From a virus, in IMG/VR virus record IMGVR_UViG_3300037502_001768, positions 1-39,652 of that record: a stretch of 39,652 bases of DNA; one strand, given 5' to 3'. A model generated the notes under the pieces. It had not been told where the DNA came from, did not search any database, and saw only the letters and a program-made list of their open reading frames with translations. Every line of letters starts with the position of its first letter. The stretch's first letter is position 1. This document shows, one piece after another, positions 1-39,652 of this stretch. The translations under genes were made by a program, and so were the position numbers.

Positions 1-2019
1 CTTGCTGCGGATAATGTCATCGCCTTGCGGCTTCGCGGTGCCGTCACCGGCTGACATGAGTAGATCGCCACGCTGAACCACGACACCCTGCGCGATACGG
101 ATAATCATGTCACCCGTCATGGCGACGTTCATATCGTTGGTGTAAACATCGTCGTCGTTGTCCCAGTTCACGAACACGCCAGCCACGTTGACATCACCCT
201 CAACGTCCGACACCTTCATGCAGTTCAACTGCTCATTAGGCAGCGGTTCGCCGTCCTTCTCCCACACCGCCATTTGGTCAAGGTTTGACATGACCGTGCC
301 TTTGACAAGCGGGATGCGCGTGTTATCCGTCGTCTGCGAGTAGCGCGACAAGTGACCGCCGTTATACGACACGGTGGTGCCGCTGACCGAAATATCGCCT
401 TCTTGTGAACCGGCTTGATAAAACCTAACCAATTCACCGTCATTAGTATTTCGTGCAACGCTTAAAGCGTAACTTGAACTGGCTGATAAAAATGCTATCC
501 CAGTACCCCGAAGAGCCATTCCATTAACGTCATTTCCCGCTCCGGGAGCGGTACTAACGGTTTGGCCAATCAGCAATTCTCCATCGCTCGTGATGCGTGC
601 GCGTTCGGTGTTGTTGGTGGCAAACAACAGTGGAGTGTTATTTCTGTTGTAAATATAAGCGGTGGCGTCTCCTGTACCACCAACCCCCATATCAAATCCG
701 GTCGGATTTGCAGTAGAGGCAAGACGCATAAAGCCAGCCGACGATCCACCATTTACTTCTAACGGATACGCTGGGCTTGCTGTGCCGATTCCCAGCCGAC
801 CCGACGTATCCAGCGTCATCGCCTGCGTGAACGAGATGGTGTTGCCTGCGGTGCCGGAGGCTGCTGTACGCCATTCGTGCGCGCCGGCGTTCATGCGATA
901 AGCCGCTGCCGTTGCTGTGGATGCGTACTTCCAAGTTGAATTGAAATAAGCGTTGGCGGTAAACCAAATATCGTTTGCGCCGTTTCCAAATATGGAGTTT
1001 CCGACCGCATCAACTTCAAATGCGTTTCCTTGGCTCCAAGTTGATGGCGTCACGCCCAGACCGAGGTTGCCAACTCCGTCAACAATAAAACGGTCGCCAG
1101 AAAAACTAGAAACTAAAAACGCATAATTGGCGGCAGTTCCGCCATTATGGTAAACACGCAACCCTTTGCCGTTAGCGTTATAAGAAGTAATATTCAACAT
1201 GTATTCTGTTGAATTACTCTTAATCATCGACACGCCGTATTCGCTTCCAGAAGTCGGAACGGTTGTATCGCTAATGCTGAAAAGATCAGCATCTCCAGAC
1301 GACCCCTTTATTGCTAACTTGCTTTCAGGCGAACTCGTCCCGATGCCGAGGTTGCCGGAGGTGTCAAGACGCATCTGCTCGGCGCCGTTGGTATAAAAAG
1401 TTAGCGGCAAATACGTCCCAGTGCCCGCTTGACCAGACGAAAGCCGTGTCGTGGCGGAGGTTGCAATGATCGCTATATTTGACGCATTAGTGGGATCAGA
1501 GTTGCTATAAGCAAGAACTTGAGCGGTAGTTGAAGTCCCGTTCGGCAGTACAGTAACCGCCGTGTTTCCATTTGTCGTGTTGGACTGAATCGCAAGCCTA
1601 TTCGTGAGCGTGGCATTGCTCATGTCGCCAGTAATGCGCTGGGCAGTGCTGGAAAAATTAAGGTTTCCGGTAGTAATCGTTTCGCTGGCAGCAAAAAGAT
1701 TCGTAATGGTCGCGCTGGTCGAAGTCAGTGTGGTGACGTTAGCCGAAGCAATACTCAGGTTGGAAAGTACGAGGCTCGTTGCCGTGAGATTAGTGATGCT
1801 GGCGGAGGCTGCTTTCATCAGCGTGAAGGACGCATCCGCGCAAGTCAGACTGCTCGGATTCGTGCCCAACTCAATGACAGCACTCGCGGAGGTCATGGAG
1901 TACATCCGCTTGTCAGCGGTATTAACGGCGACTTCGACGCCTCCTGCCAAATTGGTCAGGTTAGCCGTGCCGGGGACTGACCCCGGGGTGTCGCTTTTCT
2001 TCAGAAGAATCGTGGGCAT
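1..2019 (-). CDS. Tail fibre / receptor-binding protein, 3' end off the window
   Basis: The frame is open from ATG at 2019 to the window edge (673 codons, no stop), so the protein is C-terminally incomplete. The first 60 residues carry the phage-fibre signature VEVAVNTADKRMYS, as at the start of many fibre and tropism proteins. Residues about 60-150 repeat the vocabulary of the neighbouring 802-residue fibre (ITNLTATS, VTTLTSTSAT). The middle holds repeated LGIGTSSPESKL / LGIGTASPAYPL units common in phage fibre shafts. The last visible part (SDVEGDVNVAGVF, MTGDMIIRIAQG, GDGTAKPQGDDIIRSK) matches my memory of a C-terminal fibre domain in aquatic phages, so little may be missing. The start overlaps the previous stop as TAATG, implying coupled translation. 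Receptor binding is inferred from family and position. Confidence 0.8.
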   Translation of the reverse strand, partial: MPTILLKKSDTPGSVPGTANLTNLAGGVEVAVNTADKRMYSMTSASAVIELGTNPSSLTCADASFTLMKAASASITNLTATSLVLSNLSIASANVTTLTSTSATITNLFAASETITTGNLNFSSTAQRITGDMSNATLTNRLAIQSNTTNGNTAVTVLPNGTSTTAQVLAYSNSDPTNASNIAIIATSATTRLSSGQAGTGTYLPLTFYTNGAEQMRLDTSGNLGIGTSSPESKLAIKGSSGDADLFSISDTTVPTSGSEYGVSMIKSNSTEYMLNITSYNANGKGLRVYHNGGTAANYAFLVSSFSGDRFIVDGVGNLGLGVTPSTWSQGNAFEVDAVGNSIFGNGANDIWFTANAYFNSTWKYASTATAAAYRMNAGAHEWRTAASGTAGNTISFTQAMTLDTSGRLGIGTASPAYPLEVNGGSSAGFMRLASTANPTGFDMGVGGTGDATAYIYNRNNTPLLFATNNTERARITSDGELLIGQTVSTAPGAGNDVNGMALRGTGIAFLSASSSYALSVARNTNDGELVRFYQAGSQEGDISVSGTTVSYNGGHLSRYSQTTDNTRIPLVKGTVMSNLDQMAVWEKDGEPLPNEQLNCMKVSDVEGDVNVAGVFVNWDNDDDVYTNDMNVAMTGDMIIRIAQGVVVQRGDLLMSAGDGTAKPQGDDIIRSK

Positions 2020-4427
2020 TAGTACGTGCCTCCGCTCAAATTGCCTGTGGCGTTAGCCAGATCAAGATAATAACTTCCTGATTGCCCATCCAGCAAATCA
2101 GCATTCAGGTTAGTGACCAGCGTATTGGAGCTAATCACAAGACTCCCAAGAGCCAAATTTGTGATGCTCGCGCTCGTGCCCTTCAGGGTCGATACCGTAC
2201 CGCTGGTCGAGGTTAAATTGGTCAACGTAGCCGAGCCGCTGCTTAGCGTCGTAATCCCGGCTGAAGTGCTCGTTAGCGTCGTGATCGTAGCCGACGTAAA
2301 GGTGGCATTCGCCAAGGACAGGCTACTGACGGTCAAGCTGCTTACGGACAGATTCGTAATCCCAGCCGAAGTCGCAGTCAGCGTCGTCACCGTTCCACTG
2401 GTCGAGGTCAGGTTCGTCGCTGTCAAGGACCCGCTCGTCAGGGTCGTAATGTCCGCACTGCCGTAACGCAACGAGGTGCCCGACGAGGTAGCAATCCCCG
2501 CCGAGGTCGAAGTCAACGTCGTGATCGTGGCGCTCGTGAACGTCGCATTAGCCAACGACAAGCTGCTCACGGTCAGGCTGCTAACCGACAGATTCGTAAT
2601 GTCCGCCGAGCCACTGAACAGGGTCGAAACCGTACCGCTCGTAGCCGCGAGATTCGTAGCCGTCAAAGAGCCAGACGAAAGCGTCGTAATGCCCGCACTC
2701 GTACTGGTCAGCGTCGTAATGGTCGCGCTGGTAAACGTGGCATTTGAAAGCGACAGGCTGCTGACCGTTAGGCTGCTAACAGACAGATTGGTAATATCCG
2801 CGCTCGTGCTCTTGAGCGTCGATACCGTACCGCTCGTAGAAGTCAGATTCGTGAGAGTAGCCGAGTCGCTCGTCAGTACCGTGACGTTGCCGCTGGAATA
2901 CCCAAGCGCCGTACCCGAAAGCGTCGCAATACCCGCCGACGTACTCGTCAGAGTCGTAATCGTGGCAGACGTAAAGCTCGCATTGGTCAGCGACAAGCTC
3001 GAAACCGTCAGGCTGCTCACAGATAAATTCGTAATGTCTGCGCTCGTGCTCTGAAGTGTTGTAACGGTGCCACTAGTCGAAGTCAGATTGGTCAGCGTGG
3101 CCGACCCACTCGTGAGCGTCGTGATATTTGCGCTCGTACCCGTAAGCGTCGTAATGCCCGCGCTTGCTACCGTGAGCGTCGTAACACTCGCAGAGCCCAC
3201 ACCAAGCTGCGAAATAGATGCACTCGTTGCAGTCAGCCGCGTTGCCGTCAAATCCGTTACGGTCGATGACGTAAACGTAAAGTTAGAAATCGTGGCGCTC
3301 GTTGCCGTTAAGTTCGTGACAGTCCAGCTATCACCCGTAAGCGTCGCAATCGCACCTACCGTGGCCGACAGCGTAGACGCCCCAACGCCAGAGAACCCAA
3401 GGTTCGTTCCCGTCAGATTGCCAATGTTTCCGCTCGCCGCACCAATCGTCGAAACGTAAATGCTGCCGCCAGAAATAGAAACGTTACTCGCGTCCTGAGT
3501 CGCCATTGACCCAAGACCCAAGTTCGTCCGCGCACCCGCAGCCGTTCCCGCACCCGTACCGCCATTGCTGATGGCAAGCGTTCCCGACATCGTGATAACG
3601 CCAGCAGTCGTAACAGGACCACCGCTAAAAACGACGCCAGAAATAGTGCTGCTTAGGTCAATGCTCGTGACCGTGCCCGCACCAGTGATCGTTTGCCAAC
3701 TTGGCGCACCCGCACCATTTGATGCCAGCACTTGACCCGCAGATCCAACAGTGCTCAATGCAAACTGCGAACCTGTCGAGTACACCACTGCGCCAGCAAC
3801 CGGCGAAAGATTCGCACCCGTACCACCACGGCCTAAAGGCAAAATGCCCGTCGTCTCAGTCCCATCAGCCAAGTCCAAAGCCGGGTGAACGTGGTCAGCC
3901 CTTGCAGGCGTACTCGCTGTACCCGCAGCCGCCGCACCTAACGCCGACGGAATCGTGCTGGAGTAATCAATCGCAAGCGTCCGATCTGCACTAAGGTTCC
4001 CACCACCAGTCAACCCAGTGCCCGCAACAACCTGACGCGAGTCCGGTACATACCCACTGATCGTGAGCGTTGCACCCGTGACGTTCGTAATGCGGCCCTT
4101 ATCACTGACCGTAAGAACCGGAATGATTCCGCTTGAACCGTAGATGCCAGCCGATACACCCGTCGTGTTCAACTGATCTTCAGTAATACCACCATTGGCA
4201 ACCGCAATCGTGATGTCGTGAGAAAGCGTGCCACCGCCCGTAAGCCCCGTCCCCGCATTAATTGCACGGCTTGGCGGGACCGTCAGATTCTGATTGATCT
4301 GACTGAATTGAACCTTGTAGGTCGTACCCGAAATGACAATAGGAAAATAACCAGCCGGGTCCGCAACCGGAGCCTCAGGAAGCTGACTGATGCGCGATGG
4401 AATTAAATTGCTTGGTACGTTGGCCAT
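2019..4427 (-). CDS. Ser/Thr-rich repetitive tail fibre
   Basis: 802 residues. Residues 1-60 (MANVPSNLIPSRISQLPEAP...) resemble a virion-attachment segment. Residues 55-330 carry glycine-rich fibre motifs (GTGLTGGGTLSHDITIAV, ARADHVHPALDL, LPLGRGGTGA). From about 350 to 760 the chain is nearly all Ser, Thr, Ala, Leu, Ile and Val in five- and ten-residue steps such as TSATITTLTS, a beta-solenoid-like pattern. The C terminus (NLNADLLDGQSGSYY) is a common fibre ending. It is translationally coupled on both sides by TAATG overlaps. The repeats also leave long antisense frames open, which are not genes. The fibre role is well supported by composition and motifs; fold and receptor are inference. 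Confidence 0.85.
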   Translation of the reverse strand: MANVPSNLIPSRISQLPEAPVADPAGYFPIVISGTTYKVQFSQINQNLTVPPSRAINAGTGLTGGGTLSHDITIAVANGGITEDQLNTTGVSAGIYGSSGIIPVLTVSDKGRITNVTGATLTISGYVPDSRQVVAGTGLTGGGNLSADRTLAIDYSSTIPSALGAAAAGTASTPARADHVHPALDLADGTETTGILPLGRGGTGANLSPVAGAVVYSTGSQFALSTVGSAGQVLASNGAGAPSWQTITGAGTVTSIDLSSTISGVVFSGGPVTTAGVITMSGTLAISNGGTGAGTAAGARTNLGLGSMATQDASNVSISGGSIYVSTIGAASGNIGNLTGTNLGFSGVGASTLSATVGAIATLTGDSWTVTNLTATSATISNFTFTSSTVTDLTATRLTATSASISQLGVGSASVTTLTVASAGITTLTGTSANITTLTSGSATLTNLTSTSGTVTTLQSTSADITNLSVSSLTVSSLSLTNASFTSATITTLTSTSAGIATLSGTALGYSSGNVTVLTSDSATLTNLTSTSGTVSTLKSTSADITNLSVSSLTVSSLSLSNATFTSATITTLTSTSAGITTLSSGSLTATNLAATSGTVSTLFSGSADITNLSVSSLTVSSLSLANATFTSATITTLTSTSAGIATSSGTSLRYGSADITTLTSGSLTATNLTSTSGTVTTLTATSAGITNLSVSSLTVSSLSLANATFTSATITTLTSTSAGITTLSSGSATLTNLTSTSGTVSTLKGTSASITNLALGSLVISSNTLVTNLNADLLDGQSGSYYLDLANATGNLSGGTY
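2166..3035 (-). repeat. Four tandem fibre repeats alternating 80 and 65 codons
   Basis: Within the 802-residue fibre, four units each start with ITNLSVSSLTVSSLSL. They begin at residues 465, 545, 610 and 690 (near 3035, 2795, 2600 and 2360) and are 80, 65, 80 and 65 residues long. The long units contain an extra 15-residue block (around GTALGYSSGNVTVLT and GTSLRYGSADITTLT). The alternation suggests duplication of a 145-residue double unit. DNA identity between units is high but not perfect, so synonymous drift or selection has followed the duplication. Confidence 0.85.
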
Positions 4428-4741
4428 TACAGCGGCTGCTCCGGCTCAAGGTAATCGTCATCTGCCTCGTTCACCAAGAACGTATTACCGTCTTCACTAA
4501 TCACACCATACGGCTGCGAAGACAGCGGTACATCTGGGCGAACAAAAGGCAGCGTAATTCTTTCAGTCTGACGCGCAGGTAATCTGTACGGGTCCAAATC
4601 ATCGCGGTCAATTTTGCATACGCGTAGTCCCGGCGCATTAGGGTCGGAAAACAAATCAGCCAGCGGGAACTTGCGAGAACATCTATCGCAAATTGCAATC
4701 GCCGCATAAGGCTGACCACGCGTATCAAGAAATAAACTCAT
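4427..4741 (-). CDS. Conserved phage protein with zinc-ribbon-like cysteines
   Basis: 104 residues. The N-terminal part contains CDRCSRKFPLADLF (a CxxC pair) and a later cysteine in LRVCKID, compatible with a small metal-binding fold. The rest is acidic and proline-rich and ends EPEQPL. The start overlaps the stop of the upstream joining-protein gene as ATGA, and its stop overlaps the fibre start, so it lies inside the tail part of the late operon. A role in tail or fibre assembly is a guess from position only. Confidence 0.7.
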   Translation of the reverse strand: MSLFLDTRGQPYAAIAICDRCSRKFPLADLFSDPNAPGLRVCKIDRDDLDPYRLPARQTERITLPFVRPDVPLSSQPYGVISEDGNTFLVNEADDDYLEPEQPL

Positions 4742-5733
4742 CGTGTATACACCGACAAGTTTGGAGTCCAGTAGATCGGAGAGTTATCACGCTCTTCGTT
4801 CTCGGCCTGAGCCAACGCCTTATCCGCTTTCGCTTCCAAGATCGGCATCAAGTTCGCATCAACTTCCGGCATCTCTTCCGCAAGCTTAGACGCCAACATC
4901 GCCACAATCGCATCAAACCAACGCTGCGGCACATCCAAGTTTTGCGTCATAGAACCCACGTCTTGAATGTAGCGATGACGCCACAACACGATCTGCTGAG
5001 TCTCTGCCGCCAAGTTCGGCACGGGCCACAAGCGCATCACCGGGTAATCACGCTGCCGGTCAAACCAAAACTGCAACGGACGACCTTCAAACGACTTGTT
5101 CGGCAACGCCGTCCAGTCATCACGGTTCAATCGCGCAATCGGAATCTCGTTCGGCGTGTTACCAAAGTACACTTCAGATGCTGACAGCGAACCACTCGTC
5201 ACGCGCACGCGGAAGTAATCCGCAGACTCCGGCACTTCGGTATCAATCCAAAGCCACTCGCCAGAAACCTGAGTCGGAGCATTCGTCGCCTGAATCGTAT
5301 CAACCGCCGTCCACACGAGGCCGTCATTCGACATCTCAATCACAAACGGCTGTGCTGCGGCAGACCACTTGATACCCACCGTCGTCACCGTCAACCCGTC
5401 AGCGTTGTACACCTGAAAGGTCGTGGCAGTAGAAGCCGTCGTGCCCGTGGATTCCAAGAGCGTCCGTAAGTTTGTGTTCAGCACATCAATCGTGCCAAGC
5501 GGCAGCGTCACTGCACCGTTGCCCTGATACAAGGGCATCACCAAACGCTCAATACACCAAAGCTGAACGCCTCGGTTCGCGAGATTACTTAGGATCAAGT
5601 AAAGCTGATCGTTCGCAACATCGATCATCTCAGAAGTGATCTGCTGCGCACCAAGCCGACAACGCCTAAAGGCATGGTCAATGACCTGCCTCGTCGTAAA
5701 GTTTGTTGTCGAAACTGTACCGGAAGTTGCCAT
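4738..5733 (-). CDS. Head-tail joining / tail tubular-like protein with inserted beta domain
   Basis: 331 residues. The N terminus (FTTRQVIDHAFRRCRLGAQQIT...QLYLILSNLANRG) is helical and resembles the start of P22 gp4 or T7 gp11-type adaptors. LPLGTIDVLNTNLRTL and RQRDYPVMRLWPVPN are typical of this group in podovirus-like phages. A middle segment (about 110-190: FVIEMSNDGLVWTAVDTIQ ... YFRVRVTSG) looks like a discoidin / F5-8 type C beta-sandwich and may be an insertion. The C-terminal helices (WFDAIVAMLASKLAEEMP) resemble the same adaptor family. It lies downstream of the capsid genes and directly before the fibre block, as expected for an adaptor. The specific family is inferred from pattern, not a search. 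Confidence 0.6.
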   Translation of the reverse strand: MATSGTVSTTNFTTRQVIDHAFRRCRLGAQQITSEMIDVANDQLYLILSNLANRGVQLWCIERLVMPLYQGNGAVTLPLGTIDVLNTNLRTLLESTGTTASTATTFQVYNADGLTVTTVGIKWSAAAQPFVIEMSNDGLVWTAVDTIQATNAPTQVSGEWLWIDTEVPESADYFRVRVTSGSLSASEVYFGNTPNEIPIARLNRDDWTALPNKSFEGRPLQFWFDRQRDYPVMRLWPVPNLAAETQQIVLWRHRYIQDVGSMTQNLDVPQRWFDAIVAMLASKLAEEMPEVDANLMPILEAKADKALAQAENEERDNSPIYWTPNLSVYTR

Positions 5734-5801
5734 CAGGGTCCCTCTTGCGCCTTGGTCTACTGCACCGAGCAGACCCTAATGACTAGGCTACGAATAACCT
5801 A

Positions 5802-6491
5802 TTACTTCTTTCTCACTCGCTTACCCGGCATATCAAGACTCATGCCCGGAGCGTACCTTTCAGCATGCCGCATTCTTTCCAATGCGCGACGATCTTGCGG
5901 AGTCATCTGCCCACCCGCAGCCTTGCGTACCGGCACCTTCTCGCCAGCACGACGGGCTTCAGACAGAGCAATGGCAACAGCCTGCTTCTGGTTTTTCACA
6001 AGAGGTCCTTTCTTGGAACCCGAGTGAAGCTTTCCAGCCTTGTACTCGCGCATCACTTTGCCAACCTTACCGCCGCGAGCGTACTGGATAGGCGCTTCCG
6101 GCATAGGACCGTATGCACCCTGATCGTACTGACGCGCAGTGTCGTACATGTCTTTCAACATGCTATACACATCATTGGCCGTCAGAACATTCCCAACCGG
6201 GCCAGACAGTACGCGTGATGCTCCACGAGCTACCGTTCCACCAACTTTTGACAAGGCAGAAACAGGAGCCGATCTCAAAAAACCACCAGCCGGTGCGCGG
6301 GGGGCCGGAGCCGGAGGCGGCATTCCACCAACCTTTAGTTTTTTGGGCCTAACCGGAGGTCTGGGCTTCGGAGCCGGAGCGCCATAGCCGTATCGCTGCC
6401 ACTCTGGAATAACCGACTTGCTCGGCAAATTCCCGCGAGGGGGAAGGTCGTCCAAAGAGGACAACCCACCCTTTTTGCCTTTGCTTGACAT
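5802..6491 (-). CDS. Basic protein with DUF6496-like domain
   Basis: 229 residues, rich in Lys, Arg, Pro and Gly. The segment KVMREYKAGKLHSGSKKGPL followed by VKNQKQAVAIALSEARRAG (about residues 143-185) matches my recollection of DUF6496, a short basic domain of unknown function in phages and bacteria. The N-terminal third is a proline-rich linker (APAPKPRPPVRPKK). It lies in the late operon among other small basic glycine-rich proteins, so a virion or DNA-associated role is plausible but unproven. The 68 nt before the next gene downstream contain only a short imperfect hairpin. Confidence 0.65.
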   Translation of the reverse strand: MSSKGKKGGLSSLDDLPPRGNLPSKSVIPEWQRYGYGAPAPKPRPPVRPKKLKVGGMPPPAPAPRAPAGGFLRSAPVSALSKVGGTVARGASRVLSGPVGNVLTANDVYSMLKDMYDTARQYDQGAYGPMPEAPIQYARGGKVGKVMREYKAGKLHSGSKKGPLVKNQKQAVAIALSEARRAGEKVPVRKAAGGQMTPQDRRALERMRHAERYAPGMSLDMPGKRVRKK

Positions 6492-6495
6492 GATC

Positions 6496-7074
6496 TTACT
6501 TCCTGTTTTTCATCCGGCCCTTAGCGGCCATGTGCTTTTTCATCATGCCACCACGAGCGCGGCCTTGCGGCTGATCAATTTCTTCTACGGTCACTTTGCC
6601 CTTCTTATTGGCATTGATGGCATCGTACAGATCTCGCAACGCAGAATACCCGCCATAAATCGCAGCCGCGCCGGATCCAATTCGGCCAAGAGCCTTTGCT
6701 CTACCAAGAGGAGTATCTTCTGCTACTTTTTTAGCCCAACCCTCTTCAATAGCTCGCTGTCCCTTCGCGTACATGCGATCTTGGTATCGCTCCCAAGCCT
6801 CTTTAGGGGGAAGCCCTCTTCCATCTGTTGGGAAACCGGGACCACCAACGCGCCCCGCGTTAGCAAACTTCTGAACTTTGCCGCCCACAGCGTAGCCCTG
6901 TCCCTTACCCATCTTGGGCTTGGACTCCATCTTGGCAGCGCCACGCGCCGGAGCATTCGGCTTAGCACGAGACGGCATTCCCTTGGCGGAAGCCCGTGCG
7001 CGAACCGGCATGCCATCCTTATGGAAGCCACCTTCAGCCGGGAATTCAAAATCTTTAACGTACTTAACGCCCAT
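6496..7074 (-). CDS. Basic glycine-rich late protein, unknown function
   Basis: 192 residues, not recognised. The first 75 residues are basic and low in complexity (VRARASAKGMPSRAKPNAP) and contain GQGYAVGGKVQKFANAGRV, a GGKV motif often seen in small virion-associated phage proteins. A more globular central part (GRIGSGAAAIYGGYSALRDLYDAINANKKG, read as helical) is followed by a lysine-rich tail ending KGRMKNRK. It is separated from the DUF6496-like gene by 4 nt and is clearly co-transcribed. Structural or DNA-binding function is only inferred from charge and place. Confidence 0.6.
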   Translation of the reverse strand: MGVKYVKDFEFPAEGGFHKDGMPVRARASAKGMPSRAKPNAPARGAAKMESKPKMGKGQGYAVGGKVQKFANAGRVGGPGFPTDGRGLPPKEAWERYQDRMYAKGQRAIEEGWAKKVAEDTPLGRAKALGRIGSGAAAIYGGYSALRDLYDAINANKKGKVTVEEIDQPQGRARGGMMKKHMAAKGRMKNRK

Positions 7075-7085
7075 GTTCGTTACCT

Positions 7086-7238
7086 CTAAAAACGCGCTTT
7101 AAACGCAAACCACCAACTGGTGAAACGCGCTTTCAGCACCAAAAGTTTAATACTAAGCTGATCTTTCCAAGAAAGCTCAACCGGAGCAACTACCGGCTCT
7201 GCCTTGGGCTTACGCTTACGGACAACTTTCTTTTTCAT
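7086..7238 (-). CDS. 50-residue basic/hydrophobic small protein
   Basis: A 50-codon frame begins MKKKVVRKRKPKAEPVV and ends TSWWFAFKARF. A strongly basic N terminus is followed by an amphipathic or membrane-seeking stretch (WKDQLSIKLLVLKARF). The ATG follows the TGA of the DUF6321-like gene by one base, so translation is probably by reinitiation. The frame fills the gap between 7074 and 7240 neatly. Function is unknown; membrane association is possible. Confidence 0.55.
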   Translation of the reverse strand: MKKKVVRKRKPKAEPVVAPVELSWKDQLSIKLLVLKARFTSWWFAFKARF

Positions 7239-7239
7239 A

Positions 7240-7554
7240 TCAGCAGTCCCACTTCCTCAGAGACAATGCCTTCCGTGTTGGGCGACCTTTCTCGTCCTTC
7301 ATGGGTCCCGGCATGCCTGACATTCTCGCACAAAAAGATCTTCGACGCGCCGCCGCTTTAGGCGACTTCTTCGCCTGTCCAGCACTGACCGGCGGCTTCA
7401 AATTCATACCCTCACGCTTCGCACTTCGTCGGCCCGCTTCGTTCAAACCCCCCTCGGGATTCTTACCAGCTTTCCTCTGCCAAGCAGCCGTCTTAAAAGC
7501 TCCACCACCTTTTGCAAACTGCTTCCAATCAGACCAGTCGCCCTCACACTTCAC
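7240..7554 (-). CDS. DUF6321-like protein
   Basis: 104 residues. The pattern TAAWQRKAGKNPEGGLNEAG ... LKPPVSAG ... RRRSFCARMSGMPGPMKDEKGRPTRKALSLRKWDC matches my memory of DUF6321, a small basic family frequent in aquatic phages. Its biochemical role is unknown to me. The start ATG overlaps the TGA of the jelly-roll-like gene upstream by four bases. Conserved Trp, Cys and a GMPGPM loop suggest a small globular fold rather than a disordered tail. Confidence 0.7.
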   Translation of the reverse strand: MKCEGDWSDWKQFAKGGGAFKTAAWQRKAGKNPEGGLNEAGRRSAKREGMNLKPPVSAGQAKKSPKAAARRRSFCARMSGMPGPMKDEKGRPTRKALSLRKWDC

Positions 7555-8255
7555 AGCCCAACCCTCTTGGCAGAGATGCGAACAGAAGGCGTGGACGGAA
7601 TCGCAGGAGGACCCACCACCGCAGCGTCGTAATTAGCAATGACTAGCGAGCTTTCAAAATTGGCAACGCACTGAATGTAACTGCTAATAGAGAAGCTTTC
7701 GATGCCAGAAATAGAAAGCACTGCCGCTCCACCATCCGCTGCCTTAGGCACAGTCACTTTAGATGCAGAGCCTACAATGTCAGTCCCATCTCTACGGAAC
7801 CAAATGGTAACGTCGTGGTCGCTGCTATCAGTGTTAGAAAACTGAATCGCTGCGTTGATTTCATAAACACCGGCTGCGGCAAAGGTAATCTGCGTACTGC
7901 TTGCCAGCGATACACCCGTATTAAAGTCAGCCGAAGCGTCTAAGCTCAAAACAGAATTGACGTTAGAACTGTACTGCTGATCACGATTGGATGAGAAAAA
8001 TCCATACACTTTGCCAGTGATAGCTGTGTAAGGAATCGCTCCAGCCGTTACCGTAATCGAATCAAACTCACCAATGGCGTTGCTGATCGTGACCGACCCC
8101 AACGTACCACCCGTGATATTGAGCGAGTCTCCAACAAACGTCTTGATTTGAGTGGCCGATGCCTTGACCGACGACCCCGACTGCACCGTCTCAAAGAGCT
8201 CGTTGCCGCCAAGGGCCGTAGCCGTTGTAAGGTCTGTGATCTTGACGTTAGCCAT
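7551..8255 (-). CDS. Structural protein with C1q/TNF-like jelly-roll C terminus
   Basis: 234 residues. The N terminus (ITDLTTATALGGNELFETVQ) is a common opening of phage appendage proteins. Residues about 115-234 (AAGVYEINAAIQF ... HDVTIWFRRDGTDI ... GGAAVLSISGIESF ... YIQCVANF ... PSVRISAKRVGL) follow the strand pattern of C1q/TNF-like trimeric jelly rolls, with the usual hydrophobic C-terminal strand. A trimeric fibre or decoration head is the likely role, possibly binding receptor or capsid. It starts 3 nt after the preceding stop. Family assignment is by pattern only. Confidence 0.6.
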   Translation of the reverse strand: MANVKITDLTTATALGGNELFETVQSGSSVKASATQIKTFVGDSLNITGGTLGSVTISNAIGEFDSITVTAGAIPYTAITGKVYGFFSSNRDQQYSSNVNSVLSLDASADFNTGVSLASSTQITFAAAGVYEINAAIQFSNTDSSDHDVTIWFRRDGTDIVGSASKVTVPKAADGGAAVLSISGIESFSISSYIQCVANFESSLVIANYDAAVVGPPAIPSTPSVRISAKRVGL

Positions 8256-8258
8256 TTA

Positions 8259-8888
8259 TCAAGCCGTCGATTGCTGAACAATGGTGAATCGCACAGATCC
8301 GTTGCCCGAATTGATCTTCAGGCGAACCGCACGCATCAGCGTCGTCGTGAAATGCGTCTCATCGCCAGACGCCGCCGTTAAGCTCGCCGCAGGATGCGGA
8401 ACCGCCAACTGCTGAATGTTCAGATCAAACGGATCTTCGTTCGTGTACTCAACCGAGTAGTTGACCGTGCCGCTCGTCTTGGCCGAAATGTTCGTGACCT
8501 GATTTGGCGTGTAGATATCAAGCGGAATCCAAGCCGTGTAACCCGGCACCGCGTTGCCTACGCTAATCGTCGCACTCGTTGGCGCATCCGCCACAATGCT
8601 CGAAACCGTCGCAAACGACAGCGAGCCAGTCACCGTTCCAGAAGCCGTCACCGCAACAGTTTCAGTCTGCGACGCGCCACCCGGAGCCGTGCCCGACACA
8701 ACAAAGTTCACCGCAGCCGAAGCTTCGCTAAACACCGTCAACTGCGCCGGAACCGTCAACGTGACAGATCCACCCGAAGCTAACGTACCGTCAATCGTAA
8801 TCGCACCCGAAGCATTCAGAAGCTGCTCGTTCGCAACGCTATCCGCATCTGCCGCCGGTTGTGATCTTGTAAAACTAATAGGACGCAT
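8259..8888 (-). CDS. Beta-rich virion protein, unknown function
   Basis: 209 residues, almost all predicted beta strand and rich in Thr, Ser, Ala and Val. The N terminus is MRPISFTRSQPAADADSVA. Segments such as GSVTLTVPAQLTVFSEASAAV and VSGTAPGGASQTETVAVTA look like Ig-like or bacterial surface beta-sandwich repeats. The C-terminal part (VRLKINSGNGSVRFTIVQQSTA) is a plausible last strand. It lies directly downstream of a terminator-like hairpin and upstream of the jelly-roll gene. Virion location is inferred from composition and neighbours. Confidence 0.65.
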   Translation of the reverse strand: MRPISFTRSQPAADADSVANEQLLNASGAITIDGTLASGGSVTLTVPAQLTVFSEASAAVNFVVSGTAPGGASQTETVAVTASGTVTGSLSFATVSSIVADAPTSATISVGNAVPGYTAWIPLDIYTPNQVTNISAKTSGTVNYSVEYTNEDPFDLNIQQLAVPHPAASLTAASGDETHFTTTLMRAVRLKINSGNGSVRFTIVQQSTA

Positions 8889-8910
8889 GGTTGCTCTCCC
8901 TCACAATCAC

Positions 8911-8936
8911 AAGAAAAGAGGGGCCGAAGCCCCTCT
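8911..8936 (-). terminator. UUCG-tetraloop intrinsic terminator
   Basis: On the minus strand an 8-bp stem (AGAGGGGC / GCCCCTCT) closes a TTCG loop and is followed by TTTTCTT. It lies 5 nt after the stop of the 81-residue gene. Capsid-end transcripts would be reduced here before the distal structural genes, so those either rely on read-through or on another promoter that I did not find. Confidence 0.85.
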
Positions 8937-8941
8937 CGTCA

Positions 8942-9187
8942 TTACGGCGTCAAGCTGGCGTACAAGCCGATGTAGAACGTGGCGCTTCCCACGAGAACCG
9001 GAATACGGCCCACCTGAGAAGAAACCGTTCCAGACGGCGATGCAGTCAACACACGGCTGAACGACAGGTTCGTGATAGTGCCCGTCGTCGCAACAAGATT
9101 CGTGATGGTTGAAGAACCAACAGTAAGAACAGTTCCGGAGAAACCGTTAAGCGAGTTAACCGGCCCCGTAAAAGTTGTATTCGCCAT
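8942..9187 (-). CDS. Small fibre-like structural protein
   Basis: 81 residues beginning MANTTFTGPVNSLNGFSG, an opening I associate with small virion proteins of uncultured aquatic phages. The middle (VGSSTITNLVATTGTITNLSFSR) uses the same STITNL / TTGTITNLS vocabulary as the 802-residue fibre, so the three genes share a repeat module. It ends with a hydrophobic strand (SATFYIGLYASLTP). It is followed by the UUCG terminator. A minor fibre or spike role is inferred. Confidence 0.65.
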   Translation of the reverse strand: MANTTFTGPVNSLNGFSGTVLTVGSSTITNLVATTGTITNLSFSRVLTASPSGTVSSQVGRIPVLVGSATFYIGLYASLTP

Positions 9188-9269
9188 TGCAAATTACCTC
9201 ATGCACAAGTCGCCCATCCGTCTGTGCATCGTCCGCTAGGTCGGTCGAATGGGCTGGTTAAACCTAGAA

Positions 9270-10208
9270 CTACTTCACCTCTACAGCCTTGGCCTTCCTC
9301 TTCGCCAGCATCTTTGCTCTAAACTCAGGATCTGCCCAACGCTGTTTCAACAATTCTGCCTTCGCTGCGCGAACCTCCGGCGTGTTGTACGCCTTTGAAT
9401 ACTCCCCTGCTTTCTTACGAGCTTCTTCACTCTCGTAATAGGCCCTTGACTTTCTAGAAGCCTCGGCCTTTCGCTCCGGAGTCGATTTCGCGGTCTTAAT
9501 CGCAAGCCTAATACTATCTCCTTTCTGTGTCCATAGTCTTTTTGTGGCTTCGCTCTTACGCGCTTTCTCTTCCGGTCTAGCGTGTGCTTCAGCACGAGAC
9601 GCTGCCTGTTTTGCACGGTATTCCTCGGACTCCCAGTTGGTCCGCATGGCAACGCTGATCTTGTTACGGACTTGCTCGGTGCGACTCTTTAGGATGGCTT
9701 CGCGGAGCTTGGCTCTATGCGCAGGATCAGCACACATCTCCCTGATACGTGCTACACGCTGAGCTTTTATTTCAGGTTTTGCCCAAGCATCACGAGAAAT
9801 TTTGGAAACAATGTTTTTCCATTCTTCCGTTTGCATCTTTTCCCGCCATTTACGCAAACGTTCTTCACTGTATTTAAGGCCAGCAGTGCCTTGCCCACCA
9901 TCAGTAAAGTTGCACAAAGAACCTGTACGTAAATCACGACGCCCATACTGAGCGATCAAGTCACGCTCCATGGCAAACGCTTCTTCTTCGTTGTCCATAT
10001 ACGCAGCAATGGTGATCTGCGGAACAAGACCAGCAACCCGAATCTTGTCCAATACTCTTTGCAAAAACGAATTAACACATCGACGTTCCCAGTGATCACT
10101 GGCGCGGTCGAGATCTACGGTGCCTTTGCCAACGTAGATGGGCTGAAGCCCTTTCCCCGGACGGGGATCAAGATAAACGTACACATAAAACTTACCCGGC
10201 TGCTGCAT
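9270..10208 (-). CDS. GIY-YIG homing endonuclease, free-standing
   Basis: 312 residues. The nuclease domain shows VYVY (9-12) and YVGKG (25-29), the GIY-YIG core, with the catalytic-glutamate candidate E81 in AMERDLIAQYGRR and the conserved NFTDGGQG near 99-106. From about 110 to 312 there is a chain of basic repeats with Trp or Tyr followed by PE(F/I)(R/K)A (WAKPEIKAQR, WADPEFRAKM), like NUMOD3-type DNA-binding modules. It makes a site-specific double-strand break that spreads its own gene. It has its own SD (AGGAAGG) and a promoter candidate and sits just after the capsid gene, unlike its tightly packed neighbours, which marks it as an insertion. Neither flanking gene is visibly interrupted, so it is intergenic rather than intron-borne. 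Confidence 0.9.
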   Translation of the reverse strand: MQQPGKFYVYVYLDPRPGKGLQPIYVGKGTVDLDRASDHWERRCVNSFLQRVLDKIRVAGLVPQITIAAYMDNEEEAFAMERDLIAQYGRRDLRTGSLCNFTDGGQGTAGLKYSEERLRKWREKMQTEEWKNIVSKISRDAWAKPEIKAQRVARIREMCADPAHRAKLREAILKSRTEQVRNKISVAMRTNWESEEYRAKQAASRAEAHARPEEKARKSEATKRLWTQKGDSIRLAIKTAKSTPERKAEASRKSRAYYESEEARKKAGEYSKAYNTPEVRAAKAELLKQRWADPEFRAKMLAKRKAKAVEVK

Positions 10209-10238
10209 GATGGCCTTCCTGTTTCCAAGTTGGCTAAC

Positions 10239-10268
10239 ATCATACAGAGCCGGGCAAGGATTTGTCTA
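10239..10268 (-). promoter_or_regulatory. Sigma70-like promoter of the homing endonuclease
   Basis: Minus strand: TAGACA at 10268-10263, an 18-nt spacer and TATGAT at 10244-10239, each one mismatch from consensus. The predicted start is about 25 nt before the GIY-YIG ATG. This would let the mobile gene be expressed independently of the late operon. Confidence 0.6.
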
Positions 10269-10290
10269 GGAAAATAATTCCTTACAAATC
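10259..10290 (-). other. Stem-loop after the capsid gene
   Basis: GATTTGT (10259-10265) pairs with ACAAATC (10284-10290), and inside it AGGAA (10268-10272) pairs with TTCCT (10278-10282) around a five-base AATAA loop. The interruption is small. It begins 7 nt after the capsid stop and has no U-tract, so it is more likely an mRNA-stabilising or processing hairpin than an intrinsic terminator. It overlaps the -35 of the endonuclease promoter candidate. Confidence 0.6.
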
Positions 10291-10296
10291 AGAGAC

Positions 10297-11211
10297 TTAG
10301 ACTCCAGCGGTTCCGAACACCGTTCGTGGGTCAGTCCAACCCACAGCGTAACGCTCGGTACTTTTAAACCTCGTCGAATCAGTCTCGAAGTCGCCTTCCA
10401 TTGACTTCTCAAGGCCGCGACGCATCATCAGCTTCAAGCCTTCCGGCGCGTCCGTCTTCACCCACCAAGCGGTGGTCGAGGTAAGACGCGAGAGGTTGGC
10501 CTGACCGCCAGCGAGGAGGCCCATCGACTTCACCGGGTTGATGTCGTTGTCGGCGGTGCCCGTACGGAGGACGCTCTTGAGGAGCACTTCCGCTTGGAAC
10601 ACGTTGGACGGCGACACAACGAGCTTCTCCGGGTTCAGGCGAATGCGCTTGCCGTTGTTGTCAACAGCGTTGCGAACCTGAATAAGGATCTGCTCAAGCG
10701 AGGTCTGGGACAACGCAGCCGGAGTGTTTAGCTGGTTGCTGAACGTACCGACCGCAATCGGATGGTTCGTAGCAACAAGCGGAACACCGTCGCCGCCGTT
10801 GAAGCCAGCCGTGAACGCACGGTTCAGGACGTTGGCGCAGAGGGTTTCCTTCGTTTCGATCAGCGACTGCGCCAAGTGCTTGGCATAGGTCTGGCCGATA
10901 CGGATGTGGTCACCATCTTCCACGAGCACCTTCGTGAGCGCGAATGCAAGGCCGTAGACCTTGTAGACGTAACGCTGCAAGAAGAGCACGCCACCAGCCT
11001 GATACGTGACCGGGGTGCCGTCCGGAAGTTCCGGAGCAGCGCCGAACCCGTACAGAACCGGCTCTTCGTGGTAGTTGCGGGGAATGCCCTGCTGCTGAAC
11101 GAAGACTTGCTTCCACTCGTCAGCACGCTGGTCATAAACGCCATCGAAAGCCTCATTAAGAATCGGCTCAACAATGGAACGAAAGTCAGTACTACGCATT
11201 GGGACTGCCAT
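10297..11211 (-). CDS. Major capsid protein
   Basis: 304 residues. The order (small terminase), large terminase, portal, co-chaperonin, scaffold, decoration protein, then this gene identifies it as the capsid subunit. RIRLNPEKLVVSPSNVFQAEVLLKS, LSRLTSTTAWWVKTD and the C-terminal RYAVGWTDPRTVFG are typical of HK97-fold major capsid proteins in this phage group. VNNNGK-like and TETKETLCANVLNRAF-like segments fit the spine helix and peripheral domain. There is no fused scaffold or protease, consistent with the separate scaffold gene. Codon choice is strongly C/G-ending (CTG AAC CCG), as in a highly expressed gene. Confidence 0.85.
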   Translation of the reverse strand: MAVPMRSTDFRSIVEPILNEAFDGVYDQRADEWKQVFVQQQGIPRNYHEEPVLYGFGAAPELPDGTPVTYQAGGVLFLQRYVYKVYGLAFALTKVLVEDGDHIRIGQTYAKHLAQSLIETKETLCANVLNRAFTAGFNGGDGVPLVATNHPIAVGTFSNQLNTPAALSQTSLEQILIQVRNAVDNNGKRIRLNPEKLVVSPSNVFQAEVLLKSVLRTGTADNDINPVKSMGLLAGGQANLSRLTSTTAWWVKTDAPEGLKLMMRRGLEKSMEGDFETDSTRFKSTERYAVGWTDPRTVFGTAGV

Positions 11212-11224
11212 GTTCTAGTCCTCC

Positions 11225-11788
11225 TTAGAATGCAGCCTTATCAGCCACAAACTGGTGCTGGCTGATTTGGACCTGAACGATGGTATAAGCGTCACCCCAC
11301 GCATTGCCGACCTCAGGAGCGAGGTTGACGATACGCAGAATTTCGTTACCGGAAGTCGTCAACTGAGCGGCATCAAGCTCGGCCTGAGAGAGACCAACCG
11401 TGGTGCTACCGGCAGTGACGTTCGCGAAGTCCGCCTGAGAACCGATATCCGTGATGTTCACCGAGCTCGTCGCTTGGATTTCATACACGATTGCCGGGTC
11501 CGTGGTGACATAAGCAACGATGTCGGTGGCGGCGGTAGAAGCCGTCCACTTGTTGCTTACGCGGCGACGGCCATCGGTATCGGTGAATTCGACACCCATG
11601 AACGTGCCAACAATAGCCGCCTCAGTGGCAGCAGCGGCTTCAATCGTACCGCTGGCACCAATTTTGACTGGCTGGAACTGGAGAATATTGGCGTTGTAAC
11701 CGGACTCGATTGACATCGCAGTGGGACGAATGATCCCACTAGGATGAAAAGCCGGACGCAGCCCGAAAGGAGCATCAGTCGCAGACAT
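11225..11788 (-). CDS. Putative capsid decoration / cement protein
   Basis: 187 residues. It lies 13 nt upstream of the capsid gene in the transcript. The opening MSATDAPFGLRPAFHPSG is a recurrent start of head-associated proteins in uncultured phages. The body is beta-rich (LQFQPVKIGASGTIEAAAA ... AIVGTFMGVEFTDTDGRR ... IVAYVTTDPAIVYEIQA), like capsid cement proteins that bind at local threefold sites. No protease or enzymatic motif is visible. Function is inferred from position and fold-like pattern. Confidence 0.6.
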   Translation of the reverse strand: MSATDAPFGLRPAFHPSGIIRPTAMSIESGYNANILQFQPVKIGASGTIEAAAATEAAIVGTFMGVEFTDTDGRRRVSNKWTASTAATDIVAYVTTDPAIVYEIQATSSVNITDIGSQADFANVTAGSTTVGLSQAELDAAQLTTSGNEILRIVNLAPEVGNAWGDAYTIVQVQISQHQFVADKAAF

Positions 11789-11818
11789 TTGGTAATCCTC
11801 TAAAAAGAAGTGACCAAG

Positions 11819-12352
11819 TTACCACTCTTGCGGAGCACGTACCTTGGACGATTCCCGAATTGCCGACATGCCATCACCTTCAACCAACCTTGACCCAGCA
11901 CGTTCAGCTTGCTCACGCATGCTTTCAGTTGAGCCGAGCAGCCGTTCTTCTTCCTGATTGGGGGCATCGAAGTGCACCGCCTGCATGTACTTTTTGTACA
12001 GCGAGATCGGAAGCTTGAACGCAAGCATCTCGTTGACACCGATGAACCCTTGCCAATCTCCAGTCTTAATCGAAGCATATTCCCAACCGGGAACATCCTC
12101 GGGCTTAACCGGCTCATACCCAAGCCGAATACGCGCTTGAATGGAGTCTCTAGGATTCGTCGTGGTCAACCAGCAAGTGTGGTAACCCGGAATGTTTGGC
12201 AGATCAGGCAACGCGGCCTGAATAAACTGCTGACGAAACATGTTAACTCGGTCGTCATCTGACAACTCACGGTTCTCAGTTACTGCGCGATCATACGCAG
12301 ATCGGTTATTACGACCTTCGTCAAATGCCTTCTTCAGTCTTTCATCGCTCAT
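11819..12352 (-). CDS. Conserved head-region protein, unknown function
   Basis: 177 residues. The core PGYHTCWLTTTNPRDSIQARI and LGYEPVKPEDVPGWEYASIK is a pattern I recall from many uncultured aquatic phage genomes at this position, without known function. The N-terminal 45 residues are charged and helical (RLKKAFDEGRNNRSAYDRAV), and the C terminus is again charged (STESMREQAERAGSRLV). It sits between scaffold and decoration genes, so a head-assembly role is plausible. Confidence 0.65.
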   Translation of the reverse strand: MSDERLKKAFDEGRNNRSAYDRAVTENRELSDDDRVNMFRQQFIQAALPDLPNIPGYHTCWLTTTNPRDSIQARIRLGYEPVKPEDVPGWEYASIKTGDWQGFIGVNEMLAFKLPISLYKKYMQAVHFDAPNQEEERLLGSTESMREQAERAGSRLVEGDGMSAIRESSKVRAPQEW

Positions 12353-12369
12353 ATAACTCGCTCCCTTGT

Positions 12370-13377
12370 TTAGCGAGAAGAATTGTTACGATCGTAATCA
12401 GCATAACGCTTTATGTACTTCTGGCGCAACTCTGCGTTGTCCCAGACTCCTGCGTCAATAAGCGCCTGTTTGCGCTCAGGGCTGATATAGATTTCTTTTC
12501 GAGTGGACGGGGCGGCGTATTCACGCTTACCACCGACCGGCGGACCACCACGTTTTGCGGCTGGCGGAGCAGCGGCGGGTTTGGTCTTTTCCACAGTTTC
12601 CTCTCCGTAACGATGGGGAAGCCTGCGAGCCACCCGGTTGTCCAATTCAATCCAATACTCTTCCGTAGCCGGGTTGTAGCCTTCCGCAGCTAATCGCTGA
12701 TCAATGACCTTAACGATAGCGGAATCTTCATCGCGGCCTGACGGGTCATACCAATTGTTGGATTCGATCCATTCCTTGGCATAAGCCGTCACACGGGGGT
12801 CCTTCTTTGACTGCGGGGCGGGTTGCTTTTCAACCTCCTCCTTCGCTGCCTTAAGTTGACGCGCACGCTCGATTGCCTGATCGCGGATGGCAAGCGCCTT
12901 GGTGACATCTTCACCCTGACCCTGCTCAATGGCTTTGGCAATGATGCGCTCGGCCAACTGAACCTCGTTCATCGCCTCGTTCAGCTTCTGGTCTACAGAG
13001 TTAATGCTGAACTGCGTGGTCTGCTTTTCGACACTAGAGAGGCGACGCTTAAACTCTTCGTTCTCAGCCCGAAGATAAGCGAGCTCACGCTCTTTGTGTT
13101 CAATCGCAGCCTTACGACGATACTTGCGCTGCTGGCGTTGGGCACGCTTTTCCTCAGGGGTTAGCGCCTTACGGCCACGCGGCTGGTCTTCGTCATCTGG
13201 TTCGTCGGTATCAGCGAGTCGCTCATCGTCATCCAGATCTTCGGCTTCGGCCTGCTGCTCGGGAATTCGTTCCTCTGCTTCGGCTTCAACGGATTCCTCC
13301 TCAAGAGGAGTTTCTGTTACGACGTACTCTTCTGAATTTGAGTTATCGTCTTCTGATAACAAATCTTTCTCAGACAT
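12370..13377 (-). CDS. Scaffolding protein
   Basis: 335 residues. Residues 1-70 are extremely acidic (EEESVEAEAEERIPEQQAEAEDLDDDE). Residues about 75-205 are a charged helix or coiled coil (KRAQRQQRKYRRKAAIEHKE ... AERIIAKAIEQGQGEDVTKALAIRDQAI). The C terminus is basic (KRGGPPVGGKREYAAPSTRK, YIKRYADYDRNNSSR), like the capsid-binding ends of P22-type scaffolds. Position next to co-chaperonin, portal and capsid supports this role. It would guide procapsid assembly and then exit or be degraded; no protease gene is visible in the block. Confidence 0.75.
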   Translation of the reverse strand: MSEKDLLSEDDNSNSEEYVVTETPLEEESVEAEAEERIPEQQAEAEDLDDDERLADTDEPDDEDQPRGRKALTPEEKRAQRQQRKYRRKAAIEHKERELAYLRAENEEFKRRLSSVEKQTTQFSINSVDQKLNEAMNEVQLAERIIAKAIEQGQGEDVTKALAIRDQAIERARQLKAAKEEVEKQPAPQSKKDPRVTAYAKEWIESNNWYDPSGRDEDSAIVKVIDQRLAAEGYNPATEEYWIELDNRVARRLPHRYGEETVEKTKPAAAPPAAKRGGPPVGGKREYAAPSTRKEIYISPERKQALIDAGVWDNAELRQKYIKRYADYDRNNSSR

Positions 13378-13387
13378 GATTTAGCCC

Positions 13388-13786
13388 TCAGATAAATGCT
13401 TTGATGGCAAGCGGATCGCCCACTACGCCACCCACGATGTCGAGGTCGTTGAAGATTACGAACAGGGCTTCTTCTTCCCCATTCTCGCCATAAGGCACCT
13501 TCCAACGATCTCCGCCGTACTTTGGTACACGGACGAACTCGCCCTCTTTGCACCAGTTACCTTCCGGCCAAGATTCCATCGTGTTTCGATTTTTGAAGGC
13601 CAAAGGTCCAAGCTTTACGACCTTTGCGATCTGGGTGTTCCAGATCTCTGTCTCCCGCGTTTCGGTATGCAAAATGATGCCGCCTGCGGAGGTTTTCTTC
13701 GCACTGCGAATCTGCACTAAAACACGCGAACCAAACGGAATCAAACCCGGCTCTACACTAGGAAAAGCCTCATCCAATGCTGACAT
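13388..13786 (-). CDS. GroES-like co-chaperonin
   Basis: 132 residues, near the 97 of GroES and the 111 of T4 gp31. FGSRVLVQIR (18-27) matches the first GroES strand. SAKKTSAGGIILH (28-40) matches the GroEL-binding mobile loop with the GGI(V/I)L tripeptide. TQIAKVVKLGPLAF matches the GEVLAVG strand, GEFVRVPKYGGDRWKVP the barrel strand, and EALFVIFNDLDIVGGV the C-terminal strand. An insertion after the second strand is similar in place to phage homologues. It probably replaces host GroES on host GroEL to fold the capsid protein. It lies directly upstream of the scaffold gene. The identification is firm; client identity is inferred. Confidence 0.85.
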   Translation of the reverse strand: MSALDEAFPSVEPGLIPFGSRVLVQIRSAKKTSAGGIILHTETRETEIWNTQIAKVVKLGPLAFKNRNTMESWPEGNWCKEGEFVRVPKYGGDRWKVPYGENGEEEALFVIFNDLDIVGGVVGDPLAIKAFI

Positions 13787-13984
13787 TTAAAAATCCTCTT
13801 CGTCTTCTTCCTGTTTAGCTAGAAGACCATTGATGTAGTTAATCGAGGCCTGCAACCCGGCGTAAGTGCCCACTGCCTTGCCATATTCAAAACGAGCGTC
13901 CTTGCCTTCTAGTTGCCGCTTCATCGCATCGTGTGCAACGCGAGCCTTGGCCAACTCCAATTCGTCAATTAATCGCTCAATCAT
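13787..13984 (-). CDS. Small helical acidic protein
   Basis: 65 residues (MIERLIDELELAKARVAHDAMKR ... NGLLAKQEEDEEDF). Two helices separated by a conserved-looking FEYGKAVGTYAGLQASINYI segment end in an acidic tail. The start overlaps the stop of the 57-residue gene as ATGA, and its stop abuts the start of the co-chaperonin gene. I know similar small proteins in this slot of related genomes but no function; a co-chaperone or scaffold helper is speculative. Confidence 0.65.
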   Translation of the reverse strand: MIERLIDELELAKARVAHDAMKRQLEGKDARFEYGKAVGTYAGLQASINYINGLLAKQEEDEEDF

Positions 13985-14154
13985 GCGTTTTTCTTACCCT
14001 GTGATATTAGTGCGGGCGTTGCTTTGGGATCGCCCTTGACTCCCTTTGGACCCATGTCCATACCTTTCTTCGGACCACCATTGACCATCTTCTGGCCGCT
14101 AACAGCCATACCCATGGCCATCATCTTGTGCTGGTTCATGTAATCGTTTGCCAT
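13981..14154 (-). CDS. 57-residue Met/Gly/Lys-rich protein
   Basis: A 57-codon frame starts MANDYMNQHKMMAMGMAVSG and ends SQGKKNA. It is strikingly rich in methionine (8), glycine and lysine, with MVNGGPKKGMDMGPKGVKG in the middle. The ATG lies 9 nt after the portal stop and the TGA overlaps the next ATG, so it fits the tiling of the operon exactly. Nothing is known to me about its role; the composition suggests a flexible virion or DNA-binding peptide. Confidence 0.6.
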   Translation of the reverse strand: MANDYMNQHKMMAMGMAVSGQKMVNGGPKKGMDMGPKGVKGDPKATPALISQGKKNA

Positions 14155-14163
14155 AAATCACCT

Positions 14164-16695
14164 TTAGGGGTTAATGCCCGTACCTGTTGAAACGTCAACC
14201 TTCTCACCCGTAATCGTTTCCATCGCAGCAATTTGCTTGGCGGTGTCATTGTCTTCACGGTTCGTAACCAACTTAACTTCAAGCTCAGCACGCTGCCGTT
14301 GGTCGAGGCGATCCTGCTTGAGCATTTCGCGCTGCATGTTGACCTGCTGACGAACGGCTCCGTCTTGAACTTCCTTCTGAAGTTTGGCTTGAGCCAATTG
14401 CAGTTCGGCCTGCTTGACCGCGATATTGGCCTGATCGGCCTGAGCTTTGCGCTGCACATCTGCCATCTGAGCGGCGGCACGCGGATCTTGCGGACCCACT
14501 TGCGGCTGAAGCTCTTTGAGCATGTTGAGTGCTTGCGCAACAATCTGCGGCACAGCGCCAAACGCACGCGCTGCATCGGGGACAACCTTCTGGCTCGTCG
14601 CAGCCAAAAGCTGATCGAAGCTCCTTCTGACTTCGACATCGTTGATCTTCTGGAACTCGCTGACATCTCTTTTCGCAGCGTTCGATGCCACTTCAAACAC
14701 ATGGCCCGCATACCAAAGCGCAATGTGCTCTTTGATGTGATCCAAAACAATCGGCATAAACTGCGGGGCCATCAGCATCGAAGAACCCAAGATGGGCGAG
14801 GTCAAATAATCCAAGTGCACCTGCAAGTGCGCAAGGTGATCCTGCTCGGGGAACGCGCTGATCGGACGACCCAAGGTCGCTGCCACGTTCTCGTTAACCG
14901 CATTCATCTCTTGCGGCACTGGCGCGGGGACTAGCAACTCTTTGGGATTCGGAATCCGTAGCTGCTTCAGAATGCGCTCTTCAACCTTACGCAAGTCATA
15001 GATCTGCGGCAAAGCCATCGCACGCTGGGAGACGGCCTGAACCTGAGCGTAACGCTGGGCTTCGGAGAAGATGTTGGGGTCAGAAACCGGCACGACATCC
15101 ATCGGGCCTTCAAAGTCCGAACGCTTAACGAGCAACTCGCCCGTCTCGTCCTTGACCTCTTCGTCTTCCAGATACATCTGATTAAGACGATGCAGCACTT
15201 TGAGCGTACGGCCCATCGCGTCATGCAGTCGCGCATGAATCGCACTGAACACCGCCATGCCCTGCTCAATACGAGCCAACTGAGTACCGACCGGCATGTT
15301 GCCTTGGTTCTCAGAGATATCTTCCAAAGTGGTGCGAACGACGCCCTTACCGGCCTCGACCAAGAAGCCAAGCAGCGACATCAACACCGATGAAGGCTGA
15401 TTGAACGGAATCGGCATCGCGATCTTGCGAATGTCATCGCTAAACGCACCGCCTTCAATCTCTTTCACTTCTGTCGGATCAATGCGCTCGGACTGACCGC
15501 CTTCGCGACCACCCTTGAGCTTGAGCATTCCGGGGAAGTTCGCAATATGCGCCGAGTCCAATAGCGCCCGAAGCGCACCCGTCGCCGCTGCTGAAATACC
15601 ACCGATCATCTGCGGGATACCGATGGGGTACGCACCGCGCCACGGCACAAACGGGAATTCGATGATCCACTGCATCTCTTCCATCGTGTCGTCTTCTTCG
15701 CGCCAGTTGCGATAGATCGACAACACCTTGCCCGTGGACTTATCAACCGAGACGATGTACGGCGCTAGACCATACTTCTCTTCGATATCGGCAATGACGT
15801 AAATCTCAAAGATCGTGCGTAGACCATCAATGTCATACGCGCCACCATCGCGGCCTTCGATCTTGTTGTTCGCCTTCTCCGACTTCGATACATCGGGTTC
15901 AGACGTGGACGGAGCAAGCTCGACATCGCGATACATGCCAGAGCGCACGCGCTGGAGATACTCAATCTCGGTTACGTACTGAACGTGCGTCTTGCGCTCG
16001 GCAGAATAAAAGTTCGTCGCCGCGTAGGGCAGGTAGATGTCATCAATGGCCACATAAAGCGGCATCGGGCGCTTCTTGTTCGCGTCCCAAGAAAGCTTCA
16101 TGTACTGCGCACCGCCAAGCGGTACCTGCGTCAAAAGCTGCTCCAACTCCGCCCGGAACTCGGGCATCTGCTGAGTCAACTGCCAATTGAGATAACGCGT
16201 CTTGCGCTCAGCCTTGGCTACCTTTTCGGCAGTTGGGGTACCAAAGATGTAATCCTTTGCAGGACCCTCAGGAGGGAAAAGCTCTTTGATGGCTCGGGCA
16301 GAGAAATCGACGCAGACCTCTGTGAGCATCGGGTGCACGACTCGACTTGCGCCCTGAAACGAAGCGCCGCCCGGTGCATCATCTCCAAGTCCCGTACGTC
16401 GTATTCCTTCTTCATACTGCTCGTCGCGCTTTTTGCGAGCTTCCTTGTCTTTGTAAATCTGCTGAAGAAGATCCTGAGCGATGTCATCCATCTGCCCTTC
16501 AGGCATCGACTCCGCAAGGTTCGAATAAAACTCTGACTCCGCATCCGGTTCAGATTCCTCTGACCCCAAACGCACAATCGCTCCACCGTCCTCGGTGTCC
16601 TCCACTTCCGCTACCTCATCCTCCGGTAGCAACAACATTTCCCCGAGTTCCTCTTCGGCCTCGCCGGTCATGTCTTCCATCTCTTCAGATGCCAT
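14164..16695 (-). CDS. Portal protein (P22-like)
   Basis: 843 residues from the ATG at 16695. That start has a good SD (GAGGG, 9-nt spacing) and an 11-nt overlap with the end of the terminase gene; a start 10 codons earlier lies inside the terminase frame and is less likely. GASRVVHPMLTEVCVDFSARA, KTRYLNWQLTQQMPEFRAEL and VPLGGAQYMKLSWD are typical of P22-type portals in podovirus-like phages. WIIEFPFVPWRGAYPIGIPQ and NMPVGTQLARIEQGMAV follow. The N terminus is strongly acidic. The last 120 residues form a Gln-rich helical barrel (KQAELQLAQAKLQKEVQDG). The dodecameric portal docks terminase and the tail adaptor. Confidence 0.9.
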   Translation of the reverse strand: MASEEMEDMTGEAEEELGEMLLLPEDEVAEVEDTEDGGAIVRLGSEESEPDAESEFYSNLAESMPEGQMDDIAQDLLQQIYKDKEARKKRDEQYEEGIRRTGLGDDAPGGASFQGASRVVHPMLTEVCVDFSARAIKELFPPEGPAKDYIFGTPTAEKVAKAERKTRYLNWQLTQQMPEFRAELEQLLTQVPLGGAQYMKLSWDANKKRPMPLYVAIDDIYLPYAATNFYSAERKTHVQYVTEIEYLQRVRSGMYRDVELAPSTSEPDVSKSEKANNKIEGRDGGAYDIDGLRTIFEIYVIADIEEKYGLAPYIVSVDKSTGKVLSIYRNWREEDDTMEEMQWIIEFPFVPWRGAYPIGIPQMIGGISAAATGALRALLDSAHIANFPGMLKLKGGREGGQSERIDPTEVKEIEGGAFSDDIRKIAMPIPFNQPSSVLMSLLGFLVEAGKGVVRTTLEDISENQGNMPVGTQLARIEQGMAVFSAIHARLHDAMGRTLKVLHRLNQMYLEDEEVKDETGELLVKRSDFEGPMDVVPVSDPNIFSEAQRYAQVQAVSQRAMALPQIYDLRKVEERILKQLRIPNPKELLVPAPVPQEMNAVNENVAATLGRPISAFPEQDHLAHLQVHLDYLTSPILGSSMLMAPQFMPIVLDHIKEHIALWYAGHVFEVASNAAKRDVSEFQKINDVEVRRSFDQLLAATSQKVVPDAARAFGAVPQIVAQALNMLKELQPQVGPQDPRAAAQMADVQRKAQADQANIAVKQAELQLAQAKLQKEVQDGAVRQQVNMQREMLKQDRLDQRQRAELEVKLVTNREDNDTAKQIAAMETITGEKVDVSTGTGINP

Positions 16696-18196
16696 ACGGG
16701 TTTTCCCTCGGACGAGCGTTAACAATCAGCCTCGGCTGCAACGGCTTAGGCTTACTCACGCTTATCATATCTTTATCGGCAAGGAAACGTAAACCTTGGG
16801 TACAGGCGTCCATCAAGTCATCGTGCTTGATCGTTCCCTCGCCAGAAAACGAACACAATTGATACATCAGCGGTTCAGCCCACGAGCGAACCTGCCCGGG
16901 ACGTTTCTCCGACTCCACAAACCAAATCATCCCACCGGCAAAGAGGTGCGAAACCATGTGAAGACGGGTCAACTTGCTGGCTTTGCCCGGATTGTACGCA
17001 TGGGCGACGATCCCCTCTCGGGTCAGCATCTGCCGAAGCGAAATTCCGCTGCCTTTGTCTTCAATCACGATGGTATCGGGGCGTCTGCCGAAGCCTTGGG
17101 TGCGATTCGGGCCCACTAACGGGCGAATCATGGGGCGCTGTTCCTCGCCGCCGTAGTACACCTCGCGCTCTTTGTGAATCCGCTTGATTAAATCGGGCAT
17201 CCCCAGCCGATCTTCCCAACAATCGAGCAAAATGATGTTCGGTTTCTCGTCTTGGTAGAAAATCCCAAGGACCACACACGCACTCGGGTCCGAATCGGAC
17301 GTTTTCTTGTCGCGAGTCTGCTCCGTGAAGGCCGTATCCAAGCTCATCACGATGTGTTCAATCACCGGCAACGCCTTTTTAGCAGGCCACAACTTGATCC
17401 AGTTGCGCTTGATGATGCCCTGCTCTTCGGGATTGAGTACTTCGGCATGAATTTCCTGCCTTCCAAGCGTCGTGCCCTCAAACTTGAGCAACTGTTGCTG
17501 GAAAGTCGGCGCTAAATTGGCAATGTTTTCGTACGTACTCGCTCTCGTAACGTGCACATCTGCGCCATCACGGCCAATCAAGTCACGAATCAACGCTTTG
17601 GGCTTCGGCGTCGTCGTCGCCACGATCTTTGGGTGCTTTCCCAAGCGCATGCCGAACATGATCATGTCCCATGCTTCTTGATCGTACTGCCACGCTGCTA
17701 ATTCGTCGCACCATCCGCCATGGAACTGCGGTCCACGAAGCCGGTCTGGCGTCTCCGCGCTGATCCCCTTGATCAAAGACCCATTGACCAAGATGATTTC
17801 CGATAAAGATCGGTTGTAATCCCTGATCAAGCCCTCGGGCATCACGCTCACAAGCCCCGAATCTCCCTCAAAACACGTATCACGTACGTCCGCAGAGGTC
17901 GGCGCACTCACAAGCCAACGCGTATTCGGGAAGTTATACGCCCGCCACCACAACCACTCCGCTGCCGCACGCGTTTTACCAGCACCACGACCGGCCAATA
18001 ACAACCACACGGTCCAATCGCCCTTCGGGGGAACCTGATGCTTGTGCCGATTCTGCGTCCAATCCACCCGCTTATCTAAAACCCGAAGCTCCGTAAGACT
18101 GAGCTTATTAAGCTCCGCGATAACTTTCGGATCTACGTTCGGCGGAATGTTCGGCTGCGGCGTAGCCGGTGGGGGTTGTGGCGTCTTCTTGCTCAT
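16685..18196 (-). CDS. Terminase large subunit
   Basis: 503 residues. ATPase domain: Walker A GRGAGKT (69-75), Walker B followed by the catalytic acid in GWCDELAAW (D164, E165) and the coupling motif ATTTPKP (193-199). The RNase H-like nuclease begins at HIVMSLDTAF (D287) and includes TIVIEDKGSG near 380 as the second acidic site. A proline-rich N terminus (PQPPPATPQPN) precedes the motor. It packages DNA into the procapsid through the portal and cuts genome concatemers. TAATG overlap with the upstream DUF5872-like gene and overlap with portal show tight coupling. Its small-subunit partner is at 20711-21250, separated by a rightward cassette. Confidence 0.95.
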   Translation of the reverse strand: MSKKTPQPPPATPQPNIPPNVDPKVIAELNKLSLTELRVLDKRVDWTQNRHKHQVPPKGDWTVWLLLAGRGAGKTRAAAEWLWWRAYNFPNTRWLVSAPTSADVRDTCFEGDSGLVSVMPEGLIRDYNRSLSEIILVNGSLIKGISAETPDRLRGPQFHGGWCDELAAWQYDQEAWDMIMFGMRLGKHPKIVATTTPKPKALIRDLIGRDGADVHVTRASTYENIANLAPTFQQQLLKFEGTTLGRQEIHAEVLNPEEQGIIKRNWIKLWPAKKALPVIEHIVMSLDTAFTEQTRDKKTSDSDPSACVVLGIFYQDEKPNIILLDCWEDRLGMPDLIKRIHKEREVYYGGEEQRPMIRPLVGPNRTQGFGRRPDTIVIEDKGSGISLRQMLTREGIVAHAYNPGKASKLTRLHMVSHLFAGGMIWFVESEKRPGQVRSWAEPLMYQLCSFSGEGTIKHDDLMDACTQGLRFLADKDMISVSKPKPLQPRLIVNARPRENPYGI

Positions 18197-18432
18197 TAAC
18201 GCCGATATGAAGCCGTCTTCTTCGCAATTCTAGAAGGCTGCTTTACAAACTGTTGCCCCTTCGCCTTGCCCTCGCGCTTTGCCCTTGTCGTAGCCGCGTA
18301 TTCTTGCGGTGACAGCGCCTTAATTGCCGCAGCGGGGAGATACCGCTCGCCCGTTTTAGACGAAGGCTTGCCCGACTTTGTGCGCCAATCTTGGGCGGTC
18401 CAATCTTTCAAAGATTTCTGAGGTGCACGCAT
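18196..18432 (-). CDS. DUF5872-like basic protein
   Basis: 78 residues. SLKDWTAQDWRTKSGKPSSK and TGERYLPAAAIKALSPQEYA then ATTRAKREGKAKGQQFVKQP fit DUF5872 as I remember it, a small basic family in viruses and some bacteria whose function is unknown. It is basic throughout and may bind nucleic acid. The stop overlaps the terminase start (TAATG). Confidence 0.7.
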   Translation of the reverse strand: MRAPQKSLKDWTAQDWRTKSGKPSSKTGERYLPAAAIKALSPQEYAATTRAKREGKAKGQQFVKQPSRIAKKTASYRR

Positions 18433-18435
18433 GGC

Positions 18436-18618
18436 TTAGTCCTTGTAAGAGCCGCCACGGGCTTTATATTCTTTGGCTAGAAGCTGTGCTTTACGCCCGC
18501 TCCATTGCCCCGCTGCCGTGCCGTGCGTAGCTTTAGCCTTGATCTGATTGAAGAGCTTCTTGCGCATCTCGGGTTTCGTGTAATTGCCCGCTGCGTTTAC
18601 CTTAGATTTCGTCGCCAT
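18436..18618 (-). CDS. Small basic conserved phage protein
   Basis: 60 residues from the ATG at 18618, chosen because GGAG lies 8 nt upstream; a start three codons earlier is a TTG-type alternative. The chain SKVNAAGNYTKPEMRKKLFN ... QWSGRKAQLLAKEYKARGGS is a recurring small basic phage family (KxGNYTKP and GxWSxRKAQxLAKxYK pattern). Function is unknown; it is often found near DUF5872-like and terminase genes, as here. It overlaps the end of the upstream gene by 17 nt. Confidence 0.7.
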   Translation of the reverse strand: MATKSKVNAAGNYTKPEMRKKLFNQIKAKATHGTAAGQWSGRKAQLLAKEYKARGGSYKD

Positions 18619-19156
18619 GGTCAACACTCCAAATGTCAGTTTGACGCTTTAATCTCGGCCAGTTGGACTCCGTAATGAACGATTTGTCCTGCACGAGAAG
18701 ATGATTCGTAGGTTGCGCCGTAAAGCGCCCGTTGTCCAGTTTGATAAAGTAAAACTCTTTCCCCTGCTCAGGCTCCGCGCTAAATCCATCGAGCATCGGA
18801 ATCGCGGTAAACATGTACGTCCCTGTGCACTCCAGCTTAGACCGTAGCCGCGTCTTGATACGGGTCCCTTCGAGAAACGGATACTCCAGCACACTGAAGT
18901 GAATGCCGTAGCAATCCCATGTTTGTCCGTCGGCGGGGTCCCAGCGTGTTTGAGTGGGAGAATGCGCAAGTTTGTGCAACGGCACGTTCCGATACACCGC
19001 CCCACATTCGAGCATCACATGGCATCCCCAAGTGCGACCGGGGTGACTCACTAGCCCAAACCACGCTACCCGTAGCCAGTCGTCGTTGCCGAATGTGTGG
19101 GGCTGCACGTAGCAGTACGTATGTCGGGGGAGGGGGCCAGCGCCGGTATAAAGCAT
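18602..19156 (-). CDS. Conserved phage protein, first gene of the main late operon
   Basis: 184 residues, not assigned to a family. It is rich in aromatic residues and Cys/His (HTFGNDDWLRVAWFGLVSHP, WGCHVMLECGAVYRNVPLHK, TWDCYGIHF, CTGTYMFTAIP), suggesting a compact, possibly metal-binding fold. It is the 5'-most gene of the leftward operon that continues through terminase to the fibres. There is no Shine-Dalgarno before the ATG. Instead a promoter-like -10 ends 6 nt before it (see the promoter entry), so this gene may be translated from a leaderless mRNA. Confidence 0.65.
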   Translation of the reverse strand: MLYTGAGPLPRHTYCYVQPHTFGNDDWLRVAWFGLVSHPGRTWGCHVMLECGAVYRNVPLHKLAHSPTQTRWDPADGQTWDCYGIHFSVLEYPFLEGTRIKTRLRSKLECTGTYMFTAIPMLDGFSAEPEQGKEFYFIKLDNGRFTAQPTNHLLVQDKSFITESNWPRLKRQTDIWSVDHGDEI

Positions 19157-19162
19157 GGGTGC

Positions 19163-19191
19163 AAGTTAGCACAAGGTGGTAGTGCATGCAA
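19163..19191 (-). promoter_or_regulatory. Leaderless-type promoter of the late operon
   Basis: Minus strand: TTGCAT at 19191-19186, a 17-nt spacer, TAACTT at 19168-19163, then six bases (GCACCC) and the ATG at 19156. The expected transcription start coincides with the A of the start codon, and no SD is present. The same geometry occurs at 24215-24250. Confidence 0.5.
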
Positions 19192-19422
19192 AAAGTAGCG
19201 GGGGACCCTAGGTTGGATTAGGCAGATGGGACCCGTTAACCCGCCCGTCAAAAAGTGTGTCCCCGTGTGCGCAATCTAAAAAAAATCGCACATTCTGTTG
19301 GGAGTCGGAAAGGTTCCTAGGCTTTCGCTCCATTTTTTCGCGCATTTTTTTGCGCTGTGTTTTTTACTGCCTGTATTTTTTCCCGTGGTGTTTTTTTCTC
19401 CGTGTGTTTTAACTTGTGAGCA

Positions 19423-19451
19423 ATCATTACACAACCGGATTGCGTAGTCAA
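19423..19451 (-). promoter_or_regulatory. Second leftward sigma70-like promoter
   Basis: Minus strand: TTGACT at 19451-19446, 17-nt spacer, AATGAT at 19428-19423 (or TAATGA with a 16-nt spacer). It faces the late operon and would give a long, A-tract-rich leader before the gene at 19156. Confidence 0.5.
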
Positions 19452-19502
19452 CAGTTAATTGATGACACATAACGCTATGCATCGACGACAACTAATTACC
19501 TG

Positions 19503-19531
19503 TTGACATACTCAACCTGCTTGCGTTAATC
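19503..19531 (+). promoter_or_regulatory. Sigma70-like promoter of the rightward cassette
   Basis: TTGACA at 19503-19508, a 17-nt spacer and TTAATC at 19526-19531, about 40 nt before the ATG of the GP88-like gene. The -35 is a perfect consensus, in keeping with a moron expressed independently of the phage programme. Confidence 0.6.
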
Positions 19532-19570
19532 TTTGCCCGTCCGATAACTAATAACTTAGGAAATAGCACA

Positions 19571-20218
19571 ATGATCCGTATATCAGTAACTAGCAAACTT
19601 GACGGTGTTCGCTCATGGTCGTTAGTCGCTCGCGAGACATGTCCGGGCGCAATTAATCGCGACGGTTCATTAGTTCCCGCATGTGCCGGATGTTATGCCG
19701 TTGGCGGTAACTACCGTTATCCAAATGTACGCGGACCACGCGTAGAGAATCGCGAAGACTGGCAGCGCCCGGAATGGGTCGCCGATATGGTCGCCGAATT
19801 ACAGAATGACAGATTTTTCCGTTGGTTCGACTCCGGCGATATGTACGCAATCGCACTGGCCGAAAAGATATACGCGGTAATGGTCGCGACTCCATGGGTG
19901 CGCCATTGGTTGCCTACGCGTATGCATAAGTTTTCAAAATTTGCGGATGTGCTTTCGCGCATGCAATCGTTACCGAACGTCATGGTGCGCCCGTCGTCCG
20001 ACTCTGTAACAGGCGAATACGTCGCCGGGGTGCATGGTTCTACAATCGTGCCGTCAATTGATGCCGTGCCGAATGGCGCTACGTTATGCCATGCCGCTAA
20101 CAATGGTGGAAAGTGTGGACCGTGCCGCGCCTGTTACTCGAAGGATGTGGCCGTCGTCGCCTATGTGGCGCATGGTCGGAGCATGTCAAAAGTAGTTCGC
20201 GAACAGTTAGCAGCCTAA
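19571..20218 (+). CDS. GP88-like protein
   Basis: 215 residues. CPGAINRDGSLVPACAGCYA (24-43), then YPNVRGPRVENR, WFDSGDMYAIALAEKIYAVM, HWLPTRMHKF and the C-terminal cysteine cluster LCHAANNGGKCGPCRACYS resemble the mycobacteriophage gene-88-type family (CPG...CYA near the N terminus, SGD in the middle, terminal Cys cluster). Function of that family is unknown to me; the cysteines suggest a metal site. It has its own promoter and is first of three rightward genes placed between the terminase genes. Family assignment is from memory of the pattern and only moderately sure. Confidence 0.55.
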   Translation: MIRISVTSKLDGVRSWSLVARETCPGAINRDGSLVPACAGCYAVGGNYRYPNVRGPRVENREDWQRPEWVADMVAELQNDRFFRWFDSGDMYAIALAEKIYAVMVATPWVRHWLPTRMHKFSKFADVLSRMQSLPNVMVRPSSDSVTGEYVAGVHGSTIVPSIDAVPNGATLCHAANNGGKCGPCRACYSKDVAVVAYVAHGRSMSKVVREQLAA

Positions 20219-20230
20219 TAGGGGAATCAA

Positions 20231-20461
20231 ATGGGAATCACCATACGCAAAGTACGCGCAGGAAATTGGTACACGTTCTCGCCGGTAGGCATGGACCTAT
20301 ACGACCCAAAAACCACGCTAACGTCAGGCGATATCGTGCAAGTAAAACGTGCGCCCGGATGCCCGCCACCGAACACAATGGGACATTGTCACGTGTACGA
20401 CGTAGCCGGAAAATTTCGCGGATTAGTTCTAACCAATAGCCTACAGAGGGAAAGCACATGA
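20231..20461 (+). CDS. Small cassette protein, unknown function
   Basis: 76 residues, preceded by an SD (AGGGGA, 6 nt). KVRAGNWYTFSPVGMDLYDP ... SGDIVQVKRAPGCPPPNTMG ... HCHVYDVAGKFRGLV reads as a small beta barrel (SH3/KOW-like strand rhythm: GDIVQVKRAPG, HVYDVAGKFRGLV). No family recognised. Its TGA overlaps the next ATG, so the cassette is an operon. Confidence 0.6.
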   Translation: MGITIRKVRAGNWYTFSPVGMDLYDPKTTLTSGDIVQVKRAPGCPPPNTMGHCHVYDVAGKFRGLVLTNSLQREST

Positions 20462-20661
20462 TCACGTTCCGTCAATTCCGTAGCCTAGTGAGTGCCGAGG
20501 TATCTCGCCTGTCTGGCCTGTCTCTCGCCTGTCTCCCGGATGTGGACCTATCGGATTACTACGACGAGGAATACACGCTAGACGAGGCGCAAGATGCCGC
20601 AAAAGAAGCAGCGCACATGGCGCTCCTCGAAGAAGGATTCTCGGCGGACCTACTGACCTAG
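20458..20661 (+). CDS. Small acidic cassette protein
   Basis: 67 residues. The N-terminal half (FRQFRSLVSAEVSRLSGLSL) is basic-amphipathic and the C-terminal half strongly acidic (DVDLSDYYDEEYTLDEAQDA), which could mimic DNA or act as an inhibitor, but that is speculation. GCCTGTCT appears three times in the DNA between about 20505 and 20535, a short internal direct repeat. ATGA overlap with the previous gene; terminator 25 nt downstream. Confidence 0.6.
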   Translation: MITFRQFRSLVSAEVSRLSGLSLACLPDVDLSDYYDEEYTLDEAQDAAKEAAHMALLEEGFSADLLT

Positions 20662-20685
20662 TCGGACATAACAGGGTGCTATTTT

Positions 20686-20712
20686 GGGGGTGCTAGTCAC
20701 CCCCCTTTTTTT
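20686..20712 (+). terminator. Rho-independent terminator of the cassette
   Basis: GGGGGTG (20686-20692) pairs with CACCCCC (20698-20704) around CTAGT, followed by seven T residues. The T-run runs into the stop codon of the convergent small-terminase gene. In the minus direction there is no U-tract, so leftward transcription from the small terminase is not terminated by it. Confidence 0.9.
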
Positions 20713-21250
20713 ATTCCACTTCGTGCGCTTCGCCGTCGATCGTAATGCCGTGCGCGAGTCGTCCCGCTAGTTTGCTCACTACCTCAGTACGTTGCGCGAT
20801 TTCAATCGGGCCACCGTTCGCGCCGGTTAGTTCGACCGCGTTGCGTTCCGTGAACTTTCCCCCGCCTCTCGTTTTGAGCAAAAAGATTGCAGCGGTATCG
20901 CTTCCCGCCTTGGCACGTTGAGCGAGGGAACCGGCAATCTCGGAGACCATGTTCGATTGACCGTTCTTGAATTCGTAATCGTAATGCTCACGGACGGTCG
21001 ATTCGGATATGCGGAGCGCGTTACACACCATGTCCATGGTGAAGCCGGAGAACGACATCGTTGCGACGCTTTGCGCGATCATCGCATCGGGATGCTTACG
21101 ATTATCGTTTTTGGGAGATACAGCCCTAGTGGTGTAGTTCGCTACAACACCCTCTTTCGCATTTAAATCGTTTTTTAGCGGTTCAACCACTACCCCGCTA
21201 CCTACCCCGCTCCCCTGCTCTGTCGTCGCCTCTGGCGCTTTCTCTGTCAC
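20711..21250 (-). CDS. Terminase small subunit-like HTH protein
   Basis: 179 residues from a GTG at 21250 supported by GGAG 9 nt upstream. The N-terminal 50 residues are disordered. GFTMDMVCNALRISESTVRE (74-93) is a helix-turn-helix. AQRAKAGSDTAAIFLLKTRG followed by GGKFTER and VELTGANGGPIEI match the C-terminal part of small terminases and terminase-associated HTH proteins (a lone small-molecule-like LKTRGGW...E(V/L)TGxxGGPI pattern). It would recognise the packaging site and stimulate the large subunit. It is co-oriented with the large subunit but separated from it by the rightward cassette. An HTH regulator of another kind is the main alternative. Confidence 0.75.
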   Translation of the reverse strand: MTEKAPEATTEQGSGVGSGVVVEPLKNDLNAKEGVVANYTTRAVSPKNDNRKHPDAMIAQSVATMSFSGFTMDMVCNALRISESTVREHYDYEFKNGQSNMVSEIAGSLAQRAKAGSDTAAIFLLKTRGGGKFTERNAVELTGANGGPIEIAQRTEVVSKLAGRLAHGITIDGEAHEVE

Positions 21251-21785
21251 GTTTACGCGCTCCTTTGCTTAGCCCGTAGCCTATGGGGGATAAACCCCGC
21301 CCAAGTCGGGCCGATTCTAGCCCGTTCCTAATTTTTCAATTATTGCATAAGACCCAAAGGAAGAAAAGAACAAGCGTAAGTGACTGATTCTAAAGGAAAG
21401 ATATATTTTTTTCATTTATTTATTTCTTACTTCTATCCGCTCTTGTTAAAAGTTTTCCTCTTACCTTGCTACGCTTTCCTGTCTGTCTGTGGCTGAACCC
21501 CTAAGAAAGAATGAAATAAATGCAGGGATCAAGTTTAGCATTCAAAAAATCATTTAAAAATTAACAAGTTAAGACAGCAAACATCGTCCCTTTAAATTAC
21601 TTAACTCAAGCGAATTAGTGCATTTAATTCATAAGAAAAAAGCCCAAAACCGGCTCAATTTACCGACTCAAATAACACTCTCAAAATTAAAGGTATAAAA
21701 TATTTGAACTCTCTAAATTTGAGAGTACTATTCACATGGGCGAATACCCACCTAATCCACTTTTAGGCTACGGAGGATTTAAACG
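21251..21785. other. AT-rich non-coding region, candidate origin / control region
   Basis: No gene. It is visibly richer in A+T than the flanks and lies between leftward and rightward transcription. ACTCTCAAA (21677-21685) and TTTGAGAGT (21718-21726) form an inverted repeat, and ACTCTC (21708-21713) with GAGAGT (21721-21726) a second, overlapping hairpin around TAAATTT. A TATAAA box lies at 21694-21699 between them, without a good -35. CTATTCACA near 21729 is one base off a relaxed DnaA box. TTTAAA occurs at 21553, 21591 and 21778. A leading strand origin or early-promoter operator are both possible. Confidence 0.5.
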
Positions 21786-22100
21786 ATGGCTAACACGACG
21801 ATTTATCTAGACGCGCTTCTTCAGTTCGACCGACCGGCTTCAGTTAAAGAGGTGTACCAAAAGGCTCAGGAAATGTTCGGCCCCATGGTGAAAGGTGATC
21901 GGACTTCTGCTCGATCCTGTCTTGAGCGTTACTTGGGGACGGGGAAAGTAGTGAAAGAAAATGCGAGGTACTACGCCACCAAGGAAGCGGCTGATCCCAT
22001 TGGGGGGCTGTCTACTCGAATCAAAACGCTAGAGGTTGAAAACAAAAGGCTGCGCGATGAAAACGAGCAACTGCTGAAGCGATTGGAGGGTCAAATATAA
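21786..22100 (+). CDS. Winged-helix-like protein with C-terminal coiled coil
   Basis: 104 residues with a strong SD (GGAGG). Residues 1-65 (DALLQFDRPASVKEVYQKAQ ... SCLERYLGTGKVVKENARYY) read as a winged helix: two helices, a recognition helix and a wing ending in YYA. Residues 75-102 (STRIKTLEVENKRLRDENEQ) form a leucine-zipper-like coiled coil, implying a dimer. It is the first gene after the AT-rich region and probably a transcriptional regulator or origin-binding protein acting there. This is inference; no family was recognised. Confidence 0.6.
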   Translation: MANTTIYLDALLQFDRPASVKEVYQKAQEMFGPMVKGDRTSARSCLERYLGTGKVVKENARYYATKEAADPIGGLSTRIKTLEVENKRLRDENEQLLKRLEGQI

Positions 22101-22135
22101 ATTTACTTTCTATCCACCACGCGGTCGCTTGTGTG

Positions 22136-22164
22136 TTGACTCATGCAAGCGGCTTGCGTAGGAT
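22136..22164 (+). promoter_or_regulatory. Sigma70-like promoter
   Basis: TTGACT at 22136-22141, 17-nt spacer, TAGGAT at 22159-22164, about 37 nt before the ATG of the next gene. The spacer ends in GGCTTGCG directly before the -10, a feature shared with the cassette promoter at 19503. Confidence 0.6.
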
Positions 22165-22200
22165 AAGTCCCGACCACTCACAAAAACGGAGATAGCCAAC

Positions 22201-22437
22201 ATGACCCAAGCACAACAATTTCGAGACGTACTGGCGGCGCAATACCGCGAACTGTTCACGACTCCTGAGTACGCAATGGCGGCTGCGCGGATGACTCCCG
22301 AAGCATTGGCTACGCGCATGACGGACGGCCTCATTTCTGGGGCTGCAAGTAAAGACGGCGACGGTATCAAGCGCACTTGCAAGGCTCTCGGAATCAAGAA
22401 CACCTACGCCGCGATCAAAACCTATTTAAACGGATAA
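22201..22437 (+). CDS. Small helical early protein
   Basis: 78 residues behind its own promoter and an SD-like GGAGATAG. Helical throughout (MTQAQQFRDVLAAQYRELFT ... ISGAASKDGDGIKRTCKALG) and ends IKTYLNG. No family recognised. Immediate-early position suggests host takeover or regulation, but nothing in the sequence shows which. Confidence 0.6.
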   Translation: MTQAQQFRDVLAAQYRELFTTPEYAMAAARMTPEALATRMTDGLISGAASKDGDGIKRTCKALGIKNTYAAIKTYLNG

Positions 22438-22450
22438 GGAGAAAGCACAC

Positions 22451-22657
22451 ATGAACGACAAAGAGATTAGCCGCGAACAAATGATCGACGCTCTGGTATC
22501 AGAGTCCATCAACTACATACGCGAGTGCATGGAGCGGGGCGATGTTGCCTTGCTTGCGGATTACCTTTCGTACGGCTTTATCGGCTACGAAAAGATGTCC
22601 GACAGCGACTTGTTATGCGAATACGAATCTAACGTGAGCGAGGAGTTCGCGGTATGA
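22451..22657 (+). CDS. Small acidic early protein
   Basis: 68 residues (MNDKEISREQMIDALVSESI ... DSDLLCEYESNVSEEFAV), with SD AGGAGA. Acidic and helical; YIRECMERGDVALLADYLSY and the DxELxxEY-type end resemble small phage proteins often placed in early operons. Its leader and first codons nearly match those of the gene at 24335. Stop and next start overlap as ATGA. Confidence 0.6.
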   Translation: MNDKEISREQMIDALVSESINYIRECMERGDVALLADYLSYGFIGYEKMSDSDLLCEYESNVSEEFAV

Positions 22658-22839
22658 ACCGATTCAATCACGCATACACATTCGGGTTTTCTCTTGAAAA
22701 TAACTCCGAGGACGGCACGGCATCGGCTGAAGAATTACGACGGGCGATTATGCTTGCCGTGTCTGTGATGTCCGATACGGAACTGATGGAGAACTGCGGA
22801 TTTCCTTTTGATAGTTACGAGATTGAGGAGGCCGCATGA
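22654..22839 (+). CDS. Small acidic early protein
   Basis: 61 residues (FNHAYTFGFSLENNSEDGTA ... LMENCGFPFDSYEIEEAA). The N-terminal FNHAYTFGFSLENN reads like the edge of a beta sheet and the middle is a helix (SAEELRRAIMLAVSVMSDTE). Acidic; a Cys-containing ENCGFPFDSYE end resembles short phage proteins of unknown function. Overlaps both neighbours as ATGA. Confidence 0.6.
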   Translation: MNRFNHAYTFGFSLENNSEDGTASAEELRRAIMLAVSVMSDTELMENCGFPFDSYEIEEAA

Positions 22840-23105
22840 AAAAGCGCAAAGTCACCGACCGTTCCCCGTCCGACGTTGTTTCAATGGACAACGACATCAA
22901 AGTTTCAGCCCTGCTCACGACGGCTGCGATCATTACGAACCGCGACGAGGCATCGTTTTTCCTATCTAGCCTTGCCGAGTCGATCATCAACGCGATGCCG
23001 AAGGGCGCACAGTCTGGGGCCACCAAGTTGGTCAAAAAGGACGCGCTCAAACTCTTAGAAGCACTTGAAGGCAACGGCAAGCCAACCAAGAGGGCCAAAG
23101 CATGA
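22836..23105 (+). CDS. Small early protein, unknown function
   Basis: 89 residues. Basic ends (MKKRKVTDRSPSD, GNGKPTKRAKA) flank a hydrophobic helical core (DIKVSALLTTAAIITNRDEA, FFLSSLAESIINAMP). Not recognised. The start overlaps the previous stop and its own stop overlaps the next ATG, so it is part of a translationally coupled chain. Confidence 0.6.
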   Translation: MKKRKVTDRSPSDVVSMDNDIKVSALLTTAAIITNRDEASFFLSSLAESIINAMPKGAQSGATKLVKKDALKLLEALEGNGKPTKRAKA

Positions 23106-23194
23106 CCCCGACTGACTACGCAATTGCTTTAAACGCCGCTTACGCGCTTGGCTTCTTTGCCCTACTGGTCTTTATCTTTCGGAAACACCTATGA
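23102..23194 (+). CDS. 30-residue single-span membrane peptide
   Basis: A 30-codon frame, MTPTDYAIALNAAYALGFFA then LLVFIFRKHL, fills exactly the gap between two coupled genes, overlapping both as ATGA. One transmembrane helix (about 7-26) and a basic C-terminal end predict N-out/C-in insertion. Too short to assign. Holin-like or membrane-anchor functions are possible; it is immediately upstream of a methyltransferase gene. Confidence 0.55.
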   Translation: MTPTDYAIALNAAYALGFFALLVFIFRKHL

Positions 23195-23832
23195 AAAAGA
23201 TACAAATCAACCGTCGCACTCTATCGCGGGTCATCTGGGAGCAAGTGGGGCATCACTTCCCGCCCCCTGCGCTTCACCGACAACTGGATGCCTGTCAGGA
23301 CTTGCGCTCGACCGCCGACTACAACACCGGCTCCATTTCCGACACCGACGCAGAGGACTTGTACGGCATCGTTCGCTACTTTCGCCCCTTTATGGTCGCG
23401 GAGGTGGGGACGTTTATCGGTCGTAGCACGATGACCATGGCTCACGCGATGGAGGCGGGTAATGTGTATACCTGCGATGCCTCAAATGACATCACCCTGC
23501 CTACGGCTACCGGCTGCGAAACGGTCATTGAGCAATTCCCCCGCTCGACCTCGACCGAGATGTTTAAACGCTTGGTGGAGCGATCCGCGAAGGTGGATTT
23601 GTTTTATCTCGACGGGCGCATACCGGCAGATGACTTACCGCTCATTAACTCTCTGATGCACGATCAGTCGGTTTTTGTACTGGATGACTTTGAGGGCATC
23701 GAGAAGGGCGTCGCCAATGCCGCGATGCTGATGGGGAAACTGGGGCCGTACTACGTCTTGGTCTACCCCCGGGGCAACGGCAAGACCGCGATGATGCTCC
23801 CGAGAACGCTACTGGAATTTACGAACCAGTAA
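23191..23832 (+). CDS. SAM-dependent methyltransferase, Methyltransf_24-like
   Basis: 213 residues. Motif I EVGTFIGRST (71-80) begins the SAM-binding Rossmann fold, NVYTCDAS (91-98) supplies the ribose-binding acid D96, and VDLFYLDGRIPADDLPLINS fits motif IV/V of class I methyltransferases of the O-methyltransferase type. GSISDTDAEDLYGIVRYFRP before motif I is a substrate-side helix. No target-recognition domain or DNA-methylase catalytic motif (NPPY/DPPY) is seen, so a small molecule or sugar is the likelier substrate. It is coupled to the membrane peptide upstream. Confidence 0.7.
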   Translation: MKKIQINRRTLSRVIWEQVGHHFPPPALHRQLDACQDLRSTADYNTGSISDTDAEDLYGIVRYFRPFMVAEVGTFIGRSTMTMAHAMEAGNVYTCDASNDITLPTATGCETVIEQFPRSTSTEMFKRLVERSAKVDLFYLDGRIPADDLPLINSLMHDQSVFVLDDFEGIEKGVANAAMLMGKLGPYYVLVYPRGNGKTAMMLPRTLLEFTNQ

Positions 23833-23846
23833 CGACAAGCAATCCA

Positions 23847-24215
23847 CTACGACAAGTGTTTTAACTTGTAGAGCGCACTCAGGTAATGCGAAACGATCTC
23901 ATCAATGATGTTTTGGATGGCGGTTTCTTCGGGGGGACAAAAGTCATACCGGCCCTTCCCGATTCGCTCGACCTGATCTTCCAAAAACTCAACGAGGTTT
24001 CGGTTCTTCTCAGCAGACATGAGCGACACCGGACCCATGAGACCGTGCCGACCCTGCCAAGCCTCTGCAAAGTTATCCGCGAGTTCGGGCAGTCCCTCGT
24101 AAAACTTCTGGGTCGCTTTGTGAACCGCGTACGAGGACGTATTTAAATGCACCGAATGGGCAACGTCTCGTGCCAAGAAAAGGAGGCCAACGAAATCGGC
24201 GGCTTTCATGCTCAT
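23847..24215 (-). CDS. DUF5856-like helical protein, opposite strand
   Basis: 122 residues from the ATG at 24215. HLNTSSYAVHKATQKFYEGL and PELADNFAEAWQGRHGLMGP match my memory of DUF5856, a ferritin-like four-helix family in T4-like and other phages; H, E and Y positions fit a ferritin-type bundle (HxN, AxHKAxxxFY, LADxFAEAxQGRxG). It is the only leftward gene in the early region and carries its own divergent promoter. A TTG 24 nt upstream lies between the -35 and -10 boxes and is unlikely; an ATG two codons later is possible. There is no SD, and the -10 ends 6 nt before the ATG. Confidence 0.7.
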   Translation of the reverse strand: MSMKAADFVGLLFLARDVAHSVHLNTSSYAVHKATQKFYEGLPELADNFAEAWQGRHGLMGPVSLMSAEKNRNLVEFLEDQVERIGKGRYDFCPPEETAIQNIIDEIVSHYLSALYKLKHLS

Positions 24216-24221
24216 GGGTCT

Positions 24222-24250
24222 AGCGTAACCGTGAGGCAACGATTTTTCAA
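24222..24250 (-). promoter_or_regulatory. Leaderless-type promoter of the DUF5856-like gene
   Basis: Minus strand: TTGAAA at 24250-24245, a 17-nt spacer, TACGCT at 24227-24222, then six bases (AGACCC) and ATG at 24215. Transcription would start at or near the A of the start codon. The geometry matches the promoter before 19156. Confidence 0.55.
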
Positions 24251-24259
24251 TCTAGGGGC

Positions 24260-24288
24260 TTGCGCTCTTTCCCGGCGGGGCGTAAGTT
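24260..24288 (+). promoter_or_regulatory. Weak rightward promoter candidate
   Basis: TTGCGC (24260-24265), 17 nt, TAAGTT (24283-24288), back-to-back with the leftward promoter. Matches to consensus are poor. It is listed because a rightward operon restarts here with an SD at 24323 and no other candidate is visible. Confidence 0.3.
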
Positions 24289-24334
24289 AACCAAGCCGGT
24301 TGTTTAGTTCAACAGCATTCTTAGGAGAAAGCAC

Positions 24335-24502
24335 ATGAACGACAGACAAGAGATCGACGATGAATTGAACCGTGGCTACCGCGAATATGCGGAAGTTCAG
24401 GAAAAGTTGGAGGAGGTAGCCAAGATCGAGGCGCTCAAACTTCAGGCACAGGCCGAGAAGATGTTGTGGTCTTTCGATCAGTTCTTGCGGAAGGTGCTGT
24501 GA
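24335..24502 (+). CDS. 55-residue helical protein
   Basis: A 55-codon frame with SD AGGAGA: MNDRQEIDDELNRGYREYAE then VQEKLEEVAKIEALKLQAQA and EKMLWSFDQFLRKVL. It is one long charged helix, probably a coiled coil. The TGA overlaps the next ATG. Leader and first codons resemble those of the gene at 22451 (AGGAGAAAGCAC, then ATGAACGACA). Confidence 0.6.
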   Translation: MNDRQEIDDELNRGYREYAEVQEKLEEVAKIEALKLQAQAEKMLWSFDQFLRKVL

Positions 24503-24678
24503 TGTACGTCTGTAAGAATTGCAGTCGTGAGTTTGAAGAGCCGGAGCATATTGTCGAGCGCGAGATCATCGACTACGGCATCGGTCGCCAATGGGTGACG
24601 CTTTTCGAGGGCGACGTATGCCCTTACTGCGAATCCATGCACATTGAAGAAGCGCAAGAAGCGGATGAGGATGAATAA
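24502..24678 (+). CDS. Small zinc-ribbon protein
   Basis: 58 residues from the ATG at 24502 (a GTG 36 nt upstream lies inside the previous gene). CKNCSREFEEPEHIV and GDVCPYCESMHIEEA provide two CxxC knuckles about 30 residues apart, a zinc-ribbon. The C terminus is acidic (EEAQEADEDE). Such ribbons bind nucleic acid or protein; the role here is unknown. Confidence 0.65.
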   Translation: MYVCKNCSREFEEPEHIVEREIIDYGIGRQWVTLFEGDVCPYCESMHIEEAQEADEDE

Positions 24679-24985
24679 GCGTTGTCATCTTTGTGGCGTA
24701 GAGCATAAAGGCATTTGCCATGCACTGCGTCGCCCTAAGCGCAAAAAGGTACCGCCTGAAAAGGTGATTGAGTATCTGGAGCGGCAACGAGAACGCAATT
24801 TACTCCGCAAAGCACAAGCACTCATCAACGAACTGTGTGAGGTCATCGATGAAACCCGACGACAAGTCCGACGAGAGAGTCGAACGCCATACAAAGCCGC
24901 TAACAAAAGTCGAATGGCTTTGGGCAAGAATTGTACAAAGGCAGCGCGAAATACGCTTACTCGAAATGGAACTAAACAGGACTGA
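24671..24985 (+). CDS. Basic zinc-knuckle protein; 3' part overlaps another frame
   Basis: 104 residues from ATG 24671 (ATG at 24665 also possible). CHLCGVEHKGICHALRRPKR is a CxxC...CH metal site, followed by a basic helix (VPPEKVIEYLERQRERNLLR). The first 60 codons look normal, but beyond about 24850 this frame is dominated by CGA codons and low-quality residues, while the +1 frame becomes coding-like. So either two genes truly overlap for 137 nt or the frame shifts near 24845. The stop is followed 5 nt later by the next start. Confidence 0.45.
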   Translation: MNKRCHLCGVEHKGICHALRRPKRKKVPPEKVIEYLERQRERNLLRKAQALINELCEVIDETRRQVRRESRTPYKAANKSRMALGKNCTKAARNTLTRNGTKQD

Positions 24986-25031
24986 CCCCAATGAAATTTA
25001 TAAGCCGCCTGATTCAAAGACTGAATCTTAA
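24849..25031 (+). CDS. 60-residue overlapping gene
   Basis: ATG at 24849 with GAGG 7 nt upstream gives MKPDDKSDERVERHTKPLTK then VEWLWARIVQRQREIRLLEM and ELNRTDPNEIYKPPDSKTES. It is a normal-looking helical, charged protein with few rare codons, unlike the frame it overlaps. It overlaps the zinc-knuckle gene at its start and the 43-residue gene at its end. Function unknown. Confidence 0.5.
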   Translation: MKPDDKSDERVERHTKPLTKVEWLWARIVQRQREIRLLEMELNRTDPNEIYKPPDSKTES

Positions 25032-25122
25032 ATTTAACCGCGACTGGCGCTCCGTACCGGCTCCGAACTACCGCTGCTCACGGGGTAAACAGACCGACTG
25101 CAAACATGGAGATTACTGGTGA
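24991..25122 (+). CDS. 43-residue basic Cys-containing protein
   Basis: A 43-codon frame: MKFISRLIQRLNLKFNRDWR then SVPAPNYRCSRGKQTDCKHG and DYW. An amphipathic basic helix precedes a small Cys/His motif (YRCSRGKQTDCKHGDYW) that could bind a metal. Its TGA overlaps the GTG of the exported-protein gene. AGGA lies upstream. Function unknown. Confidence 0.5.
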   Translation: MKFISRLIQRLNLKFNRDWRSVPAPNYRCSRGKQTDCKHGDYW

Positions 25123-25430
25123 AAAAGATTATCGCAATACTGGCTCTTATGGCATCGGGCAGTGCGCTTGCACAAGAACTGCCGACGATCATTGGTTCCA
25201 TGAAAAACAAAGAGAACGGGCAGATCGTATTCACGACCGATCAGGGTCAGTGTCAAGAAGGCACACGGTTGGCCTACATCGAAGGCAGCGGGGGAAAGAT
25301 TTATCTCGTGGGCTGTTGGCGCAAAACCGACAACAAGGTGTTCGTGGTCTGGTCTGACGGGGACATTTTCTCGTACGACATTGAGAACATGAACTTCACC
25401 CGTGAGTGGATGGATTACAGCAACCGCTGA
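25119..25430 (+). CDS. Small exported protein
   Basis: 103 residues from a GTG in a GTGA overlap. MKKIIAILALMASGSALAQE is a textbook Sec signal peptide with an ALA-QE cleavage site after residue 18; no lipobox is present. The mature part has two cysteines (GQCQEGTR and LVGCWRK), likely a disulfide, and a beta pattern (IVFTTDQGQ, RLAYIEGSGGKIYLVG, KVFVVWSDGDIFSYDI). It probably acts in the periplasm or cell envelope of a Gram-negative host, for example against superinfection or on surface glycans, but this is inference from export and neighbours only. Confidence 0.7.
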   Translation: MKKIIAILALMASGSALAQELPTIIGSMKNKENGQIVFTTDQGQCQEGTRLAYIEGSGGKIYLVGCWRKTDNKVFVVWSDGDIFSYDIENMNFTREWMDYSNR

Positions 25431-25437
25431 GGCACCC

Positions 25438-25617
25438 ATGAGACACAAAGAATACATGATGGACCGTTTAAACGACGAGATCGAGATGCTCCGTCAAGAA
25501 AAAACGCGCATGCGGATGGAGTTTGACCATCAAGAGCGTGAGCGTGTCACGGGCGAAATCATCTTGTGCATTCTCATGTTCGCAGCAGGGTGGGCGTTGG
25601 CGTGGGCGCTGGTATGA
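25438..25617 (+). CDS. Coiled-coil protein with C-terminal membrane anchor
   Basis: 59 residues from ATG 25438 (SD TGAGG); a GTG 36 nt earlier is within the previous gene. Residues 5-38 are a charged helix (MMDRLNDEIEMLRQEKTRMR) and residues 41-59 a transmembrane segment (EIILCILMFAAGWALAWALV) ending at the stop. It is a tail-anchored type with the helix in the cytoplasm. It may tether the downstream enzymes or form a spanin- or holin-like part; neither is shown by the sequence. Confidence 0.6.
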   Translation: MRHKEYMMDRLNDEIEMLRQEKTRMRMEFDHQERERVTGEIILCILMFAAGWALAWALV

Positions 25618-25826
25618 AGATCGAAATCGACGTTGATATTGCAGAGCAGGTTACGGCTGTTGAACTCGCTCGAACGATGGCGAACTTGGTAGATGACTAC
25701 GAGAAGCGCAAGGCCGGAGCAGGGATAAGCATCTTTTACAAGAACAAGACCGAAGATCTAGCCGAAATCAAGCGCCACATCGACGCATTTAAATTGGTGG
25801 GGTTGTACTACGGGGTGAAGTTGTGA
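25614..25826 (+). CDS. Conserved small phage protein
   Basis: 70 residues from ATG 25614, overlapping the previous stop. MKIEIDVDIAEQVTAVELAR, then NLVDDYEKRKAGAGISIFYK and EIKRHIDAFKLVGLYYGVKL. The pattern ...LVDDYEKR...DKTEDLAEIKRHIDAFKLV..YYG is one I recall from several phage genomes, always without a function. Acidic strand at the N terminus, then helices. GTGA overlap with the methyltransferase gene. Confidence 0.65.
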   Translation: MKIEIDVDIAEQVTAVELARTMANLVDDYEKRKAGAGISIFYKNKTEDLAEIKRHIDAFKLVGLYYGVKL

Positions 25827-26530
25827 TCGATCCCAAAGCCCGTGGTGGTGTGCGCCGCTACTTGGACACCGTGAAGCCTGAGGAATACCTACCGGCAACG
25901 GGCGAGGTCAACCTTGGCGAACTGTCATTGACCGGCCTTGCGGATTTATTCGGCAGCGACAAGGGCAATATCAAGCACCGATACACGAAAGTGTACGAGC
26001 CGCTGATTCAAAAGATTTGTGAGGAGCAAGGGGACAATCGCAAGACCGCGCAGTTACACATTGCCGAAGCCGGTGTAGCGTGTGGCGCATCACTCCACAT
26101 GTGGTCGCATTACCTTCCTGACAGCGTAATCATTGGCTACGACGTACGTCCTGAGTGCGCCGAGTTGTGTCAAGACTTGGACAACGTGCGGATTGTGATT
26201 GGCGATCCGGCCAAGATGGGCGAACCGGACGACGCGCCGTTTGACGTGTTCATTGATGACGCGAGTCACATTTCTGAGCAGATTGTCGAGATGTTCAGAA
26301 ACTGCTGGCCATGGGTGCGCAGTGGCGGCTACTACGTCATTGAGGATCTGGGCTGCACCTACAGCGACGCGTACACCGAGCAGTTCCGCAAGCACTTTGA
26401 TACGAACGCTTTAAATTACCGGGCTACGTTTGTGCGAATGGTCGATCACTTGATGAAGTGTGTGGACACGCACAGCGAGATTGCCGAGATGAATTACTAC
26501 CCGCAGCTTTTGGTACTGAGGAAATTATGA
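25823..26530 (+). CDS. MycE-type sugar O-methyltransferase-like protein
   Basis: 235 residues from GTG 25823. LADLFGSDKGNIKHRYTKVY (39-58), AEAGVACGASLHMW (81-94; motif I), IIGYDVRPEC (103-112; ribose-binding D107), IVIGDPAK and FDVFIDDASH (140-149; metal/catalytic acids), then GGYYVIEDLGCTYSD. The order and spacing fit the MycE/macrocin-type family whose known members O-methylate sugars in a metal-dependent way. Next to glycosyltransferases this suggests it caps a glycan. GTGA and ATGA overlaps on both sides. The family is a confident pattern match; the substrate is inferred. Confidence 0.7.
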   Translation: MIDPKARGGVRRYLDTVKPEEYLPATGEVNLGELSLTGLADLFGSDKGNIKHRYTKVYEPLIQKICEEQGDNRKTAQLHIAEAGVACGASLHMWSHYLPDSVIIGYDVRPECAELCQDLDNVRIVIGDPAKMGEPDDAPFDVFIDDASHISEQIVEMFRNCWPWVRSGGYYVIEDLGCTYSDAYTEQFRKHFDTNALNYRATFVRMVDHLMKCVDTHSEIAEMNYYPQLLVLRKL

Positions 26531-26844
26531 GCGAGAGCCTGACTCCAACTGAATTTGATTTCATGTCGAAGCCTGAGAACAAAGAGGCCGAGTACGTGTG
26601 GTGCAAGATCAGCCCACAGGGTGGCTTGGAACTCTTTGACTGGGAGTTCGTTGAAAAGACGGCGCGTGAGTTTGACGCGATGGGTGAGGTAGCGCAGAAG
26701 AGCAACGCGCACATCATTTGCAAACTTGCCGTACTGATCCGTGAGCAGACGCTACTTCGGGCAGCGGAGGCCATCAAGCGCTATGCCGAGGTTCCCGCAG
26801 AGGCGACGGTCATTATGCTCAAAGACCCCTTGGAGGACGCATGA
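26527..26844 (+). CDS. Cassette protein, unknown function
   Basis: 105 residues from ATG 26527 (the open frame extends upstream into the methyltransferase but the ATGA overlap marks the start). SKPENKEAEYVWCKISPQGG, LELFDWEFVEKTAREFDAMG, then helical IICKLAVLIREQTLLRAAEA. No family recognised. Overlaps the first GT gene as ATGA and lies between a methyltransferase and a glycosyltransferase, so it probably belongs to the same pathway or simply to the operon. Confidence 0.6.
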   Translation: MSESLTPTEFDFMSKPENKEAEYVWCKISPQGGLELFDWEFVEKTAREFDAMGEVAQKSNAHIICKLAVLIREQTLLRAAEAIKRYAEVPAEATVIMLKDPLEDA

Positions 26845-27515
26845 GCCTGTTCGTGTTCTTTCATGTCGGTGCTGACATCTCGATGCCGACGAAGATGGTG
26901 AGTTCGCTCAAGGCCGTGATGCCGGATGCGGAAGTGGTGATGTGTACCGACGAGGCAACACCTGAAGTCCCGGGTGTGAGCTTGTTTAAACGCAGCCAAG
27001 GCAACTACGAGCAGTTGATGTACTGGCGTATGCGTGCGTTTGCCGAAGCTCGGATTACGCGCCCTGCCATGTACATTGATACGGACATGCTCTTTGTTTT
27101 GCCTGTTAACCCGGCTGCGATTCTGGGCGATAAGGAAGTGATCTTTTGTCGCCGTTCGTTTGATCGGGACGCGGGGTTCAACGGGGAGCAGCGCGATGGG
27201 ATCTTCAAGAAGTACCACGGCATCCCCTTGGGGACGCTTTACCCCTACCTTGGTTGTGCGACCGTGACCAAGAACTATCATGCGTGGAAAGCCATGGCGC
27301 TACTGATGGGGTTCATGGACCAAAACTTGCGCTCGTGGTACGGCGATCAAGAAGCCCTCAAGGTGTACTCGCACATGCTGTACCCGGAATTGGTGGGCGA
27401 GATGGAAGAGTTGGATTACGCGTGTCTGCCCGACAAGGCACCGGATGGGCATGTTCCTCACATTCTTCATTACAAAGGGGCAGCGCGTAAAAAACTATTT
27501 GAGGAGGCGTTATGA
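26841..27515 (+). CDS. GT-A glycosyltransferase-like protein 1
   Basis: 224 residues. The opening FVFFHVGADISMPTKMVSSL is followed by VVMCTDEATPEV, then RMRAFAEARITRPAMYIDTD with the DxD motif at 80-82 (metal and nucleotide-sugar binding), and FCRRSFDRDAGF. Late residues AVTKNYHAWKAM-like, WYGDQEALKVYSHM (a GDQ acceptor/catalytic loop typical of GT8 and related GT-A enzymes) and HILHYKGAARKKL fit the C-terminal HYxGxxKP-like motif of that fold. It transfers a sugar from a nucleotide donor. ATGA-coupled on both sides. Confidence 0.75.
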   Translation: MSLFVFFHVGADISMPTKMVSSLKAVMPDAEVVMCTDEATPEVPGVSLFKRSQGNYEQLMYWRMRAFAEARITRPAMYIDTDMLFVLPVNPAAILGDKEVIFCRRSFDRDAGFNGEQRDGIFKKYHGIPLGTLYPYLGCATVTKNYHAWKAMALLMGFMDQNLRSWYGDQEALKVYSHMLYPELVGEMEELDYACLPDKAPDGHVPHILHYKGAARKKLFEEAL

Positions 27516-27745
27516 ATGTTGCAGATAAGATTGGTCAATTGATTGAGCGGTTAGTCATGTTGGTCTTTGTGCTGACTGGGCTTTCCGTTGCCTTGGCGCT
27601 CAACTACGTGATGTGGAAGGGGTTAGTAAACTCCGACTTCTCGAATGTTCAAGAGCTTCGGCTTGTCGTGACTGCTCAGCAAGAGAAGATCAGCAAGATG
27701 GAGCAGGAAATTCAGTTTCTCGTCAGAGCCGAGGAAGTAGAGTAA
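27512..27745 (+). CDS. Membrane-anchored coiled-coil protein
   Basis: 77 residues. IERLVMLVFVLTGLSVALAL (11-30) is one transmembrane helix, and residues 45-77 (VQELRLVVTAQQEKISKMEQ) form a coiled coil ending in acid residues. Placed between two glycosyltransferase genes and coupled to the first, it may scaffold them at the inner membrane. Spanin- or Rz-like function is the alternative, but no lysin or partner is near. Confidence 0.6.
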   Translation: MNVADKIGQLIERLVMLVFVLTGLSVALALNYVMWKGLVNSDFSNVQELRLVVTAQQEKISKMEQEIQFLVRAEEVE

Positions 27746-27747
27746 TT

Positions 27748-28416
27748 ATGAAGGTATTCATTGGTTGGGACTCTCGTGAAGACATCGCCTATCAAGTGGC
27801 GCGAAAGTCCATGGAGTTACATTCATCCATCTCGCTCGACATCACTCCGATAAAGCAAAGTGATCTGCGCGAGCAGGGTATTTATTGGCGTGGGGTCGAT
27901 CCGTTCTCTTCGACGGAGTTCAGCTTCACGCGGTTTCTGACTCCATACCTCGCGGGGTATTCCGGCTGGGCCTTGTTTTGCGACTGCGATTTTCTTTTCC
28001 GGGGGGACATCGCGACTTTGCTTGACTACGCCGACGGGGCAAAAGCGTGCTTCGTGGTACCGCACGACTACCGGCCTACCGAATCGGTCAAAATGGATAA
28101 CAAGGCGCAACATCAATATCCTCGTAAGAACTGGTCGAGCTTTATGCTCATCAACTGTGAGCATGAACAAGTTAAGAAGCTCACGCCAGAACTGGTCAAC
28201 GTGGCGACGGGCATGTATCTTCACAGGTTTGAGTGGCTGACGGACGATGTGATCGGTCATCTGCCGATTGCGTACAACTACTTGGAAGGGTGGTACACCC
28301 GCAATGAGTGTCCGAACCCGATTGCCGTACACATGACCCGTGGGGGTCCGTGGTTCAACGACTGGACGCACGTAGAGTATGGCCGTGAGTGGATGGCTGT
28401 GGCGGCTACGATATGA
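27748..28416 (+). CDS. GT-A glycosyltransferase-like protein 2
   Basis: 222 residues from ATG 27748; the open frame runs upstream through the previous gene but lacks coding character there. MKVFIGWDSREDIAYQVARK is a common opening of GT8-like phage and bacterial glycosyltransferases. SGWALFCDCDFLFRGDIATL carries the DxD motif at 79-81, RKNWSSFMLINCEHEQVKKL is the acceptor strand, and EGWYTRNECPNPIAVHMTRG holds the HxTxGGPW donor-site loop. Overlaps the TPR-GT gene as ATGA. Confidence 0.75.
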   Translation: MKVFIGWDSREDIAYQVARKSMELHSSISLDITPIKQSDLREQGIYWRGVDPFSSTEFSFTRFLTPYLAGYSGWALFCDCDFLFRGDIATLLDYADGAKACFVVPHDYRPTESVKMDNKAQHQYPRKNWSSFMLINCEHEQVKKLTPELVNVATGMYLHRFEWLTDDVIGHLPIAYNYLEGWYTRNECPNPIAVHMTRGGPWFNDWTHVEYGREWMAVAATI

Positions 28417-29816
28417 GCAAGTACGCCAAGGTCATCAAGCAGATTGAGTCTGCTTTCCAAGCCAAGAAGTACAACGAGGCTTTGGATCTGTGCAACTACG
28501 CCATCTCGCTGAGCCCCAAGGACATTGTGCCGTATCGGGCCAAGGCTCGGCTCTTGCAGATTACCCGTGAGTTTGCCGAGGCCGAGAAGTATTACAACGC
28601 GGCTGAGAAGCGTGGCGCATTGACAGCGGATGATTTGGTTAACCGTGGCATCGTCAAGGGTGAGCAGCAGAAGTACCTTCAAGCCATTGAGGACTTCAAC
28701 AAGGCACTCGCTTTAAATCCGAAATATTTACATGCGCTGATTCAACGAGGGGCGTCTCAGTGGGAGATGCGTCTTTGGGATGAAGCGTACGAGAGCTTTA
28801 AATTGGCTAATGAAATCTCGCCTGATGATCCGAACGCGAACTGGATCTTGGGGTTGCTCGCCTTGCAGCGTAATGACTTCAAGACCGGCTGGCCGATGTA
28901 CGAGCGACGGTGGAAGAGCGAGCGGTTCAAGAGCAGACCTCTGGTCACGCAGAAGCCGCAGTGGATTCCGAACTCGGTGCTGAAGTCCGTATTGGTGTGG
29001 GGCGAACAGGGCGTCGGCGATCAGATCATTTATGCGTCGTTGTTACCGGCTGTGCGTAAGAGTGCTGACCGGGTGACGGCGATGATGGACCCGCGCTTGT
29101 TGAGCTTATTTAAACGCTCCATGCCGGACATTGATTTCGTGTCGCACTTGGACCCGATTCCCTCCGAGATGCACGACTCGCAGATTCCTTTTGCAAGCTT
29201 GGGCGGGTGTTTCATTGAGACGCTGGACGATTTAAACGCTCATGCTGCGAGGGCGTATTTGAAAGCCGACCCGGAGCTAATCGAGAAGTACCGTGCTGAG
29301 ACGGGCTTCACAAAGGATAAGCTGACGGTGGGCGTTACATGGGCTTCGAGCGCCATCAAGATTGGGCCGCACAAGTCGATCCGTATTGAGGAGATGAAAC
29401 CCTTCCTAAAGAACGACTATCAGGTTTTAAATCTGCAATATGGCAGCAGTAAGGAAGCGGTGGACAAGTTTAACCAAGACTTTGGTGCGAACATCGTGAC
29501 GACTTCGGCCAATCTGTGGAAAGACTTTGAATCCGTGGCGGCGTTATGCGCCATGTGTGATGTGATTGTATCGGTGAGCAGTTCGACCGTTCATCTTGCC
29601 GGTGCCTTAGGGGTGCCGGTGCTTTTGATGGATGCCAACAAGCTGTGGTACTGGGGAAACAAGAACGGTGACAACAGCGCGTGGTATCCGAGCGTCAAGA
29701 TTTTTCATCGAGAGAACATGCTTGCTCCGTGGGATAAGGTTGTGGAAGCAGTAACCAACGAGCTGGGGAGAATTGAACATGATCGACGATGTGAGCGAAC
29801 CGGGATCTTGGGATAA
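28413..29816 (+). CDS. TPR - GT-B glycosyltransferase fusion
   Basis: 467 residues from ATG 28413. Residues 5-150 are four or so TPR repeats (KYNEALDLCNYAISLSPKD, YLQAIEDFNKALALNPKY, LWDEAYESFKLANEISPDDP). WPMYERRWKSERF links to a GT-B part: VWGEQGVGDQI (195-205), VGVTWASSAIKIGPHKSIRI and SVSSSTVHLAGALGVPVLLM (387-406) with YWGNKNGDNSAWYP, as in GT9/GT41-like enzymes where TPRs bind the acceptor protein. Known relatives include O-GlcNAc transferase-like and heptosyltransferase-type protein glycosylation enzymes. So a protein acceptor is plausible, but LPS glycosylation is the alternative. The C terminus overlaps the next gene. Confidence 0.75.
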   Translation: MSKYAKVIKQIESAFQAKKYNEALDLCNYAISLSPKDIVPYRAKARLLQITREFAEAEKYYNAAEKRGALTADDLVNRGIVKGEQQKYLQAIEDFNKALALNPKYLHALIQRGASQWEMRLWDEAYESFKLANEISPDDPNANWILGLLALQRNDFKTGWPMYERRWKSERFKSRPLVTQKPQWIPNSVLKSVLVWGEQGVGDQIIYASLLPAVRKSADRVTAMMDPRLLSLFKRSMPDIDFVSHLDPIPSEMHDSQIPFASLGGCFIETLDDLNAHAARAYLKADPELIEKYRAETGFTKDKLTVGVTWASSAIKIGPHKSIRIEEMKPFLKNDYQVLNLQYGSSKEAVDKFNQDFGANIVTTSANLWKDFESVAALCAMCDVIVSVSSSTVHLAGALGVPVLLMDANKLWYWGNKNGDNSAWYPSVKIFHRENMLAPWDKVVEAVTNELGRIEHDRRCERTGILG

Positions 29817-29982
29817 GGAATTAAAGGCTGCGCCGTGGGGGTATGGGCAAGCCCAGTCCCAGCGGTTGCGTAATGCTCTAGCGGAGATACGCGCTAGGGG
29901 TTTATGGAGTGAAGCGGCAGTATTGGAACAAGAAATCCAAACGCTGCGGCGAGACTTGGAAGATGTAAGAGGACAGACATGA
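29779..29982 (+). CDS. Small helical protein
   Basis: 67 residues from ATG 29779 (SD GGGGAG, 7 nt). MIDDVSEPGSWDKELKAAPW then helical AQSQRLRNALAEIRARGLWS and VLEQEIQTLRRDLEDVRGQT. Amphipathic helices with a coiled-coil end, not recognised. It overlaps the TPR-GT C terminus by 38 nt and the next gene by ATGA. Confidence 0.55.
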   Translation: MIDDVSEPGSWDKELKAAPWGYGQAQSQRLRNALAEIRARGLWSEAAVLEQEIQTLRRDLEDVRGQT

Positions 29983-30161
29983 GTGAGAACAAAGATGCAA
30001 TCAGAGAATACCTCGCTACTATCGGAAGCCGAGGTGGAAGCGCTGCTAAAGGAGCTAAAAAGCGACGGCCTAAAGAGCATTACCAGAGAATGGCAAAGCT
30101 CTCCCTCGCCCGACGACGCGCAAAAAAGAAGGAAAAAGAAAATGGATCCGATCAATCCTGA
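29979..30161 (+). CDS. Small highly basic protein
   Basis: 60 residues. AIREYLATIGSRGGSAAKGA then KKRRPKEHYQRMAKLSLARR and RAKKKEKENGSDQS. The GSRGGSAAKGAKKRRP pattern recurs in small phage and plasmid proteins, likely nucleic-acid binding. Starts in an ATGA overlap. Its 3' end overlaps the DUF3310-like gene by 20 nt in another frame. Confidence 0.6.
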   Translation: MSENKDAIREYLATIGSRGGSAAKGAKKRRPKEHYQRMAKLSLARRRAKKKEKENGSDQS

Positions 30162-30357
30162 GCATTACAAGAAGGGTAAAATTGAGTGCATCGACGCCAT
30201 TAATTCGGCTTTGACCGAGGATGAGTGGCGTGGGTTCTTAAAAGGCACCGCGATTGCGTACTTATGGCGGCTTGGGCACAAGGACTCTGTGGAGCAAGAT
30301 GCCAACAAGACGCTGTGGTATGTCTCGTGGCTTGCGGGCAACGACCCGAGGAAGTAA
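30142..30357 (+). CDS. DUF3310 protein
   Basis: 71 residues from ATG 30142 with a purine-rich SD (GAAGGA). INPEHYKKGKIECIDAINSA then FLKGTAIAYLWRLGHKDSVE and DANKTLWYVSWLAG match the nucleotide-kinase-like DUF3310 family, small phage proteins seen in early regions. The conserved HY...ECID...F.KG.A..YLWR.GHK pattern is intact. An upstream in-frame extension of 53 codons lies in the previous gene and is rejected. It is the last gene before a terminator. Confidence 0.75.
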   Translation: MDPINPEHYKKGKIECIDAINSALTEDEWRGFLKGTAIAYLWRLGHKDSVEQDANKTLWYVSWLAGNDPRK

Positions 30358-30399
30358 ACTTCGGCCCGTGCTATCTCCTGTTCTCCTGTTATGGAGTTG

Positions 30400-30439
30400 C
30401 CCCGGAGTTGAGTGGTTAGTCTCCTCCGGGGATTTTTTT
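30400..30439 (+). terminator. Rho-independent terminator of the early accessory operon
   Basis: CCCCGGAG (30400-30407) pairs with CTCCGGGG (30424-30431) around a 16-nt loop and is followed by A and seven T residues. The T-run overlaps the stop of the convergent primase gene. No equal U-tract exists in the leftward direction. Confidence 0.9.
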
Positions 30440-32681
30440 ACCTACGCGCTTTGTACACCCTGCGGCTACGGCCCGGTCCATCTTTCGAGATGACCTCTTC
30501 CATGACATCGCCTGACTCCAGCAGGGTCTGAAGAATCTCGTTTCGGTCGCGGGCTTTCATACCCTGTAGGGCTTTAGCCAACTGCGTGGTGCTGGCACCT
30601 TCGTCGCCTTGCTTGCGGATGAAGTTAAGCACGCGCTTGTGAGAGGCTTCGATATCGTTCTCCGAGACTTCCTTCTGCATAAGCTCTGCTGTGTAGAAGA
30701 ACGACCAGCGCACAAGATCCATAGCCATCTTGAAGATTTCGATGCTGACGGTAGGCGAGATGGGGTCAAGCGCAATGGCTTCGATCATCGCAATCTTGAC
30801 GATCATTTCGCTGTAGCGGACCCACAAGGCTTCGTCGTTGCGCGACTGTTTGATCTGCCATTCCTTGACGCGCTGATATTCCTCAAACGCGGGGCCTTCC
30901 CACTTGACGATCATGGGTACAACAGCCGAGTTCGGAATCGTGGGCTGATTCGTTAAGTTACCGATGCCTGCGGGGGTCACGGTATACGAATCCATGATGT
31001 CCTTCACGATGTCTTCAGGGGGCAATGAGTCCTGAGAGGGCATCTGTGAGTCGGGGTAATCATCGAACGGCGGTATCAGCAAGATACGGCTCAGTGTACC
31101 GTTATCCACCATGTCGAAGTTCAGCGCCGGAATCAGCGTGCGCGGGGTGGTGGTGCCGAAGAAGTTGAAGTTCGGCTGGTTGATGTCGAGCCGCTGCCGG
31201 TCGCGTGAGTCGGCGTATTCCTGACCGTGATAGATACCGCTGCTGCTGGAGTACACCTCAAGCAACGTCTTGATGATGTCACGCTGGTGACTTGCGGCGT
31301 TCTTGGCGGTCAAGCTCTGAAGGTACAAGCCCATTTCGTCAAGGTGCGAGATACGCGACGGGTAGTCGTACAGTGTTCGCAGAATGGCCACGCCTGACGA
31401 AAAGCGGTCGCCGCAAATGAGTTGATGCAAACCCGCATTGATCATCAGTTCTTTGATGCGCTGACGGCTGTGGTCTTTACCGGCACCGGGCTTGGCTACA
31501 CCAATCGCAAAGACATTGCAGCGCGTGTTGAGATGCTCCATGGCGTACCGTCGCCCGAAGATCGCACCGAACATGACGAGCGTGTTGGCAAGTGCAAACG
31601 TGGGCTGGGGTTGCTGGGCTGAGGCAATGATCCAGCGCGTGACGCGACCGACCAATGAGCGGCTTTCAAACCACTGTGTGGGAAAGTTCTCACGCGTGCT
31701 CTTCGGAATGCGCTTGGGTTCTTTGATGTTGGTGAGATCCACCTTGACCGACTTGATTGGATTTAAATCCAAGTGTACGGGTGGAACCCAACCGTTCTTC
31801 TGCGCCAAGAAGTACAAAGACCCGGCTCCGATGCGCGACGGCGGGGACTTGCTGTAGTGCTCCCATCGCTGCGTGGTTTCGAGTTGGTTGTACTTGCCGG
31901 ACTCTCGTGACCACTGGTCAAAGATGTGAAAACCTTTGGCTTCGGTGGCGCAATAGATCGCCATGCCGATACGGTTCCAGTCATCCCAAGATAGATCCGG
32001 GTTCGGAACAAACTTGAGCGAATCTTCAACGGCAGCGAGCGTGCCCACGAGGCCCTCGTACGAAGTCTTTGCGTCCTTGTCTGGGATAACCGTGGAGACA
32101 AGACGGGTGCGCCTCAGATTCGGCGGTAAAGTCTTATACGCTTCCTCTGCCGCAGCCAGTACTTGCTCACGAGTGACGAGCGGCAATGCGCTGACTGGAG
32201 TCTCAGCCGGATTCTCAAGTGGCCAGCGGTACGGCTGTCCTGTTTCCGGGTGAATCGAGTAGGCCACGAACTGCTGCCCAACGCCGAGGACTTCAATCGG
32301 ATGGAGCGAGATCTTGGTGAACGGCTCCAGTGTGCGATAGAGATAAAGCGCCTTCGGGGACTTGCCGATACGAATGAGATCAGTCTGCCCAAGCTTTTCT
32401 TGGAAGACCTTTCCAACCGCAATGGCAACACTCTCATCCAGTATGTCGATATCAATGGCGACGACTTCACCTGTAATGATGCCGATGCCACACGGTGCCC
32501 AACTGGACCAGATATCAACGTGGGTCTGCTCTGCGTGAACTTCGGTCCAGCGAGCAAGATCGCCCCAGCCTCTACCTTCGTCGTATCGCCCCGGCCTTTT
32601 GGTTCCCGGCGCAATTGGGATGATGCGATAACCCGCGTCAACGAGCTTCGCACCATACTGCTGCATGAAATGGTCAGACAT
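30438..32681 (-). CDS. Primase-polymerase / DUF3987-like helicase
   Basis: 747 residues from ATG 32681 (16 codons of upstream open frame overlap the RusA gene and have no SD). N-terminal primase-polymerase: AIDIDI (75-80) supplies the catalytic DxD, RIGKSPKALYLYR (104-116) and FVAYSIHPETGQPYRW the remaining active-site strands. Residues 231-298 (SWDDWNRIGMAIYC ... GSLYFLAQKNGW) are a PriCT-type linker. Walker A GVAKPGAGKDHS (394-405), ISHLDEMGLYLQ as Walker B-like and GTTTPRTLIPAL follow in a DUF3987-like ATPase. A C-terminal winged helix (KRVLNFIRKQGDEGASTTQL) ends it. It primes and unwinds at the fork. The window has no family A or B DNA polymerase. Confidence 0.85.
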   Translation of the reverse strand: MSDHFMQQYGAKLVDAGYRIIPIAPGTKRPGRYDEGRGWGDLARWTEVHAEQTHVDIWSSWAPCGIGIITGEVVAIDIDILDESVAIAVGKVFQEKLGQTDLIRIGKSPKALYLYRTLEPFTKISLHPIEVLGVGQQFVAYSIHPETGQPYRWPLENPAETPVSALPLVTREQVLAAAEEAYKTLPPNLRRTRLVSTVIPDKDAKTSYEGLVGTLAAVEDSLKFVPNPDLSWDDWNRIGMAIYCATEAKGFHIFDQWSRESGKYNQLETTQRWEHYSKSPPSRIGAGSLYFLAQKNGWVPPVHLDLNPIKSVKVDLTNIKEPKRIPKSTRENFPTQWFESRSLVGRVTRWIIASAQQPQPTFALANTLVMFGAIFGRRYAMEHLNTRCNVFAIGVAKPGAGKDHSRQRIKELMINAGLHQLICGDRFSSGVAILRTLYDYPSRISHLDEMGLYLQSLTAKNAASHQRDIIKTLLEVYSSSSGIYHGQEYADSRDRQRLDINQPNFNFFGTTTPRTLIPALNFDMVDNGTLSRILLIPPFDDYPDSQMPSQDSLPPEDIVKDIMDSYTVTPAGIGNLTNQPTIPNSAVVPMIVKWEGPAFEEYQRVKEWQIKQSRNDEALWVRYSEMIVKIAMIEAIALDPISPTVSIEIFKMAMDLVRWSFFYTAELMQKEVSENDIEASHKRVLNFIRKQGDEGASTTQLAKALQGMKARDRNEILQTLLESGDVMEEVISKDGPGRSRRVYKARR

Positions 32682-33051
32682 TTTCGACTTTAACCTCAAC
32701 CCGTTCTTCGCCGTATTCTTTGGAGGCAACGAGTTGGCACACGGTCGCGTCGTCGCTGAACACCGTGCCGTTTAAACCGTCCAAGATTGCCTTGACGATG
32801 TTGTCAAGATCTGGACGAGAAATGTGCCACCCCGTTTTGGTCTTATGTTGAAAGTACGCTTTGATCGTAACTCTCACTGGACCTTCTAACATGTCCTTCC
32901 CGAACATGGCAACTTGAGCAAGCGTCGTAACGCCCTGCTCGTACAATTTTGTTTCTCGTGGTGTGTATGTTGTCACACCGCCGCTCTTGGTGCGGCCAAA
33001 CCGTGGGCGTGCTTTACCCACAGGTTTTCCATAGATTACTAACTCAATCAT
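32674..33051 (-). CDS. rusA: RusA-type Holliday junction resolvase
   Basis: 125 residues, near the usual 120. GKPVGKARPRFGR (8-20), TTYTPRETKLYE (27-38), then the catalytic core HISRPDLDNIVKAILDGLNG (76-95; D81 and D83 with N84), VFSDDATVCQLVASKEYG (97-114; D100/D101, K111). It cleaves four-way junctions arising in replication and recombination so that DNA can be packaged. Start overlaps the HTH regulator stop (ATGA); its end overlaps the primase start. Confidence 0.9.
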   Translation of the reverse strand: MIELVIYGKPVGKARPRFGRTKSGGVTTYTPRETKLYEQGVTTLAQVAMFGKDMLEGPVRVTIKAYFQHKTKTGWHISRPDLDNIVKAILDGLNGTVFSDDATVCQLVASKEYGEERVEVKVENV

Positions 33052-33404
33052 TCCAACCCCGCTAATTTGTATATACGCGAAACAATTTCAGGAGGCGTAT
33101 CAGATTGCCCTGAGAAATACCGACTCAATGTATTGCGGTGTACCCGTAGACGTTTTGCCGCAGCACAAATCGTAAGCCCTTGTCTATAGAAGGCGATGTA
33201 TGCCCGCTCACGATCAGAGTTGAGAACTCCTCGCAACAATGTCACTTGACCGCGAGTCTTGCGCTCAATTACCTTGAGCCACTTGGGCGACGGCATTCTT
33301 GACCCTGTAACCCAGCGGGTTACTGCCGTACGAGTACAGCCGCACATATCAGCGAACTCCTCGTGCGTCAAGTTGTTTAATTCCAACCAGTCTTTAAGGG
33401 TCAT
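33048..33404 (-). CDS. HTH transcriptional regulator, Cro/CI-type
   Basis: 118 residues from ATG 33404, which has a perfect AGGAGG; a GTG 48 nt upstream lies over the promoter and is rejected. MTLKDWLELNNLTHEEFADM then CGCTRTAVTRWVTGSRMPSP (1-40) is an XRE-type helix-turn-helix. The C-terminal half (TICAAAKRLRVHRNTLSRYF, 82-101) is a second, Fis- or Sigma-like HTH. An N-terminal plus C-terminal HTH arrangement suggests binding to paired sites. It is adjacent to the palindromic operator candidate at 33421-33452 and is likely autoregulatory. First gene of the leftward primase operon. Confidence 0.75.
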   Translation of the reverse strand: MTLKDWLELNNLTHEEFADMCGCTRTAVTRWVTGSRMPSPKWLKVIERKTRGQVTLLRGVLNSDRERAYIAFYRQGLTICAAAKRLRVHRNTLSRYFSGQSDTPPEIVSRIYKLAGLE

Positions 33405-33420
33405 TTGGCCTCCTAGAATG

Positions 33421-33467
33421 GTGACATCATGCCACCGCTTGCAATCTGTCACAAGGGGGTGTATCTT
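33421..33467. promoter_or_regulatory. Overlapping divergent promoters with palindromic operator
   Basis: Rightward: TTGCAA (33439-33444), 17 nt, TATCTT (33462-33467). Leftward: TTGTGA (33454-33449), 17 nt, CATGAT (33431-33426). The two -35 boxes overlap each other's spacer. Inverted half-sites GTGACA (33421-33426) and TGTCAC (33447-33452), 20 bases apart, coincide with the leftward -10 and -35 edges and with the rightward spacer. A dimeric HTH protein bound here could switch between primase and recombination operons. Confidence 0.6.
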
Positions 33468-33500
33468 CGATTCCGTTGAGACACGGACAAAAAACGAAAT

Positions 33501-33523
33501 TGTCCTGTCCTGTCCGGTTGTCC
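33501..33523 (+). repeat. TGTCC repeats in the leader of the recombination operon
   Basis: TGTCC occurs at 33501, 33506 and 33511 in tandem and again at 33519 after GGT. It lies in the 5' leader about 40 nt before the first gene. Possible roles are protein binding on DNA or RNA, or just a simple repeat. Confidence 0.6.
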
Positions 33524-33560
33524 GGGCAGAGAAACTTGAAACTTAAACGAGGAAACTGAA

Positions 33561-33935
33561 ATGAGAACTGAGCTAGAGATTGCAGCCGACTTGTTCGCTG
33601 CCAAGCAAGCTGAAAAGGAAGCAGAAGCAAAACGGATAGCACTGGAAGAAGAACTCGTTGCCGTTCTTGGCAAACGAGATGAAGGGAGCAAGACCCACGC
33701 CGTTGGTAACTTCAAGGTTACTATCACGGGCCGCGTTACCCGCAAGATTGACTGGGACATGTTTGACGAAGTGTCGAGCAAAATCCCCGAATCACTCTGG
33801 CCGGTGAAGCGAACCCTTGATGTGACGGGCGTGAAGTATTTGGCTAACAACGAGCCAACGCTTTACAAGGTTCTTGCTCCGGCGCTCACCGTTGAGCCTG
33901 CTAAAACAACTGTATCAATCGTAATGGGAGCTTGA
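33561..33935 (+). CDS. Conserved recombination-operon protein
   Basis: 124 residues. Residues 1-40 are a long charged helix (EIAADLFAAKQAEKEAEAKR). The rest is a small beta/alpha domain: GNFKVTITGRVTRKIDWDMF, KIPESLWPVKRTLDVTGVKY and LYKVLAPALTVEPAKTTVSI. The pattern IDW(D/E)...KIPE...PVK...L(D)..G.K.L..N.P..Y......AL.V.PAK is common upstream of Sak4-type genes in phages (DUF7173-like, from memory). Function unknown; gene order suggests an annealase or recombinase helper. First gene behind the rightward promoter. Confidence 0.65.
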   Translation: MRTELEIAADLFAAKQAEKEAEAKRIALEEELVAVLGKRDEGSKTHAVGNFKVTITGRVTRKIDWDMFDEVSSKIPESLWPVKRTLDVTGVKYLANNEPTLYKVLAPALTVEPAKTTVSIVMGA

Positions 33936-33936
33936 G

Positions 33937-34701
33937 ATGGCTATATCACTTAAGAGTTTGAGAAAGACTGGCGTCGCACGCCCGCCGAGAATCGTGGTTT
34001 ACGGCACGCATGGCATTGGCAAAAGTTCCTTTGCAGCGCAAGCCCCGAACCCGGTATTCATTCAGACCGAAGAAGGACTGGATGCAATCAACGTCACGGC
34101 GTTCCCGGTGTGCGAATCGTTTGATGACATCATGGAAGCGATTGGGTCGCTGGCCTCCGAAGATCACGAGTTCAACTCGGTGGTTTTGGATAGCGCCGAC
34201 TGGGCCGAGCAATTGGTTCATCGTCGCGTCGCGAAGGACAACAACGTCGCCACCATTGATGCCATTGGTTACGGCAGGGGCTACAAAGCTGCGGCGGATT
34301 ACTGGAAACAGATCCTAGAAGGCTTTGACCATCTGCGTAATACCAAGAATATGCAGGTCATCCTGCTGGCGCATACGCAAGTGAAGCGGTTTGATGATCC
34401 GCTTGCCGACCCGTATGACCGCTATCAGCTTGATCTGCATCACGGTAGCGCAAGTCTGATTAGCGAGTGGTGCGACATTCTAATGTTTGCAAACCAGCAG
34501 TACTCCACTGTGAAGAGTGATGTCGGTTTCAACCAGAAAGTTACCCGTGCGATTGGCACCGGCAATCGTGTGTTGTACACGCAAGAGCGTCCGGGTTGGC
34601 AGGCGAAGTCACGCTGGCCGTTGCCGGATACGTTGCCCCTTGACTACACGAAGTTTGCCGAATCCCTCGGCACCGCAATGACAAAAGTGATTGGAGAATA
34701 A
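33937..34701 (+). CDS. Sak4-like RecA-fold ATPase
   Basis: 254 residues. Walker A GTHGIGKS (23-30), Walker B region NSVVLDSADW (about 79-88), then sensor-like VILLAHTQVKRFDDP. It is the Sak4 kind of minimal RecA-like single-strand annealing protein that works with a phage SSB in recombination. YGRGYKAAADYWKQILEGFD and GTGNRVLYTQERPGWQAKSR fit that family. Followed 2 nt later by the DUF669 SSB-like gene, the classic Sak4 partner. Confidence 0.85.
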   Translation: MAISLKSLRKTGVARPPRIVVYGTHGIGKSSFAAQAPNPVFIQTEEGLDAINVTAFPVCESFDDIMEAIGSLASEDHEFNSVVLDSADWAEQLVHRRVAKDNNVATIDAIGYGRGYKAAADYWKQILEGFDHLRNTKNMQVILLAHTQVKRFDDPLADPYDRYQLDLHHGSASLISEWCDILMFANQQYSTVKSDVGFNQKVTRAIGTGNRVLYTQERPGWQAKSRWPLPDTLPLDYTKFAESLGTAMTKVIGE

Positions 34702-34703
34702 AC

Positions 34704-35183
34704 ATGGCAAAGTTAAACCTGAACCCTTCAGACTTTGAAACTGGAAACGACTCGGCTCCGGAGATTCTTCCGGCGGGTGAGTATCAGATGCAGATCATTC
34801 AGTCTGAGATGCGCGAAACCAAAGCAGGCGACGGTCAGTACCTCTGGCTGGAGTTTGAAATCCTTGGCCCGAAGTACGCTGGTCGTAAGTTTTGGGAGCG
34901 TTTAAATCTTCTCAACAAGAACGAAGTGACCGTGAAGGTTGCCAAGAAACAACTGAGCGCGATTTGCTCTGCGTTGAGCTTGAGTTCTTTCCCGAGCGAC
35001 TCTGAGCAACTGCACTTCAAGCCGCTCAAGGTTGCGATCACGCACAAGGAAAACAAGCAAGGAAACCTTGAAGCCCGTCCGACGTACCTTCCGCTGAACG
35101 GTGGGGCTGCTGCCCCGGCCCCGGCTGCTGCCCCTGCGGCTCCGTCTGCAACCGCGAAGCCTTGGGAACGTCACAAGAAGTAA
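34704..35183 (+). CDS. DUF669 protein, single-strand DNA-binding-like
   Basis: 159 residues. EILPAGEYQMQIIQSEMRET, DGQYLWLEFEILGPKYAGRK and FWERLNLLNKNEVTVKVAKK then SAICSALSLSS match the DUF669 family, an OB-fold-like domain that replaces or accompanies SSB in phages carrying Sak4. The C terminus (about 130-159) is Ala/Pro-rich (APAPAAAPAAPSATAKPW), a flexible tail, though without the usual acidic SSB tip. Two-gene unit with Sak4. Confidence 0.8.
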   Translation: MAKLNLNPSDFETGNDSAPEILPAGEYQMQIIQSEMRETKAGDGQYLWLEFEILGPKYAGRKFWERLNLLNKNEVTVKVAKKQLSAICSALSLSSFPSDSEQLHFKPLKVAITHKENKQGNLEARPTYLPLNGGAAAPAPAAAPAAPSATAKPWERHKK

Positions 35184-35188
35184 ACGGC

Positions 35189-35258
35189 GGGCGCGACGTT
35201 TCACCAAGCTTCCCAGCTATCCCCGCAATGGTGAGATGTCGCGCCCTCCTTTGGAGGG
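35189..35258 (+). promoter_or_regulatory. Mutually exclusive hairpins controlling the nuclease start
   Basis: Hairpin A: GGGCGCGAC (35189-35197) pairs with GTCGCGCCC (35238-35246); the stem continues inward for seven more pairs, two of them G-U (35198-35204 with 35231-35237), 16 pairs in all. Hairpin B: CCCTCC (35244-35249) pairs with GGAGGG (35253-35258) over a TTT loop, covering the Shine-Dalgarno GGAGGGGG of the gene starting at 35262. CCC at 35244-35246 is needed by both, so A frees and B hides the ribosome site. It looks like a translational switch; no known riboswitch class was recognised. Confidence 0.6.
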
Positions 35259-35261
35259 GGC

Positions 35262-36212
35262 ATGGTCAAAATTCCTCTGTTTGAGGACCCGACTCTTCGG
35301 GCAGTTGATTTCTATTTGGAAGAATCTCAGGAGAAGCGTAGCCGAGGGTATCTTGGCGCGTCCTCCATAGGAGATTCGTGCGACCGAAAGTTATGGCTTA
35401 GTTTCCGGTGGGTCAGAAAAGGCTTTATCGAAGCCGCTGGGCTGCGTAGAATCAATGATGGACACCGGGGCGAACAGGTAGTTGCAGCGCTGTTGAGGGC
35501 CGTCCCCTCAATCGACCTTTCCACGGAAAAGGAACCCGGTGTTCAGCACTCGTTTGAAGCGATTGGCGGACACTTCCGTGGCAACTGCGATGGCCTGATT
35601 ACTGGGCTGCTGCAAGATCCCGAGACGCTCCATGTCTGGGAATGCAAGGTCGTCAACGAACAAAAGTTTAAGAAGCTTCAGAAGCTTGTCGAGACGAACC
35701 AGTCATCGGCGCTTAAGAACTGGGACATTGTGTACTATGCACAAGCTCAGATTTACATGCACTTCTTTGAAGCGACGAAGCATTACCTGACCGCAGCCTC
35801 TCCGGGCGTGCGTGATCTGACAAGCGTCGTGACTGAATACGATGCCGGTGAAGCAGAGAAGTACATTGAGAAAGCGAGACGCGTGATCTTCTCGCCTTAC
35901 CCGCCACTTAAGATTTCCAAAGACCCGGCATGGCACGAATGTAAGTACTGCACGTTTCACTCCATGTGTCACGAGCAAGACATGCCGCGTCACAAATCAT
36001 GTCGAACTTGTTTGCACAGCACGCCGCTTAAGACAGGCGGATGGAAGTGCGAGTTCCACAACAAAGACTTGAGTATAGACGACCAAGCAAAAGGCTGCGG
36101 TAGTCACTTGTACGTGCCTGACCTGATCCCCGGCGAGCAGGTAAACTCGGGACCGAACTGGGTCGAGTACAAACTGGGGGACGGGTCGGTATGGATAGAC
36201 AAGACGAATTAA
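35262..36212 (+). CDS. RecB/Cas4-like PD-(D/E)XK nuclease with Fe-S-type cysteines
   Basis: 316 residues. IGDSCDRKLWLSF (36-48) has the Cas4/AddB-type N-terminal cysteine C40. FRGNCDGLI (105-113; D110) and LHVWECKVV (123-131; E127 and K129) form the PD-(D/E)XK active site, with IVYYAQAQIYMHF (156-168) as the QxxxY-like motif IV. HECKYCTFHSMCH (225-237) completes a likely 4Fe-4S site with C40, and additional Cys (C247, C250, C263, C279) form a second, zinc-ribbon-like cluster. A 5' to 3' exonuclease giving single strands for Sak4 annealing is the likely role. The gene starts behind alternative hairpins. Confidence 0.8.
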   Translation: MVKIPLFEDPTLRAVDFYLEESQEKRSRGYLGASSIGDSCDRKLWLSFRWVRKGFIEAAGLRRINDGHRGEQVVAALLRAVPSIDLSTEKEPGVQHSFEAIGGHFRGNCDGLITGLLQDPETLHVWECKVVNEQKFKKLQKLVETNQSSALKNWDIVYYAQAQIYMHFFEATKHYLTAASPGVRDLTSVVTEYDAGEAEKYIEKARRVIFSPYPPLKISKDPAWHECKYCTFHSMCHEQDMPRHKSCRTCLHSTPLKTGGWKCEFHNKDLSIDDQAKGCGSHLYVPDLIPGEQVNSGPNWVEYKLGDGSVWIDKTN

Positions 36213-36394
36213 AAGACGAGGAAACGATTGCAGAGTTTGTCCTGACCGATGAGGACATGATGATCATATTGCGATCATTAGATCTTTACGGCTACGCATT
36301 GATGATGTCAGAGAACGTCGTAGAAGTTTTGAAAGTTAAAGCCATCGTATTGAAAGTACTCACCCAACTACCGAGACAAGATTTAAACTCGTGA
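36191..36394 (+). CDS. Small acidic helical protein
   Basis: 67 residues. MDRQDELKDEETIAEFVLTD, then MMIILRSLDLYGYALMMSEN and KAIVLKVLTQLPRQDLNS. Overlaps the nuclease 3' end by 22 nt and the helicase start (GTGA). Helical throughout with a hydrophobic face; possibly a cofactor for the helicase or nuclease. No family recognised. Confidence 0.55.
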   Translation: MDRQDELKDEETIAEFVLTDEDMMIILRSLDLYGYALMMSENVVEVLKVKAIVLKVLTQLPRQDLNS

Positions 36395-38070
36395 TTCAAC
36401 TTCGCCCTTATCAATCCGAAGCCATTGATGCGACGCTCCGTTATCTTGCGGAGAATGACGGCAACCCGCTGATTGTGCTTCCGACCGGGACCGGCAAGAG
36501 CATCGTCATTGCTGAGTTTTGCAGACAGATCTTGTCGAACTGGTCGGACGTAAAGATCGTGGTCATCACGCACGTTCGCGAACTGATTAAGCAGAATTAC
36601 GACGAGCTTAAGAATCTGTGGCCCGAAGCTCCGGCTGGAATTAACTCAGCGGGTTTAAACAAGCGCGACTACGATCCGCCTATTGTGTTCTGTGGGATAC
36701 AGTCGGTGTACAAAAAGGCGTCGCGCTTTACAAAAGTTGACCTTGTTCTGGTCGATGAAGCGCATCTGATTCCGCGTAAGACCAGCACCATGTACCAAAA
36801 GTTCCTCAAGAATTTAAAGATTATGAACCCGCACGTCAGGGTGATTGGGTTAACGGCTACACCATATCGCTTGGACTCGGGGCTTTTGCACACTGGCAAC
36901 GAAGCCTTGTTCGACGGCATCTCGTACGAAGCCGATCTGAAGGACATGGTGAACCAAGGCTACTTGACCAAGCTGGTATCGAAGCAGCCGAAAACGCAGC
37001 TTGATGTGACCAATGTGCGGTTACGTGGTGGGGAATTTATCCCGGGCGAACTGGAGAAGGCGGTCAACAAACTCGACATCAACGAAGCCGTGGTGCAAGA
37101 GATTGTCACTTACGGAGCAGATCGTAAGTCGTGGCTCATCTTCTGCTCAGGCGTCGATCACGCAAGCAACGTCGCCAACATCATCCGGCGGCATGGCATC
37201 AGTTGCGAAACCATCTTCGGGGATACGCCGGACACCGAGCGCGACCGAATCGTTAGCGAATTTAAACAAGGCAAGATCCGCGCACTGGCCTCCATGGGCG
37301 TACTGACCACGGGCTTCAATGCTCCGGCGGTCGATCTTCTGGCGCTGCTACGGCCTACCCAATCGACCGGCCTCTACATTCAAATCATGGGCAGAGGCAT
37401 GCGCAACCATCCGGACAAGTCGGATTGTCTGGTACTCGACTTCGCAGGCAACGTCGCCCGACATGGCCCAGTAGATCGGGTCAACCCCAAGAAGCCCCGT
37501 AAATCGGACGGAGAAGGCGTAGCGCCGACCAAGACCTGCCCTCAGTGCAAGAGCATCGTCTTTGCGGGCGTGGCCGAATGTATGGACTGTGGCTACGTCT
37601 GGCCACCGAAGGCACCGGAGATTCAAAAGACCGCGACCACGCTACCCGTAATGAGCATGAACGCGCCGTCCGAGTGGATCAAAGTGAACTATGTTGCTTA
37701 TAGGCTACACAAGAAACCCGGCAGTCCCGACTCCATGCGGGTCGAGTATCGCTCTGGTCTAACGGTCTATCGAGAGTGGGTGTGCTTCGATCACAAGGGT
37801 TATCCCAAGGACAAGGCCATGAAGTGGTGGCGTCAGCGAATGAGCGGCCCCGGTATGTTGCCAACTAGCACGATGGACGCGCTGGCCAAAGTCAACTTAC
37901 TAATGAAACCGACTGAGATAAAAGTTCAAAAGAATGGAAAGTATACGGAGATTACGAAGTTCAGGTTTGTGTCAGATATGCCGCAGGGAGGAACGGGGGT
38001 TCATCTTCGATCCCCCACGGAGAAACAGTCGCCCCAAGGCACGCTTCTGCTCAATGAAGTGCATGGATAA
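36391..38070 (+). CDS. SF2 DEAH-type DNA helicase
   Basis: 559 residues from GTG in a GTGA overlap. Q-motif-like RPYQSEAIDA (5-14), Walker A PTGTGKS (31-37), Ia VVITHVRELIKQ, DEAH (122-125), TAT (155-157), HEL-C with SWLIFCSGVDHASN and motif VI QIMGRGMR (331-338). A zinc ribbon with C383, C386, C397 and C400 lies at 383-400. SSL2/UvsW-like helicases of this size restart forks and process recombination intermediates. The last 45 residues share DNA with another, zinc-finger, frame, so the natural C terminus may be less conserved. Confidence 0.85.
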   Translation: MIQLRPYQSEAIDATLRYLAENDGNPLIVLPTGTGKSIVIAEFCRQILSNWSDVKIVVITHVRELIKQNYDELKNLWPEAPAGINSAGLNKRDYDPPIVFCGIQSVYKKASRFTKVDLVLVDEAHLIPRKTSTMYQKFLKNLKIMNPHVRVIGLTATPYRLDSGLLHTGNEALFDGISYEADLKDMVNQGYLTKLVSKQPKTQLDVTNVRLRGGEFIPGELEKAVNKLDINEAVVQEIVTYGADRKSWLIFCSGVDHASNVANIIRRHGISCETIFGDTPDTERDRIVSEFKQGKIRALASMGVLTTGFNAPAVDLLALLRPTQSTGLYIQIMGRGMRNHPDKSDCLVLDFAGNVARHGPVDRVNPKKPRKSDGEGVAPTKTCPQCKSIVFAGVAECMDCGYVWPPKAPEIQKTATTLPVMSMNAPSEWIKVNYVAYRLHKKPGSPDSMRVEYRSGLTVYREWVCFDHKGYPKDKAMKWWRQRMSGPGMLPTSTMDALAKVNLLMKPTEIKVQKNGKYTEITKFRFVSDMPQGGTGVHLRSPTEKQSPQGTLLLNEVHG

Positions 38071-38278
38071 CTATATGCTCGACAAATCACCCAACGAGAA
38101 GATTGCTTTAAACGATGCTGCCGCCGCAGCAGGTACGTTCATCGAAGCCAATGGAACCTATAGCTTCTTAGACTTTACGCCTGACCAGTTTGACCAGTTC
38201 GTCGAAGCTATTGTGACGGCGTATGTGGACTCTCTTCAATCGCAGGTGGCCGATATTGAGGGAATTCGTTTCCCTTGA
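37934..38278 (+). CDS. Zinc-finger protein overlapping the helicase end
   Basis: 114 residues in a frame that overlaps the helicase by 137 nt. CQICRREERGFIFDPP (13-28) and ARFCSMKCMDNYM (36-48) form a CxxC ... CSxxC zinc knuckle of a type known to me from phage proteins (CxxCxxEARGF ... RxFCSxxCxD). The non-overlapping part (NDAAAAAGTFIEANGTYSFL then PDQFDQFVEAIVTAYVDSLQ) is helical. The SD for ATG 37934 is weak, so a later start is possible, but the two knuckles in the overlap argue for the long form. Confidence 0.6.
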   Translation: MESIRRLRSSGLCQICRREERGFIFDPPRRNSRPKARFCSMKCMDNYMLDKSPNEKIALNDAAAAAGTFIEANGTYSFLDFTPDQFDQFVEAIVTAYVDSLQSQVADIEGIRFP

Positions 38279-38405
38279 CGTAGCCGTTACCGCGACACGG
38301 TTCGCTCTTCATCGTAAATATTAGGATGCCGGAGTACTTGGGGTTGGAGCACCAACCCTCACCTTCGTACGTTTTGATGAAGTACTTGCACTGTTCGCAG
38401 CGCAT
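38208..38405 (-). CDS. Small zinc-ribbon protein
   Basis: 65 residues from ATG 38405, overlapping the TGA of the phosphoesterase. CEQCKYFIKTYEGEGWCSNP and KSEPCRGNGYVKG supply a CxxC...C...C metal site. Basic to neutral, no known function. Its 3' end overlaps the convergent zinc-finger gene by 71 nt on the other strand; with no terminator between, transcripts collide here. Confidence 0.6.
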   Translation of the reverse strand: MRCEQCKYFIKTYEGEGWCSNPKYSGILIFTMKSEPCRGNGYVKGNEFPQYRPPAIEESPHTPSQ

Positions 38406-39403
38406 CACAACTTGATCCCTCTAAACCACGCGTTGCCGTGCTCGACTACGCAAAGTTCCGGCTGCAAAAGCTTGCCCTTGTAGAACGTCAACACCGCAAA
38501 GCCCGACGCCCAGTTAACGGGACCGGCTTCGGTATAGTTAAACTGCGGGCCGTATGGATCGGCCATGGTGCCGGTATCAACACCGTATCTACGTCCACGG
38601 TAATCCGCCCACGGCGTAACCTGAAGTTTATGCAGGTGCCCGTGTACATACGAGACACCGGCCTTGAGCGTGCTGTTGTAAGCCGAGTGAACGCCGCCCG
38701 AAACAGGTCGATGCCGGATCGTAGTCCAGCCGTCTGTCTGGTTGTTTAAATGGATGCACCAGCCCGCACGCCAACGCGGTAGATAGTCGAGCAGGGTCAT
38801 GCCGGTCATCTCTTCTAATTCGCCCACGCGACTCGACAGATAGTTTTCAAACCGGGCGTCGTGGTTACCAATGGTACGGATGAGTTTGGCCTTACCCGCA
38901 GCCCGTTCGATCTCGGCACAACGGTCTTGAACCGCAGCAATCTCGTCCTTCATATGGGGCTGCTTTTCCCACATGATCCGCGCATGGCGGCTGATTCGAG
39001 CGCCGTCCAAAACGTCCCCGTTCAGGATCACCATCTTTGGACTAAGCTGCTTAGCTAACTTACAAAAGGCTTCGTGCGCCTTAGTGACGATACCCGGCCA
39101 GTAGTGGCAGTCAGAGGCAACCAATACGACGCCATCGGTGACGGTATCGGACATCTCGGTTTCGTACTTCTCTTGTCGAACCTTGGCCAGTTCGTTGAGC
39201 TTATTCCCAACCTTGGTTTTGATGCTGGTAGAGGATCTGCTCATTTGATCGCTGCTAAGGGCGATACCGTATTTTTGCTCCAAACTTCGTCGCCTGTCGT
39301 AGACGGATCTAACACCCATGTTTAAATGTTTGGCGACTAAATCTGCTTTTTTAAAGCGTTTCCAAGCTTCTATAAACTCGGAATCATCTGTGTATCTTGG
39401 CAT
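38405..39403 (-). CDS. Calcineurin-like metallophosphoesterase with N-terminal HTH
   Basis: 332 residues. Residues 1-50 (DDSEFIEAWKRFKKADLVAK ... VRSVYDRRRSLEQKYG) read as a Fis/terminase-like HTH. The phosphoesterase motifs are ASDCHYWPG (D98, H100), LNGDVLDG (D130), GNHDARFE (N180, H181, D182) and YVHGHLHK (H254, H256, H258 region), i.e. a complete two-metal site. It may act on DNA ends, nucleotides or signalling nucleotides. The HTH suggests a DNA-linked substrate, but that is inference. Coupled to the zinc-ribbon gene (TGATG). Confidence 0.8.
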   Translation of the reverse strand: MPRYTDDSEFIEAWKRFKKADLVAKHLNMGVRSVYDRRRSLEQKYGIALSSDQMSRSSTSIKTKVGNKLNELAKVRQEKYETEMSDTVTDGVVLVASDCHYWPGIVTKAHEAFCKLAKQLSPKMVILNGDVLDGARISRHARIMWEKQPHMKDEIAAVQDRCAEIERAAGKAKLIRTIGNHDARFENYLSSRVGELEEMTGMTLLDYLPRWRAGWCIHLNNQTDGWTTIRHRPVSGGVHSAYNSTLKAGVSYVHGHLHKLQVTPWADYRGRRYGVDTGTMADPYGPQFNYTEAGPVNWASGFAVLTFYKGKLLQPELCVVEHGNAWFRGIKL

Positions 39404-39405
39404 GA

Positions 39406-39621
39406 TTACTTCTTGCTAATTTTGATGCCTAGTTCCTTCCGGCGTTTTTCCGTGGCTTTATCGTCTCGGACAGCCTTCCATTCAATGCAGCCGTCCACAA
39501 CACGGAACTCTTCCTTGTGTACAAGTGCACAGTCACAGCACTCCGTGTGCGTGTAACCCTTCATGCGGTACCACTTCCCATCCTCAATCTGGACGGGGAT
39601 GTACTTCTCCCGCTTTTTCAT
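39406..39621 (-). CDS. Small conserved phage protein with CCDC motif
   Basis: 71 residues. YIPVQIEDGKWYRMKGYTHT then ECCDCALVHKEEFRVVDGCI and WKAVRDDKATEKRRKELGIK. TECCDCxLVH is a motif I recall in short phage proteins of unknown function; the cysteines probably bind zinc. Lys/Arg-rich C terminus. It is 2 nt upstream of the phosphoesterase gene. The 31 bases right of it to the window end hold no gene. Confidence 0.65.
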   Translation of the reverse strand: MKKREKYIPVQIEDGKWYRMKGYTHTECCDCALVHKEEFRVVDGCIEWKAVRDDKATEKRRKELGIKISKK

Positions 39622-39652
39622 GGACTTGACTCTACCTGCTTGAGTAGCGTCT

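Follow-up and report, generated by a model that had tools for sequence, protein, structure and literature searches.

A candidate early cargo slot beside the phage small terminase gene, filled in all relatives surveyed and probably exchanged by recombination

The window, meaning here the whole stretch of DNA that was analysed, corresponds to a 39,652-base virus record (IMG/VR IMGVR_UViG_3300037502_001768). A cassette of three rightward open reading frames lies at 19503-20712 between leftward flanks, with the TerL-side genes on its left and TerS on its right, and the interval from TerL to the cassette is occupied by three small leftward genes encoding 78, 63 and 184 amino acids. The features of the region are listed below.

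16685 to 18196, minus strand: TerL, large terminase subunit (Terminase_6N, 8.3e-26)
18602 to 19156, minus strand: g184 (phrog_3704), which in most relatives borders the slot on its left
19423 to 19451, minus strand: leftward promoter-like site that shares the palindrome of the 19503 promoter (TTGACT-ACG-CAATCCGGTTG-TGT-AATGAT), facing the g184-TerL-portal genes; the sole leftward copy among the sites found
19503 to 19532, plus strand: rightward promoter, TTGACA, spacer with palindrome CAACCTGCTTG (CAAGCnGCTTG type) and weak -10 GTTAAT/TAATCT
19571 to 20218, plus strand: GP88 family protein (PF17338), 215 aa, with seven invariant cysteines (24, 38, 41, 173, 182, 185 and 188)
20231 to 20461, plus strand: P76, 76 aa, small and beta-rich, predicted SH3-like barrel; relatives adjoin GP88 genes in unrelated phages
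20458 to 20661, plus strand: P67, 67 aa, small and acidic; relatives in the slot, and after GP88 in L013, a contig with a distant TerL
20686 to 20711, plus strand: rightward intrinsic terminator, GGGGGTGCTAGTCACCCCC then T7, ending at the TerS stop
20711 to 21250, minus strand: TerS, small terminase subunit, the right border of the slot (phrog_309, E 3.7e-7)
22136 to 22164, plus strand: promoter of the class seen at 19503, upstream of the early gene at 22201, with a perfect palindrome CAAGCGGCTTG and -10 TAGGAT

A preliminary description of this DNA had reported three rightward genes separating the leftward TerS from the leftward TerL block, and this layout was borne out by the open reading frame coordinates and by the TerL and TerS profile matches. 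The ATG of P67 overlaps the stop codon of P76. Between relatives, dN/dS was approximately 0.04 to 0.13 for GP88, P76 and P67, indicating purifying selection, and thus all three were taken to be real genes. Rfam and tRNA scans gave no match. The g184 gene belongs to a family named 'ferredoxin' in PHROGs, a label that looks doubtful, and Pfam gave no match for it. On the other side of the slot, an AT-rich gap (21251-21785, 36.8% G+C) separates TerS from the rightward early genes and is a candidate origin or packaging-site region.

The 19503 promoter has a perfect -35 (TTGACA) and a weak -10, read either as GTTAAT at 16 nt or as TAATCT at 18 nt, and it was absent from the list of a stock sigma-70 scan, whose rules this -10 fails. 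The pattern CAANCNGGNTTG was dropped, being of the wrong length and matching below chance, and a pattern combining the -35 with CAA-N5-TTG was used instead. In this form, TTGAC-N3-7-CAA-N5-TTG was found 37 times in 32 contigs of the window family (326 kb), among which near-duplicate contigs inflate the count; Markov shuffles predict 1.05 occurrences, with a maximum of 3 in 20 shuffles. Thirty-one of the 37 sites lay 30-150 bases upstream of an ATG open reading frame, and all but one were rightward. Such sites stand in front of the lead genes of the slot and also of further rightward genes past TerS. Within the window they are 19503(+), 22136(+) and the lone leftward site at 19451. Since the -35 and its spacer palindrome recur across relatives far above chance, the 19503 promoter was accepted despite its weak -10. 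The consensus promoter claimed earlier thus stands as a recurrent promoter with a perfect -35, and falls short of a full consensus.

Because this promoter class is common to other rightward genes, the cassette can be tied to the rightward programme of the phage, which we infer from gene order to be 'early'. The leftward site at 19451 shows that the class is not strictly 'early'. The shared palindrome hints at one regulator for the rightward promoters of the phage. Two leftward regulator genes were noted as possible binders of CAAGCnGCTTG, namely a phrog_858 'starvation-inducible transcriptional regulator' (23847-24239) and a Cro/CI-type HTH gene (33048-33452); a palindrome was looked for beside the latter and none was seen. 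The leader downstream of the promoter is also conserved, with CGATAACTAA...AGCACA kept ahead of different lead genes in relatives, and its last 33 bases, CGTCCGATAACTAATAACTTAGGAAATAGCACA, are identical between the window and the relative L096 though their lead genes differ. Behind the cassette, the terminator described previously is present, and a GC-rich hairpin with a T-run recurs at the same position in most relatives; the scan alone is not significant, with six terminator-like sites in the region and 4.1 +/- 1.9 in shuffled sequence.

Relatives were gathered with GP88, TerL, TerS, P76 and P67 as queries and are metagenome contigs, some of them near-identical. An unbiased set was defined as those contigs found via TerL or TerS only, outside the slot, in which the slot was seen whole (n=18). 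None of the 18 had an empty slot. The main slot gene was a short GP88 in four, a long GP88 in seven, DUF7227 in two, ArdC in three and another gene in two, giving a lead gene of the GP88 superfamily in 13 of the 18. When contigs found through slot genes were added, a biased enlargement, approximately 31 slots including that of the window were available and none was empty. The idea that the cassette is an insertion into a terminase pair left uninterrupted in relatives was therefore not upheld. The preliminary description had set the presence of the cassette at this site in all relatives against its own moron reading; the slot is indeed filled in all of them, and what fills it is not the same cassette. 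It had coupled this with expression on the phage schedule only, to which the shared promoter class points.

The exchange of lead genes was assessed with a 24-row TerL tree. Lead-gene type required at least 12 changes on it; shuffled labels averaged 13.3, and 50 of 200 shuffles were as low. Slot content thus fails to track the phage backbone, as the 12 changes are about what shuffled labels give. Cargo swaps while TerL keeps 80-89% identity, and well-supported near pairs differ in lead gene, as in L165 (ArdC) and L170 (long GP88), or L101 (long GP88) and L102 (other). The window and L096 share P76 at 95% and P67 at 88%, yet the GP88 lead gene of each comes from a different subfamily. The order of P76 and P67 is reversed in L008 and L101. 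GP88 at 82-84% identity is also found in phages whose TerL is approximately 29% identical or unmatched, where it lies beside P67 (L013) or ArdC (L014-L016). Within the same contigs, TerS (20711-21250) is 38-83% identical, compared with 80-89% for TerL and 73-88% for portal, as if TerS were being exchanged or diversifying along with the slot. In L108-L113 the TerL matches fall in two pieces roughly 0.4-1 kb apart, a split that points to an intron or an inserted element.

Elsewhere in the window, recombination genes for a Sak4-like annealing protein and a Cas4-type exonuclease are present at 33937-36212, and an SSB is also encoded. A primase-polymerase protein (30438-32729) has a C-terminal end that matches a z-alpha domain model over the cut-off (E 8.4e-5). 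Methyltransferase-like, unknown and TPR/glycosyltransferase-9-like genes stand in a row at 25823-29816 and are perhaps a sugar- or surface-modifying module, and a homing-endonuclease-like gene (phrog_314) lies amid the leftward structural genes at 9270-10208.

P76 and P67 had been thought to have no recognised relatives; both recur in the slot, and P76 is also found in distant phages. The P76 model (pLDDT 81) is predicted to be an SH3-like barrel, with a Foldseek probability of approximately 1.0 but an E of 0.02, and VIA as its best match (Z 6.9). Relatives of P76 adjoin GP88 genes in L230 and L232 and lie approximately 3 kb from GP88 in the 371-kb record L229, while five of the eight distant P76 records are without GP88, a count to be read with the caution that records may be fragments. 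Relatives of P67 were found only in slots of the window type and in L013.

GP88 genes are widespread in viruses, one viral scan yielding at least about 600 candidate stretches, whereas the subfamily of the window was found at only three loci in 84,980 bacterial and archaeal species genomes. In unrelated phages GP88 often sits at the junction of leftward TerL/TerS with rightward genes, and among 47 loci with enough upstream sequence it lies just right of leftward TerL in 31 and of leftward TerS in 30. In Roseobacter phage CRP-4 it opens the early arm; it lies between TerL and TerS in Pelagibacter phage HTVC027P, and is followed by an annotated antirestriction gene in MW202796. ArdC is found beside GP88 in L002, L014, L015 and L016, that is, in four of the GP88 loci surveyed for context, and most GP88 relatives have no ArdC nearby.

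We consider it probable that the slot is an always-filled early cargo slot swapped by recombination; the most likely task of its cargo is host takeover or counter-defence. The slot at 19503-20712 would form part of the rightward, early-type programme, lying on the strand opposite to that of its neighbours, the TerL-side late genes and TerS. The conserved leader and terminator flanks may be where homologous recombination swaps the genes, perhaps driven by the Sak4-type annealing protein and Cas4-type exonuclease of the phage. The cargo would act early; in this phage it would comprise a putative metal- or Fe-S-cluster enzyme (GP88), a possible SH3-fold partner (P76) and an acidic accessory protein (P67). 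Early transcripts that might otherwise read antisense through TerS would be ended by the terminator, as fits the convergent layout. Counter-defence or takeover is the likeliest role because ArdC is the alternative cargo, and it is likelier than defence because PADLOC models gave no match to GP88, P76 or P67 up to E 1 and the GP88 subfamily is nearly confined to viruses. The host-interaction or defence/anti-defence unit proposed earlier is thus plausible on its anti-defence and host-interaction side, and its defence side is not supported. The recurrent promoter and terminator mark a place in which to seek further counter-defence or takeover genes.

An alternative is that the cassette is an early metabolic or nucleotide/RNA-modifying module. 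On this view GP88, as a radical-SAM-like enzyme or another Fe-S enzyme, would have a metabolite, tRNA or DNA as its substrate and would play no direct part against defence systems. The window GP88 matched PF17338 at 93.9 bits (E 1.8e-26), above the Pfam gathering cut-off of 24.4 bits, and its AlphaFold model had a pLDDT of 88.8. The first three of its seven invariant cysteines (24, 38 and 41) form C-x13-C-x2-C just after the predicted strand 14-16 (strand 1), which is the right location for the radical SAM motif, but the spacing is other than the classic CX3CX2C. The top structural rows included the radical SAM chains EpeE (Z 5.0), ChlB, NifB, MiaB and BlsE at Z 4.1-5.0, with none at Z 8, and values below 8 may reflect a shared barrel arrangement only. 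Foldseek gave no solved structure at E <= 0.001 and a PDB sequence search gave no significant match. The Pfam GP88 model matched two DUF5131 proteins over the cut-off (1e-7 and 5e-7) and cross-matches DUF7227; a profile comparison of GP88 with DUF5131 returned a probability of 15% from an alignment that was too shallow, the HMM cross-match being the stronger. From these models a radical-SAM-like barrel in GP88 is possible, if weakly supported. Viral structure matches included GP88 proteins of uncultured phages and of a Nitrosopumilus spindle-shaped virus, and the latter occurrence also favours a metabolic role. However, ArdC takes the place of GP88 in this slot in some relatives, a substitution more in keeping with conflict than with metabolism, and we regard the metabolic module as unlikely, if deserving of serious thought.

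A classical moron would be an autonomously transcribed insertion, expressed outside the lytic schedule, that serves the host cell or superinfection exclusion. Like the morons of lambdoid and Mu-like phages, for example the P22 pid moron (PMC3573128 and PMC4378225, the sources for the definition of the form), the slot is a small opposite-strand unit in the late region with its own promoter and terminator and with other inserts in relatives, and the window carries the Cro/CI-type HTH gene mentioned above. Unlike them, it is always occupied and its base composition is not atypical (53.8% G+C in the cassette, 53.1% in the window and 54.8% in TerL). The cassette may be expressed independently from its own promoter and terminator, as originally implied, but this view is weakened in that the promoter is not private, its class also preceding other rightward genes. 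No integrase was found among the window proteins scanned, and the GP88 subfamily is nearly absent from bacterial genomes. The moron reading therefore keeps its strand, its signals and its alternative inserts while losing the empty site and the foreign composition, and we hold it to be distinctly improbable.

That the genes are kept in place by working with TerS/TerL or the packaging site is very improbable, since the position next to TerS, the nearness to leftward TerL/TerS in many GP88 phages and the arrangement in HTVC027P are outweighed by the opposite strand, the promoter class of other rightward genes, the free exchange of cargo over a conserved TerL and the place of GP88 in the early arm of CRP-4.

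Within the preferred reading of an exchanged early cargo slot, a bolder version can be offered as speculation and is rather unlikely as a whole: GP88/DUF7227 proteins with the SH3-fold P76 might be widespread, virus-specific cysteine-cluster (perhaps radical-SAM-like) counter-defence enzymes, interchangeable with ArdC, in a regulated slot of virulent phages served by an early promoter with the phage's own operator.

The slot may be compared with the anti-phage hotspots of P2 phages and P4 satellites (PMC9122126), which are likewise short, lie between two conserved phage genes and show high gene turnover. Those hotspots are features of temperate elements and house defence systems, whereas no defence family turned up here, and the cargo recognised so far consists of the anti-restriction gene ArdC and GP88-superfamily genes. 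A search for literature on GP88, PF17338, DUF7227 or DUF5131 with phage found no relevant paper. The families GP88 (PF17338), DUF7227 (PF23872) and DUF5131 (PF07505) are uncharacterised; they cross-match and have a CxxCYA-type motif in common, and their link to radical SAM enzymes is suggestive only. The ArdC anti-restriction proteins (ArdC-N plus MPTase; PMC5512222) are not homologous to GP88 and are absent from the slot of the window, but they provide the main gene of the same slot in three relatives and stand beside GP88 in others, and the fact that GP88 alternates with a gene of known anti-restriction function is a direct clue to its role that can be tested.

Follow-up and report, generated by a model that had tools for sequence, protein, structure and literature searches.

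Virion glycosylation has been proven in other phages (Freeman 2023, as reported in PMC11256854 and PMC12363180), and in the parts of the literature that we surveyed it is reported as proven in only a few mycobacteriophages. The mycobacteriophages Che8, Corndog and Myrna rely on phage-encoded glycosyltransferases, as does the locus described here, with the difference that an acceptor is proven for their systems, whereas the present glycan system is predicted from its genes. In mycobacteriophage McProf a MycE-like methyltransferase adjoins a glycosyltransferase (none is annotated there in Cosmo), and no mycobacteriophage record was matched by tblastn at 1e-5 with two of the proteins studied here, GTx and TPRGT. 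According to passages of PMC7591256, the flagellin O-glycosyltransferase FlmG of Caulobacter, which we liken to TPRGT by domain layout, has an N-terminal TPR domain that binds flagellin and a C-terminal GT-B domain, and acts in a cytoplasmic O-glycosylation pathway; it is the longer protein (596 aa versus 467 aa for TPRGT). The fibril glycan clusters of Mimivirus and Megavirinae combine glycosyltransferases and sugar-making genes with a MycE-type methyltransferase, R132, whose catalytic residues are conserved (passages of PMC10117803), but these are eukaryotic giant viruses whose clusters make their own nucleotide sugars; a Pfam scan of 10 proteins from the cassette region of our window found no sugar-nucleotide enzyme. 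Pelagibacter phage Mosig carries a relative of our GT8 near two FkbM-type methyltransferases and another glycosyltransferase and gave no TPRGT match, and the LPS islands of pelagimyophages belong to other phages and have another gene order. GtrABC seroconversion cassettes of temperate phages likewise carry glycosyltransferases; the cassette described here differs by having methyltransferases, and neither the GtrA flippase nor GtrB was detected among the same 10 proteins (Pfam). No description of this gene combination was found in the titles, abstract openings and passages of the open-access literature. A metatranscriptome study of Lake Baikal reportedly mentions a macrocin O-methyltransferase.

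Genomic context of the cassette

The window (the whole stretch of DNA analysed, 39.7 kb) comes from environmental DNA and is the record of a bacterial virus, a podovirus, whose portal protein is 58% identical to that of Caulobacter phage RW. The putative host is an alphaproteobacterium of water or soil. Outside the cassette, 10297–11211 probably encodes the major head protein, and 2019–4427 is among the candidates for a large tail protein. Judged by the portal, phage RW is among the four closest named relatives; TPRGT is missing from its 62 kb, and the six cassette genes were without a tblastn match in the 50 of these 62 kb that were compared. At the DNA level, the region 22800–30400 had no match among 50,697 phage records.

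All open reading frames named in an earlier, sequence-only reading of this DNA are intact and lie where that reading had placed them. It had also described coupled genes over 6.7 kb, which holds for 25438–29816, a single run in which successive genes overlap by 4 bases or, in one case, are 2 bases apart. It does not hold for MTa (23191–23832), the end of which is separated by 1,286 bases from the gene at 25119. This spacer contains a DUF5856 gene on the opposite strand and small ORFs. In lineages A and C (see below) the cassette is surrounded by genes of the early or replication kind instead of structural ones. That the cassette goes beyond chance is seen from dN values well below dS in 10 of 10 gene pairs tested and from the conservation of the gene set.

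Methyltransferases and glycosyltransferases

Two methyltransferases, two GT-A enzymes and one TPR-GT-B enzyme had been recognised from the sequence alone, and this observation was confirmed by Pfam and PDB matches, by motifs and by AlphaFold models of GTx and TPRGT; for GT8 (27748) the confirmation came from PHROG, conserved residues and a sub-threshold Pfam match.

MTb (25823–26530, plus strand) is predicted to be a metal-dependent sugar O-methyltransferase of the MycE/TylE type, and the earlier assignment to MycE-type enzymes is upheld by matches to 8ia9 (9e-14) and 3ssm (1.2e-9, or 3.3e-13 with the MTb profile) and by its conserved catalytic residues; in Pfam it matches Methyltransf_24 (1.1e-5). 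Residues D145, D146, H149, E174 and D175 are invariant in a 10-row alignment and align with D294, D295, H298, E323 and D324 of the 3ssm chain. With an inferred chain-to-MycE numbering offset of 20, D146, H149 and D175 correspond, via D295, H298 and D324, to Asp275, His278 and Asp304, given in passages of PMC9275233 as metal/catalytic residues of MycE. MTb represents the catalytic domain only: its 235 aa match just residues 162–311 of the 397-residue 8ia9 chain, and the N-terminal auxiliary domain of full-length MycE is not present.

MTa (23191–23832, plus strand) is a Methyltransf_24-like O-methyltransferase (Pfam 1.4e-5, exactly at the Pfam cut-off), whose profile matched the O-methyltransferase 3tr6 in PDB at 5.5e-6 and which had no match in phages by tblastn. 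All three lineages described below (A, B and C) have it next to or near the glycosyltransferases, and it may act as a second or auxiliary tailoring enzyme.

GTx (26841–27515, plus strand) possesses the invariant motifs DTD, WYGDQE and HxKG, with D80 and D82 unchanged across 21 alignment rows. Even with E values of up to 1 allowed, Pfam gave no family for it (Glyco_transf_8 included), and it matched no PHROG and, by tblastn, no phage. Since the PDB profile search gave chance-level matches only (as it did for GT8, with WbbM at 0.1), GTx was folded with AlphaFold; the model (pLDDT 92.1) has a GT-A fold, similar to glycogenin (Z 16.2 over 193 residues) and to the PBCV-1 capsid glycosyltransferase 2p73 (Z 15.2).

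GT8 (27748–28416, plus strand) is a probable GT-A (GT8-like) glycosyltransferase. It matches phrog_28018 (1.9e-57), labelled ‘unknown function’, and its Pfam GT8 match is sub-threshold (E 0.089, 12.8 versus a cut-off of 24.3 bits); D79, D81, H195 and G199 are invariant in 27 rows. The analysis suggests a function both for phrog_28018 and for GTx, the latter having neither a Pfam nor a PHROG name. The top bacterial relatives of GT8 share 54–62% identity with it.

TPRGT (28413–29816, plus strand) consists of a TPR solenoid (about residues 1–174; Pfam TPR_1 6e-12) and a GT9-fold GT-B domain (about 186–460), an arrangement of N-terminal TPR and C-terminal GT-B that is also seen in its AlphaFold model (pLDDT 89.7). 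The GT-B domain is similar to the GT9 structures 3tov (Z 16.8 over 255 residues) and 1psw (Z 16.4 over 254), with the Pfam GT9 match under the cut-off (18.2 versus 22 bits).

Inheritance of the cassette in related viruses

We grouped 251 viral loci by shared 60-mers into 77 near-identical groups, of which 46 belong to lineage A, 9 each to lineages B and C, and 13 are unassigned. Assignment to lineage A required GT8 with TPRGT following it, and assignment to lineage B required that GTx and MTa lie on opposite strands; the presence of these genes there is a result of selection. It should be noted that the loci were found with patterns made from these proteins, are mostly near relatives and are biased towards linked cases, and that three of the four locus surveys cover the best 80 matches only.

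A further member is gp104 (26527–26844, plus strand), a small conserved protein absent from the sequence-only list, the ORF of which is kept in 51 of 82 viral loci. It occurs in 38 of the 46 lineage A groups, 9/9 of lineage C and 0/9 of lineage B, accompanying the cassette in the first two. A strict count of lineage A, limited to groups in which GT8 has 4 kb of sequence upstream and 2.2 kb downstream, kept 24 of the 46 groups: GT8 and TPRGT (both by selection) and gp104 are present in all 24, GTx in 23, and MTb and/or a TylF-type gene in 21. Lineage B keeps GTx and MTa, and often GT8; TPRGT was found in none of five records that are of lineage B or carry GT8 only, possibly fragments. The distant phage lineage C has all six families in 9/9 groups, in a different gene order, and there TPRGT and GTx are fused as one ORF in all 12 loci showing both.

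Singly scattered homologues, which would have spoken against a conserved cassette, are not what we see in the case of MTb: of its 66 loci, 61 have GT8, GTx or TPRGT within the sequence present, and in the other five the contig ends inside or just past MTb, one of them (L217) having 6 kb on the other side without GT8, GTx or TPRGT. Scattering was found in part for GT8, which has little or no other cassette gene near it in 13 of the 77 groups, many of them short contigs.

The tailoring genes are exchanged between relatives, which carry a MycE-type gene, a TylF-type gene, or a pair encoding an aminotransferase and an acetyltransferase. Three of four TylF-type ORFs scanned are over the Pfam TylF cut-off, and all four also match Methyltransf_24; the TylF-type profile found nothing in PDB at 0.001. 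A DegT/DnrJ/EryC1 aminotransferase (4.7e-86 in locus L058, 3.7e-89 in L152) together with a hexapeptide transferase is found where GTx is absent.

The claim of a conserved glycan-building cassette is borne out by the recurrence of the gene set, rearranged, in lineages A and C. Linkage through frozen gene order only was rejected, given the other order and the TPRGT-GTx fusion in lineage C. The same six families reordered in lineage C with this fusion, and the swaps of tailoring genes, argue for one pathway, and because of them we consider it very probable that these genes form a cassette dedicated to a short, methyl-capped glycan, with a sugar decoration that can be exchanged. Such a cassette, compact and carried by podoviruses that turn up in many environmental records, would combine interchangeable genes for sugar capping with, in lineage C, a TPR-GT9-GTA fusion enzyme.

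A putative pathway and its acceptor

The computations establish which classes the enzymes belong to, the catalytic residues, the inheritance of the genes as a set in rearranged lineages, the TPRGT-GTx fusion and the tailoring swaps; the step order, donor sugars and acceptor that follow are inferred. The TPR solenoid of TPRGT would bind a protein acceptor, and its GT9-fold domain would attach or extend the first sugar; the GT-A enzymes GT8 and GTx might add one sugar each; MTb, or the TylF-type enzyme in relatives, would cap the glycan by O-methylating a sugar, and a second methyl group could come from MTa. The likeliest acceptor would be a structural protein of the phage that receives its sugars in the cytoplasm ahead of assembly, and virions would then bear a short methylated glycan with a cap differing among relatives. 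With all these steps and the virion acceptor included, a phage pathway making a methyl-capped short glycan on a virion protein is our tentative reading, plausible rather than probable.

A protein acceptor, most likely of the virion, is favoured because the TPR-GT design resembles FlmG and because a tyrosine-integrase-family gene is lacking in 9/9 records. It is also favoured by podovirus ctDrO704, in which the major capsid and ‘phage stabilization’ genes flank a TPRGT relative (8.5e-43), a methyltransferase and a relative of GT8, and by bacterial TPRGT-GT8 pairs, since a TPRGT relative is near GT8 in 10 of the best 80 bacterial loci. In locus L301 such a pair lies beside ABC-transporter and HlyD genes of the type I secretion kind and a UDP-galactopyranose mutase gene, and the ABC gene was also checked in L345. 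Against the virion as acceptor stand the early/replication-gene position in lineages A and C, the KdtA-like neighbours of bacterial GT8, the lineage B records without TPRGT, and the many kinds of binding partner that TPR domains have. More speculatively, and with correspondingly less confidence, small podophages of environmental DNA might coat the virion with a short glycan by a TPR-guided machine of their own. Its GT8-like and TPR-GT core would stay constant while the outer sugar is swapped (MycE-type methyl, TylF-type methyl or acetylated amino sugar), much as bacteria vary their surface antigens.

Host LPS is a serious rival acceptor, given GT8 relatives beside a KDO transferase in Alphaproteobacteria: its core or O-chain might be modified during infection, on the cytoplasmic side of the inner membrane, the methyl cap stopping chain growth or masking the receptor and limiting superinfection or the loss of progeny to debris. 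We regard this as possible, if doubtful. Enzymes of the GT8 and GT9 families often take part in LPS synthesis; going by record titles, the 80 best bacterial relatives of GT8 all come from Alphaproteobacteria, with a KdtA-like gene nearby in 13 of these 80 loci (family Pfam-checked in one, L324); the 1psw match of the TPRGT GT-B domain is heptosyltransferase II (Z 16.4); and the early position of the cassette would suit this role. In addition, pelagimyophage GT8 genes have been proposed as host O-chain modifiers (passages of PMC7029224). Set against these are the absence of a lipid-carrier transferase, a flippase and a GtrA-like protein from the 10 cassette-region proteins scanned (Pfam), and the fusion of a TPR solenoid to a glycosyltransferase, which would be unusual among LPS enzymes; furthermore, the lack of a tyrosine-integrase-family gene in 9/9 records gives no hint of a lysogen to which permanent seroconversion would be of benefit.

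Glycosylation of a host surface protein (flagellin, pilin or a type I secreted protein), blocking phages that use it as receptor, is improbable: the FlmG architecture in an alphaproteobacterium (passages of PMC7591256) and the gene neighbourhood in L301 speak for it, but nothing in the phage points directly to a partner among host proteins. If a virion protein is the acceptor, as we prefer, the phages would vary their own surface sugars; otherwise they might rewrite those of the host. Either way, six genes and one acceptor make a testable system. DNA is an unlikely acceptor, and we give very little credence to a sugar built on modified bases of phage DNA against restriction, since the thymidylate-synthase family, a usual source of hydroxymethyl bases, was found (PF00303) in 0/7 records, possibly incomplete (control positive in 9/14 genomes), and MycE- and TylF-type enzymes are, to our knowledge, known for sugars and not bases, even though two relatives have QueE-like and DpdA-like ORFs in the cassette region. 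Also on the side of DNA are phage glycosyltransferases able to hypermodify it (Pyle 2024, cited in passages of PMC12619734) and a weak, sub-threshold TET-associated glycosyltransferase match (0.0011) of the McProf enzyme beside the MycE-like methyltransferase. A search for TET/JBP dioxygenases matched 0/7 records, and its controls gave no match either.

Small and neighbouring proteins

The sequence-only reading had counted a signal-peptide protein (25119) and a 77-aa membrane protein (27512) as parts of the cassette. Both are absent among ORFs kept in at least 5 of the 82 viral loci (many partial); being hardly conserved, they were rejected as members of the system and should be dropped. The ORF of the membrane protein at 25438 is kept in 15 of these loci, and the 30-aa protein at 23102 is too short for this conservation test. 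The DUF5856 gene (23847–24239, minus strand; PF19174, 6.8e-20) probably lies outside the glycan pathway. It is kept in 27 of the 82 loci; in lineage B, as in some of lineage A, its neighbour is MTa, and in locus L212 its relative overlaps the end of MTa.

Cassette organisation and phage context

The window (39,652 bases, a whole IMG/VR record classed as linear) is probably a fragment of a larger genome, because five relatives measure 55–58 kb. Its portal protein shares 57.8% identity with those of Caulobacter phages RW, KcrB, RLK and GB2A and 24–46% with those of 14 further phage records. Genes named through PHROGs encode terminase, portal, head, primase, RusA, Sak4, SSB, Cas4-type exonuclease and helicase.

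The sequence-only reading had proposed a glycan-building cassette here. Six conserved genes of the locus have intact frames with no internal stop: MTa (Methyltransf_24-like O-methyltransferase, 23191–23832), MTb (MycE-type sugar O-methyltransferase, 25823–26530), the small protein gp104 (26527–26844), the GT-A glycosyltransferase GTx (26841–27515), the probable GT8-like glycosyltransferase GT8 (27748–28416) and TPRGT (28413–29816). Between 25438 and 29816 a 4-base overlap is found at every gene junction, one 2-base gap excepted. MTa ends 1,286 bases upstream of the signal-peptide gene at 25119, and the interval is occupied by small ORFs and by a DUF5856 gene on the opposite strand. Compared with viral locus L034, the six genes gave dN of 0.10–0.35 and dS of 0.98–3.45, the latter close to saturation in several pairs, and four gene pairs with L021 behaved in the same way; as dN is far below dS, the six genes are under purifying selection.

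The hexamer TTTAAA occurs 31 times in the window against 9.0 expected from dinucleotides (3.4-fold excess), 17 of them within 21162–29426 (8.3 kb, cassette included); TCGTAA and CGTAAT are equally enriched.

Enzymes of the cassette

GTx had no match in Pfam or PHROGs. Its predicted model (pLDDT 92.1) adopts a GT-A fold and aligned with glycogenin (Z 16.2, 193 residues) and the PBCV-1 capsid glycosyltransferase 2p73 (Z 15.2, 183 residues), matches less than 1 Z apart being counted as tied; D80-T81-D82, WYGDQE (166–171), H210, K212 and G213 are invariant in 21 rows. GT8 belongs to phrog_28018 and keeps D79, D81, H195 and G199 in 27 rows, five unrelated phages included. TPRGT is predicted to consist of a TPR solenoid (about residues 1–174) followed by a GT9-type GT-B domain.

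MTb matched 8ia9 (demethylmacrocin O-methyltransferase, 9e-14) and 3ssm (MycE, 1.2e-9), and lacks the N-terminal part of MycE. Its residues D145, D146, H149, E174 and D175 show no variation across 10 alignment rows; their counterparts in the 3ssm chain are D294, D295, H298, E323 and D324. Asp275, His278 and Asp304 are named among the key residues of MycE (PMC9275233), and the aligned positions would include these three given a numbering offset of 20 additional residues in the chain, which we infer. MTa matched Methyltransf_24/O-methyltransferase weakly.

Conservation and linkage in three lineages

Viral stretches with relatives numbered 398 for GT8, 329 for GTx and 116 for TPRGT, the best 80 of each being surveyed, together with all 66 MTb loci. 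In 61 of these 66 the available sequence also contains GT8, GTx or TPRGT, singly or together, and in the remaining five the contig ends inside or just past MTb. The 251 viral loci formed 77 groups of near-identical loci, among which three gene arrangements, lineages A (46 groups), B (9) and C (9), were distinguished; 13 more groups have GT8 with little else of the set.

Lineage A, the window's type, has the order MTb-gp104-GTx-GT8-TPRGT, then a gene that we take to be DUF3310-like, then primase; in four of its loci (L036–L039) gp104 and GTx are exchanged. In lineage B, GTx and MTa stand head to head, with GT8 in seven groups, MTb in three and gp104 in none of the nine. TPRGT was absent from all five records searched of lineage B or GT8-only kind; a sixth record without it, G016, is a lineage C contig ending within TPRGT. 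The order in lineage C is MTa, TPRGT, GTx, GT8, gp104, MTb; in L207 a family A DNA polymerase gene comes next. Compared with the window, TPRGT is 41–44% identical, GTx 43–48%, and both MTb and GT8 60–70%. The portal was found in two of six lineage C records and is 33% identical.

The DUF5856 gene adjoins MTa on the opposite strand in part of lineage A (window 23847–24239) and on the same strand, overlapping it, in lineage B (L212:8285–8653); it may thus be a partner specific to MTa.

In a GT8 tree of 51 rows the three phage lineages grouped together (89/86) with a bacterial group adjoining (93/92), neither branch meeting the strict mark; one lineage A row, L152, fell outside the other rows of its lineage. 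The phage line is likely old, and its host is likely an alphaproteobacterium.

A fused TPRGT-GTx enzyme

TPRGT and GTx form a single frame of 623–649 residues in all 12 lineage C loci showing both (at most nine near-identical groups); a thirteenth is cut off at a contig end. The first two thirds match TPRGT from about residues 63–79 to 451–456 (40.9–43.6% identity) and the last third matches GTx (43–48%); the TPR part is shorter in the fusion, since the match begins only at about 63–79. Fusion in one branch and adjacency or proximity in another are strong evidence that TPRGT and GTx act in one pathway.

Exchange of sugar-tailoring genes

Sufficient flanking sequence was available for 24 lineage A groups: 15 have MTb only, five a TylF-type gene instead, one both and three neither. 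The TylF-type gene exceeded the Pfam TylF cut-off in three of four scanned, and general Methyltransf_24 matched in all four. L058 and L152 have no GTx; they encode a DegT/DnrJ/EryC1 aminotransferase (4.7e-86 and 3.7e-89, respectively) together with a hexapeptide transferase and an ORF of 279 residues. Aminotransferase and acetyltransferase pairs of such kind make N-acetylated amino sugars. L152 has neither MTb nor TylF within the available sequence, and that of L058 starts too near gp104 for their presence to be judged. GT8 and TPRGT are constant throughout lineage A, by its definition, and such constant transferases with swapped tailoring genes fit a glycan with a variable outer sugar.

The region around the cassette seems to be a hotspot of swapped genes. 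In L036 (7418–8802) and L037 (352–1736), relatives without MTb or TylF, extra ORFs lie upstream of GTx. One in L036, with a 4Fe-4S match barely above cut-off and a sub-threshold radical-SAM match, is presumably QueE-like, and a 265-aa ORF without a Pfam hit presumably resembles DpdA; these are possibly deazaguanine DNA modification genes. ORFs that we take by eye to be DNA-methyltransferase-like or PAPS-reductase-like occur at L010:1560–2168, L046:5419–6489, L049:5443–6489 and L043:134–985. 

The relative G002 encodes an ArdC-like anti-restriction protein that includes a zincin-like metallopeptidase domain (L094:15158–16081; 7.5e-31 and 9.4e-46) and, at both record ends beside virion genes, ORFs that by eye we take to be 2-oxoglutarate/Fe(II) oxygenase-like (L093:1–351, L095:17410–17810), possibly hydroxylating virion proteins.

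Proposed pathway and acceptor

In the favoured reading, TPRGT would recruit a protein acceptor and start or lengthen a sugar chain, GT8 and GTx would lengthen it, and MTb or its stand-ins would cap it. A virion protein would be the simplest acceptor, because the phage has no known integrase: a search for the tyrosine-integrase family, whose control matched in 14 of 14 genomes, found none in the nine records (window and kin). Virion-protein glycosylation has phage precedent (PMC11256854 and PMC12363180, both citing Freeman 2023). The main rival acceptor is host LPS, favoured by the habits of the GT8 and GT9 families, by KdtA neighbours of bacterial GT8 relatives and by what has previously been proposed for pelagimyophages (PMC7029224). 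A third candidate is a surface protein of the host, flagellin or another. Phage DNA, for which a McProf neighbour gene with a weak TAGT match speaks, is unlikely since a thymidylate-synthase-family gene is absent from all seven records; a TET/JBP search gave no matches in seven records and likewise none in the control genomes.

Relatives in other phages and in bacteria

GT8 relatives occur in 18 phage records, five of which were inspected. Nearby lie two FkbM methyltransferases and another glycosyltransferase in Mosig, a methyltransferase and a glycosyltransferase in DLP_6, and a methyltransferase and a TPRGT relative in ctDrO704, the site there being between capsid and 'phage stabilization' genes. 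CcrColossus has a tail gene followed by a GT9 and a sialyltransferase-like gene, with no methyltransferase, and S-SCSM2R a carbohydrate phosphorylase and KDO synthesis genes, with no other labelled glycosyltransferase or methyltransferase. Three of the 14 phage records with MTb relatives were inspected: a glycosyltransferase adjoins in McProf and S-SCSM1, and none is annotated there in Cosmo.

A MycE-type enzyme in a viral glycan cluster has a precedent in Mimivirus R132 (PMC10117803), and three glycosyltransferases of HTVC023P-type phages, which are related to the window through their portal, have been noted as possible DNA or protein modifiers (PMC9599517). The combination, the TPRGT-GTx fusion and the slot swapping are apparently undescribed, no description of them having been found in the open-access papers searched.

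Of at least 552 GT8 relatives in bacteria, the best 80 all come from records whose titles name Alphaproteobacteria. Among these loci 13 have a KdtA-like gene (confirmed by Pfam in L324), 10 a TPRGT relative and none a relative of GTx, MTa or MTb. ABC-transporter, HlyD and UDP-galactopyranose mutase genes, identified by Pfam, adjoin GT8 in L301. In the Rhodospirillales-type loci L301 (2713–9969), L345 (ABC gene also Pfam-checked) and L299, GT8 and a TPR-GT are paired with such genes, possibly as a bacterial protein-glycosylation cluster.
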